From Alkalispirillum mobile (GTDB lineage Bacteria > Pseudomonadota > Gammaproteobacteria > Nitrococcales > Halorhodospiraceae): a DNA stretch of 64,000 bases. Made by a program: the position numbers and the translations under genes. Shown here piece after piece: positions 1-64,000 of the stretch (within the stretch, counting starts at the first letter, position 1; each line of letters opens with the position of its first letter). The DNA lies in the NCBI RefSeq assembly GCF_003664325.1, contig NZ_RCDA01000001.1:1614866-1678865 (forward strand). The letters are read 5' to 3'. The notes beneath the pieces were generated by a model that ran no database searches, was not told the origin of the DNA, and saw nothing but the letters and a program-made list of their open reading frames with translations.

Positions 1-259
1 CCAGCACCCGGGCCTTGGGCTCCCCCAGGTGGCGCATGCTCGCCCCCACCTGGCGGTTCATGTTGTGCAATTCGAAGACGTCGAAGTCGGAGATGTTGAA
101 GGCACCAATACCCAGGCGTGCCAAGGTCAGCAGGTGCGCACCACCCACCCCGCCAAGCCCGGCAATGGCTACCCTTGCACCACGCAACACCTCAAGTTCT
201 TTCTCGGTCACCCAGCCCACATTACGGGTGAAGGCTGTGCGGTAGTCGAACCCCCCCAT
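1..259 (-). CDS. ThiF/MoeB/HesA-family adenylyltransferase (E1-like), partial
   Basis: The reverse strand encodes the first 86 residues of an E1-like protein; the rest lies beyond the left edge. The N-terminus begins MGGFDYRTAFTRN and is followed by the nucleotide-binding glycine loop AGLGGVGGAHL (about residues 33-43), then SDFDVFELHNMNRQ, the family's conserved Asp and Asn/Arg segment. Proteins of this family adenylate a C-terminal glycine of a ubiquitin-like or sulfur-carrier protein, or a small acid. The start at 259 is the first ATG of the frame with this N-terminus. It lies downstream of two acyltransferases on the same strand, so it may share their transcript. The substrate cannot be told from this fragment, and no ubiquitin-like partner is seen in the window. 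Confidence 0.85.
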   Translation of the reverse strand, partial: MGGFDYRTAFTRNVGWVTEKELEVLRGARVAIAGLGGVGGAHLLTLARLGIGAFNISDFDVFELHNMNRQVGASMRHLGEPKARVL

Positions 260-292
260 TCGGGTGACTCCTCAGATTTTGGCCTTGATCGG

Positions 293-1045
293 TCAGGCCG
301 GACTGGCAGCGTGGAAGCCTGCCCCCAACTGCTCCAGGGCACGCTGGTACAGGTGCCGGAGCATGGCCGACTGCTGGAGTCCGCTGACGGCGTCATCCCT
401 GTGAATATAGAAGGCGGCACGGAGTCCGTGGTAATCCTGGACGTTTCCCACTTGGGTGAACGTCAGCCCACTTCGCCCCAGAAGGCGTGCCAGGCGGGGT
501 TCCATCATGGCGAAGACGTGGTGCTTCTCGGTGAGCCCGGTGAGGGCGGTGGCCGCCATGAACAGGCTGACCGCCATCAGCGGGAACGTGCGGTACTGCT
601 CGGCGGGAATATCCAGGCCATCCACATCACCCAAGGGCGTCTTGGATTCGCCCTTACGGCGCCGGAACACGCCGTGAACTGCCAACCGGGAAACCTCGCA
701 GACGTGAGCACGATCCAGCAGGTCGGGGCGCAACTCCGGGTGAAAGAAACTCTCCCGGCAATGTTTTTCTATGGGCAACCCACCCTCCGGACCGGTATCG
801 GCGGGCACTACCCGCACACAACCCGCAGCCGTACCACTGCCGCGGTGGCGCAGCAGGCCGTGCCAGGAGGCGTCATCGAACTCGTCCCGCTCCAGCCCCC
901 CCGGGCAGTCCTCATCCTTCTCGAAGCCAAATTCCCGACAATAGACCTCGTAACGAAGGCGATGAATCTCGTTGCGCTCGTCGCCCCGTACCAGGCTGTA
1001 GCTGAAATAGGTGTCGAAGGCCTCCGCCAACGGTGCATCTGCCAT
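293..1045 (-). CDS. PEP-CTERM/exosortase system-associated acyltransferase (copy 1)
   Basis: A 250-residue protein of the TIGR03694-like family, related in fold to GNAT and acyl-homoserine-lactone synthases. The N-terminal part carries the pattern RLRYEVYCREFGFE (about residues 29-42), which recurs in the neighbouring paralogue as RIRYRVFCQETGFE. The central block CEVSRLAVHGVFRRR matches the family's acyl-donor-binding strand. These proteins are found almost only beside exosortase genes, and some are proposed to make N-acyl amino acids; the product here is unknown. It lies 53 bases before the second copy in the same direction and 33 bases from the ThiF-like gene. Family assignment is firm; the reaction is inference. 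Confidence 0.85.
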   Translation of the reverse strand: MADAPLAEAFDTYFSYSLVRGDERNEIHRLRYEVYCREFGFEKDEDCPGGLERDEFDDASWHGLLRHRGSGTAAGCVRVVPADTGPEGGLPIEKHCRESFFHPELRPDLLDRAHVCEVSRLAVHGVFRRRKGESKTPLGDVDGLDIPAEQYRTFPLMAVSLFMAATALTGLTEKHHVFAMMEPRLARLLGRSGLTFTQVGNVQDYHGLRAAFYIHRDDAVSGLQQSAMLRHLYQRALEQLGAGFHAASPA

Positions 1046-1098
1046 ATCCCGTCCCTCCCCATCAGGACGCGCCCAAGCCGGGCATGATCACCACGCTG

Positions 1099-1818
1099 TC
1101 ACGCCGGGTGCGTCGCAAGCCCCCCATAGGGCATGGCGGGCTCGGGCAAAACATCCCTCGCCTCCACCATGGCCGCATGGCTGACGAACGGGGTCACCGG
1201 CAACGCCGTGGACAAACGGCTTCGCCAGGCCCGTAGCCCCAGCCCCAGCGCTGCTGTCTCCACCCGGCAGGGCAATCTGAGCCCGCGGTGCTCTACCGGG
1301 GGCGCAAAGACCTCCAGCGGCAGGCCGCGACTGCGAAGGACGCGCGCCAGCCCCGGCCTGACCATGAAGTAAAGCTGCTCCACGCCCTCTTTCATAGCAT
1401 AGGCCCACGCGGCCCGGCAGAGCATGTACATGAGCGACTGGGAGCAGGCGCGGCGGCCCTGTGGCCGTACGATCAGGCGGGACACCTCAACCGCACCACG
1501 CCTGAAGGTGGGCGTCGCGTTGCCATCGTCAGAGCCGGGCTCGGTGGCGATGAGTTGTTGCAGCGGCAGCGGCAGCGGCTCGGGCCTGATCAGCCGCATG
1601 GTGCCCAACCACTCGCAATCCTCTCCATCAGGGCCCACCCGCCCTGCCAGGAAGTGCACTGCCTGGTTATCGTGGATATCCCGCTCCAGCCCATCCGGAT
1701 GGTATTCGGAGGGTTCAAAGCCGGTTTCCTGGCAGAACACACGGTAACGGATGCGAAAATGCTCGCGTCGTGATTCGCTACAGTCAGCGACAACAACCTG
1801 ATATTTGTCTTCAGACAT
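1099..1818 (-). CDS. PEP-CTERM/exosortase system-associated acyltransferase (copy 2)
   Basis: A 239-residue paralogue of the preceding gene, starting MSEDKYQVVVADCSESR. Shared landmarks are RIRYRVFCQETGFEPSEY near the N-terminus, ERDIHDNQAVHFL, and EVSRLIVRPQGRR in the middle. An in-frame ATG at 1878 would add 20 residues rich in Arg, Gly and Pro with no family similarity, so the start at 1818 is preferred, although its ribosome binding site is weak. The two copies differ through most of their length, so this is an old duplication or two recruited genes, not a recent repeat. It probably makes a fatty-acyl conjugate from acyl-ACP or acyl-CoA, by analogy with the autoinducer-synthase fold. Confidence 0.82.
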   Translation of the reverse strand: MSEDKYQVVVADCSESRREHFRIRYRVFCQETGFEPSEYHPDGLERDIHDNQAVHFLAGRVGPDGEDCEWLGTMRLIRPEPLPLPLQQLIATEPGSDDGNATPTFRRGAVEVSRLIVRPQGRRACSQSLMYMLCRAAWAYAMKEGVEQLYFMVRPGLARVLRSRGLPLEVFAPPVEHRGLRLPCRVETAALGLGLRAWRSRLSTALPVTPFVSHAAMVEARDVLPEPAMPYGGLATHPA

Positions 1819-2085
1819 CGTGCAGCGTCCACCGGGCCCATGCGTGCGGCCTCGCATCCATGGCCGGTCAACGTCCAACCCGATGGCCGTCCCCCCCTGT
1901 GGTTGACAGCCAAAACATCGCAGCGCGCAAGATTAATCCCTGAGCCCCATTTATAAAACAAACAAAAACAGGGGCATAAGGCGCACAGCGTAGCAAGCAA
2001 CCACCCGGATCCATCCGGTACTCCGCGTGTTCACTCACACTCGCGGTAGCGTTCTCAAGCAGACCCGGCACATCCGCTGCCCGGA

Positions 2086-2646
2086 TTACGCCGCGAAGCG
2101 GAGGCCAGCGCTCGCATTATTGGCATGGACCACCTCGGCCCAGCGCACCTCGCCATCCGGCATCGCCAGCTTGACGCGCAGGCCGGCCTGCAAACCCGGG
2201 CCAAATGCCGCCACCCGGGCACCATCGGCAGAGAGGTCCACCAGCCGACAGGCGATGGTGTGCTCGCCAATCCAGACCAAGCTGGGCTCATCGACCAGGC
2301 GCCTCGGCGCCTGCCGCCGCTCCGATGGCGCCGGGCCCGCTGAACCTGCCCGCCCGGCGCGCCCGAACTGCGACCAGAGCCTCGCTGCTGCCCTGTGGTC
2401 CGGATCGCCGGACTGGGCATAGATTTCGGCCTGGGCGTCAGAGACAACCTGCGGTGCCCCCAGCCGGCCGATGGCCGCCGCGACGAACAGGGGCGAAACA
2501 CGCCGATAGGTCCCCTCATCCTCCATGTCCTTGTACAGTTGCTCGTGAATCCGGTTCATCAACTCCAGCCTGCCGGACCAGTCCCGTTCCTTTAGCGCGG
2601 AAGCCCAAAAATCGGCCAACTCCTCAGCCAGTTCCTCTGCATTCAT
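2086..2646 (-). CDS. PilZ-domain protein (cyclic di-GMP receptor)
   Basis: A 186-residue protein beginning MNAEELAEELADFW. The N-terminal half is helical and acidic. The C-terminal half is a PilZ domain with the two c-di-GMP-binding signatures in order: an arginine cluster ERRQAPRRL followed about 20 residues later by DLSADGARV (the D/NxSxxG motif). Both are intact, so ligand binding is expected. The start at 2646 is supported by an AAGGGGG/AGGA purine tract just upstream; longer forms of this frame have no support. It sits divergently next to the chain-length gene that opens the polysaccharide operon, so a role in c-di-GMP control of exopolysaccharide output is a reasonable inference. Confidence 0.85.
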   Translation of the reverse strand: MNAEELAEELADFWASALKERDWSGRLELMNRIHEQLYKDMEDEGTYRRVSPLFVAAAIGRLGAPQVVSDAQAEIYAQSGDPDHRAAARLWSQFGRAGRAGSAGPAPSERRQAPRRLVDEPSLVWIGEHTIACRLVDLSADGARVAAFGPGLQAGLRVKLAMPDGEVRWAEVVHANNASAGLRFAA

Positions 2647-2993
2647 TCCTGGACCCCCTTGACCTCCAGCATCCTCGCACCGGCAGTGCGAACCCCACCA
2701 AGCAAGTATCAGGCCCCAACCCACAACCAATTGAAAAAAAGCAACTTTAATATCTGGCTGGTGATACTGCGGAAGGCGGGCGCACGGGATATGTAAATTC
2801 GCCTGACATCTGCCGTTGGAGCCACCCCGCCCGGGCGACGCGCCAGCGGCATCACGGGTAAATAACGGTTTGGCTCGACCGAGCAGAACGAGATTTTTAT
2901 GCTTGAATGAGTGACAGGAGTCGCCCCATCCCCGACGGGCGCCAATTGAGTTTTCACGCCGGTCAAGCGCACCGGCAGGGGTTTGAAGCAGCA
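2647..2993. promoter_or_regulatory. Divergent intergenic region upstream of the XrtA operon
   Basis: This 347-base stretch separates the PilZ gene (minus) from the first core exopolysaccharide gene (plus) and must hold promoters in both directions. An A-rich tract near 2735-2752 and an AT-rich segment near 2892-2903 are the least GC-rich parts. I looked for a sigma-54 site of the TGGCAC-N5-TTGC type and found none with correct spacing, and no convincing sigma-70 pair. Confidence 0.4.
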
Positions 2994-4511
2994 ATGGAAA
3001 AGCTCTACCAGGAGTTCCTTCAGCACGCCCGGGCCACCTGGCGCCGGCGCTGGTGGATACTGCCCATCGCGTGGCTGATCTGCCTCGGTGGCTGGGCCTA
3101 CGTCCAACAGATCCCGGACACTTATCAGTCGTCCGCGCGGGTGTTCGTCAACACCCAGTCTGTGCTCGACCCGTTGTTGCGCGGCATGACGGTGCGACCG
3201 GACACCGAGCAGCGGCTGCGCATGATGACCCGCACCCTGCTCAGCCGCGACAACCTCGAGGAGATCGCCCGCGCCAGCGACCTTGACGTGCTCACCGGCA
3301 ACGACAACCTGGATGCCCAGGTGGGCATGCTGCGCAGTCGCCTGTCACTGGATGAGTCGCGGCGCGGGGACAATATCTTCAACATCTCCTTCCGGCACGG
3401 AAACCCCGAGGTCTCCTACCGGGTGGTCCAGGAGACCGTTAACCTGTTCATGGAACAGGGGCTGGGCAGCTCGCGCCTGGACCTGACCAGTTCCCAGCAG
3501 TTCATCGAGCGCCAGATCGAGAGCTACCGGGAGCAACTGGAAGAAAAAGAGGCGGAGATCGAGCAGTTCAAGCGCGACAACGCCGCCTACCTGAGTAGCG
3601 GCGGCAACTTTTACAGCCGCCTGGAACAGGCCCGCGAGCGGCTGGAGCAGGCGAAACTGGAGCAGCGCGAGGCGCAGCGGCAGGTCGAGACCTTCGAGCG
3701 CCGCATGGCTGAATCGCGTCAGAGCGGCGAGCCCGTGACCAGCTACCAGAACCCCGAGCTGAATCAGCGCATCAACCGACTGGAAAGCGACCTGGACAGC
3801 CTGCGCCAGCGCTACACCGACCAGCACCCCGATGTCATCTCCACCCGCCGGGTCCTGAGTGAGCTCCGTGAACAACAGGAGACCGAAGCACAGGAGTTCA
3901 GCGCATCGGGGGCCAGCGTGCTCGGCAACGCCGGGCAATCGCAGAACCCCTTGCAGCTGGCGCTGGCCGAGGCCGAGAGCCGTGCCGCCTCCCTGCGGGA
4001 GCGGGTGCAGGAGTATGAGCGGCGGGTTGCACGGCTGGAAGAGAACGTGGACCGCGTCCCGGCGGTGGAGTCCGAACACACCGCACTGACCCGCGACTAC
4101 GACGTGCTCCGCGACAGCTACAACCGGCTGCTAAGCACCCGGGAGCGCGCCATCATGTCCGGCGAGGTGGAAACCCAGACCGACTCGGTGGACTTCCGGG
4201 TGCTGGAGCCGCCGCGCATGCCGGAGAGCCCCGCGTCACCGAACCGGCCGGCACTGGCCAGCATGGTGCTGATCCTGGGCCTGGGCGCAGGGACCGGGTT
4301 CGCCTTCCTGCTGGCGCAGCTGCGCGGCACCGTGAACAACCGCGCGCAGCTCTCGGAGCTGACCGGTCGACCGGTACTGGGGCAGGTATCGCGGGTTTAC
4401 ACACCGCTGCGACGGCGGCGGCGACTGACCGAGCTACTGGTCTTTGCGGCCGCGACGGCAGGGCTGTTGATCGCCTTTGCACTGGCCCTGGGCGTCTACT
4501 TCTCCGGGTAG
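2994..4511 (+). CDS. XrtA system polysaccharide chain-length determinant (Wzz/EpsF-like)
   Basis: A 505-residue inner-membrane protein of the TIGR03007-like family that sets polymer length and acts with the tyrosine autokinase encoded next. It starts MEKLYQEFLQHARATWRRR, then a first membrane helix (WWILPIAWLICLGGWAYV, about residues 20-37). A long periplasmic region follows with strong coiled coil (about 170-380, rich in Glu, Arg and Gln). A Pro-rich stretch PPRMPESPASPNRP precedes the second helix (SMVLILGLGAGTGFAFLLA), as in Wzz proteins, and a further hydrophobic helix lies at the C-terminus. The start at 2994 gives the usual short cytoplasmic N-terminus; an upstream ATG at 2907 would add 29 unsupported residues. 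First gene of the plus-strand operon. Confidence 0.92.
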   Translation: MEKLYQEFLQHARATWRRRWWILPIAWLICLGGWAYVQQIPDTYQSSARVFVNTQSVLDPLLRGMTVRPDTEQRLRMMTRTLLSRDNLEEIARASDLDVLTGNDNLDAQVGMLRSRLSLDESRRGDNIFNISFRHGNPEVSYRVVQETVNLFMEQGLGSSRLDLTSSQQFIERQIESYREQLEEKEAEIEQFKRDNAAYLSSGGNFYSRLEQARERLEQAKLEQREAQRQVETFERRMAESRQSGEPVTSYQNPELNQRINRLESDLDSLRQRYTDQHPDVISTRRVLSELREQQETEAQEFSASGASVLGNAGQSQNPLQLALAEAESRAASLRERVQEYERRVARLEENVDRVPAVESEHTALTRDYDVLRDSYNRLLSTRERAIMSGEVETQTDSVDFRVLEPPRMPESPASPNRPALASMVLILGLGAGTGFAFLLAQLRGTVNNRAQLSELTGRPVLGQVSRVYTPLRRRRRLTELLVFAAATAGLLIAFALALGVYFSG

Positions 4512-4525
4512 GGGGTTCCTGTAAC

Positions 4526-5488
4526 GTGAGTATAATTGAAAAAGCACTGGACAAGAGCCGCGCCCACAAAGGGCAACAGGAAGATGAAGCGGAGGTCCCC
4601 GGGCAAACCGGGGAGGCAACCGGAGCCGAGGCGCGGAGCGCGCTGGGGACGGACCCGACCCCCGCTACCCGGTCAGCAGAGCCGCCGACATCACCCACGG
4701 TGGCCGAGACGGCGCCCCCAGTCCGGCACTCGCAGAAGGTCAACATGGACTTCGCCTGGCTGCGCAAGCAGGGGATCATCGTGCCGCACGACGAACGCAC
4801 CGGGCTGACCGAAGAGTTCCGGATCATGAAGCGGCCGATCCTGGACAATGCCTTTGGCCGCAACAGCGCCATGCGCGTGCCCAATGGGCGGCTGGTCATG
4901 ATCACCAGCTCCATGCCGGGGGAGGGCAAAACGTTCTGCACCCTCAACCTGGCGCTCAGCATGGCCCTGGAGGTGGACCGCACCGTGCTGGTGGTGGACG
5001 CCGACGTGGCGCGCCCGGCCATCCCCCACGCCCTGGGTATTGATTGCGACCGCGGCCTGATGGATGTGCTGACCGAGCCGGACATCGACATCCCTGACGT
5101 ACTGCTGCGCACCAACATCCCCAACCTCAGCGTCATCCCGGCAGGGCGGCCGCACGGCCGGTCCACGGAGGTGCTGGCCAGCCAGGCGATGGTGCAACTG
5201 CTGCACGATCTGAACACCCGCTACGAGGACCGCATCATCCTGTTCGACTCCCCGCCGCTGCTCGCCACCAGTGAGCCGGGGGTGCTGGCCACCCACATGG
5301 GGCAGATCATCATGGTGGTGGAGGCGGAGCGCACCCCGCGCAGCTCGGTGGAACGGGCCATGGAACAGCTGCAGAGTTGCGATGTAGTGCTGACCACCCT
5401 GAACAAGTCCACGCGCCTGCCGGGCATGGGCGGCTATGGGGGCTACTACGCCCGGGGCAGCTACGGGAGCAGTACGTATGGTCAATAG
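4526..5488 (+). CDS. XrtA-associated tyrosine autokinase
   Basis: A 320-residue BY-kinase of the TIGR03018-like family, starting with GTG behind an AGGGGG tract. After an acidic, low-complexity N-terminal region (residues 10-70) come Walker A SSMPGEGKT (about 128-136) and Walker A' LVVDADVARP (about 155-164), followed by FDSPPLL, the Walker B equivalent. The C-terminus is the tyrosine cluster that is autophosphorylated: GGYGGYYARGSYGSSTYGQ, with five Tyr in the last 19 residues. Phosphorylation of this tail normally controls the interaction with the chain-length protein encoded just upstream (14-base gap). The stop overlaps the start of the outer-membrane protein gene by 11 bases. Confidence 0.93.
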   Translation: MSIIEKALDKSRAHKGQQEDEAEVPGQTGEATGAEARSALGTDPTPATRSAEPPTSPTVAETAPPVRHSQKVNMDFAWLRKQGIIVPHDERTGLTEEFRIMKRPILDNAFGRNSAMRVPNGRLVMITSSMPGEGKTFCTLNLALSMALEVDRTVLVVDADVARPAIPHALGIDCDRGLMDVLTEPDIDIPDVLLRTNIPNLSVIPAGRPHGRSTEVLASQAMVQLLHDLNTRYEDRIILFDSPPLLATSEPGVLATHMGQIIMVVEAERTPRSSVERAMEQLQSCDVVLTTLNKSTRLPGMGGYGGYYARGSYGSSTYGQ

Positions 5489-7028
5489 GGTGCGGACAGG
5501 GACGCCACACCGGCGGGTAAAGACAACAGGTTGGCAGCATATCGCGCTGGGCGTAGCGCTGACCTCGGTGTCAGTGCCGGTCGCGGCGGACAACCTGAAC
5601 TGGACCCTCACCCCCCGCGTCACCCTGGGCGCGGAGATTACCGACAACGCCCGCCTGGCCCCACGCGGCGATGAGAGCAGCGACCTGATCGGCCAGGTCA
5701 CGCCCGGCTTCACCCTGCGCGGAGAGGGCGCGCGGACCACCGTCAACGTCAACTACAGCTGGAACAACCGCTTCTACCTGGATGACTCGCGCGAGGACCG
5801 CAGCACCCACCGGCTGTTTGCCCGGGGCACCACGGAACTGGTCCCGGAAACCTTCTTCGTGGATGCCAACGCCTCGCGGACACAAGGCGCCGCTTCACTG
5901 CTCGGTCCGGTGGGCGTCGGTGACACAACCCCGCGGGACAACCTGCAGGAGACCACGCGCTACGGCATCAGCCCCTACCTGCGCACCCGCTATGGGCGTT
6001 TCGCCCAGCAGGAGATCCGGTATGGGTACGACGAGGTGCGTTACCACCGCAGCGGCCGAGGCGGCAGCCACGTTCATAGCGCCTCGTACCGGCTGGACAG
6101 CGGTCCGGCCTTCAACCGCCCCTTCTGGCAGCTCGCCGGCGATTATGAAGATGAACGCTTCGATGACGGAGGGAGTGGCCAGTTCGGCAGCGTGTCCGCC
6201 ACCGCCGGGTACCGGTTCAGCCGCTTTTTCCAAGCCTTTGTCGTCGGGGGCCAGGAATTCAACGACTACCTGAGCGCACGCGATGACGTGGACGACACCT
6301 TCTGGGAGGTCGGTGCCACTTGGACGCCCACCCGGGCGACCAGTATCGAGGGGCGCTATGGCGAGCGGTTTTTCGGCAAGACGCGTTCGCTGGCAGCCAC
6401 TCACGCCAGTCGTCGGGCCAGCTACAGGCTCAGTTATTCGGAATCCATTACCTCGACCCGCGGACGGGCCGGGCCCAGGTTGCAGGAAATGGCCAACATG
6501 GCTGGCTTCGACTCGGTGGACGAACTCCTGGCCGACGAGGGCTTCCAACAGGCGATTGACCTGTTCGGGTTCGATGCCGTTATGGGCCTGTTCGGTCTGG
6601 AGGACGAAGCGCTGATCGAGAACTACTTTTTTGTTCAGTCGTGGCGGGGCGCCTGGCAGTACCAGACAGGCCGTAGCACGTTTCGCGTGACTGGCTTTCA
6701 TACCCGGCGCGAAGCAGAGGCCGAGACGGGGCTCGGCCTTTTCGATGATGACCGGGAGACCCGCGGGGGCACTGCGGCCTGGACCTGGAGTTGGGGGCCT
6801 CGGACAGACTCCACGTTGAGCACCAGCTTTGTCCGCACTGATTTTCGCTCGGACACGCAAGAGGATCGTCAGGATGACTACTGGAACATCAGGGCATCCG
6901 TAGGCCGCGACCTCACCCCCAGCGCCCGGGCCACGCTCGCCTACCGGCACCAGCAGCGCGAGTCCAACGAACGCGCCAACGAGTACCGGGAAAACGCGGT
7001 CATCGCCACCCTCACCAAGGAATTCTGA
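5478..7028 (+). CDS. PEP-CTERM system outer-membrane beta-barrel protein (TIGR03016-like)
   Basis: A 516-residue precursor with a signal peptide (basic N-terminus, hydrophobic core IALGVALTSVSVPVAA, cleavage after VAA-DN). The mature part is rich in alternating aromatic and charged residues, with repeats such as YSWNNRFYL and ATLAYRHQQRESNER, and ends in a Phe (TLTKEF), as outer-membrane barrels do. The family is found in XrtA loci and may take part in polymer export, but its exact job is not established. The ATG at 5478 overlaps the kinase stop and has a GGGAG sequence upstream; an earlier in-frame ATG at 5436 would lie inside the kinase gene and spoil the signal peptide. Confidence 0.88.
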   Translation: MVNRVRTGTPHRRVKTTGWQHIALGVALTSVSVPVAADNLNWTLTPRVTLGAEITDNARLAPRGDESSDLIGQVTPGFTLRGEGARTTVNVNYSWNNRFYLDDSREDRSTHRLFARGTTELVPETFFVDANASRTQGAASLLGPVGVGDTTPRDNLQETTRYGISPYLRTRYGRFAQQEIRYGYDEVRYHRSGRGGSHVHSASYRLDSGPAFNRPFWQLAGDYEDERFDDGGSGQFGSVSATAGYRFSRFFQAFVVGGQEFNDYLSARDDVDDTFWEVGATWTPTRATSIEGRYGERFFGKTRSLAATHASRRASYRLSYSESITSTRGRAGPRLQEMANMAGFDSVDELLADEGFQQAIDLFGFDAVMGLFGLEDEALIENYFFVQSWRGAWQYQTGRSTFRVTGFHTRREAEAETGLGLFDDDRETRGGTAAWTWSWGPRTDSTLSTSFVRTDFRSDTQEDRQDDYWNIRASVGRDLTPSARATLAYRHQQRESNERANEYRENAVIATLTKEF

Positions 7029-7031
7029 GGC

Positions 7032-8084
7032 ATGTACGAGGAGTTCTACCGCCTGCAGGCCCGGCCCTTCGCCCTCAGCCCCGACCCGCGCTTTTTCTAC
7101 GGCAGCAAGGGTCACCGGCGCGCCATGGCCTACCTGGAGTACGGCGTGCAGCTGGAGGAGGGCTTCATCGTCATTACCGGCGAGGTGGGCGCGGGCAAGA
7201 CCACGCTGGTGCGCAACCTGTTCCGCAGCCTCACCGGCAAGCCGCTGGTGGCCGCCCAGCTGGTCAGCACCCAGCTGGATGCCAGGAACCTGTTGCGCTC
7301 GGTCTGCCTGGCCTACGGCCTGGAGGACGCCCCGGAGGACAAGGCCGGCCAGCTGCGCCGGCTGGAGCAGTTCCTGCTGCAGACCCGAGCCCGCGGCCAG
7401 CGCGCCCTGCTGGTGGTGGACGAGGCCCAGAACCTGGGTAACGACGCGGTGGAAGAGCTGCGCATGCTCTCCAACTTCCAGGGCGAGGACGGCCCGCTGC
7501 TGCAGAGCTTCCTGCTCGGTCAGCCCGAGTTCCGCGGCATCCTGCGCAGCGAGACCATGCAGCAGCTTCGCCAGCGGGTGATCGCCACCTACCACCTGGG
7601 CCCCATGGACGAGGTGGACACCCGCGCCTACATCGAGCACCGCCTGGCCCAGGTGGGTTGGGACGACCACCCCCGCTTCGAGGAGGACATCTGGCCGGTC
7701 ATCCACCAGTACACCGGCGGCATCCCGCGCCGGGTCAACACCTTCTGCGACCGCCTGTTCCTGATGGGCTTTCTGGAGGAGCGCGGCACACTGAGCCGCG
7801 AGCAGGCGGAGACCGTCATCAAAGAGCTGGAGGAGGACCTGGGCGGGGGCAGCCCGGCAACGGCCTCTCCCCGCGCCGCCAATGGCGCCGGCACCTCCGA
7901 AGGCCTGAACGGCATGGACCTGCCCGGGCTGGATGACCGGGAGGACGAGCTTTACCAAATGGACAAGCGCCTGCACCGCATCGAGCGCTACCTGGTCTAC
8001 AACTTCAAGCTCAGCCGCCAGATTCTCGCCGCCATGCGCGATAACCAGAACCGCAACCCGGGTCCGCAAGACGATGACTACTGA
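7032..8084 (+). CDS. XrtA-associated AAA ATPase (ExeA/GspA-like)
   Basis: A 350-residue AAA ATPase of the TIGR03015-like family. It starts MYEEFYRLQARPFALSPDPRF, the typical ExeA-like opening, and then has Walker A TGEVGAGKTT (about residues 49-58) and Walker B LLVVDEAQNL (about 131-140). The C-terminal 80 residues are charged and end in a predicted helix, without a membrane segment. ExeA-type ATPases help to insert or assemble envelope machinery; in XrtA loci the role is inferred to be similar. It follows the outer-membrane protein gene after 3 bases and overlaps the deacetylase gene by about 11 bases. Confidence 0.92.
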   Translation: MYEEFYRLQARPFALSPDPRFFYGSKGHRRAMAYLEYGVQLEEGFIVITGEVGAGKTTLVRNLFRSLTGKPLVAAQLVSTQLDARNLLRSVCLAYGLEDAPEDKAGQLRRLEQFLLQTRARGQRALLVVDEAQNLGNDAVEELRMLSNFQGEDGPLLQSFLLGQPEFRGILRSETMQQLRQRVIATYHLGPMDEVDTRAYIEHRLAQVGWDDHPRFEEDIWPVIHQYTGGIPRRVNTFCDRLFLMGFLEERGTLSREQAETVIKELEEDLGGGSPATASPRAANGAGTSEGLNGMDLPGLDDREDELYQMDKRLHRIERYLVYNFKLSRQILAAMRDNQNRNPGPQDDDY

Positions 8085-9006
8085 GCAGGGACAGGCCAGG
8101 GCAAACCGCCGAATAGGGGGCGTGATAAACGCCATGACCGTGGACGTGGAGGATTACTTCCAGGTCTCGGCACTGGCGCCGCATATCCCGCGGGAGAGCT
8201 GGTCGGCGCGCCAATGCCGGGTGGAGCGAAACCTGGACCGCATCCTCGCGCTGTTCGACCGCCACGGCGCCCGAGGCACCTTTTTTACCCTGGGCTGGAT
8301 CGCCGAACGTTACCCCGGGGCAGTGCGGCGTATCGTCGATTGCGGCCACGAACTGGCGAGCCACGGCTACGGCCACGAACGGGTGTCCGATCTGGACCCG
8401 GACGCCTTCCACGCGGATATCACCCGGGCCAAGGGCCTGCTTGAGGACGTGGGCGGTGTGGCCGTGCACGGCTACCGGGCACCCAGCTTCTCCATCGGTC
8501 GCAGCAACCTGTGGGCGCTGGACCTGCTGGCCCGAACGGGCCACCGCTACAGTTCCAGCATCTACCCGGTACACCATGACCATTACGGCATGCCGGAGGC
8601 ACCCCGCCATCCTCACCGGCCGACCGGTGAGGGTGGCATCCTGGAGGTTCCCCCGGCCACGCTGTCGCTGGCCGGGCGCAACCTGCCTGCCGCCGGCGGC
8701 GGCTACTTCCGGCTGTTGCCCTATGCCGCTTCCCGGCAGGCCCTGCGGCGGATCAACCGCGCCGATGCACAACCGGCGGTCTTCTATTTTCACCCGTGGG
8801 AGATCGACCCCGGCCAACCCCGCATCCCGGGCATCGGTCTCAAGACCCGATTCCGCCACTACCTGAACCTCCACCGCATGGAGGCTCGGCTGGAGCGCCT
8901 GCTGGCCGACTTCCAATGGGACCGGATGGACCGGGTCTTTGCCAGCGCCCTGCAGCAAGCCCCGTCACACCCCGAGGCGCCGGCCACTGCGCCGGGCCTG
9001 GCCTGA
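8074..9006 (+). CDS. XrtA system polysaccharide deacetylase (DUF3473 type)
   Basis: A 310-residue NodB-homology protein with the signature of the XrtA-associated subfamily (TIGR03006): MTVDVEDYFQVSALAP, in which VDVED replaces the usual TFDDG metal-binding motif. It also has LASHGYGHERV, giving the metal-binding histidines, and YRAPSFSIG. The C-terminal DUF3473 part contains PAVFYFHPWEIDPGQPRIPG. It should remove N-acetyl groups from the polymer, probably in the periplasm or at the membrane; no signal peptide is seen. The start is uncertain: ATG 8074 overlaps the previous gene in operon style, while ATG 8134 (at MTVDVED) has AGGGGG about 13 bases upstream. Confidence 0.9.
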   Translation: MTTEQGQARANRRIGGVINAMTVDVEDYFQVSALAPHIPRESWSARQCRVERNLDRILALFDRHGARGTFFTLGWIAERYPGAVRRIVDCGHELASHGYGHERVSDLDPDAFHADITRAKGLLEDVGGVAVHGYRAPSFSIGRSNLWALDLLARTGHRYSSSIYPVHHDHYGMPEAPRHPHRPTGEGGILEVPPATLSLAGRNLPAAGGGYFRLLPYAASRQALRRINRADAQPAVFYFHPWEIDPGQPRIPGIGLKTRFRHYLNLHRMEARLERLLADFQWDRMDRVFASALQQAPSHPEAPATAPGLA

Positions 9007-9019
9007 AGGAGCATTGGCC

Positions 9020-10072
9020 ATGACGACGGCGCCCGAGCAACACCCCCCGATCGAGGTTCGCACGCTGGAGCCGGCCGACCGCCGGCGCTGGGACGATTAC
9101 GTCACCGCCCACCCCGAGGCCACCTTTTTCCACCGGGCCGGCTGGGCGGAGGTGATCCAGCGCGCGTTCGGCCACCCCACGCTGTTCCTGTACGCGGAGC
9201 GCGACGGGCAGATCGTCGGCGTACTGCCATTGGCCCGGGTAAAGAGCCTGCTCTTCGGCCACGCCCTGGTCTCGCTGCCCTTCTGCGTTTACGGCGGCAT
9301 CCTGGCCGAGGACGACGCCGCGGCCCGGACCCTGGACGAGGCGGCGCGGGCCGAGGCCGCGGAGCAGCGGGTAGACCACCTGGAGTACCGGCACCGTCAG
9401 CCCTTCCACAGCGACTGGCCCAGCAAGGACCTCTACGTCACCTTCCGCAAACCCATCGAGCCGGAGGTGGAGGCCAACATGCAGGCCATCCCCCGTAAGC
9501 AACGGCGGATGGTGCGCAAGGGCATCAAGGCCGGGTTGGTCAGCGGGGTGGACCGGGACGAGCAGCGCTTCTTCCCCGTCTACTCAGGCAACGTGCACCG
9601 GCTCGGCACCCCGGTGTTCAGTCGCCACTACTTCCGGATACTGAAAGACGTCTTCGGGGAGGACTGCGAGTTCCTCACCGTGAGCGATGAAGGGGAACCG
9701 GTCGCCAGCGTGCTCAGCTTCTATTTCCGCGACGAGGTCCTGCCCTACTACGGCGGCGGCACCCCGCGGGCGCGCGAGGTGGCCGGCTACGATTTCATGT
9801 ACTGGGAGCTGATGCGCCGGGCCTGCGAGTCGGGCTACCGGCTGTTCGATTTCGGTCGCAGCAAGCGGGATACCGGCTCGTTCAGCTTCAAGAAAAACTG
9901 GGGGTTCGAGCCGGAGCCGTTGCACTACGAGTTCGAGCTTCACCAGGGGGACGCGGTGCCGGACCACAATCCCCTGAACCCCAAGTACCAGCGTCTGATC
10001 CGCTGGTGGCAGCGCCTGCCGCTGCCGGTGGCCAACCTCATCGGCCCCTACGTGGTCCGCAACCTGGGGTGA
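9020..10072 (+). CDS. FemAB-family XrtA/PEP-CTERM system-associated protein
   Basis: A 350-residue protein of the TIGR03019-like FemAB/GNAT superfamily. The N-terminal GNAT-like half includes HPEATFFHRAGWAEV. The second half has FDFGRSKRDTGSFSFKKNWG, the conserved FemAB-type block. FemAB proteins transfer amino acids from aminoacyl-tRNA to amino groups; in XrtA loci the donor and acceptor are unknown, but an aminoacyl or acyl decoration of the polymer is plausible. The start at 9020 is fixed by an AAGGAG Shine-Dalgarno sequence 8 bases upstream, which overlaps the deacetylase stop. Translation is probably coupled to both neighbours. Confidence 0.92.
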   Translation: MTTAPEQHPPIEVRTLEPADRRRWDDYVTAHPEATFFHRAGWAEVIQRAFGHPTLFLYAERDGQIVGVLPLARVKSLLFGHALVSLPFCVYGGILAEDDAAARTLDEAARAEAAEQRVDHLEYRHRQPFHSDWPSKDLYVTFRKPIEPEVEANMQAIPRKQRRMVRKGIKAGLVSGVDRDEQRFFPVYSGNVHRLGTPVFSRHYFRILKDVFGEDCEFLTVSDEGEPVASVLSFYFRDEVLPYYGGGTPRAREVAGYDFMYWELMRRACESGYRLFDFGRSKRDTGSFSFKKNWGFEPEPLHYEFELHQGDAVPDHNPLNPKYQRLIRWWQRLPLPVANLIGPYVVRNLG

Positions 10073-10076
10073 CGCC

Positions 10077-11333
10077 ATGGAAGACGTGCTCTATCTGGTC
10101 CATCGCATCCCCTGGCCGCCGAACAAGGGCGACAAGATCCGCTCGTACCACATCTTGCGACACCTGGCGACGCGCTACCGGGTCCACCTGGGCACCTTCG
10201 TGGACGACCCGGCGGACCAGGGCCACGTCCCGGAGCTGGAACGGCTGTGCGCCAGCGTCTGCGCCCGCCCCCTGTCCGGGCGGCAGGCGCGGTTGCGGGC
10301 TCTGACCGGGCTGGTCACCGGACAGCCGCTGACCCTGCCCTGGTACCGGGACCGCCACCTGCAGGCCTGGGTCGACGAGACCCTGGCCGGCCACGACATC
10401 CGCCGCGCCCTGGTCTTTTCCTCGGCGATGGGCCAGTACCTGCCCGAGGGCGCCGACACCCTGCTGCGGGTGGTGGACTTCGTGGACGTGGACTCCGACA
10501 AGTGGACCCAGTACGCCGCCAGCAAACGCTGGCCCATGAGTGCCGTCTACCGCCGCGAGGGCCGGCGACTGCTGGACTACGAACGCCAGCTGGCCGCCAA
10601 CAGCCACGCCAGCCTGTTCGTGTCACCGGCGGAGGCGGAAAGCTTTCGCGGTTTTGCGCCGGAGAGTGCCGACAGGGTGCATGCCCTGAACAACGGCGTC
10701 GATGCCGGGTTCTTCGCCCCCGACCCGGCGCGCCCCTCGCCCTACGCCCCGGGCACCCGCACCGTTGTGCTGACCGGCGCCATGGACTACTGGCCCAACG
10801 TGGACGCCGCCTGCTGGTTCGCCGAGGCCATCCTGCCGCGGTTGCAGGCGGAGATCCCGGAACTGCAGTTCCACGTGGTGGGCAGCCGGCCCGCACCGCA
10901 AGTCCGCGAACTGGCGCAGCGTGACGGCGTGACGGTCACCGGCTTTGTGGATGACGTCCGCCCCTGGATCCAGCATGCCGCCATTACCGTGGCCCCTCTG
11001 CGCATTGCCCGCGGCGTGCAAAACAAGGTGCTGGAGGCCATGGCCCTGGGACAGCCGGTGGTGGCTACTCCGCAGGCCCTGGAGGGGCTCACCGCGCGCC
11101 CGGGCGAGGACCTGTTGCTGGCCGATGACGAGGCAGAGGCCTTCGCGGCTTGCGTGGCCGCCCAACTGCAAGCCCCCCGTCCGGGCCTGGGCGAAGCCGC
11201 CCGCGCCCGGGTGCTCGCTGACTACGACTGGACCCGCAACCTGGCGCAACTGGACACCCTTTTGAACCAACCCGCTCCCGCCGCGGCTCATCCCGCAGCC
11301 CCGCTGGCCGACGAGGTGCCCCATGGCCGCTGA
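10077..11333 (+). CDS. XrtA system GT4 glycosyltransferase (TIGR03087-like)
   Basis: A 418-residue GT-B glycosyltransferase. The opening YLVHRIPWPPNKGDKIRSYH is the hallmark of the TIGR03087 family, found beside exosortase A. The C-terminal Rossmann domain has AMDYWPNVDAACWF, VTGFVDDVRPWI, and the nucleotide-sugar binding segment NKVLEAMALGQPVVATPQ. It adds one sugar to the growing repeat unit on the cytoplasmic face; donor and linkage cannot be read from sequence. The gene begins 4 bases after the FemAB-like gene and overlaps the exosortase gene by 11 bases. Confidence 0.92.
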   Translation: MEDVLYLVHRIPWPPNKGDKIRSYHILRHLATRYRVHLGTFVDDPADQGHVPELERLCASVCARPLSGRQARLRALTGLVTGQPLTLPWYRDRHLQAWVDETLAGHDIRRALVFSSAMGQYLPEGADTLLRVVDFVDVDSDKWTQYAASKRWPMSAVYRREGRRLLDYERQLAANSHASLFVSPAEAESFRGFAPESADRVHALNNGVDAGFFAPDPARPSPYAPGTRTVVLTGAMDYWPNVDAACWFAEAILPRLQAEIPELQFHVVGSRPAPQVRELAQRDGVTVTGFVDDVRPWIQHAAITVAPLRIARGVQNKVLEAMALGQPVVATPQALEGLTARPGEDLLLADDEAEAFAACVAAQLQAPRPGLGEAARARVLADYDWTRNLAQLDTLLNQPAPAAAHPAAPLADEVPHGR

Positions 11334-12891
11334 GTGGCCCCAACCACGGCCCATCAGCATGAGCCTGGGCCCGGGATGGCCCCGGGCATTGGCGGCCATG
11401 GGCGTGGCCCTGCTGACCCTGCTGATCGCCTTCCAGGGCACCTTCGCCTCCATGGTGGCCATCTGGGACCGCTCGGAGACCTTCACCCACGGGTACCTGA
11501 TCCTCCCCATCGTCCTCTTCCTGGTCTTCCGGCTCCGCCATGAGCTGGCCCGACTGCAGCCGCAGCCCTGCCTGTTGGCGCTCATCCCCCTGGGCCTGCT
11601 CACGGTCGCCTGGGTGATGGGCGAGCTGGTGGACGTGATCTCGGTACGCCAGTTCGCCGCGGTGCTCATGGTGCCGGCGCTCACCTGGCTCATCCTGGGC
11701 ACGCAGATCACACGCCGGCTGCAGTTCCCGCTGGCCTACCTGCTGTTCGCCGTGCCCTTCGGCGAGTTCATGGTCGAGCCGATGATGATCTGGACCGCCG
11801 ACTTCACCGTTGGCGCGATACGCCTGACCGGCGTGCCGGTCTACCGGGACGGGCTTTTCTTCGAACTGCCCACCGGGCGTTGGTCGGTGGTGGCCGCCTG
11901 CAGCGGGGTGCGCTACCTGATCGCCTCCCTGGCGCTGGGCACCCTGTTCGCCCACCTGATGTACCGCAGCTGGAAGCGCCGCCTGCTGTTCGTCGCCATC
12001 GCCATCCTGGTGCCCATCGTTGCCAACTGGCTGCGCGCCTACGGGATCGTGATGATCGGCCACCTGAGCGACATGCGCCTGGCGGCCGGCGTGGACCACC
12101 TGATCTACGGCTGGATCTTCTTCGGCGTGGTCATTTTCCTGATGTTCTTGATCGGGGCCTTCTGGCGGGAGGACCACCTGCCGCCGAAACCCCGCCCCGC
12201 CGCGGCTGCGTCGGTGCCGCCCTCCGGTTCTCGGATGGCGACCACCACGCTGCTCGCCCTGCTGCTGGTGGCCAGCGGCCCCCTTTACGCCGGCTGGATG
12301 AACCAGCGCGACCTGGGCGAGGTGGAGGGCCTGGGCAGCGGCCCGTTGCTGCCCGAGGGCTGGCAGGCCGCGGAGGAGACAGCTGCCCCGCCGCCCTGGA
12401 CACCGGGCTACCTGAACGCCCGTGCCAGCCGCAACGGTCTGGCCACCCAGGAGGGGGAGGACCAGGCCGTTGGCCTGCACATCGGCTATTACCGTGCCCA
12501 GTTCCGGCACGGCAACATGGTGGGGTGGGCAAACACCCTCGCCGGCCGTCACCGCGATGACTGGCAGCAGCGGGGCGGGGGGCGCGTGGCGGTACCGGGC
12601 GTAGACCGACGGGGCGACCGCGTACTGCTCTCCGGTGGTGACGGGGACGAGCGCGAGCTCATCGCCTGGCGCTGGTACTGGGTGGATGGCCGGCTGACCA
12701 CCAGTGGCCACGAGGTGAAGGCGCGCGAGGCCCTCAACCGCCTGCTGGGCGGGCGCGATGACGCCGCCCTGGTGGTGATTTATGCGGAAAGGGGCGACGA
12801 CCCGGCACAGGCCGAGGCGGCCATGGAGGCCTACGCGCAGGCGGCTATGCCCCAATTGCTGTCGCTGCTCGAAGAGGTGACCCGCCGATGA
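11323..12891 (+). CDS. xrtA: Exosortase A with C-terminal EpsI domain
   Basis: A 522-residue integral membrane transpeptidase-like protease that recognises PEP-CTERM sorting signals. The exosortase part (about residues 20-285) has eight or so membrane helices and the catalytic set: Cys193 in AACSGVRYL, Arg238 in ANWLRAYGI and His259 in DHLIYGW. The remaining 230 residues, after a Pro/Ala linker and one membrane segment (TLLALLLVASGPLYA), form a periplasmic EpsI-like domain (GYYRAQFRHGNMVGW, WRWYWVDGR). Fusion of EpsI to exosortase is usual in the A class. It overlaps both neighbours (11 bases upstream, an ATGA overlap downstream). No PEP-CTERM substrate gene is in the window, so targets must be elsewhere. 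Confidence 0.95.
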   Translation: MAAEWPQPRPISMSLGPGWPRALAAMGVALLTLLIAFQGTFASMVAIWDRSETFTHGYLILPIVLFLVFRLRHELARLQPQPCLLALIPLGLLTVAWVMGELVDVISVRQFAAVLMVPALTWLILGTQITRRLQFPLAYLLFAVPFGEFMVEPMMIWTADFTVGAIRLTGVPVYRDGLFFELPTGRWSVVAACSGVRYLIASLALGTLFAHLMYRSWKRRLLFVAIAILVPIVANWLRAYGIVMIGHLSDMRLAAGVDHLIYGWIFFGVVIFLMFLIGAFWREDHLPPKPRPAAAASVPPSGSRMATTTLLALLLVASGPLYAGWMNQRDLGEVEGLGSGPLLPEGWQAAEETAAPPPWTPGYLNARASRNGLATQEGEDQAVGLHIGYYRAQFRHGNMVGWANTLAGRHRDDWQQRGGGRVAVPGVDRRGDRVLLSGGDGDERELIAWRWYWVDGRLTTSGHEVKAREALNRLLGGRDDAALVVIYAERGDDPAQAEAAMEAYAQAAMPQLLSLLEEVTRR

Positions 12892-14096
12892 GCATCGCAC
12901 CACCCATCGCCGCCACGGACGGGACCGACCAGCGCCCGCTGGTCGCCCATGTCATCCATCGGTTGGACGTGGGTGGCATGGAGAACGGGCTGGTGAACCT
13001 GATCAACCACATGCCCGCGGCGCATTACCGCCACGCCATCATCTGCATGACCGATTACACCGACTTCAGCCAGCGCATCCGGCGCGCCGATGTGGGCCTT
13101 TACGCGCTGCACAAGCGCGAAGGCAAGGACGTGGGCGTGCACTGGCGGCTGCGCCGCCTGCTGCGGGAGCTCCAGCCCGCTATCGTCCACACCCGCAACC
13201 TGGCCACCCTGGAGGCGCAGGCCACGGCGGCGGCGGCCGGGGTGCGGACGCGCATCCACGGCGAGCACGGCTGGGACGTGGGTGACCTGGACGGCTCCCG
13301 GGCCAAGCACCGGCTGATGCGGCGCATGGCGCGGCCGCTGGTGGGGCACTACATCGCCCTGTCCCGCCACCAGCTGGCCTACCTGTCCGAGGCCATTGGC
13401 ATCGGGCACGATCGCCTGCACCACGTCTGCAACGGCGTGGATACCCACCGGTTCGCCCCGCGCGGGCCCGGCGAGGCCACCCCGTTGCCGGAGGGCTTTG
13501 CCTCAAAAGACAGCGTCGTCATCGGCAGCGTGATGCGCCTGCAGGCGGTGAAAGCGCCCCAGGACCTGGTCGGGGCGTTCATCCACCTGCGCGAGCGGTT
13601 ACCGGCGCTCTTCCCCCGGCTCCGCCTGGTGCTGGTGGGCGATGGCCCACTGCGCGACGCGGTGGCCCGGCAACTGGACGAAGCCGGCGTGGCGGAACAG
13701 GCCTGGCTGCCCGGGGCGCGGGACGACGTGCCCGGGCTCATGCGCGCCATGGACCTGTTCGTCCTGCCCTCGCTGGCGGAAGGCATCTGCAACACCATCC
13801 TCGAGGCCATGGCCTGCGGCCTGCCGGTGATCGCCACCGAGGTGGGCGGCAACCCGGACCTGCTGCAGCCCGGTGAGACCGGCGCGCTGGTCCCCGCCGG
13901 GGATCCGGCCGCCCTCGCCCGGCAAATACAGGCCTACCTGGAGGAACCGGACCGCCGCCAGCGCGAGGGGCAGGCCGCCCGCGCGCGGGCCGAGGCGGCA
14001 TTCAGCATGGAGGCCATGGTGGAGGGTTACATGAAGGTCTACGAACAGGCGCTGGCACGTCACCCCGCCCCGACAACCCACAGGGGGCGCTGCTGA
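12888..14096 (+). CDS. XrtA system GT4 glycosyltransferase (TIGR03088-like)
   Basis: A 402-residue GT4 enzyme. The N-terminal domain starts with PLVAHVIHRLDVGGMENGLV, typical of the TIGR03088 family next to exosortase A. The C-terminal domain has LVLVGDGPLRDAV, AWLPGARDDVPGLM, and the catalytic-region block SLAEGICNTILEAMACGLPV with the ExxxxxxxE arrangement of retaining GT4 enzymes. It should act in repeat-unit assembly at the cytoplasmic face. The ATGA overlap with the exosortase gene implies translational coupling. Donor sugar unknown. Confidence 0.93.
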   Translation: MSIAPPIAATDGTDQRPLVAHVIHRLDVGGMENGLVNLINHMPAAHYRHAIICMTDYTDFSQRIRRADVGLYALHKREGKDVGVHWRLRRLLRELQPAIVHTRNLATLEAQATAAAAGVRTRIHGEHGWDVGDLDGSRAKHRLMRRMARPLVGHYIALSRHQLAYLSEAIGIGHDRLHHVCNGVDTHRFAPRGPGEATPLPEGFASKDSVVIGSVMRLQAVKAPQDLVGAFIHLRERLPALFPRLRLVLVGDGPLRDAVARQLDEAGVAEQAWLPGARDDVPGLMRAMDLFVLPSLAEGICNTILEAMACGLPVIATEVGGNPDLLQPGETGALVPAGDPAALARQIQAYLEEPDRRQREGQAARARAEAAFSMEAMVEGYMKVYEQALARHPAPTTHRGRC

Positions 14097-14099
14097 ACC

Positions 14100-16010
14100 A
14101 TGTGCGGCATCACCGGTATCTTTGACCTGCAGGCGCAGCGCCCGATCGACCTCCCGCTGCTGGAGGCCATGAACCAGACCCAGTACCACCGCGGCCCGGA
14201 CGAGGGCGGGGTGCACCACGAGCCCGGGCTGGGGTTCGCCCACCGCAGGCTGTCCATCATCGACCTGTCCAGCGGCCAGCAACCGCTGTTCAACGAGGAC
14301 GGGTCCGTGGTGGTCACCTACAACGGCGAGATCTACAACTTCCCCGAGTTGACCCGGGAACTGCAGCGGGCCGGCCACACCTTCCGCACCCACTGCGACA
14401 CCGAGGTGATCGTCCACGCCTGGGAGGAGTGGGGCGAGGCCTGCGTGGAGCGCTTTCGCGGCATGTTCGCCTTCGCCGTCTGGGACCGCAACCGCGAGAC
14501 GCTCTTCCTGGCCCGCGACCGGCTCGGCATCAAGCCGCTCTACTACGCGGCGCTGCCGGACGGGCACCTGGTATTCGCCTCCGAGCTGAAGGCGTTGATG
14601 GCCCACCCGAACCTGCCCCGGCAACTGGACCCGTGCGCCGTGGAGGAGTACTTCGGCTTCGGCTACGTGCCGGAGCCGCGCAGCATCTTCGCCGGCGTGC
14701 ACAAGCTGCCCCCCGGCCACGCCCTGACTGTGCGGCGGGGGCAGGGCGGGGTGCCCGCCAGCCGCTGTTACTGGGATGTGCCCTTCGCCCCCTTGCCGGC
14801 CATGGACGAGGCCGAAGCCGCCGAGGAACTGGTGCGCCGCCTGCGCGAGGCGGTGGAGATCCGCCTGGTGGCCGAGGTACCGCTGGGTGCGTTCCTCTCC
14901 GGCGGGGTGGACTCCAGCGCCGTGGTGGCCATGATGGCCGGCCTGTCCGATGATCCGGTCCGCACCTGCTCTATCGGTTTTGATGACCCGCGCTACGACG
15001 AGTCGGAGTACGCCCGGATGGTGGCCGAGCGCTACCACACCCGCCACCGGCTGGACCAGGTCAACCCCAACGATTTTGACCTGCTGGGCAAGCTGGGCAC
15101 CCTCTACGACGAACCCTTCGCCGACAGCTCCGCCCTCCCCACCTACCGGGTCTGCGAGCAGGCCCGCAAACAGGTGGTAGTGGCACTGTCCGGCGATGGC
15201 GGCGACGAAAACCTGGCCGGCTACCGGCGCTACCGCCACCACCTGGGCGAAGAGCAGTTGCGCGGCCTGCTGCCCCTGGGCCTGCGCCGCGGGCTGTTCG
15301 GTGCGCTGGCACAAGTCTACCCCAAGGCCGACTGGGCGCCCCGGGTCTTCCGCGCAAAGGCCACCTTCCAGGCCCTGGCGCGGGACGCGGTGGAGGGCTA
15401 TTTCCAGGGCGTCTCCATCCTGCGGGACGACCTGCGCCAACACCTGTTCTCGCCCGGCTTCCGCCGTGAACTGCAGGGCTACAGCGCCGTGGACGTGCTG
15501 CGCCGGCACGCGCCACAGGCACCCACCGACCACCCGCTGTCGCTGGTGCAGTACCTGGACATGAAGACCTACCTGCCGGGGGACATCCTGACCAAGGTGG
15601 ACCGGGCCAGCATGGCCCACGCCCTGGAGGTGCGGGTGCCGATCCTGGACCACAAGCTGGTGGAGTGGATGTCCGGCCTGCCGCCGGAGATGAAGCTGAA
15701 CGGCAGCGAGGGCAAGCACCTGCTCAAGAAGGCCATGGAGCCCCACCTGCCCCACGAGGTGCTATACCGGAAGAAGCGCGGCTTCGCGGTGCCGGTAGCG
15801 GAGTGGTTCCGCGGCCCGCTGCGGCAGAGGGTACACGACCAGGTGCTGGGGCCGCGCATCGGCGAGTCCGGCCTATTCGACATGGATTTCGTGCAACGAC
15901 TGGTGGACGAACACACCCGCGGTGCCCGGGACCACAGCCCGGCGCTGTGGTCTCTGCTGATGTTCGACGAGTTCCTGGCCCGGAGCGGTGCTGACACGGC
16001 ATGTCCATGA
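14100..16010 (+). CDS. XrtA/PEP-CTERM system amidotransferase (asparagine synthase family)
   Basis: A 636-residue protein with the two-domain plan of AsnB. The N-terminal class II glutaminase domain starts MCGITGIFDL, so Cys2 becomes the N-terminal nucleophile after Met removal; RGPDEGG and NGEIYNF are the glutamine-site blocks. The synthase domain has the PP-loop FLSGGVDSSAVV (about residues 262-273) and GDGGDENLAGY. TIGR03108-like proteins of XrtA loci presumably amidate a carboxylate, such as a uronic acid or an aminoacyl group of the polymer, using glutamine and ATP. Both active sites look intact. It overlaps the next gene by 10 bases. Confidence 0.93.
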   Translation: MCGITGIFDLQAQRPIDLPLLEAMNQTQYHRGPDEGGVHHEPGLGFAHRRLSIIDLSSGQQPLFNEDGSVVVTYNGEIYNFPELTRELQRAGHTFRTHCDTEVIVHAWEEWGEACVERFRGMFAFAVWDRNRETLFLARDRLGIKPLYYAALPDGHLVFASELKALMAHPNLPRQLDPCAVEEYFGFGYVPEPRSIFAGVHKLPPGHALTVRRGQGGVPASRCYWDVPFAPLPAMDEAEAAEELVRRLREAVEIRLVAEVPLGAFLSGGVDSSAVVAMMAGLSDDPVRTCSIGFDDPRYDESEYARMVAERYHTRHRLDQVNPNDFDLLGKLGTLYDEPFADSSALPTYRVCEQARKQVVVALSGDGGDENLAGYRRYRHHLGEEQLRGLLPLGLRRGLFGALAQVYPKADWAPRVFRAKATFQALARDAVEGYFQGVSILRDDLRQHLFSPGFRRELQGYSAVDVLRRHAPQAPTDHPLSLVQYLDMKTYLPGDILTKVDRASMAHALEVRVPILDHKLVEWMSGLPPEMKLNGSEGKHLLKKAMEPHLPHEVLYRKKRGFAVPVAEWFRGPLRQRVHDQVLGPRIGESGLFDMDFVQRLVDEHTRGARDHSPALWSLLMFDEFLARSGADTACP

Positions 16011-17236
16011 GAATACTGCATATACTTGATCACTCCATCCCACTGCACAGCGGCTACACCTTCCGCACCGCCGCCATCCTGCGCGAGCAGCACCGGCTGG
16101 GCTGGGAGACGGTACACCTGACCAGCCCGAAGCACGGGGCGGCCTCCGGCAACGGCACGGACACCGAGGAGTGGGCAGAAGGACTGTACTTCCACCGCAC
16201 GCCGCACACCCCGCTACGGGTGCCCGGCCTGGGGGAATGGTCCCTGATGGATGCCCTAACCCGGCGCCTGCAACAGGTGGCCCAGGACAACCAGCCGGAC
16301 GTGCTGCACGCCCATTCGCCGGCCCTGAACGCCATCCCCGCCCTGCGGGTGGGCCGGCGGCTGGGCATCCCGGTGGTCTACGAGGTGCGGGCCTTCTGGG
16401 AGGATGCCGCCGTGGACCACGGCACCAGCCGCGAGCAGGGGGTGCGCTACCGGCTCACCCGCGCCCTGGAGACCCACGCCCTGGCCCGGGCCGACCACGT
16501 CACCACCATCTGCGAAGGCCTGCGCGGCGATATCATCGGGCGCGGCATCGCCCCGGAGCGCGTCACCGTCATCCCCAACGCGGTGGATGCCGAGCGCTTC
16601 CGGCTGGGTGGCACCGCCGACCCGGCCCTTAAGGCGGAATTGGGCCTCGAGGGCTGCCGGGTGCTGGGCTTCATCGGCTCGTTTTACGCCTACGAAGGGC
16701 TGGACCTGCTGCTGCAGGCCTTCCCCCGCATCCATGAACAGGCCCCCGACGTCCGCATCCTGCTGGTGGGGGGTGGCAGCCAGGCGGAGGCCCTCAAGAC
16801 CCAGGCCCGGGCGCTGGGCATCGCCGACCAGGTGGTCTTCACCGGCCGGGTGCCCCACGACCAGGTCAACCGCTACTACGACCTGGTGGACCTGCTGGTC
16901 TACCCGCGCCACTCCATGCGCCTGACCGAATTGGTCACGCCTCTCAAACCCTTGGAGGCCATGGCCCAGGGCCGGCTGCTGGTGGCCTCCGACGTGGGCG
17001 GCCACCGGGAGTTGATCCGCGATGGCGAGACGGGCTGGCTGTTCCGCGCCGGCGATCCAGCGGCGCTGGCCGACACCGTGCTGGCCACCCTTTCCCGGGA
17101 AGCCGACTGGCCGCAGGTCCGCGCCAATGGTCGCCGTTTCGTGGAGGAAGAGCGCAACTGGCCGGTGAGCGTTGCCCGCTACCAGGCCATCTACAACGGC
17201 CTGAGCGAGCGCAGGGAGGCCGCCCGTGCCGGCTGA
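16001..17236 (+). CDS. Exosortase A-associated GT4 glycosyltransferase (TIGR04063-like)
   Basis: A 411-residue GT4 enzyme that opens MRILHILDHSIPLHSGYTFR, the signature of the exosortase A-associated (Daro_2409-like) family. C-terminal blocks are LGFIGSFYAYEGLDLLLQAF, LLVGGGSQAEAL and PLKPLEAMAQGRLLVASDVG, the last giving the ExxxxxxxE-type nucleotide-sugar site. It starts inside the amidotransferase gene; ATG codons at 16001 and 16007 are both possible. It ends 11 bases inside the next glycosyltransferase gene. The role is one step of repeat-unit synthesis. Confidence 0.92.
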   Translation: MSMRILHILDHSIPLHSGYTFRTAAILREQHRLGWETVHLTSPKHGAASGNGTDTEEWAEGLYFHRTPHTPLRVPGLGEWSLMDALTRRLQQVAQDNQPDVLHAHSPALNAIPALRVGRRLGIPVVYEVRAFWEDAAVDHGTSREQGVRYRLTRALETHALARADHVTTICEGLRGDIIGRGIAPERVTVIPNAVDAERFRLGGTADPALKAELGLEGCRVLGFIGSFYAYEGLDLLLQAFPRIHEQAPDVRILLVGGGSQAEALKTQARALGIADQVVFTGRVPHDQVNRYYDLVDLLVYPRHSMRLTELVTPLKPLEAMAQGRLLVASDVGGHRELIRDGETGWLFRAGDPAALADTVLATLSREADWPQVRANGRRFVEEERNWPVSVARYQAIYNGLSERREAARAG

Positions 17237-18479
17237 GCGTCGCCCCCGCCTGGTGGTCTACACCCGTGTCTATCCCAACCGGGCGCAGCCCGGCATGGGG
17301 CTGTTCGTGCGCGAGCGCATGCGCCGCGTGGCCGAACACCTGGACCTGGAGGTGGTGGCACCGGTGCCCTGGTTTCCCTTTCAGAGGCTGCTGGGCCGGC
17401 TGCGCCCCCACTCCCGCGCGGCCGATGTGCCGCTGTTCGAGGAGCAGGACGGCATCCGGGTGCACCATCCGCGCTTCTTCTGCATCCCCGGGCTGCTCAA
17501 GTGGACCGACGGGTTCTTCCAGGCCCTGGGCAGCCTGCCGCTGATGCGGCAGCTAAAGCAAACCTTCGACTACGATGTCATCGACGCCCACTTCGTCTAT
17601 CCCGACGGGGTGGCGGCGCGCTGGCTGTGCCGCTGGCTGAACCGCCCCTACACCATCACCCTGCGCGGCAGCCTGACCCGTTTCGAGGGCCAATCCGCTC
17701 ACCGCCGACAGATCGACCGTGCTCTGCGCGACGCCGCCCACGTCTTCTCGGTGGCCGACTCGCTGCGCCAGGACGCCATCGCCTGGGGTCAGGGGCCAAA
17801 CCACGTGCAAGTAGTGGGCAACGGCGTCGATCTGCAGCGGTTCTACCCGGAAGACCGGGCCAGCAGCCGGGCTCGCATGGGCCTGCCCGCTGACAGCCGA
17901 CTGCTGGTCTCGGTGGGCGGGCTCACCGAGCGCAAGGGCTTCCACCGGGTGATCGCGGTGCTGCCCGACCTGCTGAGGCGCCACCCGGACCTGCACTTTG
18001 CCATCGCCGGCGGCGCCAGCCCCGAGGGCAACAACGAGTCAGAACTGCGCCAGCAGGTGGCTTCACTGGGGCTCGACGACCGGGTCCACTTTCTCGGCCA
18101 GGTGCCACCGGATGAACTGCGCCACGTCTACTCGGCGGGCGACCTGTTCGTCCTGGCCACCCGCTTCGAGGGCTGGGCCAACGTCTTTCTGGAGGCCAGC
18201 GCCTGCGGCCTGCCCATCGTCACCACCCGGGTGGGCGGCAATGCCGAGGTGGTGGGTTCCGAAAAGGTGGGCCTGCTGGTCCCCTACGGCGATGGTGACG
18301 CCCTGCGCGAGGCCATCGACCAGGCCCTGGCGCGCGACTGGGACCGCGAGGCCATCCTGGCCCACGCCCGCGCCAACGCCTGGCGGGCCCGCATCCCGCA
18401 ACTGGTGGCCGCCTTCCAGGCCCTCCACGACGGCAGGACCCCGGCTGCCGTTCCGGCCCCCTCCTCCAGCGAGTCATGA
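17226..18479 (+). CDS. GT4 glycosyltransferase
   Basis: A 417-residue GT4 enzyme with a GTG start that overlaps the upstream gene. It begins MPAERRPRLVVYTRVYPNRA, has DVIDAHFVYPDGVAA in the acceptor domain and, in the donor domain, LVSVGGLTERKGFHRVI, VHFLGQVPPDELRHVYSAGD and EGWANVFLEASACGLPIV. Overall it resembles enzymes that add a hexose in Wzx/Wzy-type pathways. Specificity is unknown. The ATGA overlap with the CapK-like gene downstream suggests one transcript and coupled translation. Confidence 0.9.
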   Translation: MPAERRPRLVVYTRVYPNRAQPGMGLFVRERMRRVAEHLDLEVVAPVPWFPFQRLLGRLRPHSRAADVPLFEEQDGIRVHHPRFFCIPGLLKWTDGFFQALGSLPLMRQLKQTFDYDVIDAHFVYPDGVAARWLCRWLNRPYTITLRGSLTRFEGQSAHRRQIDRALRDAAHVFSVADSLRQDAIAWGQGPNHVQVVGNGVDLQRFYPEDRASSRARMGLPADSRLLVSVGGLTERKGFHRVIAVLPDLLRRHPDLHFAIAGGASPEGNNESELRQQVASLGLDDRVHFLGQVPPDELRHVYSAGDLFVLATRFEGWANVFLEASACGLPIVTTRVGGNAEVVGSEKVGLLVPYGDGDALREAIDQALARDWDREAILAHARANAWRARIPQLVAAFQALHDGRTPAAVPAPSSSES

Positions 18480-19828
18480 GCGCCTGGACCCACCTGGTGG
18501 CCAGAGGCCTCTTCCCCCTGCACGAGCGACTGAAGGGCCACACCAGCGTCACCCAGCGCCGGGCCCTGGAGGCGAGCCAGTGGTGGCCGGCGGAGCAGCT
18601 GGCCGGGCTCCAGACGCAACGGCTGCAAGCCCTGTTGCGTGAGGTGGCCAGCCGGGTGCCCTATTACCGGCGGCTGTTCCAGGAGGAGGGCCTCACGCCG
18701 GAGCAGTTTGGCTCGCTCGAGGACCTGACCCGGCTGCCGGTCACGGACAAGGCATTGATCCGGGCACAAGGCCAGGACTGGCTGGCGGAGGGCGCCACCG
18801 GCCTGGTCCGACAGCAGACCAGCGGCTCCTCCGGAGAGCCACTGACCTTCTGGCTGAGCAAGGCGCGCATCAGCCTGGATATCGCCGCCAAGTGGCGCGC
18901 CACCCGCTGGTGGGACGTGGATATCGGCGACCGCGAGCTGGTGCTCTGGGGCTCGGCGGTGGAGAACCAGGCCCAGGACCGGGTCCGGGCCTGGCGCGAC
19001 CGGCTGATGCGCTCCCGGCTGGTGCCGGCGCAGGCGCTGGACGGGCCGGGCCTGGACGGGGTCATCGATCAGATTCGCCGGTTCCGCCCGCGCATGCTCT
19101 TCGGCTACCCCTCGGCGCTGGCCCGGGTGGCCTGGCGGGCGCGGGAGCAGGACCAGCGGCTGGGTGATCTGGGCATCCGCGTGGCTTTCACCACCTCGGA
19201 GGTGCTGCGCCCGGAGTGGCGCGGGGTGATCGGCGAGGTGATGGGCTGCGGCGTGGCCAACGAGTACGGCGCCCGGGACGCCGGTTTCATTGCCCGGGAA
19301 TGCCCGGCGGGGGGGCTGCACATCAGCGCCGAGTACCTGATTGTCGAGGTGCTGGACGACACCGACCAACCGGTCGCCCCCGGCGAAACCGGCCATATCG
19401 TGGTCACTAACCTGGCCGGGCCCGAGTTCCCCTTCATCCGCTACCGCACCGGCGACAGAGGTGCACTCGACCCTACCCCCTGCCCCTGCGGGCGCGCGCT
19501 GCCCCGGCTGAGCCGCCTGGAGGGCCGGTCCAACGACGGCCTGCTGGCCTGGAACGGCGCCTGGGTGCACGGCAGTCGCTTCAACTACCTGCTGCGGGAG
19601 ATCCAAGGGCTGCGGGCCTACAAGATCGTCCAGCACCGACGCGATGCGGTGGAGGTGCTGCTGAGCGCCGACCCGCCCCCCGACGAGGGGTTCGAGCAGC
19701 GGTTGCGGACCGCCTTTGCGGACGCCCTGGGGCCGGAGGTGGCTGTCACCCTGCGCCGGGTGGACACGGTGCCACCGGAGCCCAACGGCAAGCACCGCCA
19801 CGTGGTCTGCCGGGTAGAGAGCACCTAG
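18476..19828 (+). CDS. CapK/PaaK-like adenylate-forming enzyme
   Basis: A 450-residue member of the phenylacetate-CoA ligase/CapK branch of the ANL superfamily. Motifs in order: ATP loop QTSGSSGEPL (about residues 118-127), NEYGARDAG (about 261-269), YRTGDRG (about 322-328) and the C-terminal hinge region with EPNGKHRHV. CapK-like enzymes in capsule loci activate a carboxylate as an acyl-adenylate, often for transfer to CoA or a carrier. An acyl carrier protein gene lies 1.9 kb away, so delivery to that carrier is possible. Last gene of the plus-strand core operon. Its TAG stop shares the bases CTAG with the stop of the convergent amidotransferase gene. Confidence 0.88.
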   Translation: MSAWTHLVARGLFPLHERLKGHTSVTQRRALEASQWWPAEQLAGLQTQRLQALLREVASRVPYYRRLFQEEGLTPEQFGSLEDLTRLPVTDKALIRAQGQDWLAEGATGLVRQQTSGSSGEPLTFWLSKARISLDIAAKWRATRWWDVDIGDRELVLWGSAVENQAQDRVRAWRDRLMRSRLVPAQALDGPGLDGVIDQIRRFRPRMLFGYPSALARVAWRAREQDQRLGDLGIRVAFTTSEVLRPEWRGVIGEVMGCGVANEYGARDAGFIARECPAGGLHISAEYLIVEVLDDTDQPVAPGETGHIVVTNLAGPEFPFIRYRTGDRGALDPTPCPCGRALPRLSRLEGRSNDGLLAWNGAWVHGSRFNYLLREIQGLRAYKIVQHRRDAVEVLLSADPPPDEGFEQRLRTAFADALGPEVAVTLRRVDTVPPEPNGKHRHVVCRVEST

Positions 19829-21681
19829 GCCTGAGCAGCCCGGGGCAACCGGACCGAGCTGTCGGCCGGATGCGCCTCCAGCCACAAATCCAGCATCATC
19901 AGGATCCAGACGAAATCGCCGTAGTAGGCGGAGTGGCCCTCCCGGTGTAGCCGGATCAGCTCATCGATGAAGGCCGGGCGCAGGAAGCCCTGCCCCTTGA
20001 GGCGCAGCAGGCTGTCGTAGGCCATCTCCCGCAGCGGGGCGTGCTCGTGCATCCAGACCCCGAAGGGCAGGCCAAAGCCGTGTTTCTTCTTGTCGATGAT
20101 CTCGGCGGGCAGAAAACCGGACAGCGCCTCCTTGTAGAAGTGGCGCAGACGCCCCTTTTGCAGCTTCAGTGTTGAGGGGACCCGGCAGGAGAACTCGACC
20201 AGGTCATCGTCCAGCATGGGGTAGGCCACGTCGAGCCCGGCCAGTTGCACCATCCGGCTCACCTTGCGCAGGTCGTTGTCCGCCAGGGTCTGCTGCCAGT
20301 CCAGATACATCATGCGGTTGAGGCTGGTAGCCTCCGCCGGACGGTGGTAGATGTCGCGCATCAGCCCCCAGGGGGCGTCCCGGTCGATGGCGGCAAGGAA
20401 GTCCGGCGCCAGCATGTCCTCCACCGCCAGCCGGTGCAGGTAGTTATAGGTCTGCATGCGGTCGGGCAGGGGGATGCGGGCCTGCTCCACGTAGCTGCGC
20501 GCCTTGCCCAGCACCGGCAGCCCCCGCGGCAGGGTAGTGAACAGGGGCTCCAGGGCGCGGCGGGCGGCCTCCGGCAAGCGGCCCCAGTGCTCGAACACGC
20601 CCTGTTTGGCGTAACGGGCGTTACCGGCGAACAGCTCATCCCCACCATCGCCGGCGAGCATGCGGGTCACGCCCTGATCGGCGGCCACCCGGGCGCAGAA
20701 ATAGGCGGGCAGGGCCGAGGAATTGCCGAAGGGCTCGTCGTAGCTGGCCGCGATCAGCGGCACCGCCTCCACCACGTCCTCGGGAGTCACGTAATACTCG
20801 TGGGCGCGGGTGCCGAAATGGTGGGCAGCGATGCGCGCATAGGGCAGCTCATCGTAACCCTCGGCGTGAAAGCCGATGCTGAAGGTATCGGCCTCGCCCG
20901 GGCGCACGTCGGCGAGCATGCCGGCGACGGTAGAGCTGTCCAGCCCCCCGCTGAGGAAGGCACCCGGCCGATCCACGTCGGCCCGCCGGCGCACCGACTC
21001 ACGCAGCCGCCCACGCAGTTCCTCGCCCAGCGCCGACTCGTCAGCGGCGTCAGGCTCGTCGAATCGGGGTTGCCAGTGGGGACGGACCTGCACCTCGCCG
21101 GCCTCCGCCTCAAGACAGTGGGCGCCCTGCAACTTGGCCAAGCCGGGAAAGAGGCTCACCGGCGCCGGCAGCATGTGGAAGAACAGGTAGTGGTAGAGCC
21201 CCTCCGCGGTCGGGGTGCGGGACAAGCCCGGGTGGGCCAACACGCTGTCCGCCGTGCTGCCGAAGACCACCCCGCCGGGGATGCGGGCGTAGTGCAGCGG
21301 CTGCTGCCCGATCCGGTCCACGCCGGCCAGCACGCGCCCCTGTGCGGTGTCGATCACCACCAGGGCGAAGTCCCCGCCCAGCCGGTCGAACAGCCCCGCC
21401 CCATACTGCTGCCAGGCATGGAGCAGGGCACGGGCGTGATCCTTCGCGGCGGCATACTCGGCCAGCTCGCGGTCGCGCCAGAAGGGGTGACCGACCAGCG
21501 CCGCGATCCGGCCCTGATCGTCCTCTACCAGCCAGCCGTCCCGGACCAGGCAGGCGGCACGCGGGTTGGCCCGGTGCTGGGTGCCGGCCCCGTGGCGTGC
21601 CGCCAGGCTCTCTGCCCTCTCACGAATGTCGCGCCCGTCCTGTCCGCCGCCCGTGCTCAGCCAGCCGCAAAGTCCCGCCAT
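19825..21681 (-). CDS. Asparagine synthase-family amidotransferase (second copy)
   Basis: A 618-residue two-domain protein. The synthase domain is intact: PP-loop FLSGGLDSSTVAG and GDGGDELFAG. The glutaminase domain is divergent. From the ATG at 21681 it begins MAGLCGWLST, so the only candidate nucleophile is Cys5, not Cys2. From the ATG at 21693 (MDDQMAGLCGW) it would be Cys9. GAGGA abuts the 21693 ATG and lies 12 bases before the 21681 ATG, so the start is uncertain. Either the first residues are removed, as in PurF-type propeptides, or the protein uses ammonia. It is divergent from the acyl carrier protein gene and convergent with the CapK-like gene. Confidence 0.88.
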   Translation of the reverse strand: MAGLCGWLSTGGGQDGRDIRERAESLAARHGAGTQHRANPRAACLVRDGWLVEDDQGRIAALVGHPFWRDRELAEYAAAKDHARALLHAWQQYGAGLFDRLGGDFALVVIDTAQGRVLAGVDRIGQQPLHYARIPGGVVFGSTADSVLAHPGLSRTPTAEGLYHYLFFHMLPAPVSLFPGLAKLQGAHCLEAEAGEVQVRPHWQPRFDEPDAADESALGEELRGRLRESVRRRADVDRPGAFLSGGLDSSTVAGMLADVRPGEADTFSIGFHAEGYDELPYARIAAHHFGTRAHEYYVTPEDVVEAVPLIAASYDEPFGNSSALPAYFCARVAADQGVTRMLAGDGGDELFAGNARYAKQGVFEHWGRLPEAARRALEPLFTTLPRGLPVLGKARSYVEQARIPLPDRMQTYNYLHRLAVEDMLAPDFLAAIDRDAPWGLMRDIYHRPAEATSLNRMMYLDWQQTLADNDLRKVSRMVQLAGLDVAYPMLDDDLVEFSCRVPSTLKLQKGRLRHFYKEALSGFLPAEIIDKKKHGFGLPFGVWMHEHAPLREMAYDSLLRLKGQGFLRPAFIDELIRLHREGHSAYYGDFVWILMMLDLWLEAHPADSSVRLPRAAQA

Positions 21682-21751
21682 TTGGTCATCCATTCCTCAA
21701 GTCAGCTGCTACAATTCGATGTGTTTCACACACCTCGGAGGTAACTGTTTC

Positions 21752-22006
21752 ATGTCAAGTCTAGACCAGGTCAGGGATATCCTGGACAGCGCACTCAGCC
21801 TGAACGGCCGGGCCCAATCCTTCGACCGCGACACCGTGCTGCTGGGGGACCTTCCGGAGCTGGACTCGATGGCGGTGGTGTCCGTCATCACCGAGCTGGA
21901 ACAACGCTTTGGCATCGTGGTGGAGGATGACGATGTCAGCGCCGAAACCTTCGAGACCGTGGGCGCCCTCTGCGACTTCGTGGAATCGAAGCTGGAAGAG
22001 GCCTGA
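21752..22006 (+). CDS. Acyl carrier protein
   Basis: An 84-residue acidic protein with the four-helix carrier-protein pattern: MSSLDQVRDILDSAL, then LLGDLPELDSMAVVSVITELEQRFGI, then FETVGALCDFVESKL. Ser39 in LDSMAV is the phosphopantetheine attachment site, so the holo form can hold an acyl or aminoacyl group. A strong CGGAGGT Shine-Dalgarno sequence lies about 9 bases upstream. It is followed after 13 bases by the hydrolase-glycosyltransferase fusion. Likely partners are the CapK-like enzyme at 18476, the acyl-CoA ligase at 29954 and the XrtA hydrolases; small carrier proteins of this kind recur in XrtA loci. Confidence 0.92.
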   Translation: MSSLDQVRDILDSALSLNGRAQSFDRDTVLLGDLPELDSMAVVSVITELEQRFGIVVEDDDVSAETFETVGALCDFVESKLEEA

Positions 22007-22019
22007 GGGTCCCCGCTGC

Positions 22020-23807
22020 ATGGAAGCCGGATTTCTGGACGGCACCCAGGGGCCGCTTTTTCATGTCCTCCACCCACCGAGAACGGCCGAGGCCAAGGGC
22101 TGTGTGCTCTATGTGCCCCCCTTCGCCGAGGAGCTGAACAAATCCCGCCGCATGGTGGCGGAGCAGGCGCGCAGGCTGGCGGCTGCCGGCTACGCCGTGC
22201 TGCTGCCCGACCTTTACGGCTGTGGCGACAGCGGCGGCGACTTGCCGGAAGCCCGCTGGGACGGGTGGCTGGATGATCTCCGTCTCTGCGCGGAGACGCT
22301 CTGTGAACGCTTTCCCGCCCCCCTGTATCTGTGGGGCCTGCGCACAGGGTGCCTGCTGGCCGGGGCGCTGGCTCAGGGCCTGCAGGTGCCGCCCGCGGGG
22401 CTCGTCTACTGGCAACCGGTCAGCAACGGCAAGCTCTTTCTGACTCAGTTTCTGCGTCTGCGCATGGCGGCCGGCATGATGGGCGGGGACCGGGAGACCA
22501 CGACCGAACTGCGCAACCGCCTGGGCGCTGGCGAGACCCTGGAGATCGCCGGCTACGCCCTCACGCCCCACATGGCCCAGGCGCTGGAAGCCGCGCGCCT
22601 GTCGTCACCGCCGCAGGACACCCCGGTGCACTGGCTGGAGGTGATGCAAGGCGACGCCCCGCAACTCCCGCCCGCCAGCCAGCGGAAGGTGGATGACTGG
22701 CGGGAGGCCGGCGCCAACGTGCACGCCACGGTGGTGTCCGGCGAACCCTTCTGGTCCACGCAGGAGATCCGCACCGTACCCGCCCTGTGGCAAAAGACCC
22801 TGGGGTGCCTACAGCGCGGGTCGGAGCGGGCGGTCGCGGGTACCAGCCCGACGACACAACCGCTGGTCTCTGTGATCATGCCGGCGTTCAATGCCGCTGC
22901 CTACATCGAAGAGGCCATCGATAGCATTCTGGCGCAGGATTATCCAAACAAGGAACTGATCGTCATCGACGACGGCTCCAGCGACGACACCGTGGCCCGG
23001 GTACAAGCCTACGGCGACCGGGTTCGGCTGCTCACCCAGGCCAACCAGGGCTCAGCGGTGGCGCGCAATCAGGGCCTGGATGCCGCCCAAGGGGCGTACA
23101 TCGCCTTTCTCGACTCCGACGACGTGTGGCTGCCGGGCAAACTGACGGCGCAGGTGGGCTACCTGGAGGCGCATCCGGAGATCGGGATGATCTACTCCGA
23201 ATGGCTACCGTGGAAGCCGAACGAGAGCGGCCATTTCCCAGCGCCAGAAAACATGGTGCCCAACCTGGCCGCAGACCTACCGCCCCCAGAGCAGCTGCCG
23301 ATCGTGCCCGAGGGCTCTGGATGGCTCTACAACCGGCTGCTTTTCGGCTCGTTACTGCATACCATCACTGTCATGGCTCGGCGCAGCCTCATCGAAAAGG
23401 TGGGACGGTTTGATCCCGAGCTAAAGCGGGGGCAGGACTATGATTACTGGTTGCGCGCCTCGCGGCAGACTGAAATCCGCCAGATAGACCGGATTTTTGC
23501 CCTCTACCGCCTGCACGGCGGCGGGTGCATCAACCAGTGGCCAGACGTCAATTATGAGCAGCTGGTGGTGGAGAAAGCGCTCGCTCGCTGGGGCCTCGAG
23601 GGGCCGGACGGGGGCCGTTCGGACTGGACCGCGGTACAGCGGCGCCTGGCCTACGCCTGCTTTAATTTCGGCTATCATCACTACTGGCAGGGCCATCCGA
23701 AACTAGCCAGGCGGGCATTCCTCACTGCGCTCTCCAAACACCCACTACATCTCCCCAGTTGGCGCTACGCGGGGCTCAGTATGATCAAGTCCATGGTGCG
23801 AGGCTAG
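22020..23807 (+). CDS. Fusion: exosortase A-associated hydrolase 2 + GT2 glycosyltransferase
   Basis: A 595-residue protein of two parts in one frame. Residues 1-265 resemble the alpha/beta-hydrolase TIGR03101 (LYVPPFAEELNKSRRM, LLPDLYGCGDSGGD). Its nucleophile elbow reads WGLRTG, with Arg108 where Ser or Cys is expected, so it may be a non-hydrolytic acyl binder. After a short linker, residues 281-595 are a GT2 enzyme: PLVSVIMPAFNAAAYIEEAI, VIDDGSSDDT, FLDSDDVW (the DxD metal site) and RGQDYDYWLRAS. The GAGGGT sequence after the carrier-protein stop serves as ribosome binding site for ATG 22020. The link of a carrier-protein-associated hydrolase to a sugar transferase suggests that acylation and glycosylation are coupled; this is inference. 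Confidence 0.9.
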   Translation: MEAGFLDGTQGPLFHVLHPPRTAEAKGCVLYVPPFAEELNKSRRMVAEQARRLAAAGYAVLLPDLYGCGDSGGDLPEARWDGWLDDLRLCAETLCERFPAPLYLWGLRTGCLLAGALAQGLQVPPAGLVYWQPVSNGKLFLTQFLRLRMAAGMMGGDRETTTELRNRLGAGETLEIAGYALTPHMAQALEAARLSSPPQDTPVHWLEVMQGDAPQLPPASQRKVDDWREAGANVHATVVSGEPFWSTQEIRTVPALWQKTLGCLQRGSERAVAGTSPTTQPLVSVIMPAFNAAAYIEEAIDSILAQDYPNKELIVIDDGSSDDTVARVQAYGDRVRLLTQANQGSAVARNQGLDAAQGAYIAFLDSDDVWLPGKLTAQVGYLEAHPEIGMIYSEWLPWKPNESGHFPAPENMVPNLAADLPPPEQLPIVPEGSGWLYNRLLFGSLLHTITVMARRSLIEKVGRFDPELKRGQDYDYWLRASRQTEIRQIDRIFALYRLHGGGCINQWPDVNYEQLVVEKALARWGLEGPDGGRSDWTAVQRRLAYACFNFGYHHYWQGHPKLARRAFLTALSKHPLHLPSWRYAGLSMIKSMVRG

Positions 23808-23865
23808 ACTGCCCCGCATCACCCCCTCTAAGCCCTAATCGACCTCCGGTTTATTCTGGGGCCCC

Positions 23866-25338
23866 TTATTTTGATGACCACCGCAAACGCGCCCCAATCG
23901 GCTCGAGCGCCCTCAAGATGCGATAGAGTTCCGACTTCATCGGATGGTCTAGAAGGTGCACTCCCACCACCCAGCCCACCACGGCTAAGCTCCCACCCGC
24001 CATCAAGACAATCACCCTAGGCACGGCCTCGCGCCCCACCTCATCCACCAGGAACATAATCATCACCGGCCCCAGCACAGAATAGGCGACCAGCAGCAAC
24101 GCGGGCGCAACGAAGGTGAACAAACGCCGAAAGCCAAGTCCGAAGGCCCGCTTCAAGGCCATTTGCGAGAATACCGCTTGGGCGAGAAAAGCAATGACCA
24201 ACAACGCAACGACTTGCTCCAACTCCAACCATAAGGAAGTCATCAGCACCAGAATGCGCACCGACTGGATGGCTATTTCTGTGTTTAGCACCAGGCCCAC
24301 ACGACCCACTGCGGTAAGCGAGGAGTTATAGAGCGAATAAGGGGTCACGATGATGGCGTAGGCCGTGATCATGGCAGCCATTGGCACCGAACGCTCCCAC
24401 TGGGGGCCGAAAAGGAATAGAATCAATGGTTCGGAGAGCACAGCCAATACGCCTAATACAGGCGCTACAACCGCAACCATGTAGTTCATGGTCTGTCCGT
24501 AAAGCTGAGCAGCATCCCCCCCTTGCCGGACGCTCTTGGCAAAAACCGGGAAGTGGACCCCCTTGACTAATCGTGTCACCCGCCCGACTAACATCCGCCG
24601 CAGCCCTACAGCGCGACTATAAAAACCCACCTCAGAAAAACCTAGCGTGCGACCGAAAATCAAGTCGGGTGCGCTTCGCCCCATTTCATTCACTATGCCA
24701 GAGAGACTGACAATGGAACCAAAACGCACTACTGCTGAGAGACCGGATAGCCCAGGTAGAATCCAGACCTGGCCAGGCCTGAAGTAATTCAGCATGATTA
24801 CCTTCGAAACATGCTGTGCAATAGACCCCCAGACCATACTTAAGTAGCTTTCACCCATCCAGGCGGCACTAATGGTGACGGCCGCATTCACGAATGCCCC
24901 CGCACCATGCACGATGGCCAACTTGTCGAATTCCAGTTCTCGGCGCAGCAAGGACAGCAGCGGCGTGCCAAAGGGCATGATCAGAAAATTGAAGGCCAGC
25001 AGAGACAAGACCTCGGCTACGCCCGGGTGTCCGTAAAATGAGGCCATGGGGGTACTGATCAAAAACAGCGCTAGCGCGATGGCCCACGAGGTAATCAGTG
25101 CAACCGAGAATGCAGCCCGAAACTCCCGTTCGCCCACGCGTTTCGCTTGGATGAGGTACTGCCCGACACCAAACTCACGGAATAAATGGGCAAAGCCAAG
25201 GATGGCCACTGACACCGAGAAGATGCCGATCTCCTCGGGCGTCAGCAGGCGGGAGACGACCACGACGCTGATAAAGCCGAAGATAAACGCCGCCATCTGG
25301 GCGATGGCGCTTACGCCCAAGCCCCGTCTGACATTCAT
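23866..25338 (-). CDS. Wzx-like polysaccharide flippase (MVF/MOP superfamily)
   Basis: A 490-residue integral membrane protein with about 12-14 hydrophobic helices. It starts MNVRRGLGVSAIAQMAAFIFG and soon has VVSRLLTPEEIGIFSVSVA, the typical N-terminal block of O-antigen and exopolysaccharide flippases (PF01943/PF13440 type). It should move the undecaprenyl-linked repeat unit to the periplasm. It is the last gene of a minus-strand operon with the kinase-like, unknown and O-ligase genes, which fits a flip-then-polymerise or ligate step. It converges with the hydrolase-GT2 gene, 58 bases apart, with a GGGGCCCC palindrome between the stops but no clear terminator. Confidence 0.92.
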   Translation of the reverse strand: MNVRRGLGVSAIAQMAAFIFGFISVVVVSRLLTPEEIGIFSVSVAILGFAHLFREFGVGQYLIQAKRVGEREFRAAFSVALITSWAIALALFLISTPMASFYGHPGVAEVLSLLAFNFLIMPFGTPLLSLLRRELEFDKLAIVHGAGAFVNAAVTISAAWMGESYLSMVWGSIAQHVSKVIMLNYFRPGQVWILPGLSGLSAVVRFGSIVSLSGIVNEMGRSAPDLIFGRTLGFSEVGFYSRAVGLRRMLVGRVTRLVKGVHFPVFAKSVRQGGDAAQLYGQTMNYMVAVVAPVLGVLAVLSEPLILFLFGPQWERSVPMAAMITAYAIIVTPYSLYNSSLTAVGRVGLVLNTEIAIQSVRILVLMTSLWLELEQVVALLVIAFLAQAVFSQMALKRAFGLGFRRLFTFVAPALLLVAYSVLGPVMIMFLVDEVGREAVPRVIVLMAGGSLAVVGWVVGVHLLDHPMKSELYRILRALEPIGARLRWSSK

Positions 25339-25417
25339 AGGACTGTCGGTCTACCTTGGGTGCACCGACCGGAAAGTGGCCCCCAGAAACTAACCACCCC
25401 TGGTGAGTCGCCCCGGG

Positions 25418-26506
25418 TCATGCCGGCAATGCCTTCTGAAGATCACGAATGGCGGCGTAGATCTGACAGTGCCGGCTGATGCGGCGATGCCACGTTGTTG
25501 GCCGCTTCGGCACCAACGAGAGAAGTCGGGCGACCCGGTAGTTGACGAAGAGTAGCCGCAATACCGGTGAGGCACTCCAAAACCCCACGTAGCTCAGAGT
25601 CGGATCATACCCCTTCAAAAAGGCATCGATCAGTTGGCGATGCTGACGACCAACAGAACGCTGCGCCCAGGTTTCCACCTGAAAGACAAAGTAGCTCAAG
25701 TCGAACAAAGGCTCTCCCCAGCCTGCGCTGACAAAATCCAGGCCGACAACTCCATCACCGTCCAGCAATAGGTTGCCAGGAAAGAAGTCACCGTGTACGG
25801 CGCAGGTACGGCCATTCAGTGTTTCTGCCTGTTCACATTGCCTTGCAACGTAGGCACGAACCCCTTCCCAATCACAGCGCAGCAAGGGCTTGTAATGAGT
25901 GTCGAGTAGCGCAGTAATACGCTCCAGCGTCATATCGGCAAGTCGATGAATATCCCTTTTGGGGGGCGGTTTTTCTCCAGCTGCCGCACCGGGATAATAG
26001 TCATCCGTTGTCTCTTGGAACCGACGCAGCCACTGTCCGCAGGCTCGGAAGCTATGCATCAGGTCATCCCCCACATCCGCCCGCCTTGCGAAGCGGGGGA
26101 CTGCCAAGAGCTTATCGTGCAAACGGACACCTGGCGTATGCCGGGTTACAATGAGACGCTGCTCCGGAAAGGAGAACAAGGGCGGGGGCACACGGAAACG
26201 GCTATCCCCTGAAAAAGCCTGATAAACACGGCAGTTCAAGTCATAATCGCGGATGATGAGCCGCCGTTTCAGGTCTTCCTTGGCCGGGTTGGCGTGCAGC
26301 ACTTTGGCCCATAAGTCCTCCTGCTCACCGTTGGGGAACACGACTCTATAACGGGCAACGAATGAACTTTGCCTACGCTGCCGCCGAACACGCTCGATAT
26401 GCTGCGGCTCTCCGAGGGAGCGTTCTGAGAGACCGACTCTGAGGGACGCTACTACGGATTCTTCATCAAACTGTTCCGCGCTGCTCTTCATGGATGGTGT
26501 GCCCAT
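25418..26506 (-). CDS. Aminoglycoside phosphotransferase-like kinase
   Basis: A 362-residue protein with the APH/choline-kinase active site: AVHGDFFPGN (His238, Asp240, Asn245; catalytic loop) and VGLDFVSAGWGEPLFDLSYF (Asp257; metal-binding). The N-lobe has the nucleotide-site lysine in LWAKVLH (Lys68). Such kinases phosphorylate hydroxyls of sugars, choline or antibiotics. Inside a flippase/O-ligase operon the likely substrate is a sugar or polyol group of the polymer, not a drug. The ATG at 26506 is followed by another at 26491 (MKSSAEQF), either of which could be used. It is 50 bases downstream of the unknown 595-residue gene. Confidence 0.85.
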   Translation of the reverse strand: MGTPSMKSSAEQFDEESVVASLRVGLSERSLGEPQHIERVRRQRRQSSFVARYRVVFPNGEQEDLWAKVLHANPAKEDLKRRLIIRDYDLNCRVYQAFSGDSRFRVPPPLFSFPEQRLIVTRHTPGVRLHDKLLAVPRFARRADVGDDLMHSFRACGQWLRRFQETTDDYYPGAAAGEKPPPKRDIHRLADMTLERITALLDTHYKPLLRCDWEGVRAYVARQCEQAETLNGRTCAVHGDFFPGNLLLDGDGVVGLDFVSAGWGEPLFDLSYFVFQVETWAQRSVGRQHRQLIDAFLKGYDPTLSYVGFWSASPVLRLLFVNYRVARLLSLVPKRPTTWHRRISRHCQIYAAIRDLQKALPA

Positions 26507-26556
26507 ATCCTCTGGTTAACTGCCTTGTTATCCCTCGCTGATAGCCCCAAGACGAA

Positions 26557-28344
26557 TCACCAGGCCAATACCAGGCGCTGGCGGTAAGCACCGGGGGGTA
26601 GCACAGCCGGTCTCATTGCACAGCCGACAGCATGACCAATGGCGGCGTCCACAGGCACCTCGTCTACGTCCTGCTTGGCATCGTGGAAGGGTGCTTCCCC
26701 CTGGGCGGGACCGATCCGGGAAAAGGAAATCTCACGCTGCGCGGGCGGATGGATCGCCACTAGGGCGTGCCCCCCCGGATTCAAATACTCAACGGGCCGA
26801 CTCTCGCCCTGGTGTAACACCAATTCTTGAGCGACACGTCGTGATGTCCGAGCGACTGAAAACGTCAAACGAGCGCTTAGTGCATAATTCTTTCCCCTTC
26901 GTAACGCCGAGCGTCGCCCCTGGTTGCCCCCTAACCGCCAATCTACCGCTGTGAAGAAGCGCTGCCAGAACGTGATGGGCTCTGGGCGTAGCAGGGCAGT
27001 CGCAACCCCCTCCAACACCACCTGCACACCGCTGTCATCCTCTCGCACAGAAATCAGGGCATAGTCCGTTAATCCCCAGAGTTCGCCCTGTACGCGAAAG
27101 ACCGGCGTCCAACCCAACATAGCAGGCCGGGCCAACAAATCATCCCGGGCAATCCTCAGGGTGGGCGGGCAGAGGACACGGCGCTCGCAGTTGACGTGGA
27201 ACGGTACCCCGCCAGCGTAACGGAGCTCGGCGTGAGTCCGGCTGAAGGCCTGTGGGGTTTGCCCCCTGGTCGACAGGAACACTCTCAGCCCATCGTGGCC
27301 CTTAATGCACATCAGCCCTGCCTCTTGATCCTGACCCACCGCCTTATCATGATCGGGCCACCGTATGTCGGAAAGGCCGGGGCGGTTATCTCCCGATACG
27401 CGCATAAACTCAGCCCAAGCGAGGATTGCGGCGGCCCAGGCGTTGTACACCGAGAGATACATGTAATTGTCCCAGCCCGACTGGCCGGCACTCTCCCCAT
27501 CTGCCGGGGTCAACCCTATTAGGCCGTCCGAACGACGCTGGGCCTCCCAGCGCGCCAAAACGCCATCCAGCACCTGGCCAGCACCCGTAGGCCGACTTTC
27601 CGTCCCTTGGACCCCCAACAATCGGAGGCTTGCCACCAAACAAGCATCGCCGAATAGAGAATGAGTGCTTCGCCCGTAGCCGCCGGCGTGACCAGCGCCA
27701 TCCCAATAGGACAACGCCCAGTCAAGCATGCGCTGCAGGGCTTGGGAAAGCTTGCTCGAATCTACAAAGCAGGCCGCCACTGTGGTCACAAACAGGGCCT
27801 TGTGGTGATAGGCAATGGGGGTCGCCCCCAGAGTCCCCTTTTGCGGGCGGGCGGGGAAATCGATAAACCCCCCGGCGGATGTCAGCCATCGATCCAAGCT
27901 GGACAGCAGATTATCCAGCGCCCTTTGCCGGCGCCATGTGGTTTCTGCCTCGATCAGTTGGCACAGTTGAGCAAGTAGCCGCCAGTTGTTGGAAGGATAA
28001 TGCCTCTGCAGGCGACAACGATTCCGGCCCGCGAGCAAGGCGCGGCCACTTCCGACCTCCCTAGCGGCAGGCACTCCTGCGATAAGGTTGAGAAGGAAAC
28101 GATTGAACGGCGCGTGGCCGATACGCCCCTGGGCCAAGCCAAGCCAGGCCCCGAGCGGCTCCTGCCACATTGGATCGGGACCGCCCCGGCTTAGCAACAA
28201 GGCCAGGGCGGCACTGGTATTGCCGTAATGGTCTGGCGGAGTAGGGCCAGCACGCAACGGGTCCCAGAGCCCCACGCCAGGCCGGACCTGTTCACGGAGG
28301 GCATCGGTCAACAAATCCTGGCAACGGCTGAATCGCTCAACCAT
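26557..28344 (-). CDS. Uncharacterised protein, possibly alpha/alpha-toroid plus beta-sandwich carbohydrate enzyme
   Basis: A 595-residue protein I do not recognise with certainty. The first 330 residues are helical with recurrent aromatic/His/Asn blocks (YPSNNWRLLAQLCQL, GGYGRSTHSLFGDACLVASL, GWDNYMYLSVYNAWAAAIL), reminiscent of (alpha/alpha) toroid folds in polysaccharide lyases and glycoside hydrolases. The rest looks like a beta-sandwich (PVFRVQGELWGLTDYALISV, VQVVLEGVATAL). No signal peptide is visible, so it may be cytoplasmic or exported by another route. The start overlaps the O-ligase stop by 8 bases. A heparinase-like or DUF2264-like enzyme is one guess; the operon context supports action on the polymer or its precursor. 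Confidence 0.7.
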   Translation of the reverse strand: MVERFSRCQDLLTDALREQVRPGVGLWDPLRAGPTPPDHYGNTSAALALLLSRGGPDPMWQEPLGAWLGLAQGRIGHAPFNRFLLNLIAGVPAAREVGSGRALLAGRNRCRLQRHYPSNNWRLLAQLCQLIEAETTWRRQRALDNLLSSLDRWLTSAGGFIDFPARPQKGTLGATPIAYHHKALFVTTVAACFVDSSKLSQALQRMLDWALSYWDGAGHAGGYGRSTHSLFGDACLVASLRLLGVQGTESRPTGAGQVLDGVLARWEAQRRSDGLIGLTPADGESAGQSGWDNYMYLSVYNAWAAAILAWAEFMRVSGDNRPGLSDIRWPDHDKAVGQDQEAGLMCIKGHDGLRVFLSTRGQTPQAFSRTHAELRYAGGVPFHVNCERRVLCPPTLRIARDDLLARPAMLGWTPVFRVQGELWGLTDYALISVREDDSGVQVVLEGVATALLRPEPITFWQRFFTAVDWRLGGNQGRRSALRRGKNYALSARLTFSVARTSRRVAQELVLHQGESRPVEYLNPGGHALVAIHPPAQREISFSRIGPAQGEAPFHDAKQDVDEVPVDAAIGHAVGCAMRPAVLPPGAYRQRLVLAW

Positions 28345-29746
28345 GGTCAGCGCTGCGGTTCACTGTACGTGGTGCCAGACCGGTTGGCGAAACACCATTG
28401 GCAGCGGGCCAGGGCTGACGTGCAGAGCGCGCTTCTTCCTGGGCGGTTTCCGTTTGCGGTGCCTCCTCCAGTTCACGCCGCATGATCACCGTCAGCGCAA
28501 TAAAGGCATACAACAGATTGAAATAAGCCACATCCAGGAAGGCGCCTGCAACTAGATACCCGATCAACCCAACCTGTATTGCCCAAGCGTATTCCGCGAG
28601 CCAGATTTGCCCCGTTTTCCTGCGTGCCGTTCGTCGTATTCGATTCAGGGTCATGAAGGTGAACCCCATCAATAGCAGGAAAACTGCCAGCCCCCCAAAA
28701 CCGTGCTGTGCCATCAGCCCGAAATAGACGCTATGCGGCGACAGAACATGACGCCAATGGCCTTCAAACTCTGCGTATTGAATCCACCAGTCGTACCCCA
28801 GGACACTGTAACGGAAGCCCTTTCCTGTTATCGGGCTCTCCTTGGCCATGTTCCAGCTAACCCCCCAGGACTGGATCCGCTGCATAGCTGAGGTGTCTTC
28901 CTCATAGGTCTGGATGGTCTGCCACCGGTCCATCAAGCGGTCGGGTACAGTAAGGCCCACCACACTAATCGCAACAAACCCGGTCACCACCAAAAGCCAT
29001 TTCTTCTTCATGTTAATAAAGAGGAAGGGTGCAATGGCCAGCACGCCAACCAGCGCGCCACGTGAATAAGTCGCCAGGGTGGCAATTGCAGTGAGCCAAA
29101 AGACCCCGTACACCCCCCAACCGATGGGCCTGGAAAATCGCTGAATAATCGGATAGCCCAAATCAACCCATTTTTGGTGAAACATTCGGGCCGTCACCAG
29201 TATCATCGGCAACACCATCAGCATCGCTATCCCAATGTAGGTGTTACCCGAAAGAAATGAATCCCTAGGGCCTAGCACATGATAATTACCCCCGGTAGAA
29301 ATAGTAAATATGCCCCCCTTAAAACCGTAAAACGCAATAGAGAAGGTTATGACCAACAGCACCCAAACGATCCGTTTCTGGCCATGAATAAGCATTGGGG
29401 TTACGAAGGTGATCAGCAGAATCTTGACGAAGTGCTGCCAAAAGCCCCAGGCACCACTGGAGTTGACCGCGAAGTAACTGGTCATGGTCACGTAGGCAAG
29501 GAAAAGGAACAGCATGACCATCTCGCGGGTAAGCGGGAGCGGTCGCCGGTCCTTGGCCAACAAGAGGGCTACCAGCGTCGTGCCGCCGATCACTGTGGCA
29601 ATCGGGAAGGTGCGCATGAACGTCCAAGTCAGGCTATGCGGCACCATCAGGCCGACCCAGAACCATGCCGGAATGCCCACCCAAGGCCTCGCCAAGATGA
29701 TGGGGACGAGAACCATTATGATCAAAAAGAGGGTGTAATCGCGCAT
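28337..29746 (-). CDS. Exosortase A system-associated O-glycosylation/O-antigen ligase (TIGR03097-like)
   Basis: A 469-residue integral membrane protein with about 12 helices. It begins MRDYTLFLIIMVLVPIILARPW, close to the TIGR03097 family, and has the O-antigen ligase/polymerase block LATYSRGALVGVLAI plus the large periplasmic loop with SPHSVYFGLMAQHGFGGL. Members transfer or polymerise undecaprenyl-linked glycans; in XrtA systems it is proposed to glycosylate sorted proteins, which is not proven. The C-terminal 45 residues are hydrophilic and Ala/Glu-rich. It is the first gene of the minus-strand operon and is divergent from the acyl-CoA ligase gene, with 207 bases between them. Confidence 0.93.
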   Translation of the reverse strand: MRDYTLFLIIMVLVPIILARPWVGIPAWFWVGLMVPHSLTWTFMRTFPIATVIGGTTLVALLLAKDRRPLPLTREMVMLFLFLAYVTMTSYFAVNSSGAWGFWQHFVKILLITFVTPMLIHGQKRIVWVLLVITFSIAFYGFKGGIFTISTGGNYHVLGPRDSFLSGNTYIGIAMLMVLPMILVTARMFHQKWVDLGYPIIQRFSRPIGWGVYGVFWLTAIATLATYSRGALVGVLAIAPFLFINMKKKWLLVVTGFVAISVVGLTVPDRLMDRWQTIQTYEEDTSAMQRIQSWGVSWNMAKESPITGKGFRYSVLGYDWWIQYAEFEGHWRHVLSPHSVYFGLMAQHGFGGLAVFLLLMGFTFMTLNRIRRTARRKTGQIWLAEYAWAIQVGLIGYLVAGAFLDVAYFNLLYAFIALTVIMRRELEEAPQTETAQEEARSARQPWPAANGVSPTGLAPRTVNRSADHG

Positions 29747-29953
29747 CTCTAAAGTTTTTTACTTGTCCGAATGGCCCCCACCAGGTACTGGGCCCGTGGT
29801 GCTGACTGGCAAACGCTGTGAAGCATGCCACCCTTAAGACTAGTCAACACATGAGGAGTGTGACCGCCCGGAAGACCTTGCAGGCGCTCGAGTACGCCAG
29901 CAGGGTAGTCCGGAGCAGGCAACGACCCCAAGGAAGCGAGCCCAATCAACAAC

Positions 29954-31558
29954 ATGCATACGCCCACATTGGTCCATGAAACGGTCCTGAAAAGCGCCGA
30001 AAGTGCGCCATCTGCCCCCGCCTTGCGACATCGAAACTGCCCCATCGACTATGGCACGCTTGCGGATGATGTCCAGAAAGCCGCTGCGGGATTAGGCCAA
30101 TGTGGCCTCTTGAAGCAGGAACGGGTGGCGGTCTATTTGGATAAACGCCCCGAAGCTGTACACGCGCTGCTGGGCACCTCCCTGGCCGGTGGCGTATTCG
30201 TGCCGGTCAACCCGCTGCTGAAGGCCGAGCAGGTGGGCTATATCCTCCGCGACTGTAACGTGCGAGTCCTGGTCACCTCTGCAGACCGATACAAAGCGAT
30301 AAAGGCTGCGCTCGCGCACTGTCCCGATCTACACACCGTGCTGCTGGTGGATGCTGAGCCGCCAGGCCCCGGCCCGGGTGGCACTCCCCATAGGGTTCAA
30401 GCCTGGGCTGCTCTGCAAGATGCCCCCCAGGGCGCTCGAGGACACCGGACCATCGACACGGACATGGCGGCTATTCTCTATACTTCGGGGAGTACCGGGC
30501 AGCCCAAGGGGGTGGTGTTGTCCCACCAGAATATGGTGGCCGGCGCTCGAAGTGTTGCCCAGTACCTGGAGAACCGGCCCGAGGACCGCATCCTTTCGGT
30601 GCTGCCCTTCAGTTTTGACTACGGCCTCAGTCAGCTCACCACCGCCTTTCTCACCGGTGCGCAGGTGTCCTTGCTCAACTACCTGTTGCCCCGAGACGTC
30701 ATCAAGGCCGTTGACCGCGAGCAGATCACGGGGCTGGCGGCGGTGCCCCCGCTCTGGATACAGCTGGCCCAGCTCGAATGGCCGGAAGGGGCCAGCCAAA
30801 GCCTCCGCTATCTCACCAATTCCGGTGGCGCCATGCCGCGCAAGACACTGAATGCCTTGCGCGAACGCCTACCGCATACGCAGCTCTACCTGATGTATGG
30901 GCTCACTGAGGCCTTTCGCTCCACCTACCTGCCCCCAGAGGAGGTGGAGCGCCGGCCCGACTCCATGGGCAAGGCTATTCCTAACGCCGACATCATGGTG
31001 GTGCGCGAAGATGGGAGCCCCTGTGCGCCCGGAGAGCCCGGCGAGTTGGTACACCGGGGTGCACTGGTTGCACAGGGTTATTGGAACGACCCGGAGCGCA
31101 CCGCCGAGCGTTTCCGTCCCGCGCCTGGGCAACCCTCGGGGCTGCCCAGGCAGGAGCTTGCGGTCTGGTCCGGCGATACCGTCCGTATGGACGAGGACGG
31201 GTTCCTTTATTTCATCGGCAGACGGGATGAAATGATCAAGACCTCTGGCTACCGGGTCAGCCCGAATGAGGTCGAAGAGGTCATTTACAGCACCGGCCTG
31301 GTGGCGGAGGCAGCAGCCCTGGGGGTCCCGCACCCCACCTTGGGCCACGGTATCGTGGTCGTCGCACTGGCTCGTGATGAGGGATTGACCGGTGAGTCCC
31401 TGGTGAGCCAGCTACGCCCTCTGCTCCCAGCCTTCATGCTCCCAGCGCATGTGGAGTTGCGTCAGCACCCATTGCCGCGCAATGCCAACGGCAAGATCGA
31501 CCGGAAGTCGTTGGCCACCGAGTTCACCGACCTGTTTCAGGAGAATAACGCGTCGTGA
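29954..31558 (+). CDS. Acyl-CoA ligase (AMP-forming), exosortase A system-associated (TIGR03098-like)
   Basis: A 534-residue ANL-superfamily enzyme. Motifs: A3 ILYTSGSTGQPKGVVLSH (about residues 174-191), A5 YLMYGLTEAFRST (about 313-325), A7 GDTVRMDEDGFLYFIGRRDE, and A10 NANGKIDRKSL with the catalytic Lys near residue 517. It should activate a carboxylic or amino acid as an adenylate and load it on CoA or a phosphopantetheine carrier, most likely the one encoded at 21752. It opens a six-gene operon and overlaps the decarboxylase gene by four bases (GTGA). The usual name is by family; the true substrate is unknown. Confidence 0.92.
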   Translation: MHTPTLVHETVLKSAESAPSAPALRHRNCPIDYGTLADDVQKAAAGLGQCGLLKQERVAVYLDKRPEAVHALLGTSLAGGVFVPVNPLLKAEQVGYILRDCNVRVLVTSADRYKAIKAALAHCPDLHTVLLVDAEPPGPGPGGTPHRVQAWAALQDAPQGARGHRTIDTDMAAILYTSGSTGQPKGVVLSHQNMVAGARSVAQYLENRPEDRILSVLPFSFDYGLSQLTTAFLTGAQVSLLNYLLPRDVIKAVDREQITGLAAVPPLWIQLAQLEWPEGASQSLRYLTNSGGAMPRKTLNALRERLPHTQLYLMYGLTEAFRSTYLPPEEVERRPDSMGKAIPNADIMVVREDGSPCAPGEPGELVHRGALVAQGYWNDPERTAERFRPAPGQPSGLPRQELAVWSGDTVRMDEDGFLYFIGRRDEMIKTSGYRVSPNEVEEVIYSTGLVAEAAALGVPHPTLGHGIVVVALARDEGLTGESLVSQLRPLLPAFMLPAHVELRQHPLPRNANGKIDRKSLATEFTDLFQENNAS

Positions 31559-32790
31559 GCGAGAAGCGCCCAAGTCATGTGCCTATCGATAACTTCGAAG
31601 TCAAAGGGAACACCCTTTGCGTCGGCGGCGTCCCAGTGCCGGATCTGGCAGAGCGGGTCGGCCAAACGCCGTTCTATGCCTACGACCGGCAACTGATGAC
31701 GGAGCGCGTCCAGGCGTTACGCGCGGCGCTCCCCGCGGGCATCTCCATTCACTATGCGATCAAGGCCAATCCAATGCCCGCGGTTGTCGACCACATGGCA
31801 AAGCACGTGGATGGCCTGGATGTGGCCTCGGGCGGGGAGCTGCGGGTCGCGCTCGATACGGGCGCGCCCCCCGCGACGATCAGCTTTGCCGGGCCCGGGA
31901 AATCCCCAGCGGAATTGCGCGCCGCGCTGGCGGCGGGCGTGACCATCAATCTTGAATCGGAGACGGAGCTATCCCGGGTGGTCGCCATCGCAGAGACCAC
32001 CGGCCACACCCCCCAGGTCGCCGTGCGGGTTAATCCCGACTTTGAGCTGAAGGCCTCAGGCATGAGGATGAGTGGTGGTGCCAAGCCCTTCGGGGTGGAC
32101 GCGGAACGGGTGCCCGAGTTACTCCATCGAATTCGCGATCACCAACTCCATTTTCGCGGCTTTCACATTTTTTCCGGGTCGCAGAACCTGCGCGCTGATG
32201 CCCTGGTCGAGGCCCAGGGCCTGACCCTGGACCTAGCGCTGCGGCTGGCTGAATCGGCCCCGGGTCCGGTGGAAATGCTGAATATCGGCGGCGGTTTTGG
32301 TATCCCCTATTTCCCCGGCGATCAGCACCTGAACCTGGCCCCGGTCGCCGAGCACCTGGATGCACGCCTGCCCCAGGTGCGTGCTTGCCTACCGGAAGCA
32401 GAAATCATTCTGGAGTTGGGCCGCTATCTCGTAGGGGAGGCGGGCATCTACGTGGCAGAGGTGCTGGACCGCAAGGTCTCCCGGGACCGCGTGTTCCTTG
32501 TGACCAATGGTGGCCTGCACCACCACTTGGCGGCCTCGGGCAATTTTGGCCAGGTCATCCGCAAGAATTACCCGGTGGCCATCGCAAACCGAATGGCGGA
32601 AACGCCGCGGGAGACAGTGGATATCGTCGGCCCACTATGCACACCGCTGGATATCCTCGCCCAGCAGGTTCAGCTACCGAAGGCGGAAGTGGGGGACTTG
32701 ATCGCTGTTTTTCAGTCCGGCGCTTACGGCTACACTGCCAGTCCAACGCGCTTTCTGGGCCACCCGGAGCCTGTGGAGACGCTGGTCTGA
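31555..32790 (+). CDS. PLP-dependent decarboxylase, exosortase A system-associated (TIGR03099-like)
   Basis: A 411-residue type III PLP enzyme of the ornithine/diaminopimelate decarboxylase family. Lys70 in HYAIKANPMP binds PLP. FHIFSGSQ, the phosphate-binding loop GGGFGIPYF and GPLCTPLDIL, which supplies the catalytic Cys across the dimer, are all present. It starts with GTG in a GTGA overlap with the ligase gene. It probably decarboxylates an amino acid, free or carrier-bound, to an amine used to modify the polymer. The TIGR03099 family travels with the ligase in XrtA loci, so the two are thought to act on the same substrate. Confidence 0.93.
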   Translation: MSEKRPSHVPIDNFEVKGNTLCVGGVPVPDLAERVGQTPFYAYDRQLMTERVQALRAALPAGISIHYAIKANPMPAVVDHMAKHVDGLDVASGGELRVALDTGAPPATISFAGPGKSPAELRAALAAGVTINLESETELSRVVAIAETTGHTPQVAVRVNPDFELKASGMRMSGGAKPFGVDAERVPELLHRIRDHQLHFRGFHIFSGSQNLRADALVEAQGLTLDLALRLAESAPGPVEMLNIGGGFGIPYFPGDQHLNLAPVAEHLDARLPQVRACLPEAEIILELGRYLVGEAGIYVAEVLDRKVSRDRVFLVTNGGLHHHLAASGNFGQVIRKNYPVAIANRMAETPRETVDIVGPLCTPLDILAQQVQLPKAEVGDLIAVFQSGAYGYTASPTRFLGHPEPVETLV

Positions 32791-32791
32791 T

Positions 32792-33541
32792 ATGCGGGTA
32801 CGACGGCTCCTCTCGGGATTGCGTGCCACCTTCGCCCGTCTCGGACCAGGTACCGGGTCACTGTACCTGCTGGACCGGGCCGCTGGCGGGCTCAGCAGGG
32901 GACGCGCCCGCGTAATCACCTACCGGCTCTTTGCGCAGCCTCTGGCAGACTCCGTGGTGATGCCGGCCCGATTAGGCAAAAACCTGGAGATTCGCGAGGC
33001 CCGGCCAGACGATCCCGCTCTGGACCTCATGGGCCGGGGAACCACCACCCTGCAAGCCCGCTTCAACCAGGGTGCGCGCTGCCTGGTGGCATTGAAGGGT
33101 TCGGAGCTGGCAGGTTTTTTCTGGTGGGTGGAAGGCCCGTATCAGGAAGACGAGGTGCGGTGCGTCTTTCTACCCGGTCCCCCGGGGGAGGCTGCCTGGG
33201 ATTTCGACGTGTATATCCACCCCAAGTATCGCCTGAGCGGTGTCTTCGGCTGCCTCTGGTCAGCGGCGCAAGAAAAACTGATGACCTCGGGCGTTCGCTA
33301 CACTTGCAGCCGCATCTCCGCCTACAATACCAGCTCGCTGGCCGCTCATCGCCGGCTCGGCGCCCAGCAGGTCGGCATCCGGGTCTTCATCCTGTTTGGT
33401 CGATTTCAGCTTACGCTCGGCGATGCCCCCCCATACCTGCACGTCAGCCGCTCGGCGGCACGAACACCCCGCGTAGCGGTCGACCCACTCCTGGAGGCAA
33501 ACGCGCCCGACACTCAGCCTGGAACAGGAGGCGACCGATAA
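32792..33541 (+). CDS. GNAT-family N-acyltransferase
   Basis: A 249-residue protein with a GNAT-like domain in residues 60-210: LEIREARPDDPALDLM, ELAGFFWWVEGPY, WDFDVYIHPKYRLSGVFGCLW and ISAYNTSSLAAHRRLGAQQVG, the last being the usual C-terminal acetyl-CoA-site helix with the N-x-x-S-xx-x-H-R-x-L-G pattern. The N-terminal 50 residues are basic. It starts 1 base after the decarboxylase stop and ends 2 bases before the hydrolase start, so it is part of the same operon. It may acylate the amine made by the decarboxylase; this is inference from position. Confidence 0.82.
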   Translation: MRVRRLLSGLRATFARLGPGTGSLYLLDRAAGGLSRGRARVITYRLFAQPLADSVVMPARLGKNLEIREARPDDPALDLMGRGTTTLQARFNQGARCLVALKGSELAGFFWWVEGPYQEDEVRCVFLPGPPGEAAWDFDVYIHPKYRLSGVFGCLWSAAQEKLMTSGVRYTCSRISAYNTSSLAAHRRLGAQQVGIRVFILFGRFQLTLGDAPPYLHVSRSAARTPRVAVDPLLEANAPDTQPGTGGDR

Positions 33542-33543
33542 CG

Positions 33544-34476
33544 ATGCCAGTAGCGGAACAAGCCGTCATATTCCCGCATGAGGGGGAGCAGTTGCTCGGC
33601 ATCCTCCACCGCGGTGCGGCCGATGCCCGCCTCGGCGTCTTGGTTGTGGTGGGCGGCCCCCAGTATCGGGTTGGCAGCCACCGCCAGTTCTTGCTCCTGG
33701 CCCGCGATCTGGCAGCGGAGGGCGTTCCCGTCTTCCGCTTTGACTATCGCGGCATGGGGGACTCCAGCGGCGACATGCGCGGTTTCGAGGATATCGAAGG
33801 CGATATTGGAGCCGCGATTGATCAGTTCCAAAGGACTCACCCTAGCCTTGAGCAGATCGTCATCTGGGGCCTATGTGACGCTGCCTCTGCAGGGCTGCTC
33901 TATGCCTGGCGCGACTCCCGGGTCACGGGGCTGGTACTGGTCAATCCATGGATTCGCACCGAGGAAGGCCTGGCCCGCGCCTACCTGAAGAGCTATTACC
34001 TACAACGGCTGATCAGCCGAGATTTCTGGACCAGCCTGGCGGCCGGCCGGGTCAATCCCGCGAACTCCCTGCGCTCATTGCTGCAGATGACGCGAAAAGC
34101 CACCGCCAGCCGCCACCCCGACAAAGCCAGAAAGACGCCCGCGGCACAGGGTGAGCAAGCAGCAGCGCCCAGCCATCCGCCCCGACGCGCGCGGCAGCCC
34201 CTGCCCGAGCGCATGGCGGAGAGTTGGCAGCGCTTTCGGGGGCCCATTTTGCTGGTGCTCAGTGGCCAGGACCTGACCGCCACCGAGTTTCTGGATACCA
34301 CCAACCGATCCCCCGCCTGGCGGGGCCTGCTGGAGAGGCCCAACCTGCAGGTCAAGCCGTTGCCCGAGGCCAACCATACCTTCTCCCGCGATGAGTGGCG
34401 GACGCAGGTATCGGATTGGACGCTGGCATGGCTCGAAAATCCGACCGCCCACCACCGTAGGACAGCTACCCCATGA
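33544..34476 (+). CDS. Exosortase A system-associated hydrolase 1 (TIGR03100-like)
   Basis: A 310-residue alpha/beta-hydrolase. It starts MPVAEQAVIFPHEGEQLLGIL and has FRFDYRGMGDSSGD, the family's signature. The nucleophile elbow is WGLCDAAS, with Cys111 in place of Ser, like dienelactone hydrolases; the His is in ANHTFSRDEW near the C-terminus. An insert of about 50 residues rich in Ala, Arg and Pro (about 180-225) looks disordered. In XrtA loci hydrolases 1 and 2 occur with the ligase and carrier protein, so a thioesterase or acyl-transfer role is likely. Start 33544 follows the GNAT gene directly, and the stop is in an ATGA overlap with the aminotransferase gene. Confidence 0.92.
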   Translation: MPVAEQAVIFPHEGEQLLGILHRGAADARLGVLVVVGGPQYRVGSHRQFLLLARDLAAEGVPVFRFDYRGMGDSSGDMRGFEDIEGDIGAAIDQFQRTHPSLEQIVIWGLCDAASAGLLYAWRDSRVTGLVLVNPWIRTEEGLARAYLKSYYLQRLISRDFWTSLAAGRVNPANSLRSLLQMTRKATASRHPDKARKTPAAQGEQAAAPSHPPRRARQPLPERMAESWQRFRGPILLVLSGQDLTATEFLDTTNRSPAWRGLLERPNLQVKPLPEANHTFSRDEWRTQVSDWTLAWLENPTAHHRRTATP

Positions 34477-35765
34477 AACCGCACCGCAACCCCCTGCCAG
34501 ACGGGAATAGCGCGATTGAGGCCCCCTCCACGGCACAACTGGAGGCCTACCCCGGTCTGCCCCGCTTTACGAAAGGTCAAGGCTGCTGGCTTTTTGATGC
34601 GGATGGCCATCGCTATTTCGATGCCACGGCCGGCAGCGGCGCACTCAATCTGGGGCATAACCACCCGCAGGTGGTGGAGGCCGCCATTGCGCAGACGCGA
34701 AACCTGATCCACACCGGCTCCATCTTCCATAGCGATGCGCGGGATCGATTCGTTGCCAGGCTGGGCGAATTCTCTCCGTTCAGTCCATGTACGGTGCTGA
34801 CCTGCGTCGCGGGCACCGAGGCCGTAGAGGCCGCGCTGAAGGTGGCTCGCGCCTATACCGGGCGCACCCCCGTCATCTCCTTCAGCTACGCCTATCACGG
34901 CAAGAGCACCGGGGGGTTGAGCGTCACCTGGCGACAGGCGCTCCGGAAGTATTCTCCCCAGGCCGCCGACGCCGTTCAGGTGGCCCCCTATCCGTTGCAC
35001 CACGACCCCGCGGCCCCAATGGGTGAGACGGAAGCCTGCCTTGATGAACTGTCTACCATTATTGGCAACATGGCGCGTGCCGGGGCGCCCCCTGCAGCGC
35101 TGATTCTGGAGCCCGTCGCCTCCAGTGAGGGGGTCATCCCCGCGGGCAACGCATTCCTGCAAGGGGTGCAGCAACTGGCCCGCAACGCGGGGGCATTGCT
35201 GATATTCGACGAGCTTTGGACCGGAATGGGCCGATGCGGCGTGCCCTTTTATGGCGGACAAGCGGGGCTTGAACCAGACTTGATTCTGGTGGGCAAGTCG
35301 GTGGCCAACGGGTTCCCGATCTCAGCAGTGCTCGGGTCACAGGAGATCCTGGCGTCATTGCCAGCCGGCCTGCATACGGCCACCTTCGCCGGTCACCCGG
35401 TGGGCTGTGCGGCTGGCAGTGCCGTAATTGACCTGATGCAGACCACTCAGCCATGGGTTTCGGCATCAGACCAGGGGGAAGCACTCTGGCAGGGCCTGAA
35501 GACCCTGCAAGGCGAGATGGCGTTCATCACCGGCTTGCGCGGCGAAGGCTTGTTGCTGGGCTTCGACTGCGTGGACGAAACCGGACGCCCCAGCCCAGAG
35601 AAGGCCAGAACGTTTGCCGGCCACGCTCAGGAAAAGGGACTCCTGTTGGCCTACGGTGGCCGACAGGGCAATACCGTAAAGGTGACACCGCCGCTGACAA
35701 TGGATGACTCCGAGCGCGAATTTCTCATGACCACACTGGACACCGTGGCGAAGGGATTGAGCTGA
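34473..35765 (+). CDS. Class III PLP-dependent aminotransferase
   Basis: A 430-residue fold-type I class III aminotransferase. Visible motifs are AGTEAVEAALKVAR, YAYHGKS (aromatic stacking on PLP), LIFDELWTGMGR (Asp246, pyridine nitrogen) and LVGKSVANGFPIS (Lys275, Schiff base). The family includes omega-amino-acid, diaminobutyrate, ornithine and glutamate-1-semialdehyde enzymes; I cannot choose among them. Between a hydrolase and an NRPS it probably supplies or consumes the amino acid or diamine activated by the NRPS. Only 34 bases separate it from the NRPS gene. Confidence 0.92.
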   Translation: MKPHRNPLPDGNSAIEAPSTAQLEAYPGLPRFTKGQGCWLFDADGHRYFDATAGSGALNLGHNHPQVVEAAIAQTRNLIHTGSIFHSDARDRFVARLGEFSPFSPCTVLTCVAGTEAVEAALKVARAYTGRTPVISFSYAYHGKSTGGLSVTWRQALRKYSPQAADAVQVAPYPLHHDPAAPMGETEACLDELSTIIGNMARAGAPPAALILEPVASSEGVIPAGNAFLQGVQQLARNAGALLIFDELWTGMGRCGVPFYGGQAGLEPDLILVGKSVANGFPISAVLGSQEILASLPAGLHTATFAGHPVGCAAGSAVIDLMQTTQPWVSASDQGEALWQGLKTLQGEMAFITGLRGEGLLLGFDCVDETGRPSPEKARTFAGHAQEKGLLLAYGGRQGNTVKVTPPLTMDDSEREFLMTTLDTVAKGLS

Positions 35766-35799
35766 CCCAGCGGACCAAACCCAACACGAGGGCATCATA

Positions 35800-38700
35800 A
35801 TGAGCCTGGATGACAGCAGAACGCGACCCTGGCTCAGGGGCAGTCTCCACACTGGTTCGGCAGCCGAGCCTAGTGAGGTTTCGCAGCGTGCGGTCCCAAC
35901 CCGAGAGGTCCCGCTGCCCTTCACCACCATGGATGTCGACCACACGGTACCCGGGCGGTTTGAGCGCGTCGCCCAACGATTCGGAGATCGGCTGGCTGTC
36001 CGCTCACCAACCACCCAGTGGACCTATGCACAGTTAGAACAGCGGGCCAACGGCATTGCCCAAGCGATATACGCCGCTTGTCCTGAACCCGGGACTCGTG
36101 TGGGGCTGCTGTTCCCCCATGATGCCCCCATGGTTGCTGCCATGCTCGGGGCTTTGAAGGCCGGTGCCACCTACGTCCCCCTTGACCCCGCACTACCCAG
36201 TGAGCGGCTGCAATTCATGCTCGCGGACTCGGAGGCGAGTCTGCTGCTAACGGATGGCGACAATGCCACACTGGCTGCATCGCTGGCACAAGAGAGCCAA
36301 CGTGTCATCAAAACGGATGACCTCGACAACAGTGCCCCACTGACCAGCACCGTAGGGCCGGATGATTACGCTTACATCCTCTACACCTCCGGCTCCACCG
36401 GTCAGCCCAAGGGGATTCTTCAGAGTCATCGTAATTTGCTCCACCATATCCGGGTCTGGACCGAGGCGCTCGACATCACACACCGAGACCGCATGAGCCT
36501 GGCGTCCGCCTTCACCTGGGATTCCTCGCTACAGGACGCCTACGGCGCACTCCTGAACGGTGCCACCTCCTATATATTCGACGTCCGCGATCAGGGCTTT
36601 GATCGCCTGGCTGATCTGGTGGTGGCGGAACGACTCACCATTTGCCACCTGGCGGTCCCGGTGTATCGGAACCTGATGCGGGTATTGGCCAGGCGCCAGG
36701 AACGGCCTGCAGTCCGGGCCATGGCCCTGGGCGCGGACATGGTGCATCAGGCCGACATGGATGCGTTCCGTGAGTGGTTCCCGGATGAAGCCATCCTGGT
36801 AAATGCCTACGGCGCCACGGAATCCACCACGGGCACCATTTACCGAATCGACAAGACAACACAAGTGCCCTGTTATCCGCTCCCCATCGGTACGCCAGTA
36901 GACAATACGGCGGTGACCTTGGTGGGCGACGATGGGCACCCTGTCGACCCGGGCGATACGGGCGAGATCACCCTGACCAGTCGCCACGTAGCCCTCGGTT
37001 ACTTGAACAAGCCTGAGCTGACAGCGGAAAAGTTTCAGCGGCATGAAGATGTCCCCCACGTCCGGACCTACCGGACCGGCGACCTGGGCCGGCAATTGCC
37101 CGACGGCAACCTGATATTGCTCGGTCGCCGCGACAACCAAGTCAAGGTGCGTGGCATCCGCGTGGACCTGGGCGAGGTGGAATCCGCGCTCGTACAGCAC
37201 CCTGACATTCAAGAGGCCATCGTGCTGGATGTGGCCCACCCCAGCGGGGATAAACGACTGGTCGGGTATATTGTGCCGCGCGCGAATAAAGCACCGGCAA
37301 CGGAGCAAGTGCGCGCATTTCTCGGCGAGCGCCTGCCCGAGTACATGCTGCCATCCTCGCTCATCGTCCTGGAGGCGATGCCGCTTACCCCGAACGGCAA
37401 GATTGATCGCAAGGCCATGCCAGCACCAGACTGGCGTGCACGCAATCTGGACACCCCCTACCTGGCGCCCAGAGACACCCAGGAGGCCTTATTGGCCGAG
37501 GTCTTTTCTGAGGTGCTGGGGGTCGAGCCCATCGGGGTGAACGATAATTTCTTCGCGTTGGGTGGGGACTCCATACAAGCGCTGAACATTGTGCTGACCG
37601 CGGAGGCACGGGGGCTGCGAATCACACCGCATCAGGTCTTCTCGCACCCCACCGTGGCACAACTGGCTTACCTCGATCGCGAAACGCCCAGGCCTGACGA
37701 GGCTGGCCCCACCCAAGGCAGGGCTGCCAATGACCAATTGGCACAATGGAATGCGTTGCGCCAGCGGCTACCGGAGCCGGACCAGGTGGATCAGGTCTAC
37801 CCCCTATCGCCCACGCAGAAGGGGATCTATTTCCAATGCCTGATGGCGCGTAAAGATAGCGGCATCTACAAAGAGCAGACCCGGCTCACGTTAAGCGGGC
37901 AACTGGACCCGGACCTTTTTGCGGCGGCGTGGGATCACCTGATTGCCTGCCATGCGGTATTGCGTACCGCCTTTGTACGTCGGGGCCTGGGGCAGCCTCA
38001 CCAGGTCGTCCAACATCAGGCACCGGTGCCGCTGGAGATCAGAGACTGGCGTGAGCGTTCCGCATCGGAAGAGGAAACTGCCCTGAAGCGATTAGAAGCC
38101 GAAGAGATCCGCCAAGGGTTCAAGCTGGGACAGGCCCCGCTGATGCGATTGGTCCTGGTGCGCACCGGAGCACACCGGCATGAGCTGATCTGGACCTATC
38201 ACCACATCATCCTTGATGGTTGGTCGGAGAGCTTACTGATTCAGGATCTCTTGGGAACTTACGATGCCTTGCACCAGGGGCGAGAGCCCAATCTGCCGGC
38301 GCGCGCGCCCTACCGGGATTTTATCCAATGGGTCCACAACCGGTCGCCCGGAGAAGGGCCTGAGACCTTCTGGAAAGACCTGCTGAGAGGGTTCAAGCAG
38401 CCAGCCACCATGCTGGCAGAGGCCATTGACCAAAGCTCGAACGACCCCATAGACGATTTCGCGACCGCCACCATCGACCTGGACGGCCAGGCGCTGGATG
38501 GCGTCAGCCGGCAATTCCGGGTCTCCGTTAGTACCCTGATGCAGGGCATTTGGGCTGCTGTTTTGGCCCAGGCCTGCAACACCGACGATGTGGTCTACGG
38601 CACCATAGCCTCCGGCCGCGAGCAGGGGCCGAAGGGCATCGCCGACATGATCGGCCTCACCGTGAACACCCTGCCCATGCGCGTGCGGCTCACCCGCTAT

Positions 38701-39168
38701 GCCGATATCAGCGATTGGCTGCAAGACCTACAGCGGGGACTGCTCGAGGTGCGTCAGCATGCCACCAGTGACCTAGGTGACATAGAGCGTCTCAGTGAAG
38801 TCTCCTCTGACCGGCTGCCCTTGTTCGAATCGACCTTCGTCTACCTGAACCTCCCGGGTATCCCCCAGGATGGGCAAGGAGCGCTAACCATCGAGCAGCG
38901 AGCGTACCGAAGCGTCCCCCATTTCCCGCTGACGCTCTTTGTGGAGCCGGGCAACCGCCTGCGCATCCGCGCCGCCTATCGCCAGGATGCGTTCAGCCGC
39001 GCCTACATTGAGGCCCTGCTTAACGCGGTCCAGGCCCTGTCGTCCGAGATCACCCAGGGCAGTCCACGGCGTTTGGAGGACTGGATGCCAGCCGCCTACC
39101 GTGCGCTAAGCAACTCGTACAAGGCGGGCAGGTTCGCCGTCCCCGGATCATGGCCGGTAAACAGATGA
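35800..39168 (+). CDS. Nonribosomal peptide synthetase, A-T-C domain order
   Basis: A 1122-residue single-module synthetase. Adenylation domain, about residues 45-550: A3 YTSGSTGQPKG (195-205), A5 NAYGATESTTG, A7/A8 YRTGDLGRQ and GRRDNQVKVRG, and A10 NGKIDR with Lys534. The A4 region reads WDSSLQDAY, which keeps the Asp that binds the alpha-amino group, so an amino acid is the likely substrate. Carrier domain: LGGDSIQ with Ser591 as pantetheine site. Condensation domain, about 645-1100: YHHIILDGWS with catalytic His802. No thioesterase or reductase is present. The module therefore ends in a condensation domain, which could pass the aminoacyl group to a free amine or amino sugar. It ends the operon and overlaps the convergent aroE-like gene by 73 bases. 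Confidence 0.95.
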   Translation: MSLDDSRTRPWLRGSLHTGSAAEPSEVSQRAVPTREVPLPFTTMDVDHTVPGRFERVAQRFGDRLAVRSPTTQWTYAQLEQRANGIAQAIYAACPEPGTRVGLLFPHDAPMVAAMLGALKAGATYVPLDPALPSERLQFMLADSEASLLLTDGDNATLAASLAQESQRVIKTDDLDNSAPLTSTVGPDDYAYILYTSGSTGQPKGILQSHRNLLHHIRVWTEALDITHRDRMSLASAFTWDSSLQDAYGALLNGATSYIFDVRDQGFDRLADLVVAERLTICHLAVPVYRNLMRVLARRQERPAVRAMALGADMVHQADMDAFREWFPDEAILVNAYGATESTTGTIYRIDKTTQVPCYPLPIGTPVDNTAVTLVGDDGHPVDPGDTGEITLTSRHVALGYLNKPELTAEKFQRHEDVPHVRTYRTGDLGRQLPDGNLILLGRRDNQVKVRGIRVDLGEVESALVQHPDIQEAIVLDVAHPSGDKRLVGYIVPRANKAPATEQVRAFLGERLPEYMLPSSLIVLEAMPLTPNGKIDRKAMPAPDWRARNLDTPYLAPRDTQEALLAEVFSEVLGVEPIGVNDNFFALGGDSIQALNIVLTAEARGLRITPHQVFSHPTVAQLAYLDRETPRPDEAGPTQGRAANDQLAQWNALRQRLPEPDQVDQVYPLSPTQKGIYFQCLMARKDSGIYKEQTRLTLSGQLDPDLFAAAWDHLIACHAVLRTAFVRRGLGQPHQVVQHQAPVPLEIRDWRERSASEEETALKRLEAEEIRQGFKLGQAPLMRLVLVRTGAHRHELIWTYHHIILDGWSESLLIQDLLGTYDALHQGREPNLPARAPYRDFIQWVHNRSPGEGPETFWKDLLRGFKQPATMLAEAIDQSSNDPIDDFATATIDLDGQALDGVSRQFRVSVSTLMQGIWAAVLAQACNTDDVVYGTIASGREQGPKGIADMIGLTVNTLPMRVRLTRYADISDWLQDLQRGLLEVRQHATSDLGDIERLSEVSSDRLPLFESTFVYLNLPGIPQDGQGALTIEQRAYRSVPHFPLTLFVEPGNRLRIRAAYRQDAFSRAYIEALLNAVQALSSEITQGSPRRLEDWMPAAYRALSNSYKAGRFAVPGSWPVNR

Positions 39169-39965
39169 AAGGCCGCCTCGCCCTGGTAGATCAGCATCCA
39201 AAGGCCGGAACAGGTCTGGGCACCCGCTTTCGAACAGGTAGCCAGCAGCCGTGTCAAGCGGGGACTGTAGACCGCATCCAGTACGTGAAGGGTTTGCATG
39301 GGGCGAGCCTGAGCGAGCGCCTGGATAATGGATTCTGGCACGGCTGTCGTCTTTTCTCTCGGGCTCATGCCCAACGGTGTGGCATTGACCAGGAAATCAG
39401 CTGCGTGCAACCGATCCAGCAGAACGGACTCGGTTAATTGCTCAACCCGGAGGTGCGGCGCGCAGCTTGGCGATAGTGCCTGGCTGAAGCCATCAATCTC
39501 CTCCGCCACCGGCGTGAGCACATCCACCTCTGCACCACGCAAACAAACCGCATGGGCGATGGCCCGCGCAGCACCACCCGCCCCCAGAATGACAATCCGA
39601 TCACCCTTGACCACCTTACGAAGCCGGGCGTCCATCGCTGCGACCGCCCCCAGTCCGTCGGTGTTATAGCCAATGAACCCACGTTCAGGATCCATCACCA
39701 CCGTGTTCGCTGCACCCACCACCGCAGCCGAGGCATCCACCTGGTGCAGGTACTGAACAACATCGACTTTGTACGGCAGCGTTACGTTGGCCCCTACACC
39801 GCCAAGTGTCTGCAGGGCCTCGAGATATTGCGGCAACCGCGCAGCCTCGGGAACTTCGACCTTGATATACCCCAACTCAAGCCCTGCCGCCCGAGCCATT
39901 TCACCATGAATCACCGGTGACAGGCTATGGCCGACCGGCTTACCAAAAAGGGCGCAAATCACCAT
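39096..39965 (-). CDS. Shikimate dehydrogenase-like oxidoreductase
   Basis: A 289-residue protein of the AroE family. Substrate-site residues match the canonical set: Ser14 and Ser16 in GHSLSP, Lys66 in NVTLPYK, Asn87 in GAANTVV and Asp103 in YNTDGLG. The NADP-binding loop is ILGAGGAARA (about 125-134). It should reduce 3-dehydroshikimate or a similar cyclic polyol ketone. An exopolysaccharide locus is an unusual place for housekeeping aroE, so a paralogue for a quinate-like or cyclitol group is possible. It follows the SDR gene by 10 bases on the minus strand, and its last 24 codons overlap the NRPS gene. ATG 39965 gives the standard N-terminus. Confidence 0.9.
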   Translation of the reverse strand: MVICALFGKPVGHSLSPVIHGEMARAAGLELGYIKVEVPEAARLPQYLEALQTLGGVGANVTLPYKVDVVQYLHQVDASAAVVGAANTVVMDPERGFIGYNTDGLGAVAAMDARLRKVVKGDRIVILGAGGAARAIAHAVCLRGAEVDVLTPVAEEIDGFSQALSPSCAPHLRVEQLTESVLLDRLHAADFLVNATPLGMSPREKTTAVPESIIQALAQARPMQTLHVLDAVYSPRLTRLLATCSKAGAQTCSGLWMLIYQGEAAFHLFTGHDPGTANLPALYELLSAR

Positions 39966-39975
39966 GGCGGACCGG

Positions 39976-40809
39976 TCATTCACCTGGCTTCTTGAACCGA
40001 CAACCAATAACCGTCTGGTCGAAGTCCATAACCGAACCGGTGACCACCCCAGACTCCTCGGACCCCAAAAACGCAATGGCATTCGCTACATCCATAGGCT
40101 CGATGAGGCGCCCGAATGGCTGCAACGGTGCGGCCTCCTCTAACCAATTGGGGTCCCGATGATGAAAACTCTGCTGGACGGCGTGTTCGTTTGGCGTATT
40201 CAACCAACCTATATTCAACCCATTAACCCTGATGCGATCTTCAATTAGACCAAATGCCAGGTTTTTGGTCAGGGTTTGCAAGGCACCCTTTGACGAGGCG
40301 TATGGCACCAGGAAAGGTTGCCCCCCATGCGCGGAGATGGAGATCACGTTAACGATCCAGCCACGAGCGGAGGCATCATCCAGAGGATTTCGACGCATCC
40401 ACTTTACGGCCTCCTGAATCATGAAGAAGGGACCGCGCACGTTCGTTGCGAAGATACGATCCCAGATCTCAGGTGTGGTATCGTCTATCCACCCTCGCTC
40501 GGTCGTGCCTGCACAGCTGGCAAACACATCGATACGCCCAAACTGCTCTCCCGCTTCACGGACAAAGTGCGCACACTCTTCAGGCTTCGATATATCAGTC
40601 GGCACATATAGCGCGGGACATCCAGTTTCTTGCTTGATCGACGAAGCGACGCTCTCTCCATTCTGGACATTGCGGCCACACAAGGCCACGCCTGCGGCGC
40701 CCCGCTGGGCAAAAAGCCGAGCCGTTGCTTCGCCTAGCCCCTGCGTTCCCCCGGTGACCACACACACTCGGCCCTTAAACTGCTGTGAGTATTGATTAAC
40801 GCTGTGCAT
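39976..40809 (-). CDS. Short-chain dehydrogenase/reductase
   Basis: A 277-residue classical SDR. TGGTQGLGEA (residues 19-28) is the cofactor loop; DVFASCAG is the NNAG-like block; a serine in ISISAHGG, Tyr170 and Lys174 in YASSK form the catalytic set; RVNGLNIGW follows. The acidic/basic pattern after the glycine loop (CGRNVQN) suggests NADP. Adjacent and co-directional with the shikimate-dehydrogenase-like gene, it probably acts in the same route on a hydroxylated ring or sugar. A sigma-70-like promoter candidate lies about 115 bases upstream. Substrate unknown. Confidence 0.9.
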   Translation of the reverse strand: MHSVNQYSQQFKGRVCVVTGGTQGLGEATARLFAQRGAAGVALCGRNVQNGESVASSIKQETGCPALYVPTDISKPEECAHFVREAGEQFGRIDVFASCAGTTERGWIDDTTPEIWDRIFATNVRGPFFMIQEAVKWMRRNPLDDASARGWIVNVISISAHGGQPFLVPYASSKGALQTLTKNLAFGLIEDRIRVNGLNIGWLNTPNEHAVQQSFHHRDPNWLEEAAPLQPFGRLIEPMDVANAIAFLGSEESGVVTGSVMDFDQTVIGCRFKKPGE

Positions 40810-41108
40810 TAACTACCTCATCTGGGTTCAATCGTGGGAAAACCGCATCGACTGGAGCATGATCACGTTGCTGATGAAATGAACAAGTTTCAAAACCTTT
40901 CTCCGGAAGACCTTTCGTAGAAAAAGTAGCCCCCCCTATTAATTTCGTCAAGAAAAATTGACAAAACCATCCAGCGGTCACTGTATTTCCAACAGTCACC
41001 CCTGGGTCACAGACATCAAATGGCCACGAACCAATGCCCCGACCAAGCGCAGTCACCGTTTTAGCTAGAGTCATTGAGGAGGTGATTGCCTAACACCCTA
41101 TCAGCCAC
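40810..41108. other. Intergenic region between SDR and GT2 genes
   Basis: This 299-base stretch is clearly more AT-rich than the genes to its left and marks the edge of the low-GC segment. A frame of 92 codons crosses it on the minus strand, but it has no recognisable domain and overlaps the SDR start, so I do not call a gene. It contains the promoter candidate listed separately. Confidence 0.5.
40923..40951 (-). promoter_or_regulatory. Candidate sigma-70 promoter for the SDR/aroE pair
   Basis: On the minus strand TTGACG (40951-40946) is followed after exactly 17 bases by TACTTT (40928-40923). The -35 box matches the consensus well and the -10 box poorly. The surrounding AT-richness makes chance matches more likely. 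It would give a leader of roughly 110 bases before the SDR start at 40809. Confidence 0.3.
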
Positions 41109-42119
41109 TCAGAGCGAGCCCCCTTTGGACCCGAAACGCCGCCATGCTAATTGAACCGCCTTAAACACGATGTTCCTAATAGCCATTGGATCACTTGCCA
41201 ACGTCTCTTTGACAAGTAACCAGTTAACCTCCTTCTTATGCAAGATGAGGTGCAGCAGTGTGGCCGCAAAAGCCATTCGAGATTGCCCCTGCCTCCCTGC
41301 AAGGTAACGACGCTGCTCCTGAGTCAGCCGTAGTTCTTCCAACAGCATTCTAGACAACCTGACATAATTAGAAGTTAGCCTCAGAGACTCTGGTGTACCC
41401 CATTCCGCTTTATCAAAAATATTCACGCCTTCGCCTTCTTCCACATAAATTTTCGGCGAAAAAGCAACAGCATTTAAATCCTTAGCCAAAACCAATTTAA
41501 ACAGCCTATCCTCTCCCTGAAATAGGCCAGAATGGAACCGGAGACTTGAAAAACGATCCATTCGATATGCAATTGCGCCAGACCCAATCAAATTGGTCCG
41601 ACGAACCATAAGATCAAAGAAATCTCCACAGAACTCATAAATTTCAAGCGCCCTATCTATGGGGACATGATGCTCTGGGTATATGTTGGAAGCGGAATCC
41701 TCACTCCATTCAAAGCGTGTGCCGCTACGTGCACCACGCCGTGCATTGCCGATGAATAGATCGTAGCCCTGTGCCAATGCGAAGTATGCATCCTCGAGAA
41801 AAGGGCCAATCCATTGATCGTCGGAGTCTAAAAAGGTCACATAGGGCGCATCGGTACAGACGTAATCAAGGGCGGTGTTACGGGCAGCGGCGGGGCCGGC
41901 ATTCGCCTGCTGGAGGATCTCCACCGCCCCATTGCTCGCTTCCACCAGGTCTCCAATATCATCCCTTGCAGGCAGAGGGGACTCGTCATCAACGACGACT
42001 ACCCTGATTGGAAGATGCGCACCACGGTCCAGCACAGACGTTACGGCGCGGCGAAGCAGGCCATGCTCTCGCTGGTAATAGGGGATGATGACGACAATAC
42101 TTGGAGCGTGATGCGTCAT
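41109..42119 (-). CDS. GT2 glycosyltransferase
   Basis: A 336-residue inverting GT2 enzyme: PSIVVIIPYYQREHGLLRRAV at the N-terminus, VVVVDDESPLPAR (nucleotide-binding Asp), ILQQANAGPAAARNTALDYV and FLDSDDQW with the DxD-type metal site. The C-terminal third is helical, with basic residues, and may bind membrane. The 3' part is AT-richer than the 5' part. It stands alone on the minus strand, divergent from the pyruvyltransferase gene, and is likely to add a sugar to the repeat unit or a side branch. Confidence 0.92.
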   Translation of the reverse strand: MTHHAPSIVVIIPYYQREHGLLRRAVTSVLDRGAHLPIRVVVVDDESPLPARDDIGDLVEASNGAVEILQQANAGPAAARNTALDYVCTDAPYVTFLDSDDQWIGPFLEDAYFALAQGYDLFIGNARRGARSGTRFEWSEDSASNIYPEHHVPIDRALEIYEFCGDFFDLMVRRTNLIGSGAIAYRMDRFSSLRFHSGLFQGEDRLFKLVLAKDLNAVAFSPKIYVEEGEGVNIFDKAEWGTPESLRLTSNYVRLSRMLLEELRLTQEQRRYLAGRQGQSRMAFAATLLHLILHKKEVNWLLVKETLASDPMAIRNIVFKAVQLAWRRFGSKGGSL

Positions 42120-42181
42120 TGGACACTACCGACCTCGGCGGAGGGCTGCCAAGCGAATCTGCCTTCAGCATAGGACTTCTT

Positions 42182-43012
42182 ATGTACCTTTACTGCTATC
42201 GCAAGCGTCCCAATTTCGGCGATGCGCTCAATGACTACCTTTGGCCGCGGTTCATCGATGCGCCCTTGGAGCCAACACCTTCCCACGATGAAGTGTTTGT
42301 CGGCATTGGGACCATTCTGAACGAGCGGCTGCCCACGGCGCGACGCCTGCACATCTTCGGGAGCGGACTGGGGTACGGCGAGGTGGCCCCTAGCGCGCGA
42401 GACAACTGGCACGTGCACTTCGTCAGAGGCCCGCATACAGCCCAGGCCCTGGGGCTCGACCCACAACAAGCGATCACAGACCCGGCCATACTGCTGCATC
42501 GCACCGAGGATGTGAGCCCGCGGAAAGATATCCATTGTGCCTTCATGCCTCATCACGGTATCCACTCACCTCGATTGGAACGGCTAGTGCAGGACGCGGA
42601 CGTGCATTACATCAATCCAGAAGCGCCCTGCACTGAGGTTATAGACCAGCTGATGCGCTCCCGCCGTCTAATCTGCTCGGCGATGCACGGCGCCATCGCT
42701 GCCGAGGCCCTGCGGGTACCTTGGCTACCGGTGATCACACACCATGAGATTTTGCTGTCCAAGTGGCACGACTGGGCGGCGTCCATGAATCAAGCCCTGT
42801 CTTTCTACCGGTTGCCAACCATATGGGCGAAAGCCAAACCTACCCTTTCAGGACGCCTTGTTGCCGGCACCAAAACAGTCCTGTTCCGCAAAAGACTGGC
42901 ATCGCTGGCCAAGGGTCGCGGCTTTCAACTCGGGTCGGATAGAGTCCTGCTTGATCGACTCACTCGAATTGAGGAGCGCATCGACCGGTTCAACCAGAAT
43001 ATTCTCTCTTAG
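42182..43012 (+). CDS. Polysaccharide pyruvyl transferase-family protein
   Basis: A 276-residue protein of the CsaB/PssM-like family. It begins MYLYCYRKRPNFGDALNDYLW, which carries the NFGD motif, followed by VGIGTILNERL and the GSG block HIFGSGLGYGEV, then FVRGPHTAQALG and SAMHGAIAAEALRVPWLPV, the conserved H-G-x(n)-E-A nucleotide-site region. It should add a pyruvate ketal from PEP to a sugar. The ATG at 42182 has AGGA 7 bases upstream; an in-frame ATG at 42101 would overlap the divergent GT2 gene and add an unrelated leader. A single-gene unit as far as can be seen. Confidence 0.88.
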   Translation: MYLYCYRKRPNFGDALNDYLWPRFIDAPLEPTPSHDEVFVGIGTILNERLPTARRLHIFGSGLGYGEVAPSARDNWHVHFVRGPHTAQALGLDPQQAITDPAILLHRTEDVSPRKDIHCAFMPHHGIHSPRLERLVQDADVHYINPEAPCTEVIDQLMRSRRLICSAMHGAIAAEALRVPWLPVITHHEILLSKWHDWAASMNQALSFYRLPTIWAKAKPTLSGRLVAGTKTVLFRKRLASLAKGRGFQLGSDRVLLDRLTRIEERIDRFNQNILS

Positions 43013-43142
43013 GAAAAACTGAACAACTCATGATAATGAGAAGGGAAGTACGAAAACACATCGCCCGGCGATGGACACGTCATAAATATGCTCCCGACTC
43101 CTGAACATGCGCTTTCAACTTAGACCATTATTATTTAATGTT

Positions 43143-44687
43143 TCACCGCATGATAGCTCGCTCTATTTCTAGCCCATGAATCAACGGATGAAGATACCAT
43201 ATTTTTGGGCTCTTTTTCCTCATCGCATCTCGACATAACATCGCCAGAAACCTACCTTTTTTTACAATGCATGACTGGTACTTTTGGTTCTTTAATAAGT
43301 ACCAAATCGCCTCAACTGCTGACCTCCTATAAAATCTGGACTGTACATGTTCGCTAGGCTTTTTTGCTGCATGGTACTCGAATGGTATATTCCTATACTC
43401 TGGATAATATCGATGGATTACCGCGTCATGCAACCTTTTTCCAGATGTGTAAGAAGGATCAACATTTACTAGAAAATCAAAAAGATCGTGATCCAGGAAA
43501 GGACAATAAACGGTTGCCACGGAGCGATGGATACCAAATGGCAGGAGGGCAATGCCGCGCCGAGTAAGATTCCAGAAAAAGAAGGATGAAATTGGGTCAG
43601 CAAAGCCCAAGTGCCTTTTTAGTTCCTCTGAAACCTTAGCAATTGCCAGATCCCTTGTCGCACGTTTATTGAAAGAATCCTGAAAGCAGGACTGTATGAA
43701 CGGCTCTCTATTGTTTTCGTCCAATAGGCGCTTCGCAAGTTCTATCATCTTTCCAGTTCTAGCAAGGCGAAGCTTCTCTTCAGTGGTCCGAAGCCCACTT
43801 GACAGAATGTCTCCGGCAAGTCCGTCGTAAGTGCACGACACCTGCTTGCTGGCCAGATAAGCAGCCAAGGGAATGAGCCAAGCATGGCTGCTACTGCATA
43901 GCTCCGTCAGTGTAATATCCTTCATGGTCGCTGCGAAGTGAGAGGCAGGGTAGCTGACCCTGTCATGTGGAATATTGACCGCTTCTGCCACCCAGCTGGC
44001 GAGACGTGTATCTTCGTCGTCTATAGATGGTTGGCCGTGCACAGTCACGGTCCGAGTTGGTGGGCACCCTTGGGCAGACAGTTCGAGAAGGATATGCCGA
44101 GAGTCGCGCCCACCGCTTAGTGGCAATACCACATTATTCGTATTAGGGAGGCGACGAGAGATAGCTTGACTGAAAAGCTCTGCGTAGCGATCTACAATTT
44201 GATCAAACTCCATGGAGACTGGCTTTGGAGTTGGCCTCGCGCGCTCATCGGTTTGCAGAGTTAGTTTGCCTCTACACCACGTTAACCGGGAGCTCGGCGG
44301 AAGGATCTTTAAATCTCGAAATGGCGTATCATCAGACAGGAAAAAACCGAGGCGAAAATAAACAGATAGGGCACCATAATCCAGTTCTGCTGCCCCTCCT
44401 AACTCAAGCACCTTTGTAATGGATGGAGACAGTATTAGGCTGCGCCCTTTAGCGGCATAAAACAGAGGGTAAATCCCGTATCGGTCATTCCGTACAGTGA
44501 GATTCTCTCCATCCCATCCCCATTCAGCAAATATACCGTCCTCTGGTAAGCCACTACCGCTATTTGAATTAATCTTGTGACCTAGCGCGCACCGCGGGGC
44601 CCCGGATTGCACAATAGAGGACCCCTTCATATCTACTGCGATGAAAGGCCTCTCACCATCAGTTAGCGATTCGATATTTGGCGTCAC
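43143..44687 (-). CDS. Asparagine synthase-like protein lacking the glutaminase nucleophile
   Basis: A 514-residue AsnB homologue. The PP-loop LPLSGGRDSRHIL (residues 188-200) and DGLAGDILSSG are intact, so AMP-forming chemistry on a carboxylate is possible. The N-terminal region keeps the fold pattern (NDRYGIYPLFYA) but has no N-terminal Cys: it starts MTPNIES, from a GTG directly after an in-frame stop. It resembles beta-lactam-synthetase- or lasso-cyclase-type AsnB relatives, which use an internal amine rather than glutamine. Base composition is much more AT-rich than the core operon, a sign of transfer. Upstream on the same strand, after 190 bases, is the three-propeller protein gene. Confidence 0.85.
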   Translation of the reverse strand: MTPNIESLTDGERPFIAVDMKGSSIVQSGAPRCALGHKINSNSGSGLPEDGIFAEWGWDGENLTVRNDRYGIYPLFYAAKGRSLILSPSITKVLELGGAAELDYGALSVYFRLGFFLSDDTPFRDLKILPPSSRLTWCRGKLTLQTDERARPTPKPVSMEFDQIVDRYAELFSQAISRRLPNTNNVVLPLSGGRDSRHILLELSAQGCPPTRTVTVHGQPSIDDEDTRLASWVAEAVNIPHDRVSYPASHFAATMKDITLTELCSSSHAWLIPLAAYLASKQVSCTYDGLAGDILSSGLRTTEEKLRLARTGKMIELAKRLLDENNREPFIQSCFQDSFNKRATRDLAIAKVSEELKRHLGFADPISSFFFWNLTRRGIALLPFGIHRSVATVYCPFLDHDLFDFLVNVDPSYTSGKRLHDAVIHRYYPEYRNIPFEYHAAKKPSEHVQSRFYRRSAVEAIWYLLKNQKYQSCIVKKGRFLAMLCRDAMRKKSPKIWYLHPLIHGLEIERAIMR

Positions 44688-44877
44688 GGCTCCTTAACCC
44701 TCATAAAACATAACAATGTCAATCAACCTACAAGGGCAGTATAGCCGGTAGGCGAGCCCTATCCAGCATGTAAATTCTTAATGCCTAATGGCTTCCCCTG
44801 CCGAACGCGTAGCAAGCAGCCGCGCCGGCGAGGAGCGAAAAAAGAATTATCGGGACAATTTTTAAGATGCGAAAAAA

Positions 44878-47800
44878 TTAGCGCGTTGAATCTGCCTGGC
44901 CGTCCTTCATTCTGTGTAGGATTAGTCCGCGATCAGGATCAAAGAACACGACCAAATCTGTTCCTGGTACGGCGTTCATCTGCACATACCCAGTAGCACC
45001 GAACAGCCCCCTCCGGCCACGGAACCTTTCCAGCCCTTCGGGAAAACGTGCATCCGATAGGTCTTCGAAACTCTCATAGACATGCCAGTGCTTTCCATCT
45101 GGACTTCTCCAGATAGCGCCGTGTTGTCTGTTCCACCAAAGATAGTCCCCTGACACAGGGTCGTAACCGATAGTCCCGTACCTGGGACTAAAGGGCGGTA
45201 GCTCAAAGCCATCCCCAACCGCCCTGTCAATTTTTTCTACCCATGGCGTTGGTCCTTCGTCGGAAGGACTCACCACTCTGCTATCACCCCCATCATGATG
45301 GATGATCGCCCACTCCCTTCTCGGCTCGCTTCCCTCGGGCTGATTACCAAACTCAATCCCTGGCGCAACCAACATTTGCTGTTTGATGGGGTTGTATAGC
45401 AACTGGCCTTGGTATTGCCCAGAGTAAAGGACATCAAACTGGACCCACTCAGGATTGGGGGGACGCAAAAACATAGCTCTGGCATACCAGCGCTTGCCAA
45501 GTGCCTGCCCTTCCTCTGTGTGACCTTCCTGGGAAAAAGGGGTGGGCTCTTTGGTGCCGGAGCGGCGGCCAACAAAGACCCATCCGCCCAAGTCGGGATA
45601 CCATGCGACGGCGAAGTCACCCGTGCCGTTCATGTTGGATATTCCTAATCCTCGACTAACTCTTTCCCATTTCACATCCGTATCTCCTTCCAGATACGGT
45701 TCGATGGGAGCCCTTAGGAGATGGCCTCGCGTCGACCTTCCGCCACCTTCCTTCGTGTTCGATGATGGCCAATACAGATAGCCGTCCACTAGAGACAGGC
45801 GGTTGAACGGACGGCGGTCATCAAGACACTCGTCCAGCGGAAGTTGGCGAACGGTATTCCATTCCAGGTCTCTATCAAGCACGAACAGCCGTTTCTCACT
45901 ACCTCCCCGCATGCCAATCGCCCAGAACGATTGCGTCTCAGGGTCATAGGCGAATGACCCAGTCCAGCCTAGCGCGTGCGTCCCCCCATCACCCGGGTCA
46001 CCACGGCAGGAGCCCACGCGAAACCGTGGGGTGTTTTTTGTTTCGATGTAGCGCCATTCGCCCGGAGCCATATCCTCACCGATAGCAGCAAGGGCCTCAT
46101 GGGGCTGCTGCTCGACTTCAACCCCAGGTTCAGGCACTTCTGGAGAGGCCTTCGGCTTACTCAAGTCACCACCGGGTGCTGCTCGGGAACGGCTAGGTCT
46201 TGACGCTGCCTGCGTTGAATCGGCAGACGCGGTATCAGACGCTAAACGGTGACGGTATAACCGCGGCCCGTGCTCGTACTGCCAGAAAATTATTCCAAGC
46301 TCATCGATGGGAATGGGCACAACAGTGCCGTATTCATGGAAAGGCCAACCATCGGATGACCACTCCCATGCCGGCCGCCAGTGGTCCGCGTCGGCGTCAT
46401 ACTCCCAAAGCGTGCGCTCGTCCCAGCGCAGCACTAGGTACTTTCCGGACTGAGGATCGTAGGTGATGTGGTCCAAAGACATCTGAAAGGCAAATGGCAG
46501 ATCGCTGGCTTCAGAAACCTCACCGTCTGCGTCTAGGATGCTCACCGCCTGCTCGCTCCCATCTCCGCCGATTACCAGTAGTTCCTGGCGCACGGGGTTG
46601 TATTGCGCGGACGAACGATCGCCGCTAACTCCCGTGGTCCCGAGCTCTTGCCAGCGCTCGCCTTCGAAGCCACGAACAACGCCCTCCTTGACACTGATGA
46701 GCATGTCCAACGCCTGATGCCATTCGATGGGGGTATTGCCACCTATGGGCGTCTCCCCGAGTCTGCTCCAACGGGCCTCCTCAATCTCGTAGCGATACAG
46801 GGCTTCGCCCGACAAGCGGTAATAGTGCCCACGCGTCGCATCAAACGCCGTCCTACTGTAGATATAGCGCTCGGGGTCTTGGTCGGGCGGAGGCGTTCCC
46901 TCCCACCCCAACTCTTCCCAGCGGTTTTCGTCTGCTCGATAGGTGATGAATTTATTGACGCCTCCAAGGCCGTGAAACAGCGTCTGTCGCCGCTGCGAAT
47001 CCCAGTGACCACCATCGGCCCAAGCGTCTATGCGCCCTCGCCGACCATCCGGGCTTTGCACTAAAAACATCTCCCGTAAGCGCGCAACTCCGGCGGGCGG
47101 CGAGGATTCCAGGCTGACAAAACGGCCCGGTGCCAAATTGGCGGCATGTTGGCCTAACTCAGTCTGAGCCAATGCCGATGGTGGCGCTGCCACCGTAGAC
47201 TGGTGCTCGGTGGCAACCTGTTTGGCGCTAGGTAGTTGTTCTTCGGTGGGACTTGGCGCCGCTCCTTCCTTCTGTGGAGGAGAGGAGGTTGATCGCTGTG
47301 CAGAGCGTGAAGTGTCCGCAATGGGATTGGAAGGGGAGGCATCTGAAAACGCACTGGAATGGCGATAAACCACTGGGCCACTTCGGTGCATCCAGAGAAT
47401 CACCCCTAGTTCATCAATGGGAATCAGAACGTGCCCAAAGAAGCTACCGAAACGCCACTCCTCTTGGTTTTCGTCCTTCCAGTCCGCTGCCTTTCGCCAC
47501 CTGTCACGTGAAGGATCATATTCCCAGAGTTGAAACGTTTTTCGGTGCAGCGCGAGGTAGTTTCCGCTTTCCGGGTCATATCCAATACAGTGATGCTGCG
47601 TGGACCAGTTAAACGGGAGATCATTCATCTCATGGAGTTGGCCGTCTGCTGTGAACAGAGAGACCCGGCGCTCGCTTCGCCGACCGCCAACGATGAGCAT
47701 TTCTTCTCTCGCCCGGTTATAGATCATATTGGCGTGCTGACTACGATGACGCACCCGAGCCTCTGGCTGCCACTCGCCACCACGGAACGCATACAGTTGC

Positions 47801-48393
47801 TCGTCTCCTAACGCGAGCAGGCGGCCCAGACCCTCGTGGAACTCCATGGGACTGAAGTGCTGGCCGGGGTAAGCATCGCTGGCCAGTTCCCAGCGATCCT
47901 CGTCGATGCGGTACCGAAACAGGCGCCGTTGCGCTGCCCGATAGAAATAACCTTGGTCTACGTCCAGCCCCACCGTCCCCCACTGGTGGCCAGCAGTGGG
48001 AATCTCCTCCGCCAAGGCATTGTGATGCCAGCGGTTTTCAACGGCATCGTAGGAGTGAAAGACATTGCGGTGCCGATCTCCAAAGAAGAAGGTGCGTTTA
48101 CGCTTGGGATCCCACTGGCCCCGCGCATTCCACGTATCTGGGTCGGCAGCGGTACCGTGGATATGAAATTCCGAAAAGCTTTGAAACTCGGGCGGTAACT
48201 CACCTCTCAATGGCGTGAACTCACCTCTGGTAGTGTCCTCTGCCACAGATGCAAGGTGTGTCTCAGACAGCAGTGGTTCCGTTGCTTTGGCGACTGGGCA
48301 AAGTCCAATCCCCCCAAATATAACAAGCGCTATTAAGCCGAAGTGGCTCGATACTTTTTTTCCACGGGCCGACCAGGGTTGGCAAGGGAACAT
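44878..48393 (-). CDS. Secreted protein with three tandem beta-propeller-like units
   Basis: A 1171-residue exported protein of no family I can name. A signal peptide (basic KK, hydrophobic core LIALVIFGGIGL, cut after VAKA at about 37) leads into three units of about 300-390 residues: 57-347, 423-718 and 778-1166. They are joined by Ser/Pro/Gln/Ala-rich linkers (348-420 and 719-775). Each unit opens with G-E/R-F/W-x-x-(I/L), contains kelch-like blades such as WEYDPSRDRWR, YRADENRWEEL and LFRYRIDEDRWEL, and ends with a shared close: IPIDELGVILW, IPIDELGIIFW, and in the third VPGTDLVVFF. GGAG lies 6 bases before the ATG. It is probably periplasmic or surface-bound, perhaps binding the polymer; function unknown. 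Confidence 0.85.
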   Translation of the reverse strand: MFPCQPWSARGKKVSSHFGLIALVIFGGIGLCPVAKATEPLLSETHLASVAEDTTRGEFTPLRGELPPEFQSFSEFHIHGTAADPDTWNARGQWDPKRKRTFFFGDRHRNVFHSYDAVENRWHHNALAEEIPTAGHQWGTVGLDVDQGYFYRAAQRRLFRYRIDEDRWELASDAYPGQHFSPMEFHEGLGRLLALGDEQLYAFRGGEWQPEARVRHRSQHANMIYNRAREEMLIVGGRRSERRVSLFTADGQLHEMNDLPFNWSTQHHCIGYDPESGNYLALHRKTFQLWEYDPSRDRWRKAADWKDENQEEWRFGSFFGHVLIPIDELGVILWMHRSGPVVYRHSSAFSDASPSNPIADTSRSAQRSTSSPPQKEGAAPSPTEEQLPSAKQVATEHQSTVAAPPSALAQTELGQHAANLAPGRFVSLESSPPAGVARLREMFLVQSPDGRRGRIDAWADGGHWDSQRRQTLFHGLGGVNKFITYRADENRWEELGWEGTPPPDQDPERYIYSRTAFDATRGHYYRLSGEALYRYEIEEARWSRLGETPIGGNTPIEWHQALDMLISVKEGVVRGFEGERWQELGTTGVSGDRSSAQYNPVRQELLVIGGDGSEQAVSILDADGEVSEASDLPFAFQMSLDHITYDPQSGKYLVLRWDERTLWEYDADADHWRPAWEWSSDGWPFHEYGTVVPIPIDELGIIFWQYEHGPRLYRHRLASDTASADSTQAASRPSRSRAAPGGDLSKPKASPEVPEPGVEVEQQPHEALAAIGEDMAPGEWRYIETKNTPRFRVGSCRGDPGDGGTHALGWTGSFAYDPETQSFWAIGMRGGSEKRLFVLDRDLEWNTVRQLPLDECLDDRRPFNRLSLVDGYLYWPSSNTKEGGGRSTRGHLLRAPIEPYLEGDTDVKWERVSRGLGISNMNGTGDFAVAWYPDLGGWVFVGRRSGTKEPTPFSQEGHTEEGQALGKRWYARAMFLRPPNPEWVQFDVLYSGQYQGQLLYNPIKQQMLVAPGIEFGNQPEGSEPRREWAIIHHDGGDSRVVSPSDEGPTPWVEKIDRAVGDGFELPPFSPRYGTIGYDPVSGDYLWWNRQHGAIWRSPDGKHWHVYESFEDLSDARFPEGLERFRGRRGLFGATGYVQMNAVPGTDLVVFFDPDRGLILHRMKDGQADSTR

Positions 48394-49003
48394 GGGTGGC
48401 TCCGTTCGTTTGCCAGTGGGAGACGAATTACCCAGGTGCTCTCGAAATTATAGTCGTTGGTACGCGAGCCAGGGTCAATGGCACACTGCCGTCTCGGGTG
48501 GGCCTTTTGACCAACCTACGCTGGGGCTACCCACGGGCGTTTGAAGTTATTCCGCATAATAGTGGTGCATCCTGAGGGTCTTGGACGGTCCCTACGCTCA
48601 CCGGTGGAACACTACCCCGTCCTCCTAAGGTTTCAATTCCTAGTGATCTCGGCAGATAAAGCCCAGATTGTTCTGGGCTTTATCACTTCACCAGAATTGG
48701 GCACCGGCCGCTGGCACTTACCGTCTCGCTCTGCAGCCGTCTTCACCGGCGTGACTGTTGCTGTTGCCACTCTGGAGGCATGACTGCCGGCCATCCCCTG
48801 CGTCAACATTGTTCTATACTGAGTGGTGTTCCGTGATCTGACGCAGGTTCCTCGGGGCCCCGTGGACTATGAAATCCGCGCAAAAAGACCGTAGCGGCGA
48901 CGAGGGAACCTAGGCGTCCCCTGTTGCTGGAAAACCCATTGCAGTGGACATGTCGTCTTTATGGTGCTGTTTATCTATGATCTCAGAAGGACGTATCAAG
49001 GCT
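48394..49003. other. Long intergenic region with hairpin and inverted repeat
   Basis: About 610 bases without a supported gene lie between the divergent three-propeller gene and the broken ATP-grasp gene. It holds a 13-bp perfect hairpin (48655-48684) and an imperfect inverted repeat (48840-48853 with 48902-48918). Short open frames here show no recognisable domain. Both flanking genes must have their promoters within it. The base composition shifts from GC-rich to AT-rich near 48950. Confidence 0.5.
48655..48684. terminator. Perfect 13-bp hairpin, probable bidirectional terminator
   Basis: GATAAAGCCCAGA is followed by the loop TTGT and then by its exact reverse complement TCTGGGCTTTATC. The stem has a GC core flanked by A-rich and T-rich ends, as in bidirectional intrinsic terminators. 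No gene ends close to it on either strand, which leaves its purpose open: it may be left over from a lost gene or insulate the two divergent units. Confidence 0.6.
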
Positions 49004-49867
49004 ATGCGCATCCTATCTCGTATTATTGATGTTATCGACCCTAATCTGAGGAAGGCGCGTCCCTCTTTCAAGAACAAACGCTGGGAGCTTGAAAGAATGC
49101 GGCGAGAAATTCGATTTAGCCACGAGCACTACACCACGAAGAACACGACATTAGTGATAGCCAAGAAAAACGGGATCAGGACCCCCGGGATCCTCTGGTC
49201 TACGGACGATCCGAGGAAGATTAATTGGGACCACCTCCCCGCACGGTTTGTCATTAAGCCCGTAATAGGCGAAAGGAGCAGAGGAGTCTTTCCGATAGAA
49301 AGGAGAGACAATTGCTTATTTAGCTTTTTTGATGGGAAAATATCAAAGAAAGAAATTGAGAATGAGATACTGAGACTAGGGCGGAGAAATAGCGACGGCG
49401 ATATCTCGGTACAAGTGTAGGAGATGGTTCAAGACCCAAACAATCCTCGACAGCTTCCCTTTGACTGGAAGTTCTACACTTTTTACCGGGAAGTGGGAAT
49501 TATTTTGCAAATCTCAAGAGGCAACAGAAAGTCGACCCCCAAAGCCAAATATTACGATTCGTTATGGCAGAATGCCGGACGTGTTAGAGGTGGGTTTAAA
49601 CTTGAGGATAGCTTACCAGGGCCAAACGACCCAACCAGGTTATTAGAAGCCGCTAAAATGATAAGCAAGTCAGTGAGATTCCCATTCTGCCGGGTAGACT
49701 TATATGAGGACAATAACGGCCCCTTGCTTGGTGAGGTAACTGCATACCCCAGCGGAATAAAGGAATCTTTCAGAAGTGACATTGATGAGTTAATGGGGCG
49801 GTTGTGGGAGCGCGCACTATCTAACCTTTTTATAGAAGACGGATGGGACCAAAGACGAAGATATTAG
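49004..49867 (+). pseudogene. ATP-grasp (TupA-like) gene interrupted by an in-frame amber codon
   Basis: Two pieces in the same reading frame form one ATP-grasp protein of about 287 residues. The first piece, from MRILSRIIDVIDPN, contains FVIKPVIGERSRGVF, the ATP-binding lysine and glycine-type loop. It ends at TAG 49418-49420. The second piece resumes with GAG ATG and includes DWKFYTFYREVG and VDLYEDNNGPLLGEVTAYPSG, the metal and phosphate part typical of TupA-like proteins. One base change would restore the frame. An upstream ATG at 48977 is possible. The codon use is AT-rich. Read-through or separate translation of the second half from ATG 49424 cannot be excluded, but decay is simpler. 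Confidence 0.75.
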
Positions 49868-49929
49868 CAAAAAATAGAATTACAACATGCTTTCTTTCTC
49901 GTTTGTTACAAAATCACTCGAGGCTAATC

Positions 49930-50679
49930 ATGATAGGAAAACGGACCATTAGAACCAGCTTGCAAATCCTTTCTGCTGCTGACTTATATCAACGCCTACC
50001 CGACAACCACAACAACATCATCATGTATCATGCTATTGGCAATGACGGATACGACGCAATCACCCCCAAGCTTTTTAAAAGACAAATATACTGGCTAAAA
50101 AAACATTATGAAATAACCCCGCTAAATAGAATAACGGAGCCAGGAAAGAAAAAGAAAATTGCACTCACCTTTGACGATGGATTAACCTCATTCCTAACAA
50201 ATGCGCTTCCTATTCTAAGGGAAACCAACTCGCCTGCAACCGTTTTCGTTATAGGAGGAGTAGTTTGTGGCAGACACGCCGACAAATCAAACAGGCTTAT
50301 GACAAAACAACAATTGCTGGAGATATCCAGGGACCCGCTAATTGAAATTGGCTCTCACACGATGACCCACAGCCGGTTAACAGAAAGCCAAAACTATCAT
50401 AAATTAAAAACCGAAGTCATAGACTCATTAATGGCAATTGAAGACGCCATTGGGATCACTGTTGATTCGTTTTGCTATCCTTTTAATTGCTTCAACAAAG
50501 AAGCCAGGGAGATGGTAAGCGCCCACTACAAACTAGCAGTATGTGGCGGTGGGCACCAGGCATTTATTAATAATGACTCGGACCCGTGGTCACTACCAAG
50601 AATTAATGGAGCAACCAACCTAATGGCACTGAAGCTACGGGTCTCCGATTTTTACAAACACTACAACCTAGTAACATAG
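49930..50679 (+). CDS. Polysaccharide deacetylase (NodB homology)
   Basis: A 249-residue CE4 protein. It has IIMYHAIG, the metal-binding IALTFDDG (residues 77-84), EIGSHTMTHSRL with the two metal histidines, and FCYPFNCFNKEA. There is no signal peptide, so it may act in the cytoplasm on a lipid-linked or soluble sugar. The ATG at 49930 has GAGG six bases before it; an in-frame ATG at 49843 lies inside the preceding broken gene. AT-rich like its neighbours. It ends with a 19-base convergent overlap with the minus-strand acyltransferase gene. Confidence 0.88.
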   Translation: MIGKRTIRTSLQILSAADLYQRLPDNHNNIIMYHAIGNDGYDAITPKLFKRQIYWLKKHYEITPLNRITEPGKKKKIALTFDDGLTSFLTNALPILRETNSPATVFVIGGVVCGRHADKSNRLMTKQQLLEISRDPLIEIGSHTMTHSRLTESQNYHKLKTEVIDSLMAIEDAIGITVDSFCYPFNCFNKEAREMVSAHYKLAVCGGGHQAFINNDSDPWSLPRINGATNLMALKLRVSDFYKHYNLVT

Positions 50680-51884
50680 GCGGACTTGTGCCTGTAGAAT
50701 CTATCCAATACCTCTTTTGGAGAAAGCAGCCTGGCAAGAAAAAACTGATCCCAGTCGTGATCACCCTTGGTTAACAGGCACCTGCTTAGGGCACCTAAGT
50801 TGACACTGTTATCAGGAGAATAATTAACCAATAAATCATGATCCTCAATGCGTAGAAATGAGCAGCCTTCTATCGCCACCTTCTGAGTACAATCTGATGT
50901 TGCAATAACAATTTGCACTGCACCCCTTTCTTTTATTACACCAACTGCCTCACTAATTATTTGCTTAGTCATTTCTGGGCAGTCGGCTTCCACTACAACC
51001 TCGGTTATAAACGCTACCGGGGCCTCCGGTGGCATGCCAATGCGGTAAACCAGTTGCCCAACTATGGCTCCACCATTTAACATCCTTAGGACCCTGTATT
51101 TACATCCAGGTTGATCCCTGTACTTCCAGTTCAAATACTTGGAGGTCCGCTCTACACAAAAATCGTAGCGCCCTCTTGCCTTATCCCATAATTCATCTGA
51201 TTCATCACCAAATGATGCAGGACCTTCGGAGAAATCATAATGGTTCCCAAAAAGCGTTGACCGGGACCGGTGACGACGCTGATAAGCTTTAACTAATAGG
51301 CTGCGCAATTGATTCCGAGCTGCAACGATAGGAGATAATGCGATAGCGAAAGGCCTGGAGAGACGCCCAAAGTTTCTTCTTGCCAGCTTTCTTTCCACGC
51401 TTTCTGTAACCTTGGAATTATCGAAGTATATGCTATGGACATAGACGCTACACGTCGGCCCTCTTCGAGCTTTAAGCGATAACTTCAACGCTTGTGCTTC
51501 GGGTGCCATATATATACTTGCAAGAATCTCATTATCGAATATGTTTAATTCTTGCAGAGCCTTGGCAATGCCTTTTCCACGATAGGGATCTAAAACGAAA
51601 AGACCAACCCCCCAGGCTAATACGATGGGAGCCCCTCTTATCTGAGCCGGGACAAGCAGGGCCCCTGAATGACCAACGATATTACGTCTTGAATCCTCTG
51701 CAATATAACTCTGAATGTCTCGCCCTCTACGCCAAGGGTTATTGATATACTGCCATACCCAACGATCAGGAAACTTATATTTGAACCTGTCAGCATACGC
51801 TTTCTCAAAGAACAGACGCAGCCTTTCTTTGTCAGATTCCTCTGCTTTCCTGAACACAATAGGGTTATGAAAATTCTTCGTCAT
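50661..51884 (-). CDS. GNAT-superfamily acyltransferase-like protein
   Basis: A 407-residue protein with a recognisable GNAT half. IVFRKAEESDKERLRLFFEKAY opens it; FVLDPYRGKGIAKALQELNIF (about residues 95-115) is motif A with the acetyl-CoA-binding R-G-x-G-x-A loop. The second half (FCVERTSKYLNWKYRDQPGC) follows the pattern of large two-domain GNATs seen in polysaccharide loci. Substrate unknown; an O- or N-acetyl group on the polymer is the simplest guess. It overlaps the deacetylase stop by 19 bases from the opposite strand. AT-rich codons place it in the transferred segment. Confidence 0.82.
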   Translation of the reverse strand: MTKNFHNPIVFRKAEESDKERLRLFFEKAYADRFKYKFPDRWVWQYINNPWRRGRDIQSYIAEDSRRNIVGHSGALLVPAQIRGAPIVLAWGVGLFVLDPYRGKGIAKALQELNIFDNEILASIYMAPEAQALKLSLKARRGPTCSVYVHSIYFDNSKVTESVERKLARRNFGRLSRPFAIALSPIVAARNQLRSLLVKAYQRRHRSRSTLFGNHYDFSEGPASFGDESDELWDKARGRYDFCVERTSKYLNWKYRDQPGCKYRVLRMLNGGAIVGQLVYRIGMPPEAPVAFITEVVVEADCPEMTKQIISEAVGVIKERGAVQIVIATSDCTQKVAIEGCSFLRIEDHDLLVNYSPDNSVNLGALSRCLLTKGDHDWDQFFLARLLSPKEVLDRFYRHKSAYVTRL

Positions 51885-52410
51885 AGTCTTAATCTATTAA
51901 TGAACCTGACTGAAGCCTAATATCGCTCCCCTGGTTGAATGACCACAAACAGGGAACATGCGGGCGCTCCCAATGGCTTCAAATCATTAAATTCTTTTGT
52001 TTGAAGCATTAACTGGACATTCCTAAATAACTCATCCTTCCCAAAGACACCCACCAGGCACTACAGGGTGTTAGCAAATCAATTCGTGGCACTGTTACGC
52101 CTTGCCACGGATATAACTCTTCACCCTTGCGCCGTTCGGCTGCCCAATGTGCCTTGCCGGTCTAAACCCATCGGTATGAAGGGGGTCTCCGCCTCCACTG
52201 CCTGCCACAGAGCCCCTTGGCAGATCGCTTGACCCCTCTCACGAGAGTACTTTCGACATGTGCCAATCCAAGCATGCATTACGCTCCGTGAAATGGGGAC
52301 CCAAACCCGGTCGTGCTGGCCTACTGGGGCGAGGACTTAGACTACGACCCCTCCATGTCAAAAGTAGCACCTGCATACGAGTTGACAGGCAATCGGTAGA
52401 GTCAGCGATA
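51885..52410. other. Intergenic region at the right edge of the low-GC segment
   Basis: About 526 bases with no supported gene. The left 150 bases are AT-rich and the rest is GC-rich. On the plus strand 52292-52399 reads as protein-like sequence (GDPNPVVLAYWGEDLDYDPS) between two stops without a start, which may be the tail of a decayed gene. I cannot identify it. No insertion-sequence ends or target duplications are visible. Confidence 0.45.
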
Positions 52411-53532
52411 TTAGGCCAACGCCGAGAGGAGGTTCACGGCTGCCTGCCGGGCAGAACGGCGAGAGGTGAAGGCCTGGCGCACATCATCCTGCAATGGTGA
52501 CAACCTCTCCACACACGCCGCTAGATTCGAGAAATCCTCTTCCAGCACCTGACCGATGCCCTCGCGGCGAACGACTTCCGACACTACGCCACCGGGCATA
52601 CAGAGCACCGGCATCCGGACCTGCACGGCATGGAATATGGCGTGTGACATCGATAGGTCCTGATAACCCCGAAGCAAGGCGTCGCATCGGTTGGCAGCCC
52701 AGTGCCAATCGACCGGCAAGTAGCCACGGCTCATATGGACGCGGCCCTCTCGCTCATGCCGTGCCAGCGCCTGGGCCAGTGCACGTCCATTACGTCCTTC
52801 CAACGGCGATACCACCAGTGCGACCAAAGGCACGCCTGAGCGGTAAGCAATATCAAGCAACTCGGATAACCGCCAGAAATGGCTGTACTTATCCTCTGGG
52901 GTCCCTACCACCAAAACACAACAGGGACGTCTACCGAGTCGGTCCGCCTGGGCCGCCAGCCAGGCCTCCGCCCCTTTATGGAATTTGTTCAGCCTCGGCC
53001 CCACTCGCTCCGGGCGTAGCGATTCAGCCACCGGCTCCCCGAGGGGCAGCGTATGGATTGGCCCCTTAATACGATGGATACTTGCCGCATGGGGGCGCAG
53101 CACCTCTTCGGTGACAAAGAAAACGGAAGCCGTCCTGCGAACGCTTAGCCGACGCAACCGGACGAGCAACGGGCGCTGATTGCAGGTCTCGCGGTCGATG
53201 TTGTGAATGACCCAAAAAACTGGCACGCCCAACAGCCGGGCGGTGGCTAAGGTCACCATCTCGCCCACCAAGACCAATGTGGTCGCCCACCCGCTACCGC
53301 GGTCATTGAGATAACGAACCACCAAGGCATCAACCTGCCGCCCCCGCCACCGGTGGCGCAGGATGTGCAAAAACCCCAACCAGGGGCGCCACATGGCAAG
53401 TGCCTGGTGGTGCGGAGAGTAGGATTCAAGGGCCCGCTTCCAGCCCTCGAACTTCACGTCCGGCTTCGGGAACAGGAGAACCCGATTCCGACGTCTTCTT
53501 GCGCCCCTGGCCTGACCGTGTTCACTTTCCAT
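52411..53532 (-). CDS. GT-B type glycosyltransferase
   Basis: A 373-residue protein with the two-Rossmann layout of GT4-like enzymes: FWVIHNIDRETCNQRPLLVR in the first domain, CVLVVGTPEDKYSHFWRL at the start of the second, then LRGYQDLSMSHAIFHAVQVR and MPVLCMPGGVVSEVVRREG, the donor-site segment. The N-terminal 20 residues are strongly basic. Its start overlaps the stop of the ATP-grasp gene by 11 bases, so the two are co-translated. It probably transfers a sugar that is modified by the ATP-grasp partner. Specificity unknown. Confidence 0.85.
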   Translation of the reverse strand: MESEHGQARGARRRRNRVLLFPKPDVKFEGWKRALESYSPHHQALAMWRPWLGFLHILRHRWRGRQVDALVVRYLNDRGSGWATTLVLVGEMVTLATARLLGVPVFWVIHNIDRETCNQRPLLVRLRRLSVRRTASVFFVTEEVLRPHAASIHRIKGPIHTLPLGEPVAESLRPERVGPRLNKFHKGAEAWLAAQADRLGRRPCCVLVVGTPEDKYSHFWRLSELLDIAYRSGVPLVALVVSPLEGRNGRALAQALARHEREGRVHMSRGYLPVDWHWAANRCDALLRGYQDLSMSHAIFHAVQVRMPVLCMPGGVVSEVVRREGIGQVLEEDFSNLAACVERLSPLQDDVRQAFTSRRSARQAAVNLLSALA

Positions 53533-54706
53533 GGGGCGGCTCGGCTGGCAGCGGTGAAGCCGGTCCCCGCAGGCGTTCCTGCTCCTGCTGCAGGGCGGAT
53601 CTTATTCTGTGTACTCCCTCACCGAACCCGGCATGCTGAAAGCGCTCGTTGGCCTCGATCAGAAAGGCACCTTTCGGGGTGAGCGCCACATCCCACCCGA
53701 TGGTCCGCACCGGCAGGAAGCACAACGCGGCCCGAGACACCAGGGCGCGGACCTCCTCCCACCACGGTAACTGAAAGCCTTTGATGGGCATATCAGTCCC
53801 CGGATGGTGATCGACCCACCGATAGCCGACTCCGTTCGCGTTAAATGCCCAAGCCTGTGACAGAACTCCGCTCCGCAGGTCGGGGCGGGCGGTGACATTG
53901 GCGGTGAAAAGGCCCGTACGGCAATCGCTGATATTGTCCGTCAGGCTGTTACCAACGATGCCGCGAAAGTAGGCGTCGAGGATCTCGGGTTTTCCCTTTG
54001 GGGTGACCCAGCTGAAGACCCGAACCGTGGAGAGGGCGGGTGTCCCCGTCAGGGCCACAATCCGTTGATGTGCCATCAGCCGCTCCTCCAGGATCTGCTC
54101 CTCGTGGCTGTTGGCAAACTCGCAAAGCGCCCGAACCAACTGCTCGACTGGCCGGTCAGCGCAAGCCTCATGTTCCACGCCGAGCAGGCGGATATCGCGC
54201 CCTTGCCGGCCATGCCTTGGCTTGGCCACAAATGAGCCAGGAAGGTGCTGACTCACGAAGGCCTGCCAATGTTGTCTGGTGACTAAGGGATGCCCCAAGG
54301 CATCGCGTGAGCCACACCGGGAAAGTACAGCCAACAACCGGGGCACCGGCAGGCCGTGGCTACTGCAGTACTGGTGAAATAAAAGCTTATCCCGGCACAT
54401 AGCAGCAGCCGGCGTGTTCACAGCGTGTTGTAAGCCGTGCAGGCGTTCCTCGCTGATATGATCGCCGGCGCTGTGAATGCGCTCTTTGGGGTCCAGCAGG
54501 CCACGGCTCAAGGCCTCATTCGGTAGAAACCGGTCCGCGGCATACCAGCGGAGGGCGCGCCACGCGATCACCCACACAGGGACGCCGTAGGCCTGTGCGG
54601 CGTCATGGAACCGCCTCCAAACCTCACGACGTAGGAAATGTCGGCAGATGTGGCCTGCCCGGTAGGGTACGGAGGCCACGCTTAGTAACGGAGACATCAG
54701 GGTCAT
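53522..54706 (-). CDS. Sugar-transfer-associated ATP-grasp protein
   Basis: A 394-residue protein like the ATPgrasp_ST family (PF14397). It has the lead CRDKLLFHQYCSSHGLPVPR, the ATP-binding SFVAKPRHGRQGRDI, the EERLMAHQRIVAL segment and TIGWDVALTPKGAFLIEANE, with the metal-binding Glu and Asn. These proteins are found with glycosyltransferases in capsule clusters and are thought to ligate an amino acid or other carboxylate to a sugar; the reaction is unproven. It is the first gene of a two-gene minus-strand unit with the glycosyltransferase. A GNAT gene starts divergently after about 134 bases. Confidence 0.87.
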   Translation of the reverse strand: MTLMSPLLSVASVPYRAGHICRHFLRREVWRRFHDAAQAYGVPVWVIAWRALRWYAADRFLPNEALSRGLLDPKERIHSAGDHISEERLHGLQHAVNTPAAAMCRDKLLFHQYCSSHGLPVPRLLAVLSRCGSRDALGHPLVTRQHWQAFVSQHLPGSFVAKPRHGRQGRDIRLLGVEHEACADRPVEQLVRALCEFANSHEEQILEERLMAHQRIVALTGTPALSTVRVFSWVTPKGKPEILDAYFRGIVGNSLTDNISDCRTGLFTANVTARPDLRSGVLSQAWAFNANGVGYRWVDHHPGTDMPIKGFQLPWWEEVRALVSRAALCFLPVRTIGWDVALTPKGAFLIEANERFQHAGFGEGVHRIRSALQQEQERLRGPASPLPAEPPHGK

Positions 54707-54840
54707 GCCCTATCCATTCACGCCATTCCCGCTTTTCCATAAAGGTAGCAGGTCCCAGCTATAGGGCAGCGCATGCATGCACTCGCCACCATCCCGTATA
54801 TGCTTTCTAGGGTCGGCGGTGAAAGTGATTTCGGGATGCC

Positions 54841-55413
54841 TTGACTGTGAGCGCACGGAGCCCCAGAGAACTGTTGAAACGCGTCCTCCATACGGCCTTG
54901 GGGGACTACCATTACTGGAAGGTGTTTTACATCGACCTGCCCCAGCCCCCTGTGGACCTGCCTGCGGAGGTCAGCATTCGCCCCATTAAACCGGAGGAGT
55001 TGGAAGACGTGCCAGACCAGGGCATGCGCGAGCGCAAGGTCTTCGGGGGCAATGGTGCCCAGGGATTCGGGCTATTCGTTGATGGGGAGCTGGCGGCGGT
55101 GCAGTGGTATTGGTGGGGTGAGCGCTACCAAGCGGAGCGCAAGGGTCGCAGCTGGGTTCTACCGCCCGACGCGGCTAAGTCGCTGGGCCTCTATACCCGA
55201 CCCGAATTTCGGGGCCGAGGCTATGCCCCCTTGCTCAAACGGCACACCGCGCACCTGATGGCACAACAGGGCTTCACCCGCCTTTACAGCCGCATCTGGC
55301 ATAGCCACAAAAGCTCCATTCAGGTCAGCCGCAAGACCGGCTGGCGGGTCGCCGGCTCATACATTGAGATTTGCCCCTTTTCCCGGCGCATCAAGCTTCG
55401 TTTGCCCTTATGA
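54841..55413 (+). CDS. GNAT-family acetyltransferase
   Basis: A 190-residue GNAT. Motif A is visible as LGLYTRPEFRGRGYAPLLKRH (about residues 115-135), followed by LYSRIWHSHKSSIQVSRKTGW, the N/H-x-x-S-x-x-x-x-x-K-x-G-W helix. The start is uncertain: TTG 54841 follows GGGA by 4 bases, and GTG 54847 follows it by 10; there is no ATG near. It overlaps the ATP-grasp gene by four bases (ATGA), which points to a joint reaction such as acylating an amine that the ligase then joins or has joined. Confidence 0.83.
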   Translation: MTVSARSPRELLKRVLHTALGDYHYWKVFYIDLPQPPVDLPAEVSIRPIKPEELEDVPDQGMRERKVFGGNGAQGFGLFVDGELAAVQWYWWGERYQAERKGRSWVLPPDAAKSLGLYTRPEFRGRGYAPLLKRHTAHLMAQQGFTRLYSRIWHSHKSSIQVSRKTGWRVAGSYIEICPFSRRIKLRLPL

Positions 55414-56501
55414 CGGACGATAATTGCCCGAAAAGGGTGGCACTACTCTCCTGTGGCCCACCCATCGCTTTAAAGGTGCTCTATTGCCTGCATCGGCTGG
55501 GCGCCCGAACAGACCTAGTCGACCTGCGCCGCCCGAGCATGGCCCGCTACTCCCGTTACCGCAGCGGCCACCGCGGCTTGCATCTAGATGACACCTCTCC
55601 AGACGGCCTTGCCCGATTCGGGGAAGCCCTCCAGGCCTATTGCCAGCAACGCGGCATTGAGGCCGTGGTTGGGGGCGACATTCTCGCCGCCGGCATCATT
55701 CACGCGGTCTCGGGCCAGCTGACCAACACCCTCGCATTCCCCGCCAGTCCTCTATCGACCCTGGGCATGCTGGACGATAAATGGCGGTTTCAGACCTTCA
55801 TGGTGAAGCATGACATCCCCTGTCCTCGTGCCATTTGTCTCGAATCCACAGAGGACGTGGATAATATCGAGACGCAAGGGTTGCGCTTCCCGCTGGTCAT
55901 CAAACCTCTTTATGGCGAGTCCAGCCACGGCATCGTCCGGGTTGCCGAACCCGGCGCGATCCATCACCACCTGGCCAGTGGTGGGCGCCACGCTCGGTTC
56001 CCGTTGCTGGCGCAAGAATACGCCCCTGGGTTCGATGCGGACCTGAGCGTGCTAGCGAAGGACGGCGAAGTCCTCTGCCACGTGTTGCAATCACGGCGCA
56101 GTGACTGCTCGCTGGCCTTTTTCGAGGACGAGAGCGTGCTGGAGATCGGCCGTCAGATCGTTCGCGCCGCAAATTACACCGGCGTGGCCAATATCGACGT
56201 GCGGATCGATGAGCACACGGGCGAGGTGCGCGTGCTGGAGTGCAACCCGCGCTTTTGGTACACCCTGCAGGCCTCCCTGTGGGCGGGACTGAATTTCGTG
56301 GAGGCCGGCTTCGCCGTTGCCCGGGGCGAGCCGGTGAACCACCCGGCACCAACCACTGGGGCCTACCACCTGCATAGCTGCCTGCTGAAGCGGCTGCTTT
56401 GGCGCCCCGGGCAGTGGCGCCACATCGCCCCCTACAACCTGCGCGGGTTGCTGCAGGCCGCCACCGATCCGCTCCCCTTCATCATGCAGCGGTTTGGCTG
56501 A
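55410..56501 (+). CDS. ATP-grasp carboxylate-amine ligase-like protein
   Basis: A 363-residue carbamoyl-phosphate-synthase-type ATP-grasp protein. The N-terminal pre-ATP-grasp part starts MTDDNCPKRVALLSCG; LDDKWRFQTFMVKHDIPCPR begins the ATP-grasp part; LVIKPLYGESSHGIV holds the ATP lysine and loop; ANIDVRIDEHTGEVRVLECNPRF is the metal site, with Glu and Asn intact. It forms an amide or similar bond between a carboxylate and an amine using ATP. The ATGA overlap with the GNAT gene implies coupling. The C-terminal 60 residues are basic and may associate with membrane. Substrate unknown. Confidence 0.88.
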   Translation: MTDDNCPKRVALLSCGPPIALKVLYCLHRLGARTDLVDLRRPSMARYSRYRSGHRGLHLDDTSPDGLARFGEALQAYCQQRGIEAVVGGDILAAGIIHAVSGQLTNTLAFPASPLSTLGMLDDKWRFQTFMVKHDIPCPRAICLESTEDVDNIETQGLRFPLVIKPLYGESSHGIVRVAEPGAIHHHLASGGRHARFPLLAQEYAPGFDADLSVLAKDGEVLCHVLQSRRSDCSLAFFEDESVLEIGRQIVRAANYTGVANIDVRIDEHTGEVRVLECNPRFWYTLQASLWAGLNFVEAGFAVARGEPVNHPAPTTGAYHLHSCLLKRLLWRPGQWRHIAPYNLRGLLQAATDPLPFIMQRFG

Positions 56502-56551
56502 CAGCTGACACACCCGTTGTTTGCTTCATACGCGTCCCCCGACTGGAGGTG

Positions 56552-57475
56552 TTACTGCCGCCTGATCAAACGCTTGATGCGCTGTTTTACGCCCAGCCGC
56601 TCCAGTACACCCGCCGCCAGCCCAGAGACCCCATCCAGAGCGGCGTGCGACAGGCCCAAGGCCAAAGGACGCGGCCGACGACGAATGAAGTAGAGATCAG
56701 CACAGTACTTGTGTGCCGAGCCAAAGTGCGCCTTATGCGAACTATCCCCAGCACAGAAGTCGAATACCTGGAATCTGCCCTCCGCAAATAGCGACTCCAG
56801 CACCAACCACTGCAGCACCGTACCCGGGGACAGGTGGGCAACGTCGGGCCGATACCCGAGAAAGCTGTAAAACAGCACCCCATCGCGGGCGGGGCAATAC
56901 AGATAGGCCACCGGCTCATCATCAAGGAATAGGAGATAGGCCCGCAGTCGGTCCTGTTCAGCCCGCTGGCGACTCAAGTCCAGAAACGCCTCACTATTCG
57001 GCAGACCAGCATCAAGCAGGCGTTCCTGGTAGGTCTGCCGGGACACCTCCCGTGCCAGGCGATGGAAGGTATCGATCTCTTCCGCTGAACGGTAACAGCG
57101 CCATTCCAGCTCACCACCAGAGACCTTGGCGAATTTACGCACCTTACGACGCAGGGTTTGCCGCGTCTTGCCGGAGAACTGCTGCTGGTAGGCCTCCCAG
57201 CCCATGGTCAGGTCGATGTAGTGGCGCAGGTACTGCTTGGGCACATAGCGCAGATAGCCGTCGGTCAACGCCAGGCGGGGCAGGGGGGTATCCACCGGGC
57301 AGGAGCGGACCAGATGGCCATCGCCGTCGACCTGGTCCGGCGGGGGGATGCGCGGTGCATGGTTTTGCAGAAAGTGGGTCTTATCCACGGACATGCGCAG
57401 GTTAGCCCCGCCCAGGGTAAGCTCGCCCAACCGCATCGGCAGATAGACCCTCTCCAGTGCCACGGTTGCTGTCAT
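56552..57475 (-). CDS. FemAB/GNAT-like transferase (BcsL/CelD type)
   Basis: A 307-residue protein of the Acetyltransf_6/FemAB-like group. MGWEAYQQQFSGKTRQTLRRK (about residues 94-114) is the familiar SxKxRxxLRR block of this group. YLYCPARDGVLFYSFLGYRPD, LSPGTVLQWLVLESLF and FDFCAGDSSHKAHFG follow, the last being the FDFGxGxxxYK-like ending. It probably transfers an acyl or aminoacyl group to an amino sugar. The start at 57475 forms an ATGA overlap with the upstream deacetylase stop; a longer start at 57502 is also open. Free amines made by the deacetylase are a plausible acceptor. Confidence 0.86.
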   Translation of the reverse strand: MTATVALERVYLPMRLGELTLGGANLRMSVDKTHFLQNHAPRIPPPDQVDGDGHLVRSCPVDTPLPRLALTDGYLRYVPKQYLRHYIDLTMGWEAYQQQFSGKTRQTLRRKVRKFAKVSGGELEWRCYRSAEEIDTFHRLAREVSRQTYQERLLDAGLPNSEAFLDLSRQRAEQDRLRAYLLFLDDEPVAYLYCPARDGVLFYSFLGYRPDVAHLSPGTVLQWLVLESLFAEGRFQVFDFCAGDSSHKAHFGSAHKYCADLYFIRRRPRPLALGLSHAALDGVSGLAAGVLERLGVKQRIKRLIRRQ

Positions 57476-58467
57476 CGCCGCAAGATCCGCTGATTGGTCC
57501 AATTGGAGAACATGCGGGCCAGGGCATGCACGGGCGGCACGCTGAGTGGCCTTTCCGGGCCGGGATGGGCCTGGGTCGACACCTCGCCGGTACAGGCGGG
57601 CTCCAACCCTGGTTCTGCTTGGATGAATCGGCAGAGGCGTTCCAGCCGCTGACGATTGACCCGGTCGATGTAGAGCTCCTGGTACCCGGAATCCTGGATT
57701 TTCACGAACTCAAACGGGTGGGTGAGCACCACCACGTCACTCAGCTCCTGATCTCGAGCCTGTGTCAGCAACTGGCGCATCTCCGACCACGAGCTACCGG
57801 TGATGGTGAGGGTTTTGTAGTGGGTGCGCCCACGCCAGCGAAAATCGCTGTAGGTGGTCACCGGAAACTCCAGCACGCCGTCGATATCGTGGCAGCCTGC
57901 CAGTAGCTGCAGCTCCGGCTCCGCCGGCCGGTAGACTGCCAACCCGATGTTGGAGGCCAGCCGCAGGCCCGTCCGGCGCATGGCCTGGTAGACGTTGATG
58001 CCCACCTTCAGCCCTCCGGTCCGTAGTACCGTCGGCGCTGGTAGGCCCCAGCGGCGGAAGGTCTCCCGGCCCCGCTCGATGAGCGCTACCACCTCATCCA
58101 CGCTGCGCCGGGTGATGTCATCGCTGGGCGGGTCGTGCGCCATCCGCCCCACCCAGTCCTCGTGCTCGAAATAGGTCCAGCAGGGGTGTAGGTGCAGCTG
58201 GACATCGTGACCGCGCCCGGCGATCTCGCGGGCGATGGCGCCCATGGGCTCATCACCGAAGTAGCAGGTATTCAGGGTTTCGACGTAGAAGGTCCCGCGT
58301 ATGCCGTATGACTCCAGGGTATCGAGCAGGTAGCCCAGCCCCTCGGAGCGCTCGCCGATGCAACAGTACACGGATGGCGGCCCGATGGGGCGGCGTGTGG
58401 CGGGGTCATAGAACGCCCCGGCGATGTTGAACTCGGTATCGACCGTGATATGTACCCGGGTGGGCAT
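57472..58467 (-). CDS. Polysaccharide deacetylase-like protein
   Basis: A 331-residue NodB-fold protein with a variant site: it starts MPTRVHITVDTEFNIAGAF, where VDTE takes the place of TFDDG. GIRGTFYVETLNTCYFGDEP, GHDVQLHLHPCWTYF (metal histidines) and DVVVLTHPFEFVK follow. This arrangement is known from WalW-like proteins of polysaccharide loci. GAGGAG lies 7 bases before ATG 58467, which fixes the start. No signal peptide. First gene of a two-gene operon with the FemAB-like transferase; divergent from the pyrophosphatase gene, 85 bases apart. Confidence 0.87.
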   Translation of the reverse strand: MPTRVHITVDTEFNIAGAFYDPATRRPIGPPSVYCCIGERSEGLGYLLDTLESYGIRGTFYVETLNTCYFGDEPMGAIAREIAGRGHDVQLHLHPCWTYFEHEDWVGRMAHDPPSDDITRRSVDEVVALIERGRETFRRWGLPAPTVLRTGGLKVGINVYQAMRRTGLRLASNIGLAVYRPAEPELQLLAGCHDIDGVLEFPVTTYSDFRWRGRTHYKTLTITGSSWSEMRQLLTQARDQELSDVVVLTHPFEFVKIQDSGYQELYIDRVNRQRLERLCRFIQAEPGLEPACTGEVSTQAHPGPERPLSVPPVHALARMFSNWTNQRILRR

Positions 58468-58552
58468 GCAATACTCCTCAAGAAACGGGCACCTCCGACA
58501 CATGCAGAGTAGCCCATCAGGCCATGGACATCGCGGCAACGGAACAGGGCTT

Positions 58553-59053
58553 ATGCGCGCCACCACCCCAAGTCTCGTCACCGACCAACCACCCCCACAG
58601 GTGCGGGTGCGTATCGAGGTGCCCCGCTGGAGCTTCCTCAAGCGGGGCAGTAACGGCGAGATCGATTTCGTCTCACCTTTACCCTGCCCCTTCAATTACG
58701 GCAGCGTGCCGGACTACGTGGGGCTCGAGGGCGACCTGCTGGACGCGGTGGTGCTCGGCCCCCGCTTACCCTTAGGCAGCGAACTCACGGTCTACGCCTA
58801 CGCCGCCATTGTGCTGACCGACCGCGGTATGACCGATGACAAGCTGATCTGTGCCTCTCAGTGCCCAGGACAGGCAGAGCTGCGCCAGGTGCATCGGTTT
58901 TTCCGCTTCTACGCCCGCTGCAAGGCGCTGCTGAACCTCTACCGCGGCCGGCCGGGTCGCAATGCCTGCGATGGCTGGGACAGCGCAGCCGCGGCGATTG
59001 CGCGTGCCCGGCCCCGGGGCCCCGATTGGCACTTCCCCTCCGTCCCGTTCTGA
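58553..59053 (+). CDS. Inorganic pyrophosphatase-family protein
   Basis: A 166-residue protein of the soluble family I pyrophosphatases. FVSPLPCPFNYGSVPDYVGLEGDLLDAVVLG covers the active-site strand in two blocks: PFNYGSVPDY and EGDLLDAVV, where the first Asp of the usual DxDPxD signature is Glu. DDKLICA follows. It would hydrolyse pyrophosphate released by nucleotide-sugar synthesis and by the many adenylating enzymes of this locus. The substituted signature residue means reduced or altered activity is possible. The C-terminal part (FARCKALLNLYRG-like segment, WDSAAAAIARA) is a helix. Single gene between two minus-strand units. Confidence 0.8.
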   Translation: MRATTPSLVTDQPPPQVRVRIEVPRWSFLKRGSNGEIDFVSPLPCPFNYGSVPDYVGLEGDLLDAVVLGPRLPLGSELTVYAYAAIVLTDRGMTDDKLICASQCPGQAELRQVHRFFRFYARCKALLNLYRGRPGRNACDGWDSAAAAIARARPRGPDWHFPSVPF

Positions 59054-59066
59054 GCCTGCCAGCGCA

Positions 59067-60017
59067 CTAGGGCCGTCCGGCCAGGTTACGCGCAAGCCGC
59101 AGCCCAAACCGGGTCGGGGTGTCGTCCCACGGCGTGAAGCGGGGCAGCTGATAGGGGTCCGCCGAGGGGTCGGCAGCCCCGACCGCCGTCGATACCGCCG
59201 CCTCGTAGCCGCATTCGCGCACCATGGCCACGTGCTCCGCCGCATAGTCCTTACCGGGTCGGCCGTTGGGATAGGCGAACAGACGGACCGGGCGACCCAG
59301 CAGCTTTTCCAGTGCCTCGCGGCCACCCCCGATTTCCCGCCGCGCCTCATCTGGCGCCTGCCGGGCCAGGATAGGGTGGCTGACCGTGTGTCCACCGATC
59401 TCCATGCCGGCGTCCGCCAGTTGCCGGACCTGGTCATCCCGCATCATCAGATCCTCCGGCAGCTGAATGCCCAGCCGCGCTGGCAGCGCCTCCACCTCGC
59501 GGTTGCGCGCCGCCGGCTCCCGGTACTTGAACTGCCCGATCAGCGCCTTGCACAGAGCCACACGGTCGCTGTCGGTGGCAACGGCCCGCCGCCCCAGCCC
59601 CTCCGGCGTCAGGTCCACCTCCCCTGCCGGCAGTCGGCGCACGGTCTCGATCAGGGTGTCGTTGAACATCCGGCCACCGTTCAGGTAACCGACGGCAATA
59701 AAGAAGGTCGCCGGGACCCCCACCGACTGCAGGATGGGCAGCGCCACCTCGGCGTTGTCCGCGTAACCGTCATCGAAGGTCACGCAGGCGGCCCGCGGCG
59801 GCAGGGTGCCTTCGCGTAGGCGTTGCACGGCCTCGGGCAGGGGCAGGGGGTTGAAGTGCCGGGCGAGCAGTTCCATCTGCCAGCGAAAGCGGGCCGCGTC
59901 CGGGTCACCGGAGAGCAGGGGGTCCGGCTCCGGCAGCACCCGGTGGTAAATCAGAATCGACAGCCGCCCTCGGCGGCCGCCGGGCGACAACAGGGTAAGC
60001 AACGAGCGCAGCAGCAT
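59067..60017 (-). CDS. Polysaccharide deacetylase
   Basis: A 316-residue CE4 protein: SILIYHRVLPE, ACVTFDDGYADNAEVALPIL (TFDDG at 80-84), MEIGGHTVSHPILA with the metal histidines, and LFAYPNGRPGKDY. All catalytic parts are present. The N-terminal LLRSLLTLLSP is weakly hydrophobic and not a convincing signal peptide. It lies 12 bases after the UDP-GlcNAc 2-epimerase gene on the same strand, so it may deacetylate a HexNAc-containing precursor or polymer. It is convergent with the pyrophosphatase gene, 13 bases apart. Confidence 0.92.
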   Translation of the reverse strand: MLLRSLLTLLSPGGRRGRLSILIYHRVLPEPDPLLSGDPDAARFRWQMELLARHFNPLPLPEAVQRLREGTLPPRAACVTFDDGYADNAEVALPILQSVGVPATFFIAVGYLNGGRMFNDTLIETVRRLPAGEVDLTPEGLGRRAVATDSDRVALCKALIGQFKYREPAARNREVEALPARLGIQLPEDLMMRDDQVRQLADAGMEIGGHTVSHPILARQAPDEARREIGGGREALEKLLGRPVRLFAYPNGRPGKDYAAEHVAMVRECGYEAAVSTAVGAADPSADPYQLPRFTPWDDTPTRFGLRLARNLAGRP

Positions 60018-60029
60018 GACCGGGCCGAT

Positions 60030-61181
60030 TCAACCGGCAGTGGCCGGACGGCGCTGGTCCAGCCAGCCCGCCAGCACGTCGACAATACGCTCGGCCGCAC
60101 GTCCGTCCCAGTGCTCCGGCACCCGGCCCCGGCGATCATCCCCGGCCAGCACGGCGTTGAAGGCCGCGACAATCCGCTCCGGGTCATTGCCCACCAGCAC
60201 GTTGGTGCCCTCGTCCAGGGTGATGGGCCGCTCCGTGTTGTCGCGCAGGGTGATGCAGGGCACCCCCAGGGCGGTGGTTTCCTCCTGCATGCCGCCGGAG
60301 TCGGTAAGCACCAGGCGGGCGTCACGCATCAGCCCCAGCATCTCCAGGTAGCCCGCCGGCGGCAGCACGGCAATGCGCCCGGACTGCAACCGTTTCCACA
60401 GGCCAAACCCCTCTAGCCGGGCCCGCGTCCGCGGGTGCACCGGGAAGACCAGGGGCAGGTCCCGAGAGAGACTCACCAGGGTATCCACCAGCCGCCCCAG
60501 CACCCCCTCGTCGTCCACGTTGGAGGGTCGGTGCAGGGTCAGGGCACCATACCCGCCGGCCGCCTCGAAGGGCGCCAGGTCCACCCCGGCCGCCCGCAGG
60601 CTCTCCCGCCAAGGCACGGCGCGTTCGCGGTTGTGCAGCAGGGTGTCGATCATGACATTGCCGACGAAGTGCACCCGGCCGGTATCCACCCCCTCGCGGG
60701 CCAGGTTGGCCTCGGCGTGGCGCTCGGTGGTGAACAGCAGATCGGAGATCTGGTCGGTAAGCACCCGGTTGATCTCCTCGGGCATGCCCCGGTCGTAGCT
60801 ACGCAGCCCGGCCTCCACATGGATCACGCCCACCCCCTTTTTCGACGCCACCAGGGCGCAGGCGATGGTGGAGTTGACGTCGCCGACCACCAGCACCGCC
60901 CGCGGCTGCAGGTCGTCCACCACCGGCTCGAAGCGGCGCATGACCTCTGCAGTCTGCACCGCGTGGCTACCGGACCCCACCTCCAGGTTGATGTCCGGCC
61001 GCGGGATGCCCAGATCGGCGAAAAACCGGTCGTTCATGTCCGAATCGTAGTGCTGACCGGTGTGGACCAGGCGCGCACGGAGCCCCCGCGCCGACAACGC
61101 GCGCATGATGGGGGCGATCTTCATGAAGTTGGGGCGGGCGCCCACGATGCACAGGATGTCGCACGGGTGTTGCTCTGACAT
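60030..61181 (-). CDS. wecB: UDP-N-acetylglucosamine 2-epimerase (non-hydrolysing)
   Basis: A 383-residue protein with the WecB pattern: ILCIVGARPNFMKIAPIM at the N-terminus, VVGDVNSTIACALVASK, HVEAGLRSYDRGMPEEINR (catalytic acids), LTLHRPSNVDDE, and LTDSGGMQEETTALGVPC near the C-terminus. It converts UDP-GlcNAc to UDP-ManNAc. The start at 61181 has GAGG 7 bases upstream; the longer open frame to 61322 lacks support. It is divergent from the UDP-HexNAc dehydrogenase gene (141 bases between). Together the two could supply UDP-ManNAcA, or the dehydrogenase may act on UDP-GlcNAc directly. Confidence 0.94.
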   Translation of the reverse strand: MSEQHPCDILCIVGARPNFMKIAPIMRALSARGLRARLVHTGQHYDSDMNDRFFADLGIPRPDINLEVGSGSHAVQTAEVMRRFEPVVDDLQPRAVLVVGDVNSTIACALVASKKGVGVIHVEAGLRSYDRGMPEEINRVLTDQISDLLFTTERHAEANLAREGVDTGRVHFVGNVMIDTLLHNRERAVPWRESLRAAGVDLAPFEAAGGYGALTLHRPSNVDDEGVLGRLVDTLVSLSRDLPLVFPVHPRTRARLEGFGLWKRLQSGRIAVLPPAGYLEMLGLMRDARLVLTDSGGMQEETTALGVPCITLRDNTERPITLDEGTNVLVGNDPERIVAAFNAVLAGDDRRGRVPEHWDGRAAERIVDVLAGWLDQRRPATAG

Positions 61182-61322
61182 AGATGGCCTCAAGTTCCTC
61201 GTCTTCCTGACACGAACAGGGAAGGTATAGCCTAGAATCCCCGTAACGGGTCCGGATGATCCGCGGTTTCCTGATGCCATCCGGACATTTGCCGCCTGAA
61301 TCGGGCAACTGAAGGGACACAC

Positions 61323-62612
61323 ATGACAGCACTACCCACACTGGATTCCGCCCGCGTCGCGGTGATCGGCCTGGGCTACGTCGGCCTGCCGCTGGCGGTG
61401 GAGTTTGGCAAGGCCTGGCCCACCCTCGGCTTTGATATCGACCCGCGGCGGGTGCGCGAGCTGCGCGACGGCCACGACCGCACCCGCGAGGTGGAGCCCG
61501 AGGAGCTGGCCGCCGCCGACAGGCTCGGTTACACCGACGACCTCCAGGCCCTGCGCGACTGCAACGTCTTCGTCGTCACGGTGCCCACCCCCATCGACGC
61601 CCACCGTCGCCCCGACATGCGGCCGCTGATCTCCGCCAGCCGCACGGTGGGCCAGGTGCTCAAGCCCGGCGATGTGGTGATCTACGAGTCCACGGTCTAC
61701 CCCGGCGCCACCGAAGAGGACTGCGTGCCCTTGCTGGAGGCAGAGTCCGGCCTGGTCCACAACCGGGACTTCTTCACCGGCTACAGCCCGGAGCGTATCA
61801 ACCCGGGCGACAAGGCTCACCGGGTCACTTCCATCGTCAAGGTCACCTCCGGCTCCACTTCCGAGGCGGCGGACTTTGTCGACGCCCTTTACGCCCGCAT
61901 CATCACCGCCGGCACCCACCGCGCCGAGAGCATCCGCGTGGCCGAGGCGGCCAAGGTGATCGAAAACACCCAGCGGGACGTGAACATCGCACTGATCAAC
62001 GAGCTGGCGCTGCTCTTCGAGAAGCTGGGCCTGGACACCGAGGCGGTACTGCAGGCCGCCGGCACCAAGTGGAACTTCCTGCCCTTCCGCCCGGGGCTGG
62101 TGGGCGGCCACTGCATCGGCGTGGACCCCTACTACCTGACCCACAAGGCCCAGGCGGTAGGCCACCACCCGGAGATGATCCTGGCCGGGCGCAGGGTCAA
62201 CGACGGCATGGGCGCGCACATCGCCGACGCCACGGTGCGGGCGATGGTGCGCAAGGGCATCAACCCGGTGGGGGCCCGGGTGCTGCTGATGGGGCTGACG
62301 TTCAAGGAGAACTGCCCGGACCTGCGCAACACCCGGGTGACCGATATCCACGCCACGCTGGCCGACTACAACACCGAAGTCACCGTCTACGACCCCTGGG
62401 TGGACCCGGCGGAGGCGGAGGAGGAGTACGGCATCACCCCCCTCACCCGGCCACCGGCGGCGGGCAGCTGCGACGCCATCATCGTCGCCGTGCCCCACCG
62501 GGAATTCATCGAGATGGGCATCGAGGCGGTGCGCGCCCTGGGCAAGCCCCACGCGGTGGTCTATGACGTCAAGTCGGTGTTCCCGCGTGGCACCACCGAC
62601 CTGCGCCTGTAG
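61323..62612 (+). CDS. UDP-N-acetylhexosamine 6-dehydrogenase (TviB/VipA or WecC-like)
   Basis: A 429-residue nucleotide-sugar dehydrogenase. [19 protein letters not shown] (about residues 12-30) binds [18 protein letters not shown] and [15 protein letters not shown] follow; [20 protein letters not shown] is the central helix with the catalytic Lys; [12 protein letters not shown] holds the nucleophile Cys264; [11 protein letters not shown] closes the site. It oxidises C6 of a UDP-HexNAc to the uronate in two NAD-dependent steps. Closest in style to TviB (UDP-GlcNAc or UDP-GalNAc), but WecC activity on UDP-ManNAc is possible given the neighbour. The uronate carboxyl is a natural target for the amidotransferases of this locus. 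Confidence 0.93.
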
Positions 62613-62627
62613 CGGCCGGGCAACCGG

Positions 62628-64000
62628 TCAATGGCAGGGCGCGCAGTCCGGTAGCGCCGGCCCGATGCCCTGCCGGCGCCCGGGGTTGAAGGGCTGGTCC
62701 GTGCCGTAGGCGCCCCAGCGATCGGTGGTCCGCTCCCGGGCGTTGAAGTCCAGCGACACGTCCGGCAGGCCGCTGGCCGCCGGCTGGGTGGCCTCGTCAC
62801 GGCCGAGCGCCCCATCCCGGGGGTACAAATCGAGCTCGTGCAGCGCCGCCAGCGGCGCTACCAGATACTCGCCTGCACGCTCCAGGGACTCGGTGTAGTT
62901 TTCGTCTGCCGAAGCCAGCCCGTCCGGCAGGCGCAACGGCCGGTCCGCGAATACGGCGTTGCCCGCCACCTGCTGGGTATGGTCGCCGTGGGGCCGGTCC
63001 AGCCGGATACCGAACCCGCCCGCCACCACGGTGTTATTCAGGATCAGCACCTCCCGAGGCAAATCGTTGTGGGGCATGAAGATCAGCCCGTCCCCCTGGC
63101 GGTTCACGAACAGGTTGTTATACAGCGCCACGTGCCCCTCGCCCTGGAACAGCCGCTCATGGGGATTCTCGTAGAAGAGATTGCCGTAGACCCGGTAGCG
63201 GTCCTCGCTGCCCGGCCCCTCCAGCGGCCAGTGCCCCAGCAGCAGGTTGGGGCGGGCGCGGCCCCCGCTGCTGCCCCCCTCCGATTTGTCGAACACGTTG
63301 TAGCGGATCACCGTCTCCTTGGGATCCACGGGCATGCCGGGCAGGGTGTCGCGGGGGTTCTGGTGCTTGATCTGCATGTTGTAGCCCCGGGTGCGGGCCA
63401 CGTGGTTGTGTTCGATCAGCCCGTTGATGAAGGGCGCACTGCCGTCAGACTGCCCCAGGTAGAGCCCCGTGCCCACGTCGCGGATGTCGTTGTGCCGGAT
63501 CACCCAGTTCCAGGCCGGCACCCGGTTGGTAATGCCGGTATTGCCCTGGCCGCGGTCGTAGTTGCGGATACGCAGATGCTCGAGGGTGATGTCGTGGGCG
63601 TAATTGCCGTGGGCCTCGGCCACCACGCCGGCGATGGGGTGGCGTTGGCCATCCAGGGTCAGGTGGCGCACCACGATGTGGGCGCTGTCCAGCAGACTGA
63701 CGGTATTCGCCCCCGGGCGGCCCAGCAGCACGGCCGGGTCCCCCTCGGCCGGCCCGGAGACGACGATGGGCGCCTCGGCCGTGCCCTGGAGGCGGCGCAG
63801 GGACAGCGGGCGGGGGTACTCGCCCGGCGCCAGCTGCAGCCAGTCCCCGGGCTGCAACCGGGCAACCGCCTCGCGGTAGTCCTCGGGCCCGGCCTGGATG
63901 ACCCGGCGGGGCTCGGGCAGGCCGGAATCCGGGTCGGGGTGCTCACCCGCTGCCACCGCCATGGGCAGCGCCGCCAGCGCCAGCAGCAGACCGAGGCCGC
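62628..64000 (-). CDS. Right-handed parallel beta-helix protein, 5' end outside the window
   Basis: At least 457 residues are visible; the frame stays open to the right edge, where GLGLLLALAALPMAVAAGEH reads as the core and cleavage site of a signal peptide. The true start is therefore outside the window. The mature part shows beta-helix coils: NWVIRHNDIRDVGTGLYLGQ, GLIEHNHVARTRGYNMQIKH, ETVIRYNVFDKSEGG and EVLILNNTVVAGGFGIRL, as in pectate-lyase-like and alginate-epimerase-like proteins. It is probably periplasmic and may cut, epimerise or bind the polymer. I see no single family-defining catalytic motif. Convergent with the dehydrogenase gene, 15 bases apart. Confidence 0.85.
   Translation of the reverse strand, partial: GLGLLLALAALPMAVAAGEHPDPDSGLPEPRRVIQAGPEDYREAVARLQPGDWLQLAPGEYPRPLSLRRLQGTAEAPIVVSGPAEGDPAVLLGRPGANTVSLLDSAHIVVRHLTLDGQRHPIAGVVAEAHGNYAHDITLEHLRIRNYDRGQGNTGITNRVPAWNWVIRHNDIRDVGTGLYLGQSDGSAPFINGLIEHNHVARTRGYNMQIKHQNPRDTLPGMPVDPKETVIRYNVFDKSEGGSSGGRARPNLLLGHWPLEGPGSEDRYRVYGNLFYENPHERLFQGEGHVALYNNLFVNRQGDGLIFMPHNDLPREVLILNNTVVAGGFGIRLDRPHGDHTQQVAGNAVFADRPLRLPDGLASADENYTESLERAGEYLVAPLAALHELDLYPRDGALGRDEATQPAASGLPDVSLDFNARERTTDRWGAYGTDQPFNPGRRQGIGPALPDCAPCH

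Follow-up and report, generated by a model that had tools for sequence, protein, structure and literature searches.

The 64,000-nucleotide stretch of the Alkalispirillum mobile genome that we analysed (the window) holds an exosortase locus, and all features described here lie on its + strand. Exosortase A with an EpsI domain is encoded at 11323..12891, in the company of an XrtA polysaccharide deacetylase (7933..9006), which would free sugar amines, and a FemAB family XrtA protein (8939..10072), a possible aminoacyl transferase. Further along we find a stand-alone acyl carrier protein (21752..22006; PF00550, 30.8 bits) with its phosphopantetheine serine, Ser39, in the motif ELDSM, and hydrolase 2 (TIGR03101; 22020..23807, start codon read by eye), a fusion protein that also has a glycosyltransferase domain of family 2 and in which Arg replaces the hydrolase nucleophile. 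Six open reading frames, with start and stop codons confirmed and coordinates unchanged from the initial annotation, occupy positions 29954-39168. They encode, in order, a ligase of family TIGR03098 (29954..31558), predicted to be a VinN-like L-aspartyl (beta-carboxyl)-carrier-protein ligase; a PLP decarboxylase of family TIGR03099 (31555..32790), a predicted BtrK-like isoaspartyl-ACP decarboxylase; a GNAT-fold acyltransferase (32792..33541); hydrolase 1 (TIGR03100; 33544..34476), an alpha/beta hydrolase with Cys-Asp-His and a candidate carrier-to-acceptor acyltransferase or thioesterase; a protein with the class III aminotransferase fold (34473..35765; PF00202, 289 bits); and a nonribosomal peptide synthetase (NRPS; 35800..39168). 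The successive junctions are a 4-base overlap, a 1-base gap, a 2-base gap, a 4-base overlap and a 34-base gap, and these overlaps and short gaps, together with the coordinates, bear out the earlier proposal that the six co-directional genes form one operon. The gene set nevertheless divides in two: a conserved core, and an add-on made up of the aminotransferase and the NRPS.

The scores of the ligase (790 bits, cut-off 592), the decarboxylase (637, cut-off 478) and hydrolase 1 (352, cut-off 168) place all three over the thresholds of TIGR03098, TIGR03099 and TIGR03100 within an xrtA locus, in agreement with their initial assignment to XrtA-associated families. Members of the four XrtA/PEP-CTERM families, TIGR03101 included, are present over cut-off, the NRPS and aminotransferase being extra here. 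NCBIfam types all four families as hypoth_equivalog and gives no specific reaction for TIGR03098 or TIGR03099.

We compared 47 further loci with the ligase and decarboxylase families, of which 41 span about 20 kb and six lie on short contigs; an additional locus, L052, falls under cut-off and is excluded from every 47-locus count. In 34 of the 41 full contexts the ligase and decarboxylase genes share a strand and are separated by fewer than 60 bases, so their pairing is not due to chance. A carrier gene is present in 34/41 (the other seven have no carrier match); both positions were measured in 31 contexts, and in 27 of these the carrier gene is less than 1.3 kb away from the ligase. The conserved core consists of ligase, decarboxylase and a separate carrier protein (here at 21752), and hydrolases 1 and 2 often accompany it. 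Two loci, L061 and L084, have a decarboxylase with no ligase within about 20 kb. Not every XrtA system includes the module: XrtA scores over cut-off in 42 genomes, and 13 of them lack a TIGR03099 match at E<=1e-130. A Sinorhizobium meliloti plasmid carries ligase, decarboxylase and ACP consecutively, and after them genes for a glycosyltransferase and a polysaccharide deacetylase; its gene table, which is incomplete, lists no exosortase within 25 kb. The order is ligase-ACP-decarboxylase on a Paracoccus ferrooxidans plasmid, and both plasmid ligases have D-T-R at the residues discussed below. The protein upstream of the ligase is 60% alike between Sinorhizobium and Aureimonas; it has no Pfam match and looks GNAT-like by eye.

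The top single-enzyme PDB match of the ligase is 3wvn (217.5 bits), which, like 3wv4, we take to be VinN. The multi-module LgrA outscores it, but with four summed stretches that individually reach 29-52 bits, and on the active-site fragment VinN is ahead (102.6 vs 76.6). Ligase residues D222, S290 and R322 align with VinN D230, S299 and R331, with a chain offset of 16 at all three. Across 45 other XrtA-type ligases the Asp and the Arg are each found in 45/45 and Ser or Thr in 44/45 (Thr in seven); the one Ala belongs to L085, whose decarboxylase is under cut-off. The D/S/R pattern is missing from the operon's own NRPS A domain and from 7/7 aligned adenylating paralogues of the genome, these being seven of 11 other adenylating genes counted by hand. 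The DltA model scores far under cut-off on both ligase and NRPS. In the bolagladin paper, the VinN-type residues are assigned to the amino and alpha-carboxyl groups of the substrate (PMC7756342). Judged by alignment, the ligase has the equivalents of Asp230, Ser299 and Arg331 that are expected of a VinN-type ligase for Asp or 3-MeAsp and would read aspartate-type substrates. Long frames in L064 and L076 had raised the suspicion of a ligase-decarboxylase fusion; this was ruled out, the ligase lying in another frame.

The best PDB matches of the decarboxylase are to BtrK, at 262.6 (7ru7) and 262.0 (2j66) bits vs 163.5 for the next chain. The latter is a probable diaminopimelate decarboxylase. 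The lysA (diaminopimelate decarboxylase) model TIGR01048 gives 263.4 bits, under its cut-off of 297.9. We compared 48 XrtA decarboxylases (own included) with 15 rows that match TIGR03099 below cut-off and are for that reason presumed diaminopimelate decarboxylases; one of these, L024, is identical with L052 of genome G079 and atypical, and was kept in the set. Among 23 columns separating the two groups (for example T363, vs E in 14/15 comparison rows), BtrK agrees with the XrtA group at 14, with the comparison rows at four and with neither at five. The unrooted tree sets the diaminopimelate clade apart (support 1.000) and places BtrK, with a weak support of 0.365, between it and the XrtA rows, which does not make BtrK a sister of the XrtA family. 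By PDB score and separating columns the predicted decarboxylase is closer to BtrK, a glutamyl-carrier-protein decarboxylase, than to diaminopimelate decarboxylases.

Hydrolase 1 had been described as a Cys-hydrolase, an assignment that holds: its cysteine, C111 in the motif GLCDA, is retained in 29/29 relatives found, and an alignment of 21 sequences, with its own among them, shows C111, D243 and H278 to be invariant. In the fold search the thioesterase DcsB comes out level with esterases and lipases (Z about 25), a tie that does not separate hydrolase from transferase. The GNAT protein is weak by sequence (Pfam, 20.5 bits, just below the cut-off of 20.7; no NCBIfam family at E<=0.001), but the predicted fold upholds its initial naming, the AlphaFold model (pLDDT 84.6) matching GNAT structures (6wqc, Z 14.2, rmsd 2.5, 139 aligned). 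That structure search returns many acetyltransferases, with FemA at Z 11.9, and is not decisive. Relatives of the GNAT occur in 5/47 other ligase/decarboxylase loci.

The Pfam domains of the NRPS are, in order, AMP-binding, AMP-binding_C, PP-binding and Condensation, giving the architecture A-T-C (A at about 35959-37419, T at about 37489-37668, C at about 37789-39057), with the motifs GGDS and HHIILDG. The A-domain specificity code, read by eye, is approximately D-S-Q-H-M-L-A-T-G-K; we know of no confident match for it, and hence claim no A-domain substrate. A single phosphopantetheinyl transferase gene is found in the genome with PF01648, AcpS-like by eye, and such an enzyme may be poor at loading an NRPS T domain. 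The NRPS and the aminotransferase are both absent from all 47 comparison loci, the 41 stretches of about 20 kb as well as the six short contigs. Searches for aminotransferase relatives returned none at E<=1e-80 in 94 related genomes, none at E<=1e-70 in 397 other genomes of the phylum (at most four first-look candidates scored per genome) and none at E<=1e-60 among plasmids; a contig scan with six short peptide patterns, which detects close relatives only, was also negative, as was the corresponding scan for close relatives of the NRPS. For the NRPS, the 94 related genomes yielded generic matches only (32-37% identity in 3/94 at E<=1e-100, at most seven candidates scored per genome), and the 726 plasmid records matched are all below 60% identity (33-35% among the eight matches listed). 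The initial annotation had seen in these two genes an extension of the XrtA toolkit and had called for a search for all six genes in related loci; with the NRPS absent from 47/47, it does not extend the shared toolkit. A ligase/decarboxylase set that mostly lacks the NRPS in related genomes was one of the two findings that the initial annotation itself named as speaking against its proposal, and for the toolkit claim it is what the loci show. The new point is the chemistry of the core.

A close parallel is vicenistatin VinN-VinL-VinO (with VinM, VinK and VinJ), which likewise combines an ANL ligase with D/S/R residues, a stand-alone ACP and a PLP decarboxylase; it also has an amidohydrolase and a second adenylating enzyme, by which the amine on the carrier receives an amino acid. 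In contrast to the present operon, which lies in an exopolysaccharide locus, the vicenistatin module feeds a polyketide synthase; here an A-T-C NRPS stands in place of VinM, and we identified no VinK counterpart. In D-alanylation, the adenylating enzyme DltA charges the carrier DltC with an amino acid that is destined for a polymer of the cell envelope, a likeness at the level of enzyme, carrier and destination; the alpha-carboxyl of D-Ala is used and there is no decarboxylase. Among the window proteins scanned with Pfam, a subset of the total, none matched MBOAT. The ligase of the butirosin pathway is of a different type. Butirosin also uses glutamate; its BtrI-BtrK pair shares the decarboxylase family and decarboxylation on a carrier (PMC7857480). 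For bolagladin, the same trio, BolO/BolC/BolN, is proposed to convert aspartate to beta-alanyl-ACP: the beta-carboxyl of aspartate would be attached to a free-standing ACP and a BtrK-like decarboxylase would follow, with an NRPS downstream; in that study, supplying beta-alanine did not rescue a bolN deletion (PMC7756342). Unlike the present case, bolagladin, as described there, has a fatty-acyl starter and a four-module NRPS and no polysaccharide locus.

In family placement and key residues, both computed, the ligase and decarboxylase fit the aminoacyl-carrier logic of VinN and BtrK/VinO, from which we infer the reactions. The ligase would adenylate L-aspartate at the beta-carboxyl and load the stand-alone carrier (21752-22006), giving isoaspartyl-ACP, and the decarboxylase would strip the alpha-carboxyl from the carrier-bound isoaspartyl group to leave beta-alanyl-S-ACP. 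Judging from sequence, we think that the core probably performs such an aminoacyl-carrier decarboxylation, with beta-alanine as predicted product. The earlier reading of an amino-acid conjugate passed to a carrier stands to this extent: an amino-acid conjugate on a carrier is the best reading, with the carrier at 21752 as likely partner. In other XrtA loci with the core, the beta-alanyl group may be handed on to the exopolysaccharide by the Cys hydrolase, by FemAB or by a GNAT, probably to sugar amines freed by the deacetylases of the locus, although for this transfer to polymer we would put the chances somewhat below even. Because the search of the genome found no C domain except that of the NRPS, which has no Pfam thioesterase match, the NRPS may extend carrier-bound beta-alanine: its terminal C domain would condense a single amino acid with the free amine of beta-alanyl-S-ACP. 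The aminoacyl-beta-alanyl-ACP so formed would recall the capping by VinM in the vicenistatin pathway. We offer this step tentatively; the aminotransferase might conceivably supply or alter the added residue.

Other accounts of the core can be weighed against this chemistry. NCBIfam calls TIGR03098 an acyl-CoA ligase, and were the names on file correct, the operon would supply an acyl-CoA and, through decarboxylation of a free, diaminopimelate-like amino acid, an amine; the subthreshold lysA score, the BtrK-type residues of the decarboxylase, the conservation of D/S/R in the ligases and the carrier gene adjoining the ligase make this very improbable. Glutamate in place of aspartate would instead yield GABA or another omega-aminoacyl carrier thioester, and we judge this unlikely, as the ligase matches VinN, with residues suited to aspartate-type acids activated at the beta-carboxyl, and the butirosin ligase is of another type; in favour, glutamyl-ACP is the substrate of BtrK, which among decarboxylases of solved structure is the nearest (PMC7857480). 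As regards the GNAT, one paper, citing a 2011 study, places N-acyl amino acid synthases beside PEP-CTERM/exosortase genes (PMC7293339), but its lack of an NCBIfam family and its scarcity among the other loci leave such a function here rather improbable.

As for the add-on, the NRPS and aminotransferase could make a separate soluble small molecule and stand at the operon end by chance, the core being independent of them. Their absence from all 47 other loci and the failure to find a close relative of either gene point this way, and the GC content falls to 43-59% at 40-52 kb, just downstream of the operon, so the edge of the locus looks variable. Yet the aminotransferase overlaps hydrolase 1 and is followed closely by the NRPS, both have a GC content of 61-66%, like the ligase and decarboxylase, and the genome offers neither a thioesterase match in the NRPS nor a second C domain to finish a free peptide. 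On balance a separate product has a considerable chance, though short of an even one.

Returning to beta-alanyl-ACP formation by the core, the full proposal is that XrtA, some rhizobial and other polysaccharide loci encode a Dlt-like ACP system for aminoacylating exopolysaccharide (L-Asp to ACP-bound beta-alanine, and on to deacetylated sugars via the Cys hydrolase or GNAT), in which an NRPS here lengthens the tag to a dipeptide, making a nonribosomal peptidyl-polysaccharide; taken whole, this is less likely than not. Among CC-licensed PMC articles, a scope in which absence weighs little, we found none that connects BtrK, VinN or beta-alanine with these families, and none that describes NRPS decoration at exosortase loci. 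A main-text term search of the Rubrivivax, Thauera and Aquincola papers gave no 'decarboxylase', and 'ligase' solely as T4 DNA ligase. The conserved core resembles a trick of antibiotic pathways, aspartate loaded on a carrier and trimmed to beta-alanine, reused in exopolysaccharide loci. The proposed substrate (L-Asp), carrier and product (beta-alanyl-ACP) are concrete enough for simple enzyme assays and would recast the role of XrtA accessory genes as chemistry. TIGR03099 is common in the phylum (34 of 397 sampled genomes, own included, at E<=1e-130), and the Sinorhizobium meliloti plasmid copy provides a tractable model. If the proposal is true, the formation of biofilms and flocs would be affected by the presence of amine tags on the exopolysaccharide.

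The six plus-strand open reading frames of the operon (29954-39168) are present as the initial annotation described, and its family guesses proved correct: a TIGR03098 ligase, a TIGR03099 decarboxylase, a GNAT, a TIGR03100 hydrolase with a Cys nucleophile (hydrolase 1, 33544-34476), a class III aminotransferase and an NRPS. The source genome (2.95 Mb) is 99.7% complete. GC content, 68% at 20-23 kb and 61-66% within the operon, drops to 43-59% beyond it (40000-52000), with 43% at 50-51 kb.

We compared 47 other loci, 14 over cut-off drawn from 94 relatives and 33 at E<=1e-130, of which 31 exceed the cut-off, taken from another 396 genomes of the phylum; 41 cover about 20 kb and six lie on short contigs. 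Among the 41 full contexts, the decarboxylase is found in all, the ligase in 37 by ORF match (39 with tblastn), the carrier protein (here 21752-22006) in 34, hydrolase 1 in 29, hydrolase 2 (TIGR03101) in 23 and the GNAT in three (5/47 of all loci). The suggestion that the NRPS and aminotransferase extend the exosortase A (XrtA) toolkit was not borne out, each occurring in 0/41 full contexts. The carrier gene is mostly divergent to the adjoining ligase, with a gap below 1.3 kb for 27 of the 31 loci where it was measured, and first in a run with hydrolases; it lies within 1.5 kb of, and on the same strand as, hydrolase 1 in 25 pairings and hydrolase 2 in 19. The linkage of the core genes is directly observed. 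TIGR03099 is found in 34 of 397 genomes and XrtA over cut-off in 42, with both in 29 against about 3.6 expected (hand count); 13 XrtA genomes lack TIGR03099, and five TIGR03099 genomes lack XrtA over cut-off.

Among single-enzyme chains, the top match of the ligase is 3wvn/3wv4. We take these entries to be the vicenistatin ligase VinN, as supported by a constant residue offset of 16: ligase D222, S290 and R322 align with residues 246, 315 and 347 of the chain, which correspond at that offset to VinN D230, S299 and R331. Across 45 other XrtA ligases (43 aligned rows plus those of comparison loci L064 and L076), the Asp and the Arg are each kept in 45/45, while the Ser position holds Ser (37), Thr (7) or Ala (1). 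The pattern appears in none of the seven aligned adenylating genes, of 11 others in the same genome (hand count), nor in the A domain of the operon's own NRPS. A PaaK/DVU_1553-like adenylating enzyme in the XrtA operon (18476-19828) scores below the cut-offs of the models matched, and has no match across the 41 full contexts.

The closest solved structures to the decarboxylase are those of BtrK (7ru7, 262.6 bits; 2j66, 262.0 bits), followed by a probable diaminopimelate decarboxylase (163.5 bits), and its score falls below the lysA model cut-off. BtrK acts on a carrier-bound amino acid, according to PMC7857480. Our alignment combined BtrK with 48 XrtA decarboxylases, that of the window among them, and with 15 comparison rows, the latter being sub-cut-off matches from other genomes, presumed diaminopimelate decarboxylases, with L024 atypical among them. 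At the 23 columns distinguishing XrtA from comparison rows, BtrK agrees with the XrtA rows in 14 and with the comparison rows in four, and matches neither set in five. In the unrooted FastTree tree, the 14 comparison rows other than L024 form one clade (support 1.000), and BtrK falls, with weak support, between this clade and the XrtA rows. Homology and key residues of the core are shown by the comparisons, and the facts fit VinN-VinL-VinO, as described in PMC11284099, and the proposed BolO-BolC-BolN of bolagladin. We infer the substrate, product and transfer: aspartate would be charged through its beta-carboxyl, and the carrier-bound aspartate would then be decarboxylated to beta-alanine.

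Hydrolase 1 keeps Cys-Asp-His, a triad that would suit acyl transfer. Of 23 hydrolase 2 rows, 22 have a residue at the nucleophile position, and in 21 of them it is Arg, so the family is probably one of pseudo-hydrolases; here (22020-23807) hydrolase 2 is fused to a GT2 domain.

The NRPS has the order A-T-C, with phosphopantetheine and HHxxxDG motifs present and no thioesterase match. Given neither thioesterase nor further module, its C domain must work on an acceptor supplied in trans, for which beta-alanyl-ACP of the same locus is the obvious candidate; this step is the weakest of the proposal. A Pfam search of the genome found one C domain, five carrier domains and a single PPTase, which looks AcpS-like by eye. 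No close relative of the NRPS was found in the 94 relatives (up to seven candidates scored per genome), the plasmids or a pattern scan of genome contigs. For the aminotransferase, none was found at E<=1e-80 in the 94 relatives, at E<=1e-70 in 397 other genomes of the phylum (up to four candidates scored per genome), at E<=1e-60 in plasmids or in a short-peptide-pattern scan of genome contigs. Its closest structures, an Ala/Ser racemase (187.6 bits) and a GABA aminotransferase (183.6 bits), nearly tie, and so we assign it no role.

Copies of the core also occur outside XrtA loci. In S. meliloti, ligase, decarboxylase and carrier are consecutive, followed by a glycosyltransferase and a polysaccharide deacetylase; Aureimonas has a ligase/decarboxylase pair with the carrier gene about 2 kb upstream, and the order in Paracoccus is ligase, carrier, decarboxylase. 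In Rahnella and Tritonibacter the enzymes are accompanied by KAS III-type genes, resembling bolagladin-type clusters. D-T-R is found in one ligase of each of five named plasmid clusters; the alignment also covered three more adenylating enzymes of Rahnella and Tritonibacter, all without the Arg. Sinorhizobium and Aureimonas share a conserved protein (L091:9505-10392 and L092:7503-8372 in the respective loci; 60% alike), encoded upstream of the ligase and without a match in a Pfam search, which is a candidate transferase of the module.

The window also encodes two asparagine-synthase-like proteins whose glutaminase halves are poor, one (19825-21693) without Cys at position 2 and the other (43143-44687) matching GATase_7 below cut-off, alongside the regular XrtA amidotransferase at 14100. 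A 1171-residue protein (44878-48393) has only a sub-threshold Kelch match, and none in an NCBIfam search. A 595-residue protein (26557-28344) adjoining the O-glycosylation ligase, without a match in Pfam and NCBIfam searches, has a 35% relative in comparison locus L045, adjoining the same ligase family.

Besides the XrtA deacetylase and FemAB, the window encodes three other deacetylase-like proteins together with UDP-GlcNAc 2-epimerase and UDP-sugar dehydrogenase enzymes, a set which suggests that the locus makes an amino-sugar polymer with free amines, a plausible acceptor. The proposed route gives the core a specific chemistry that can be put to the test.
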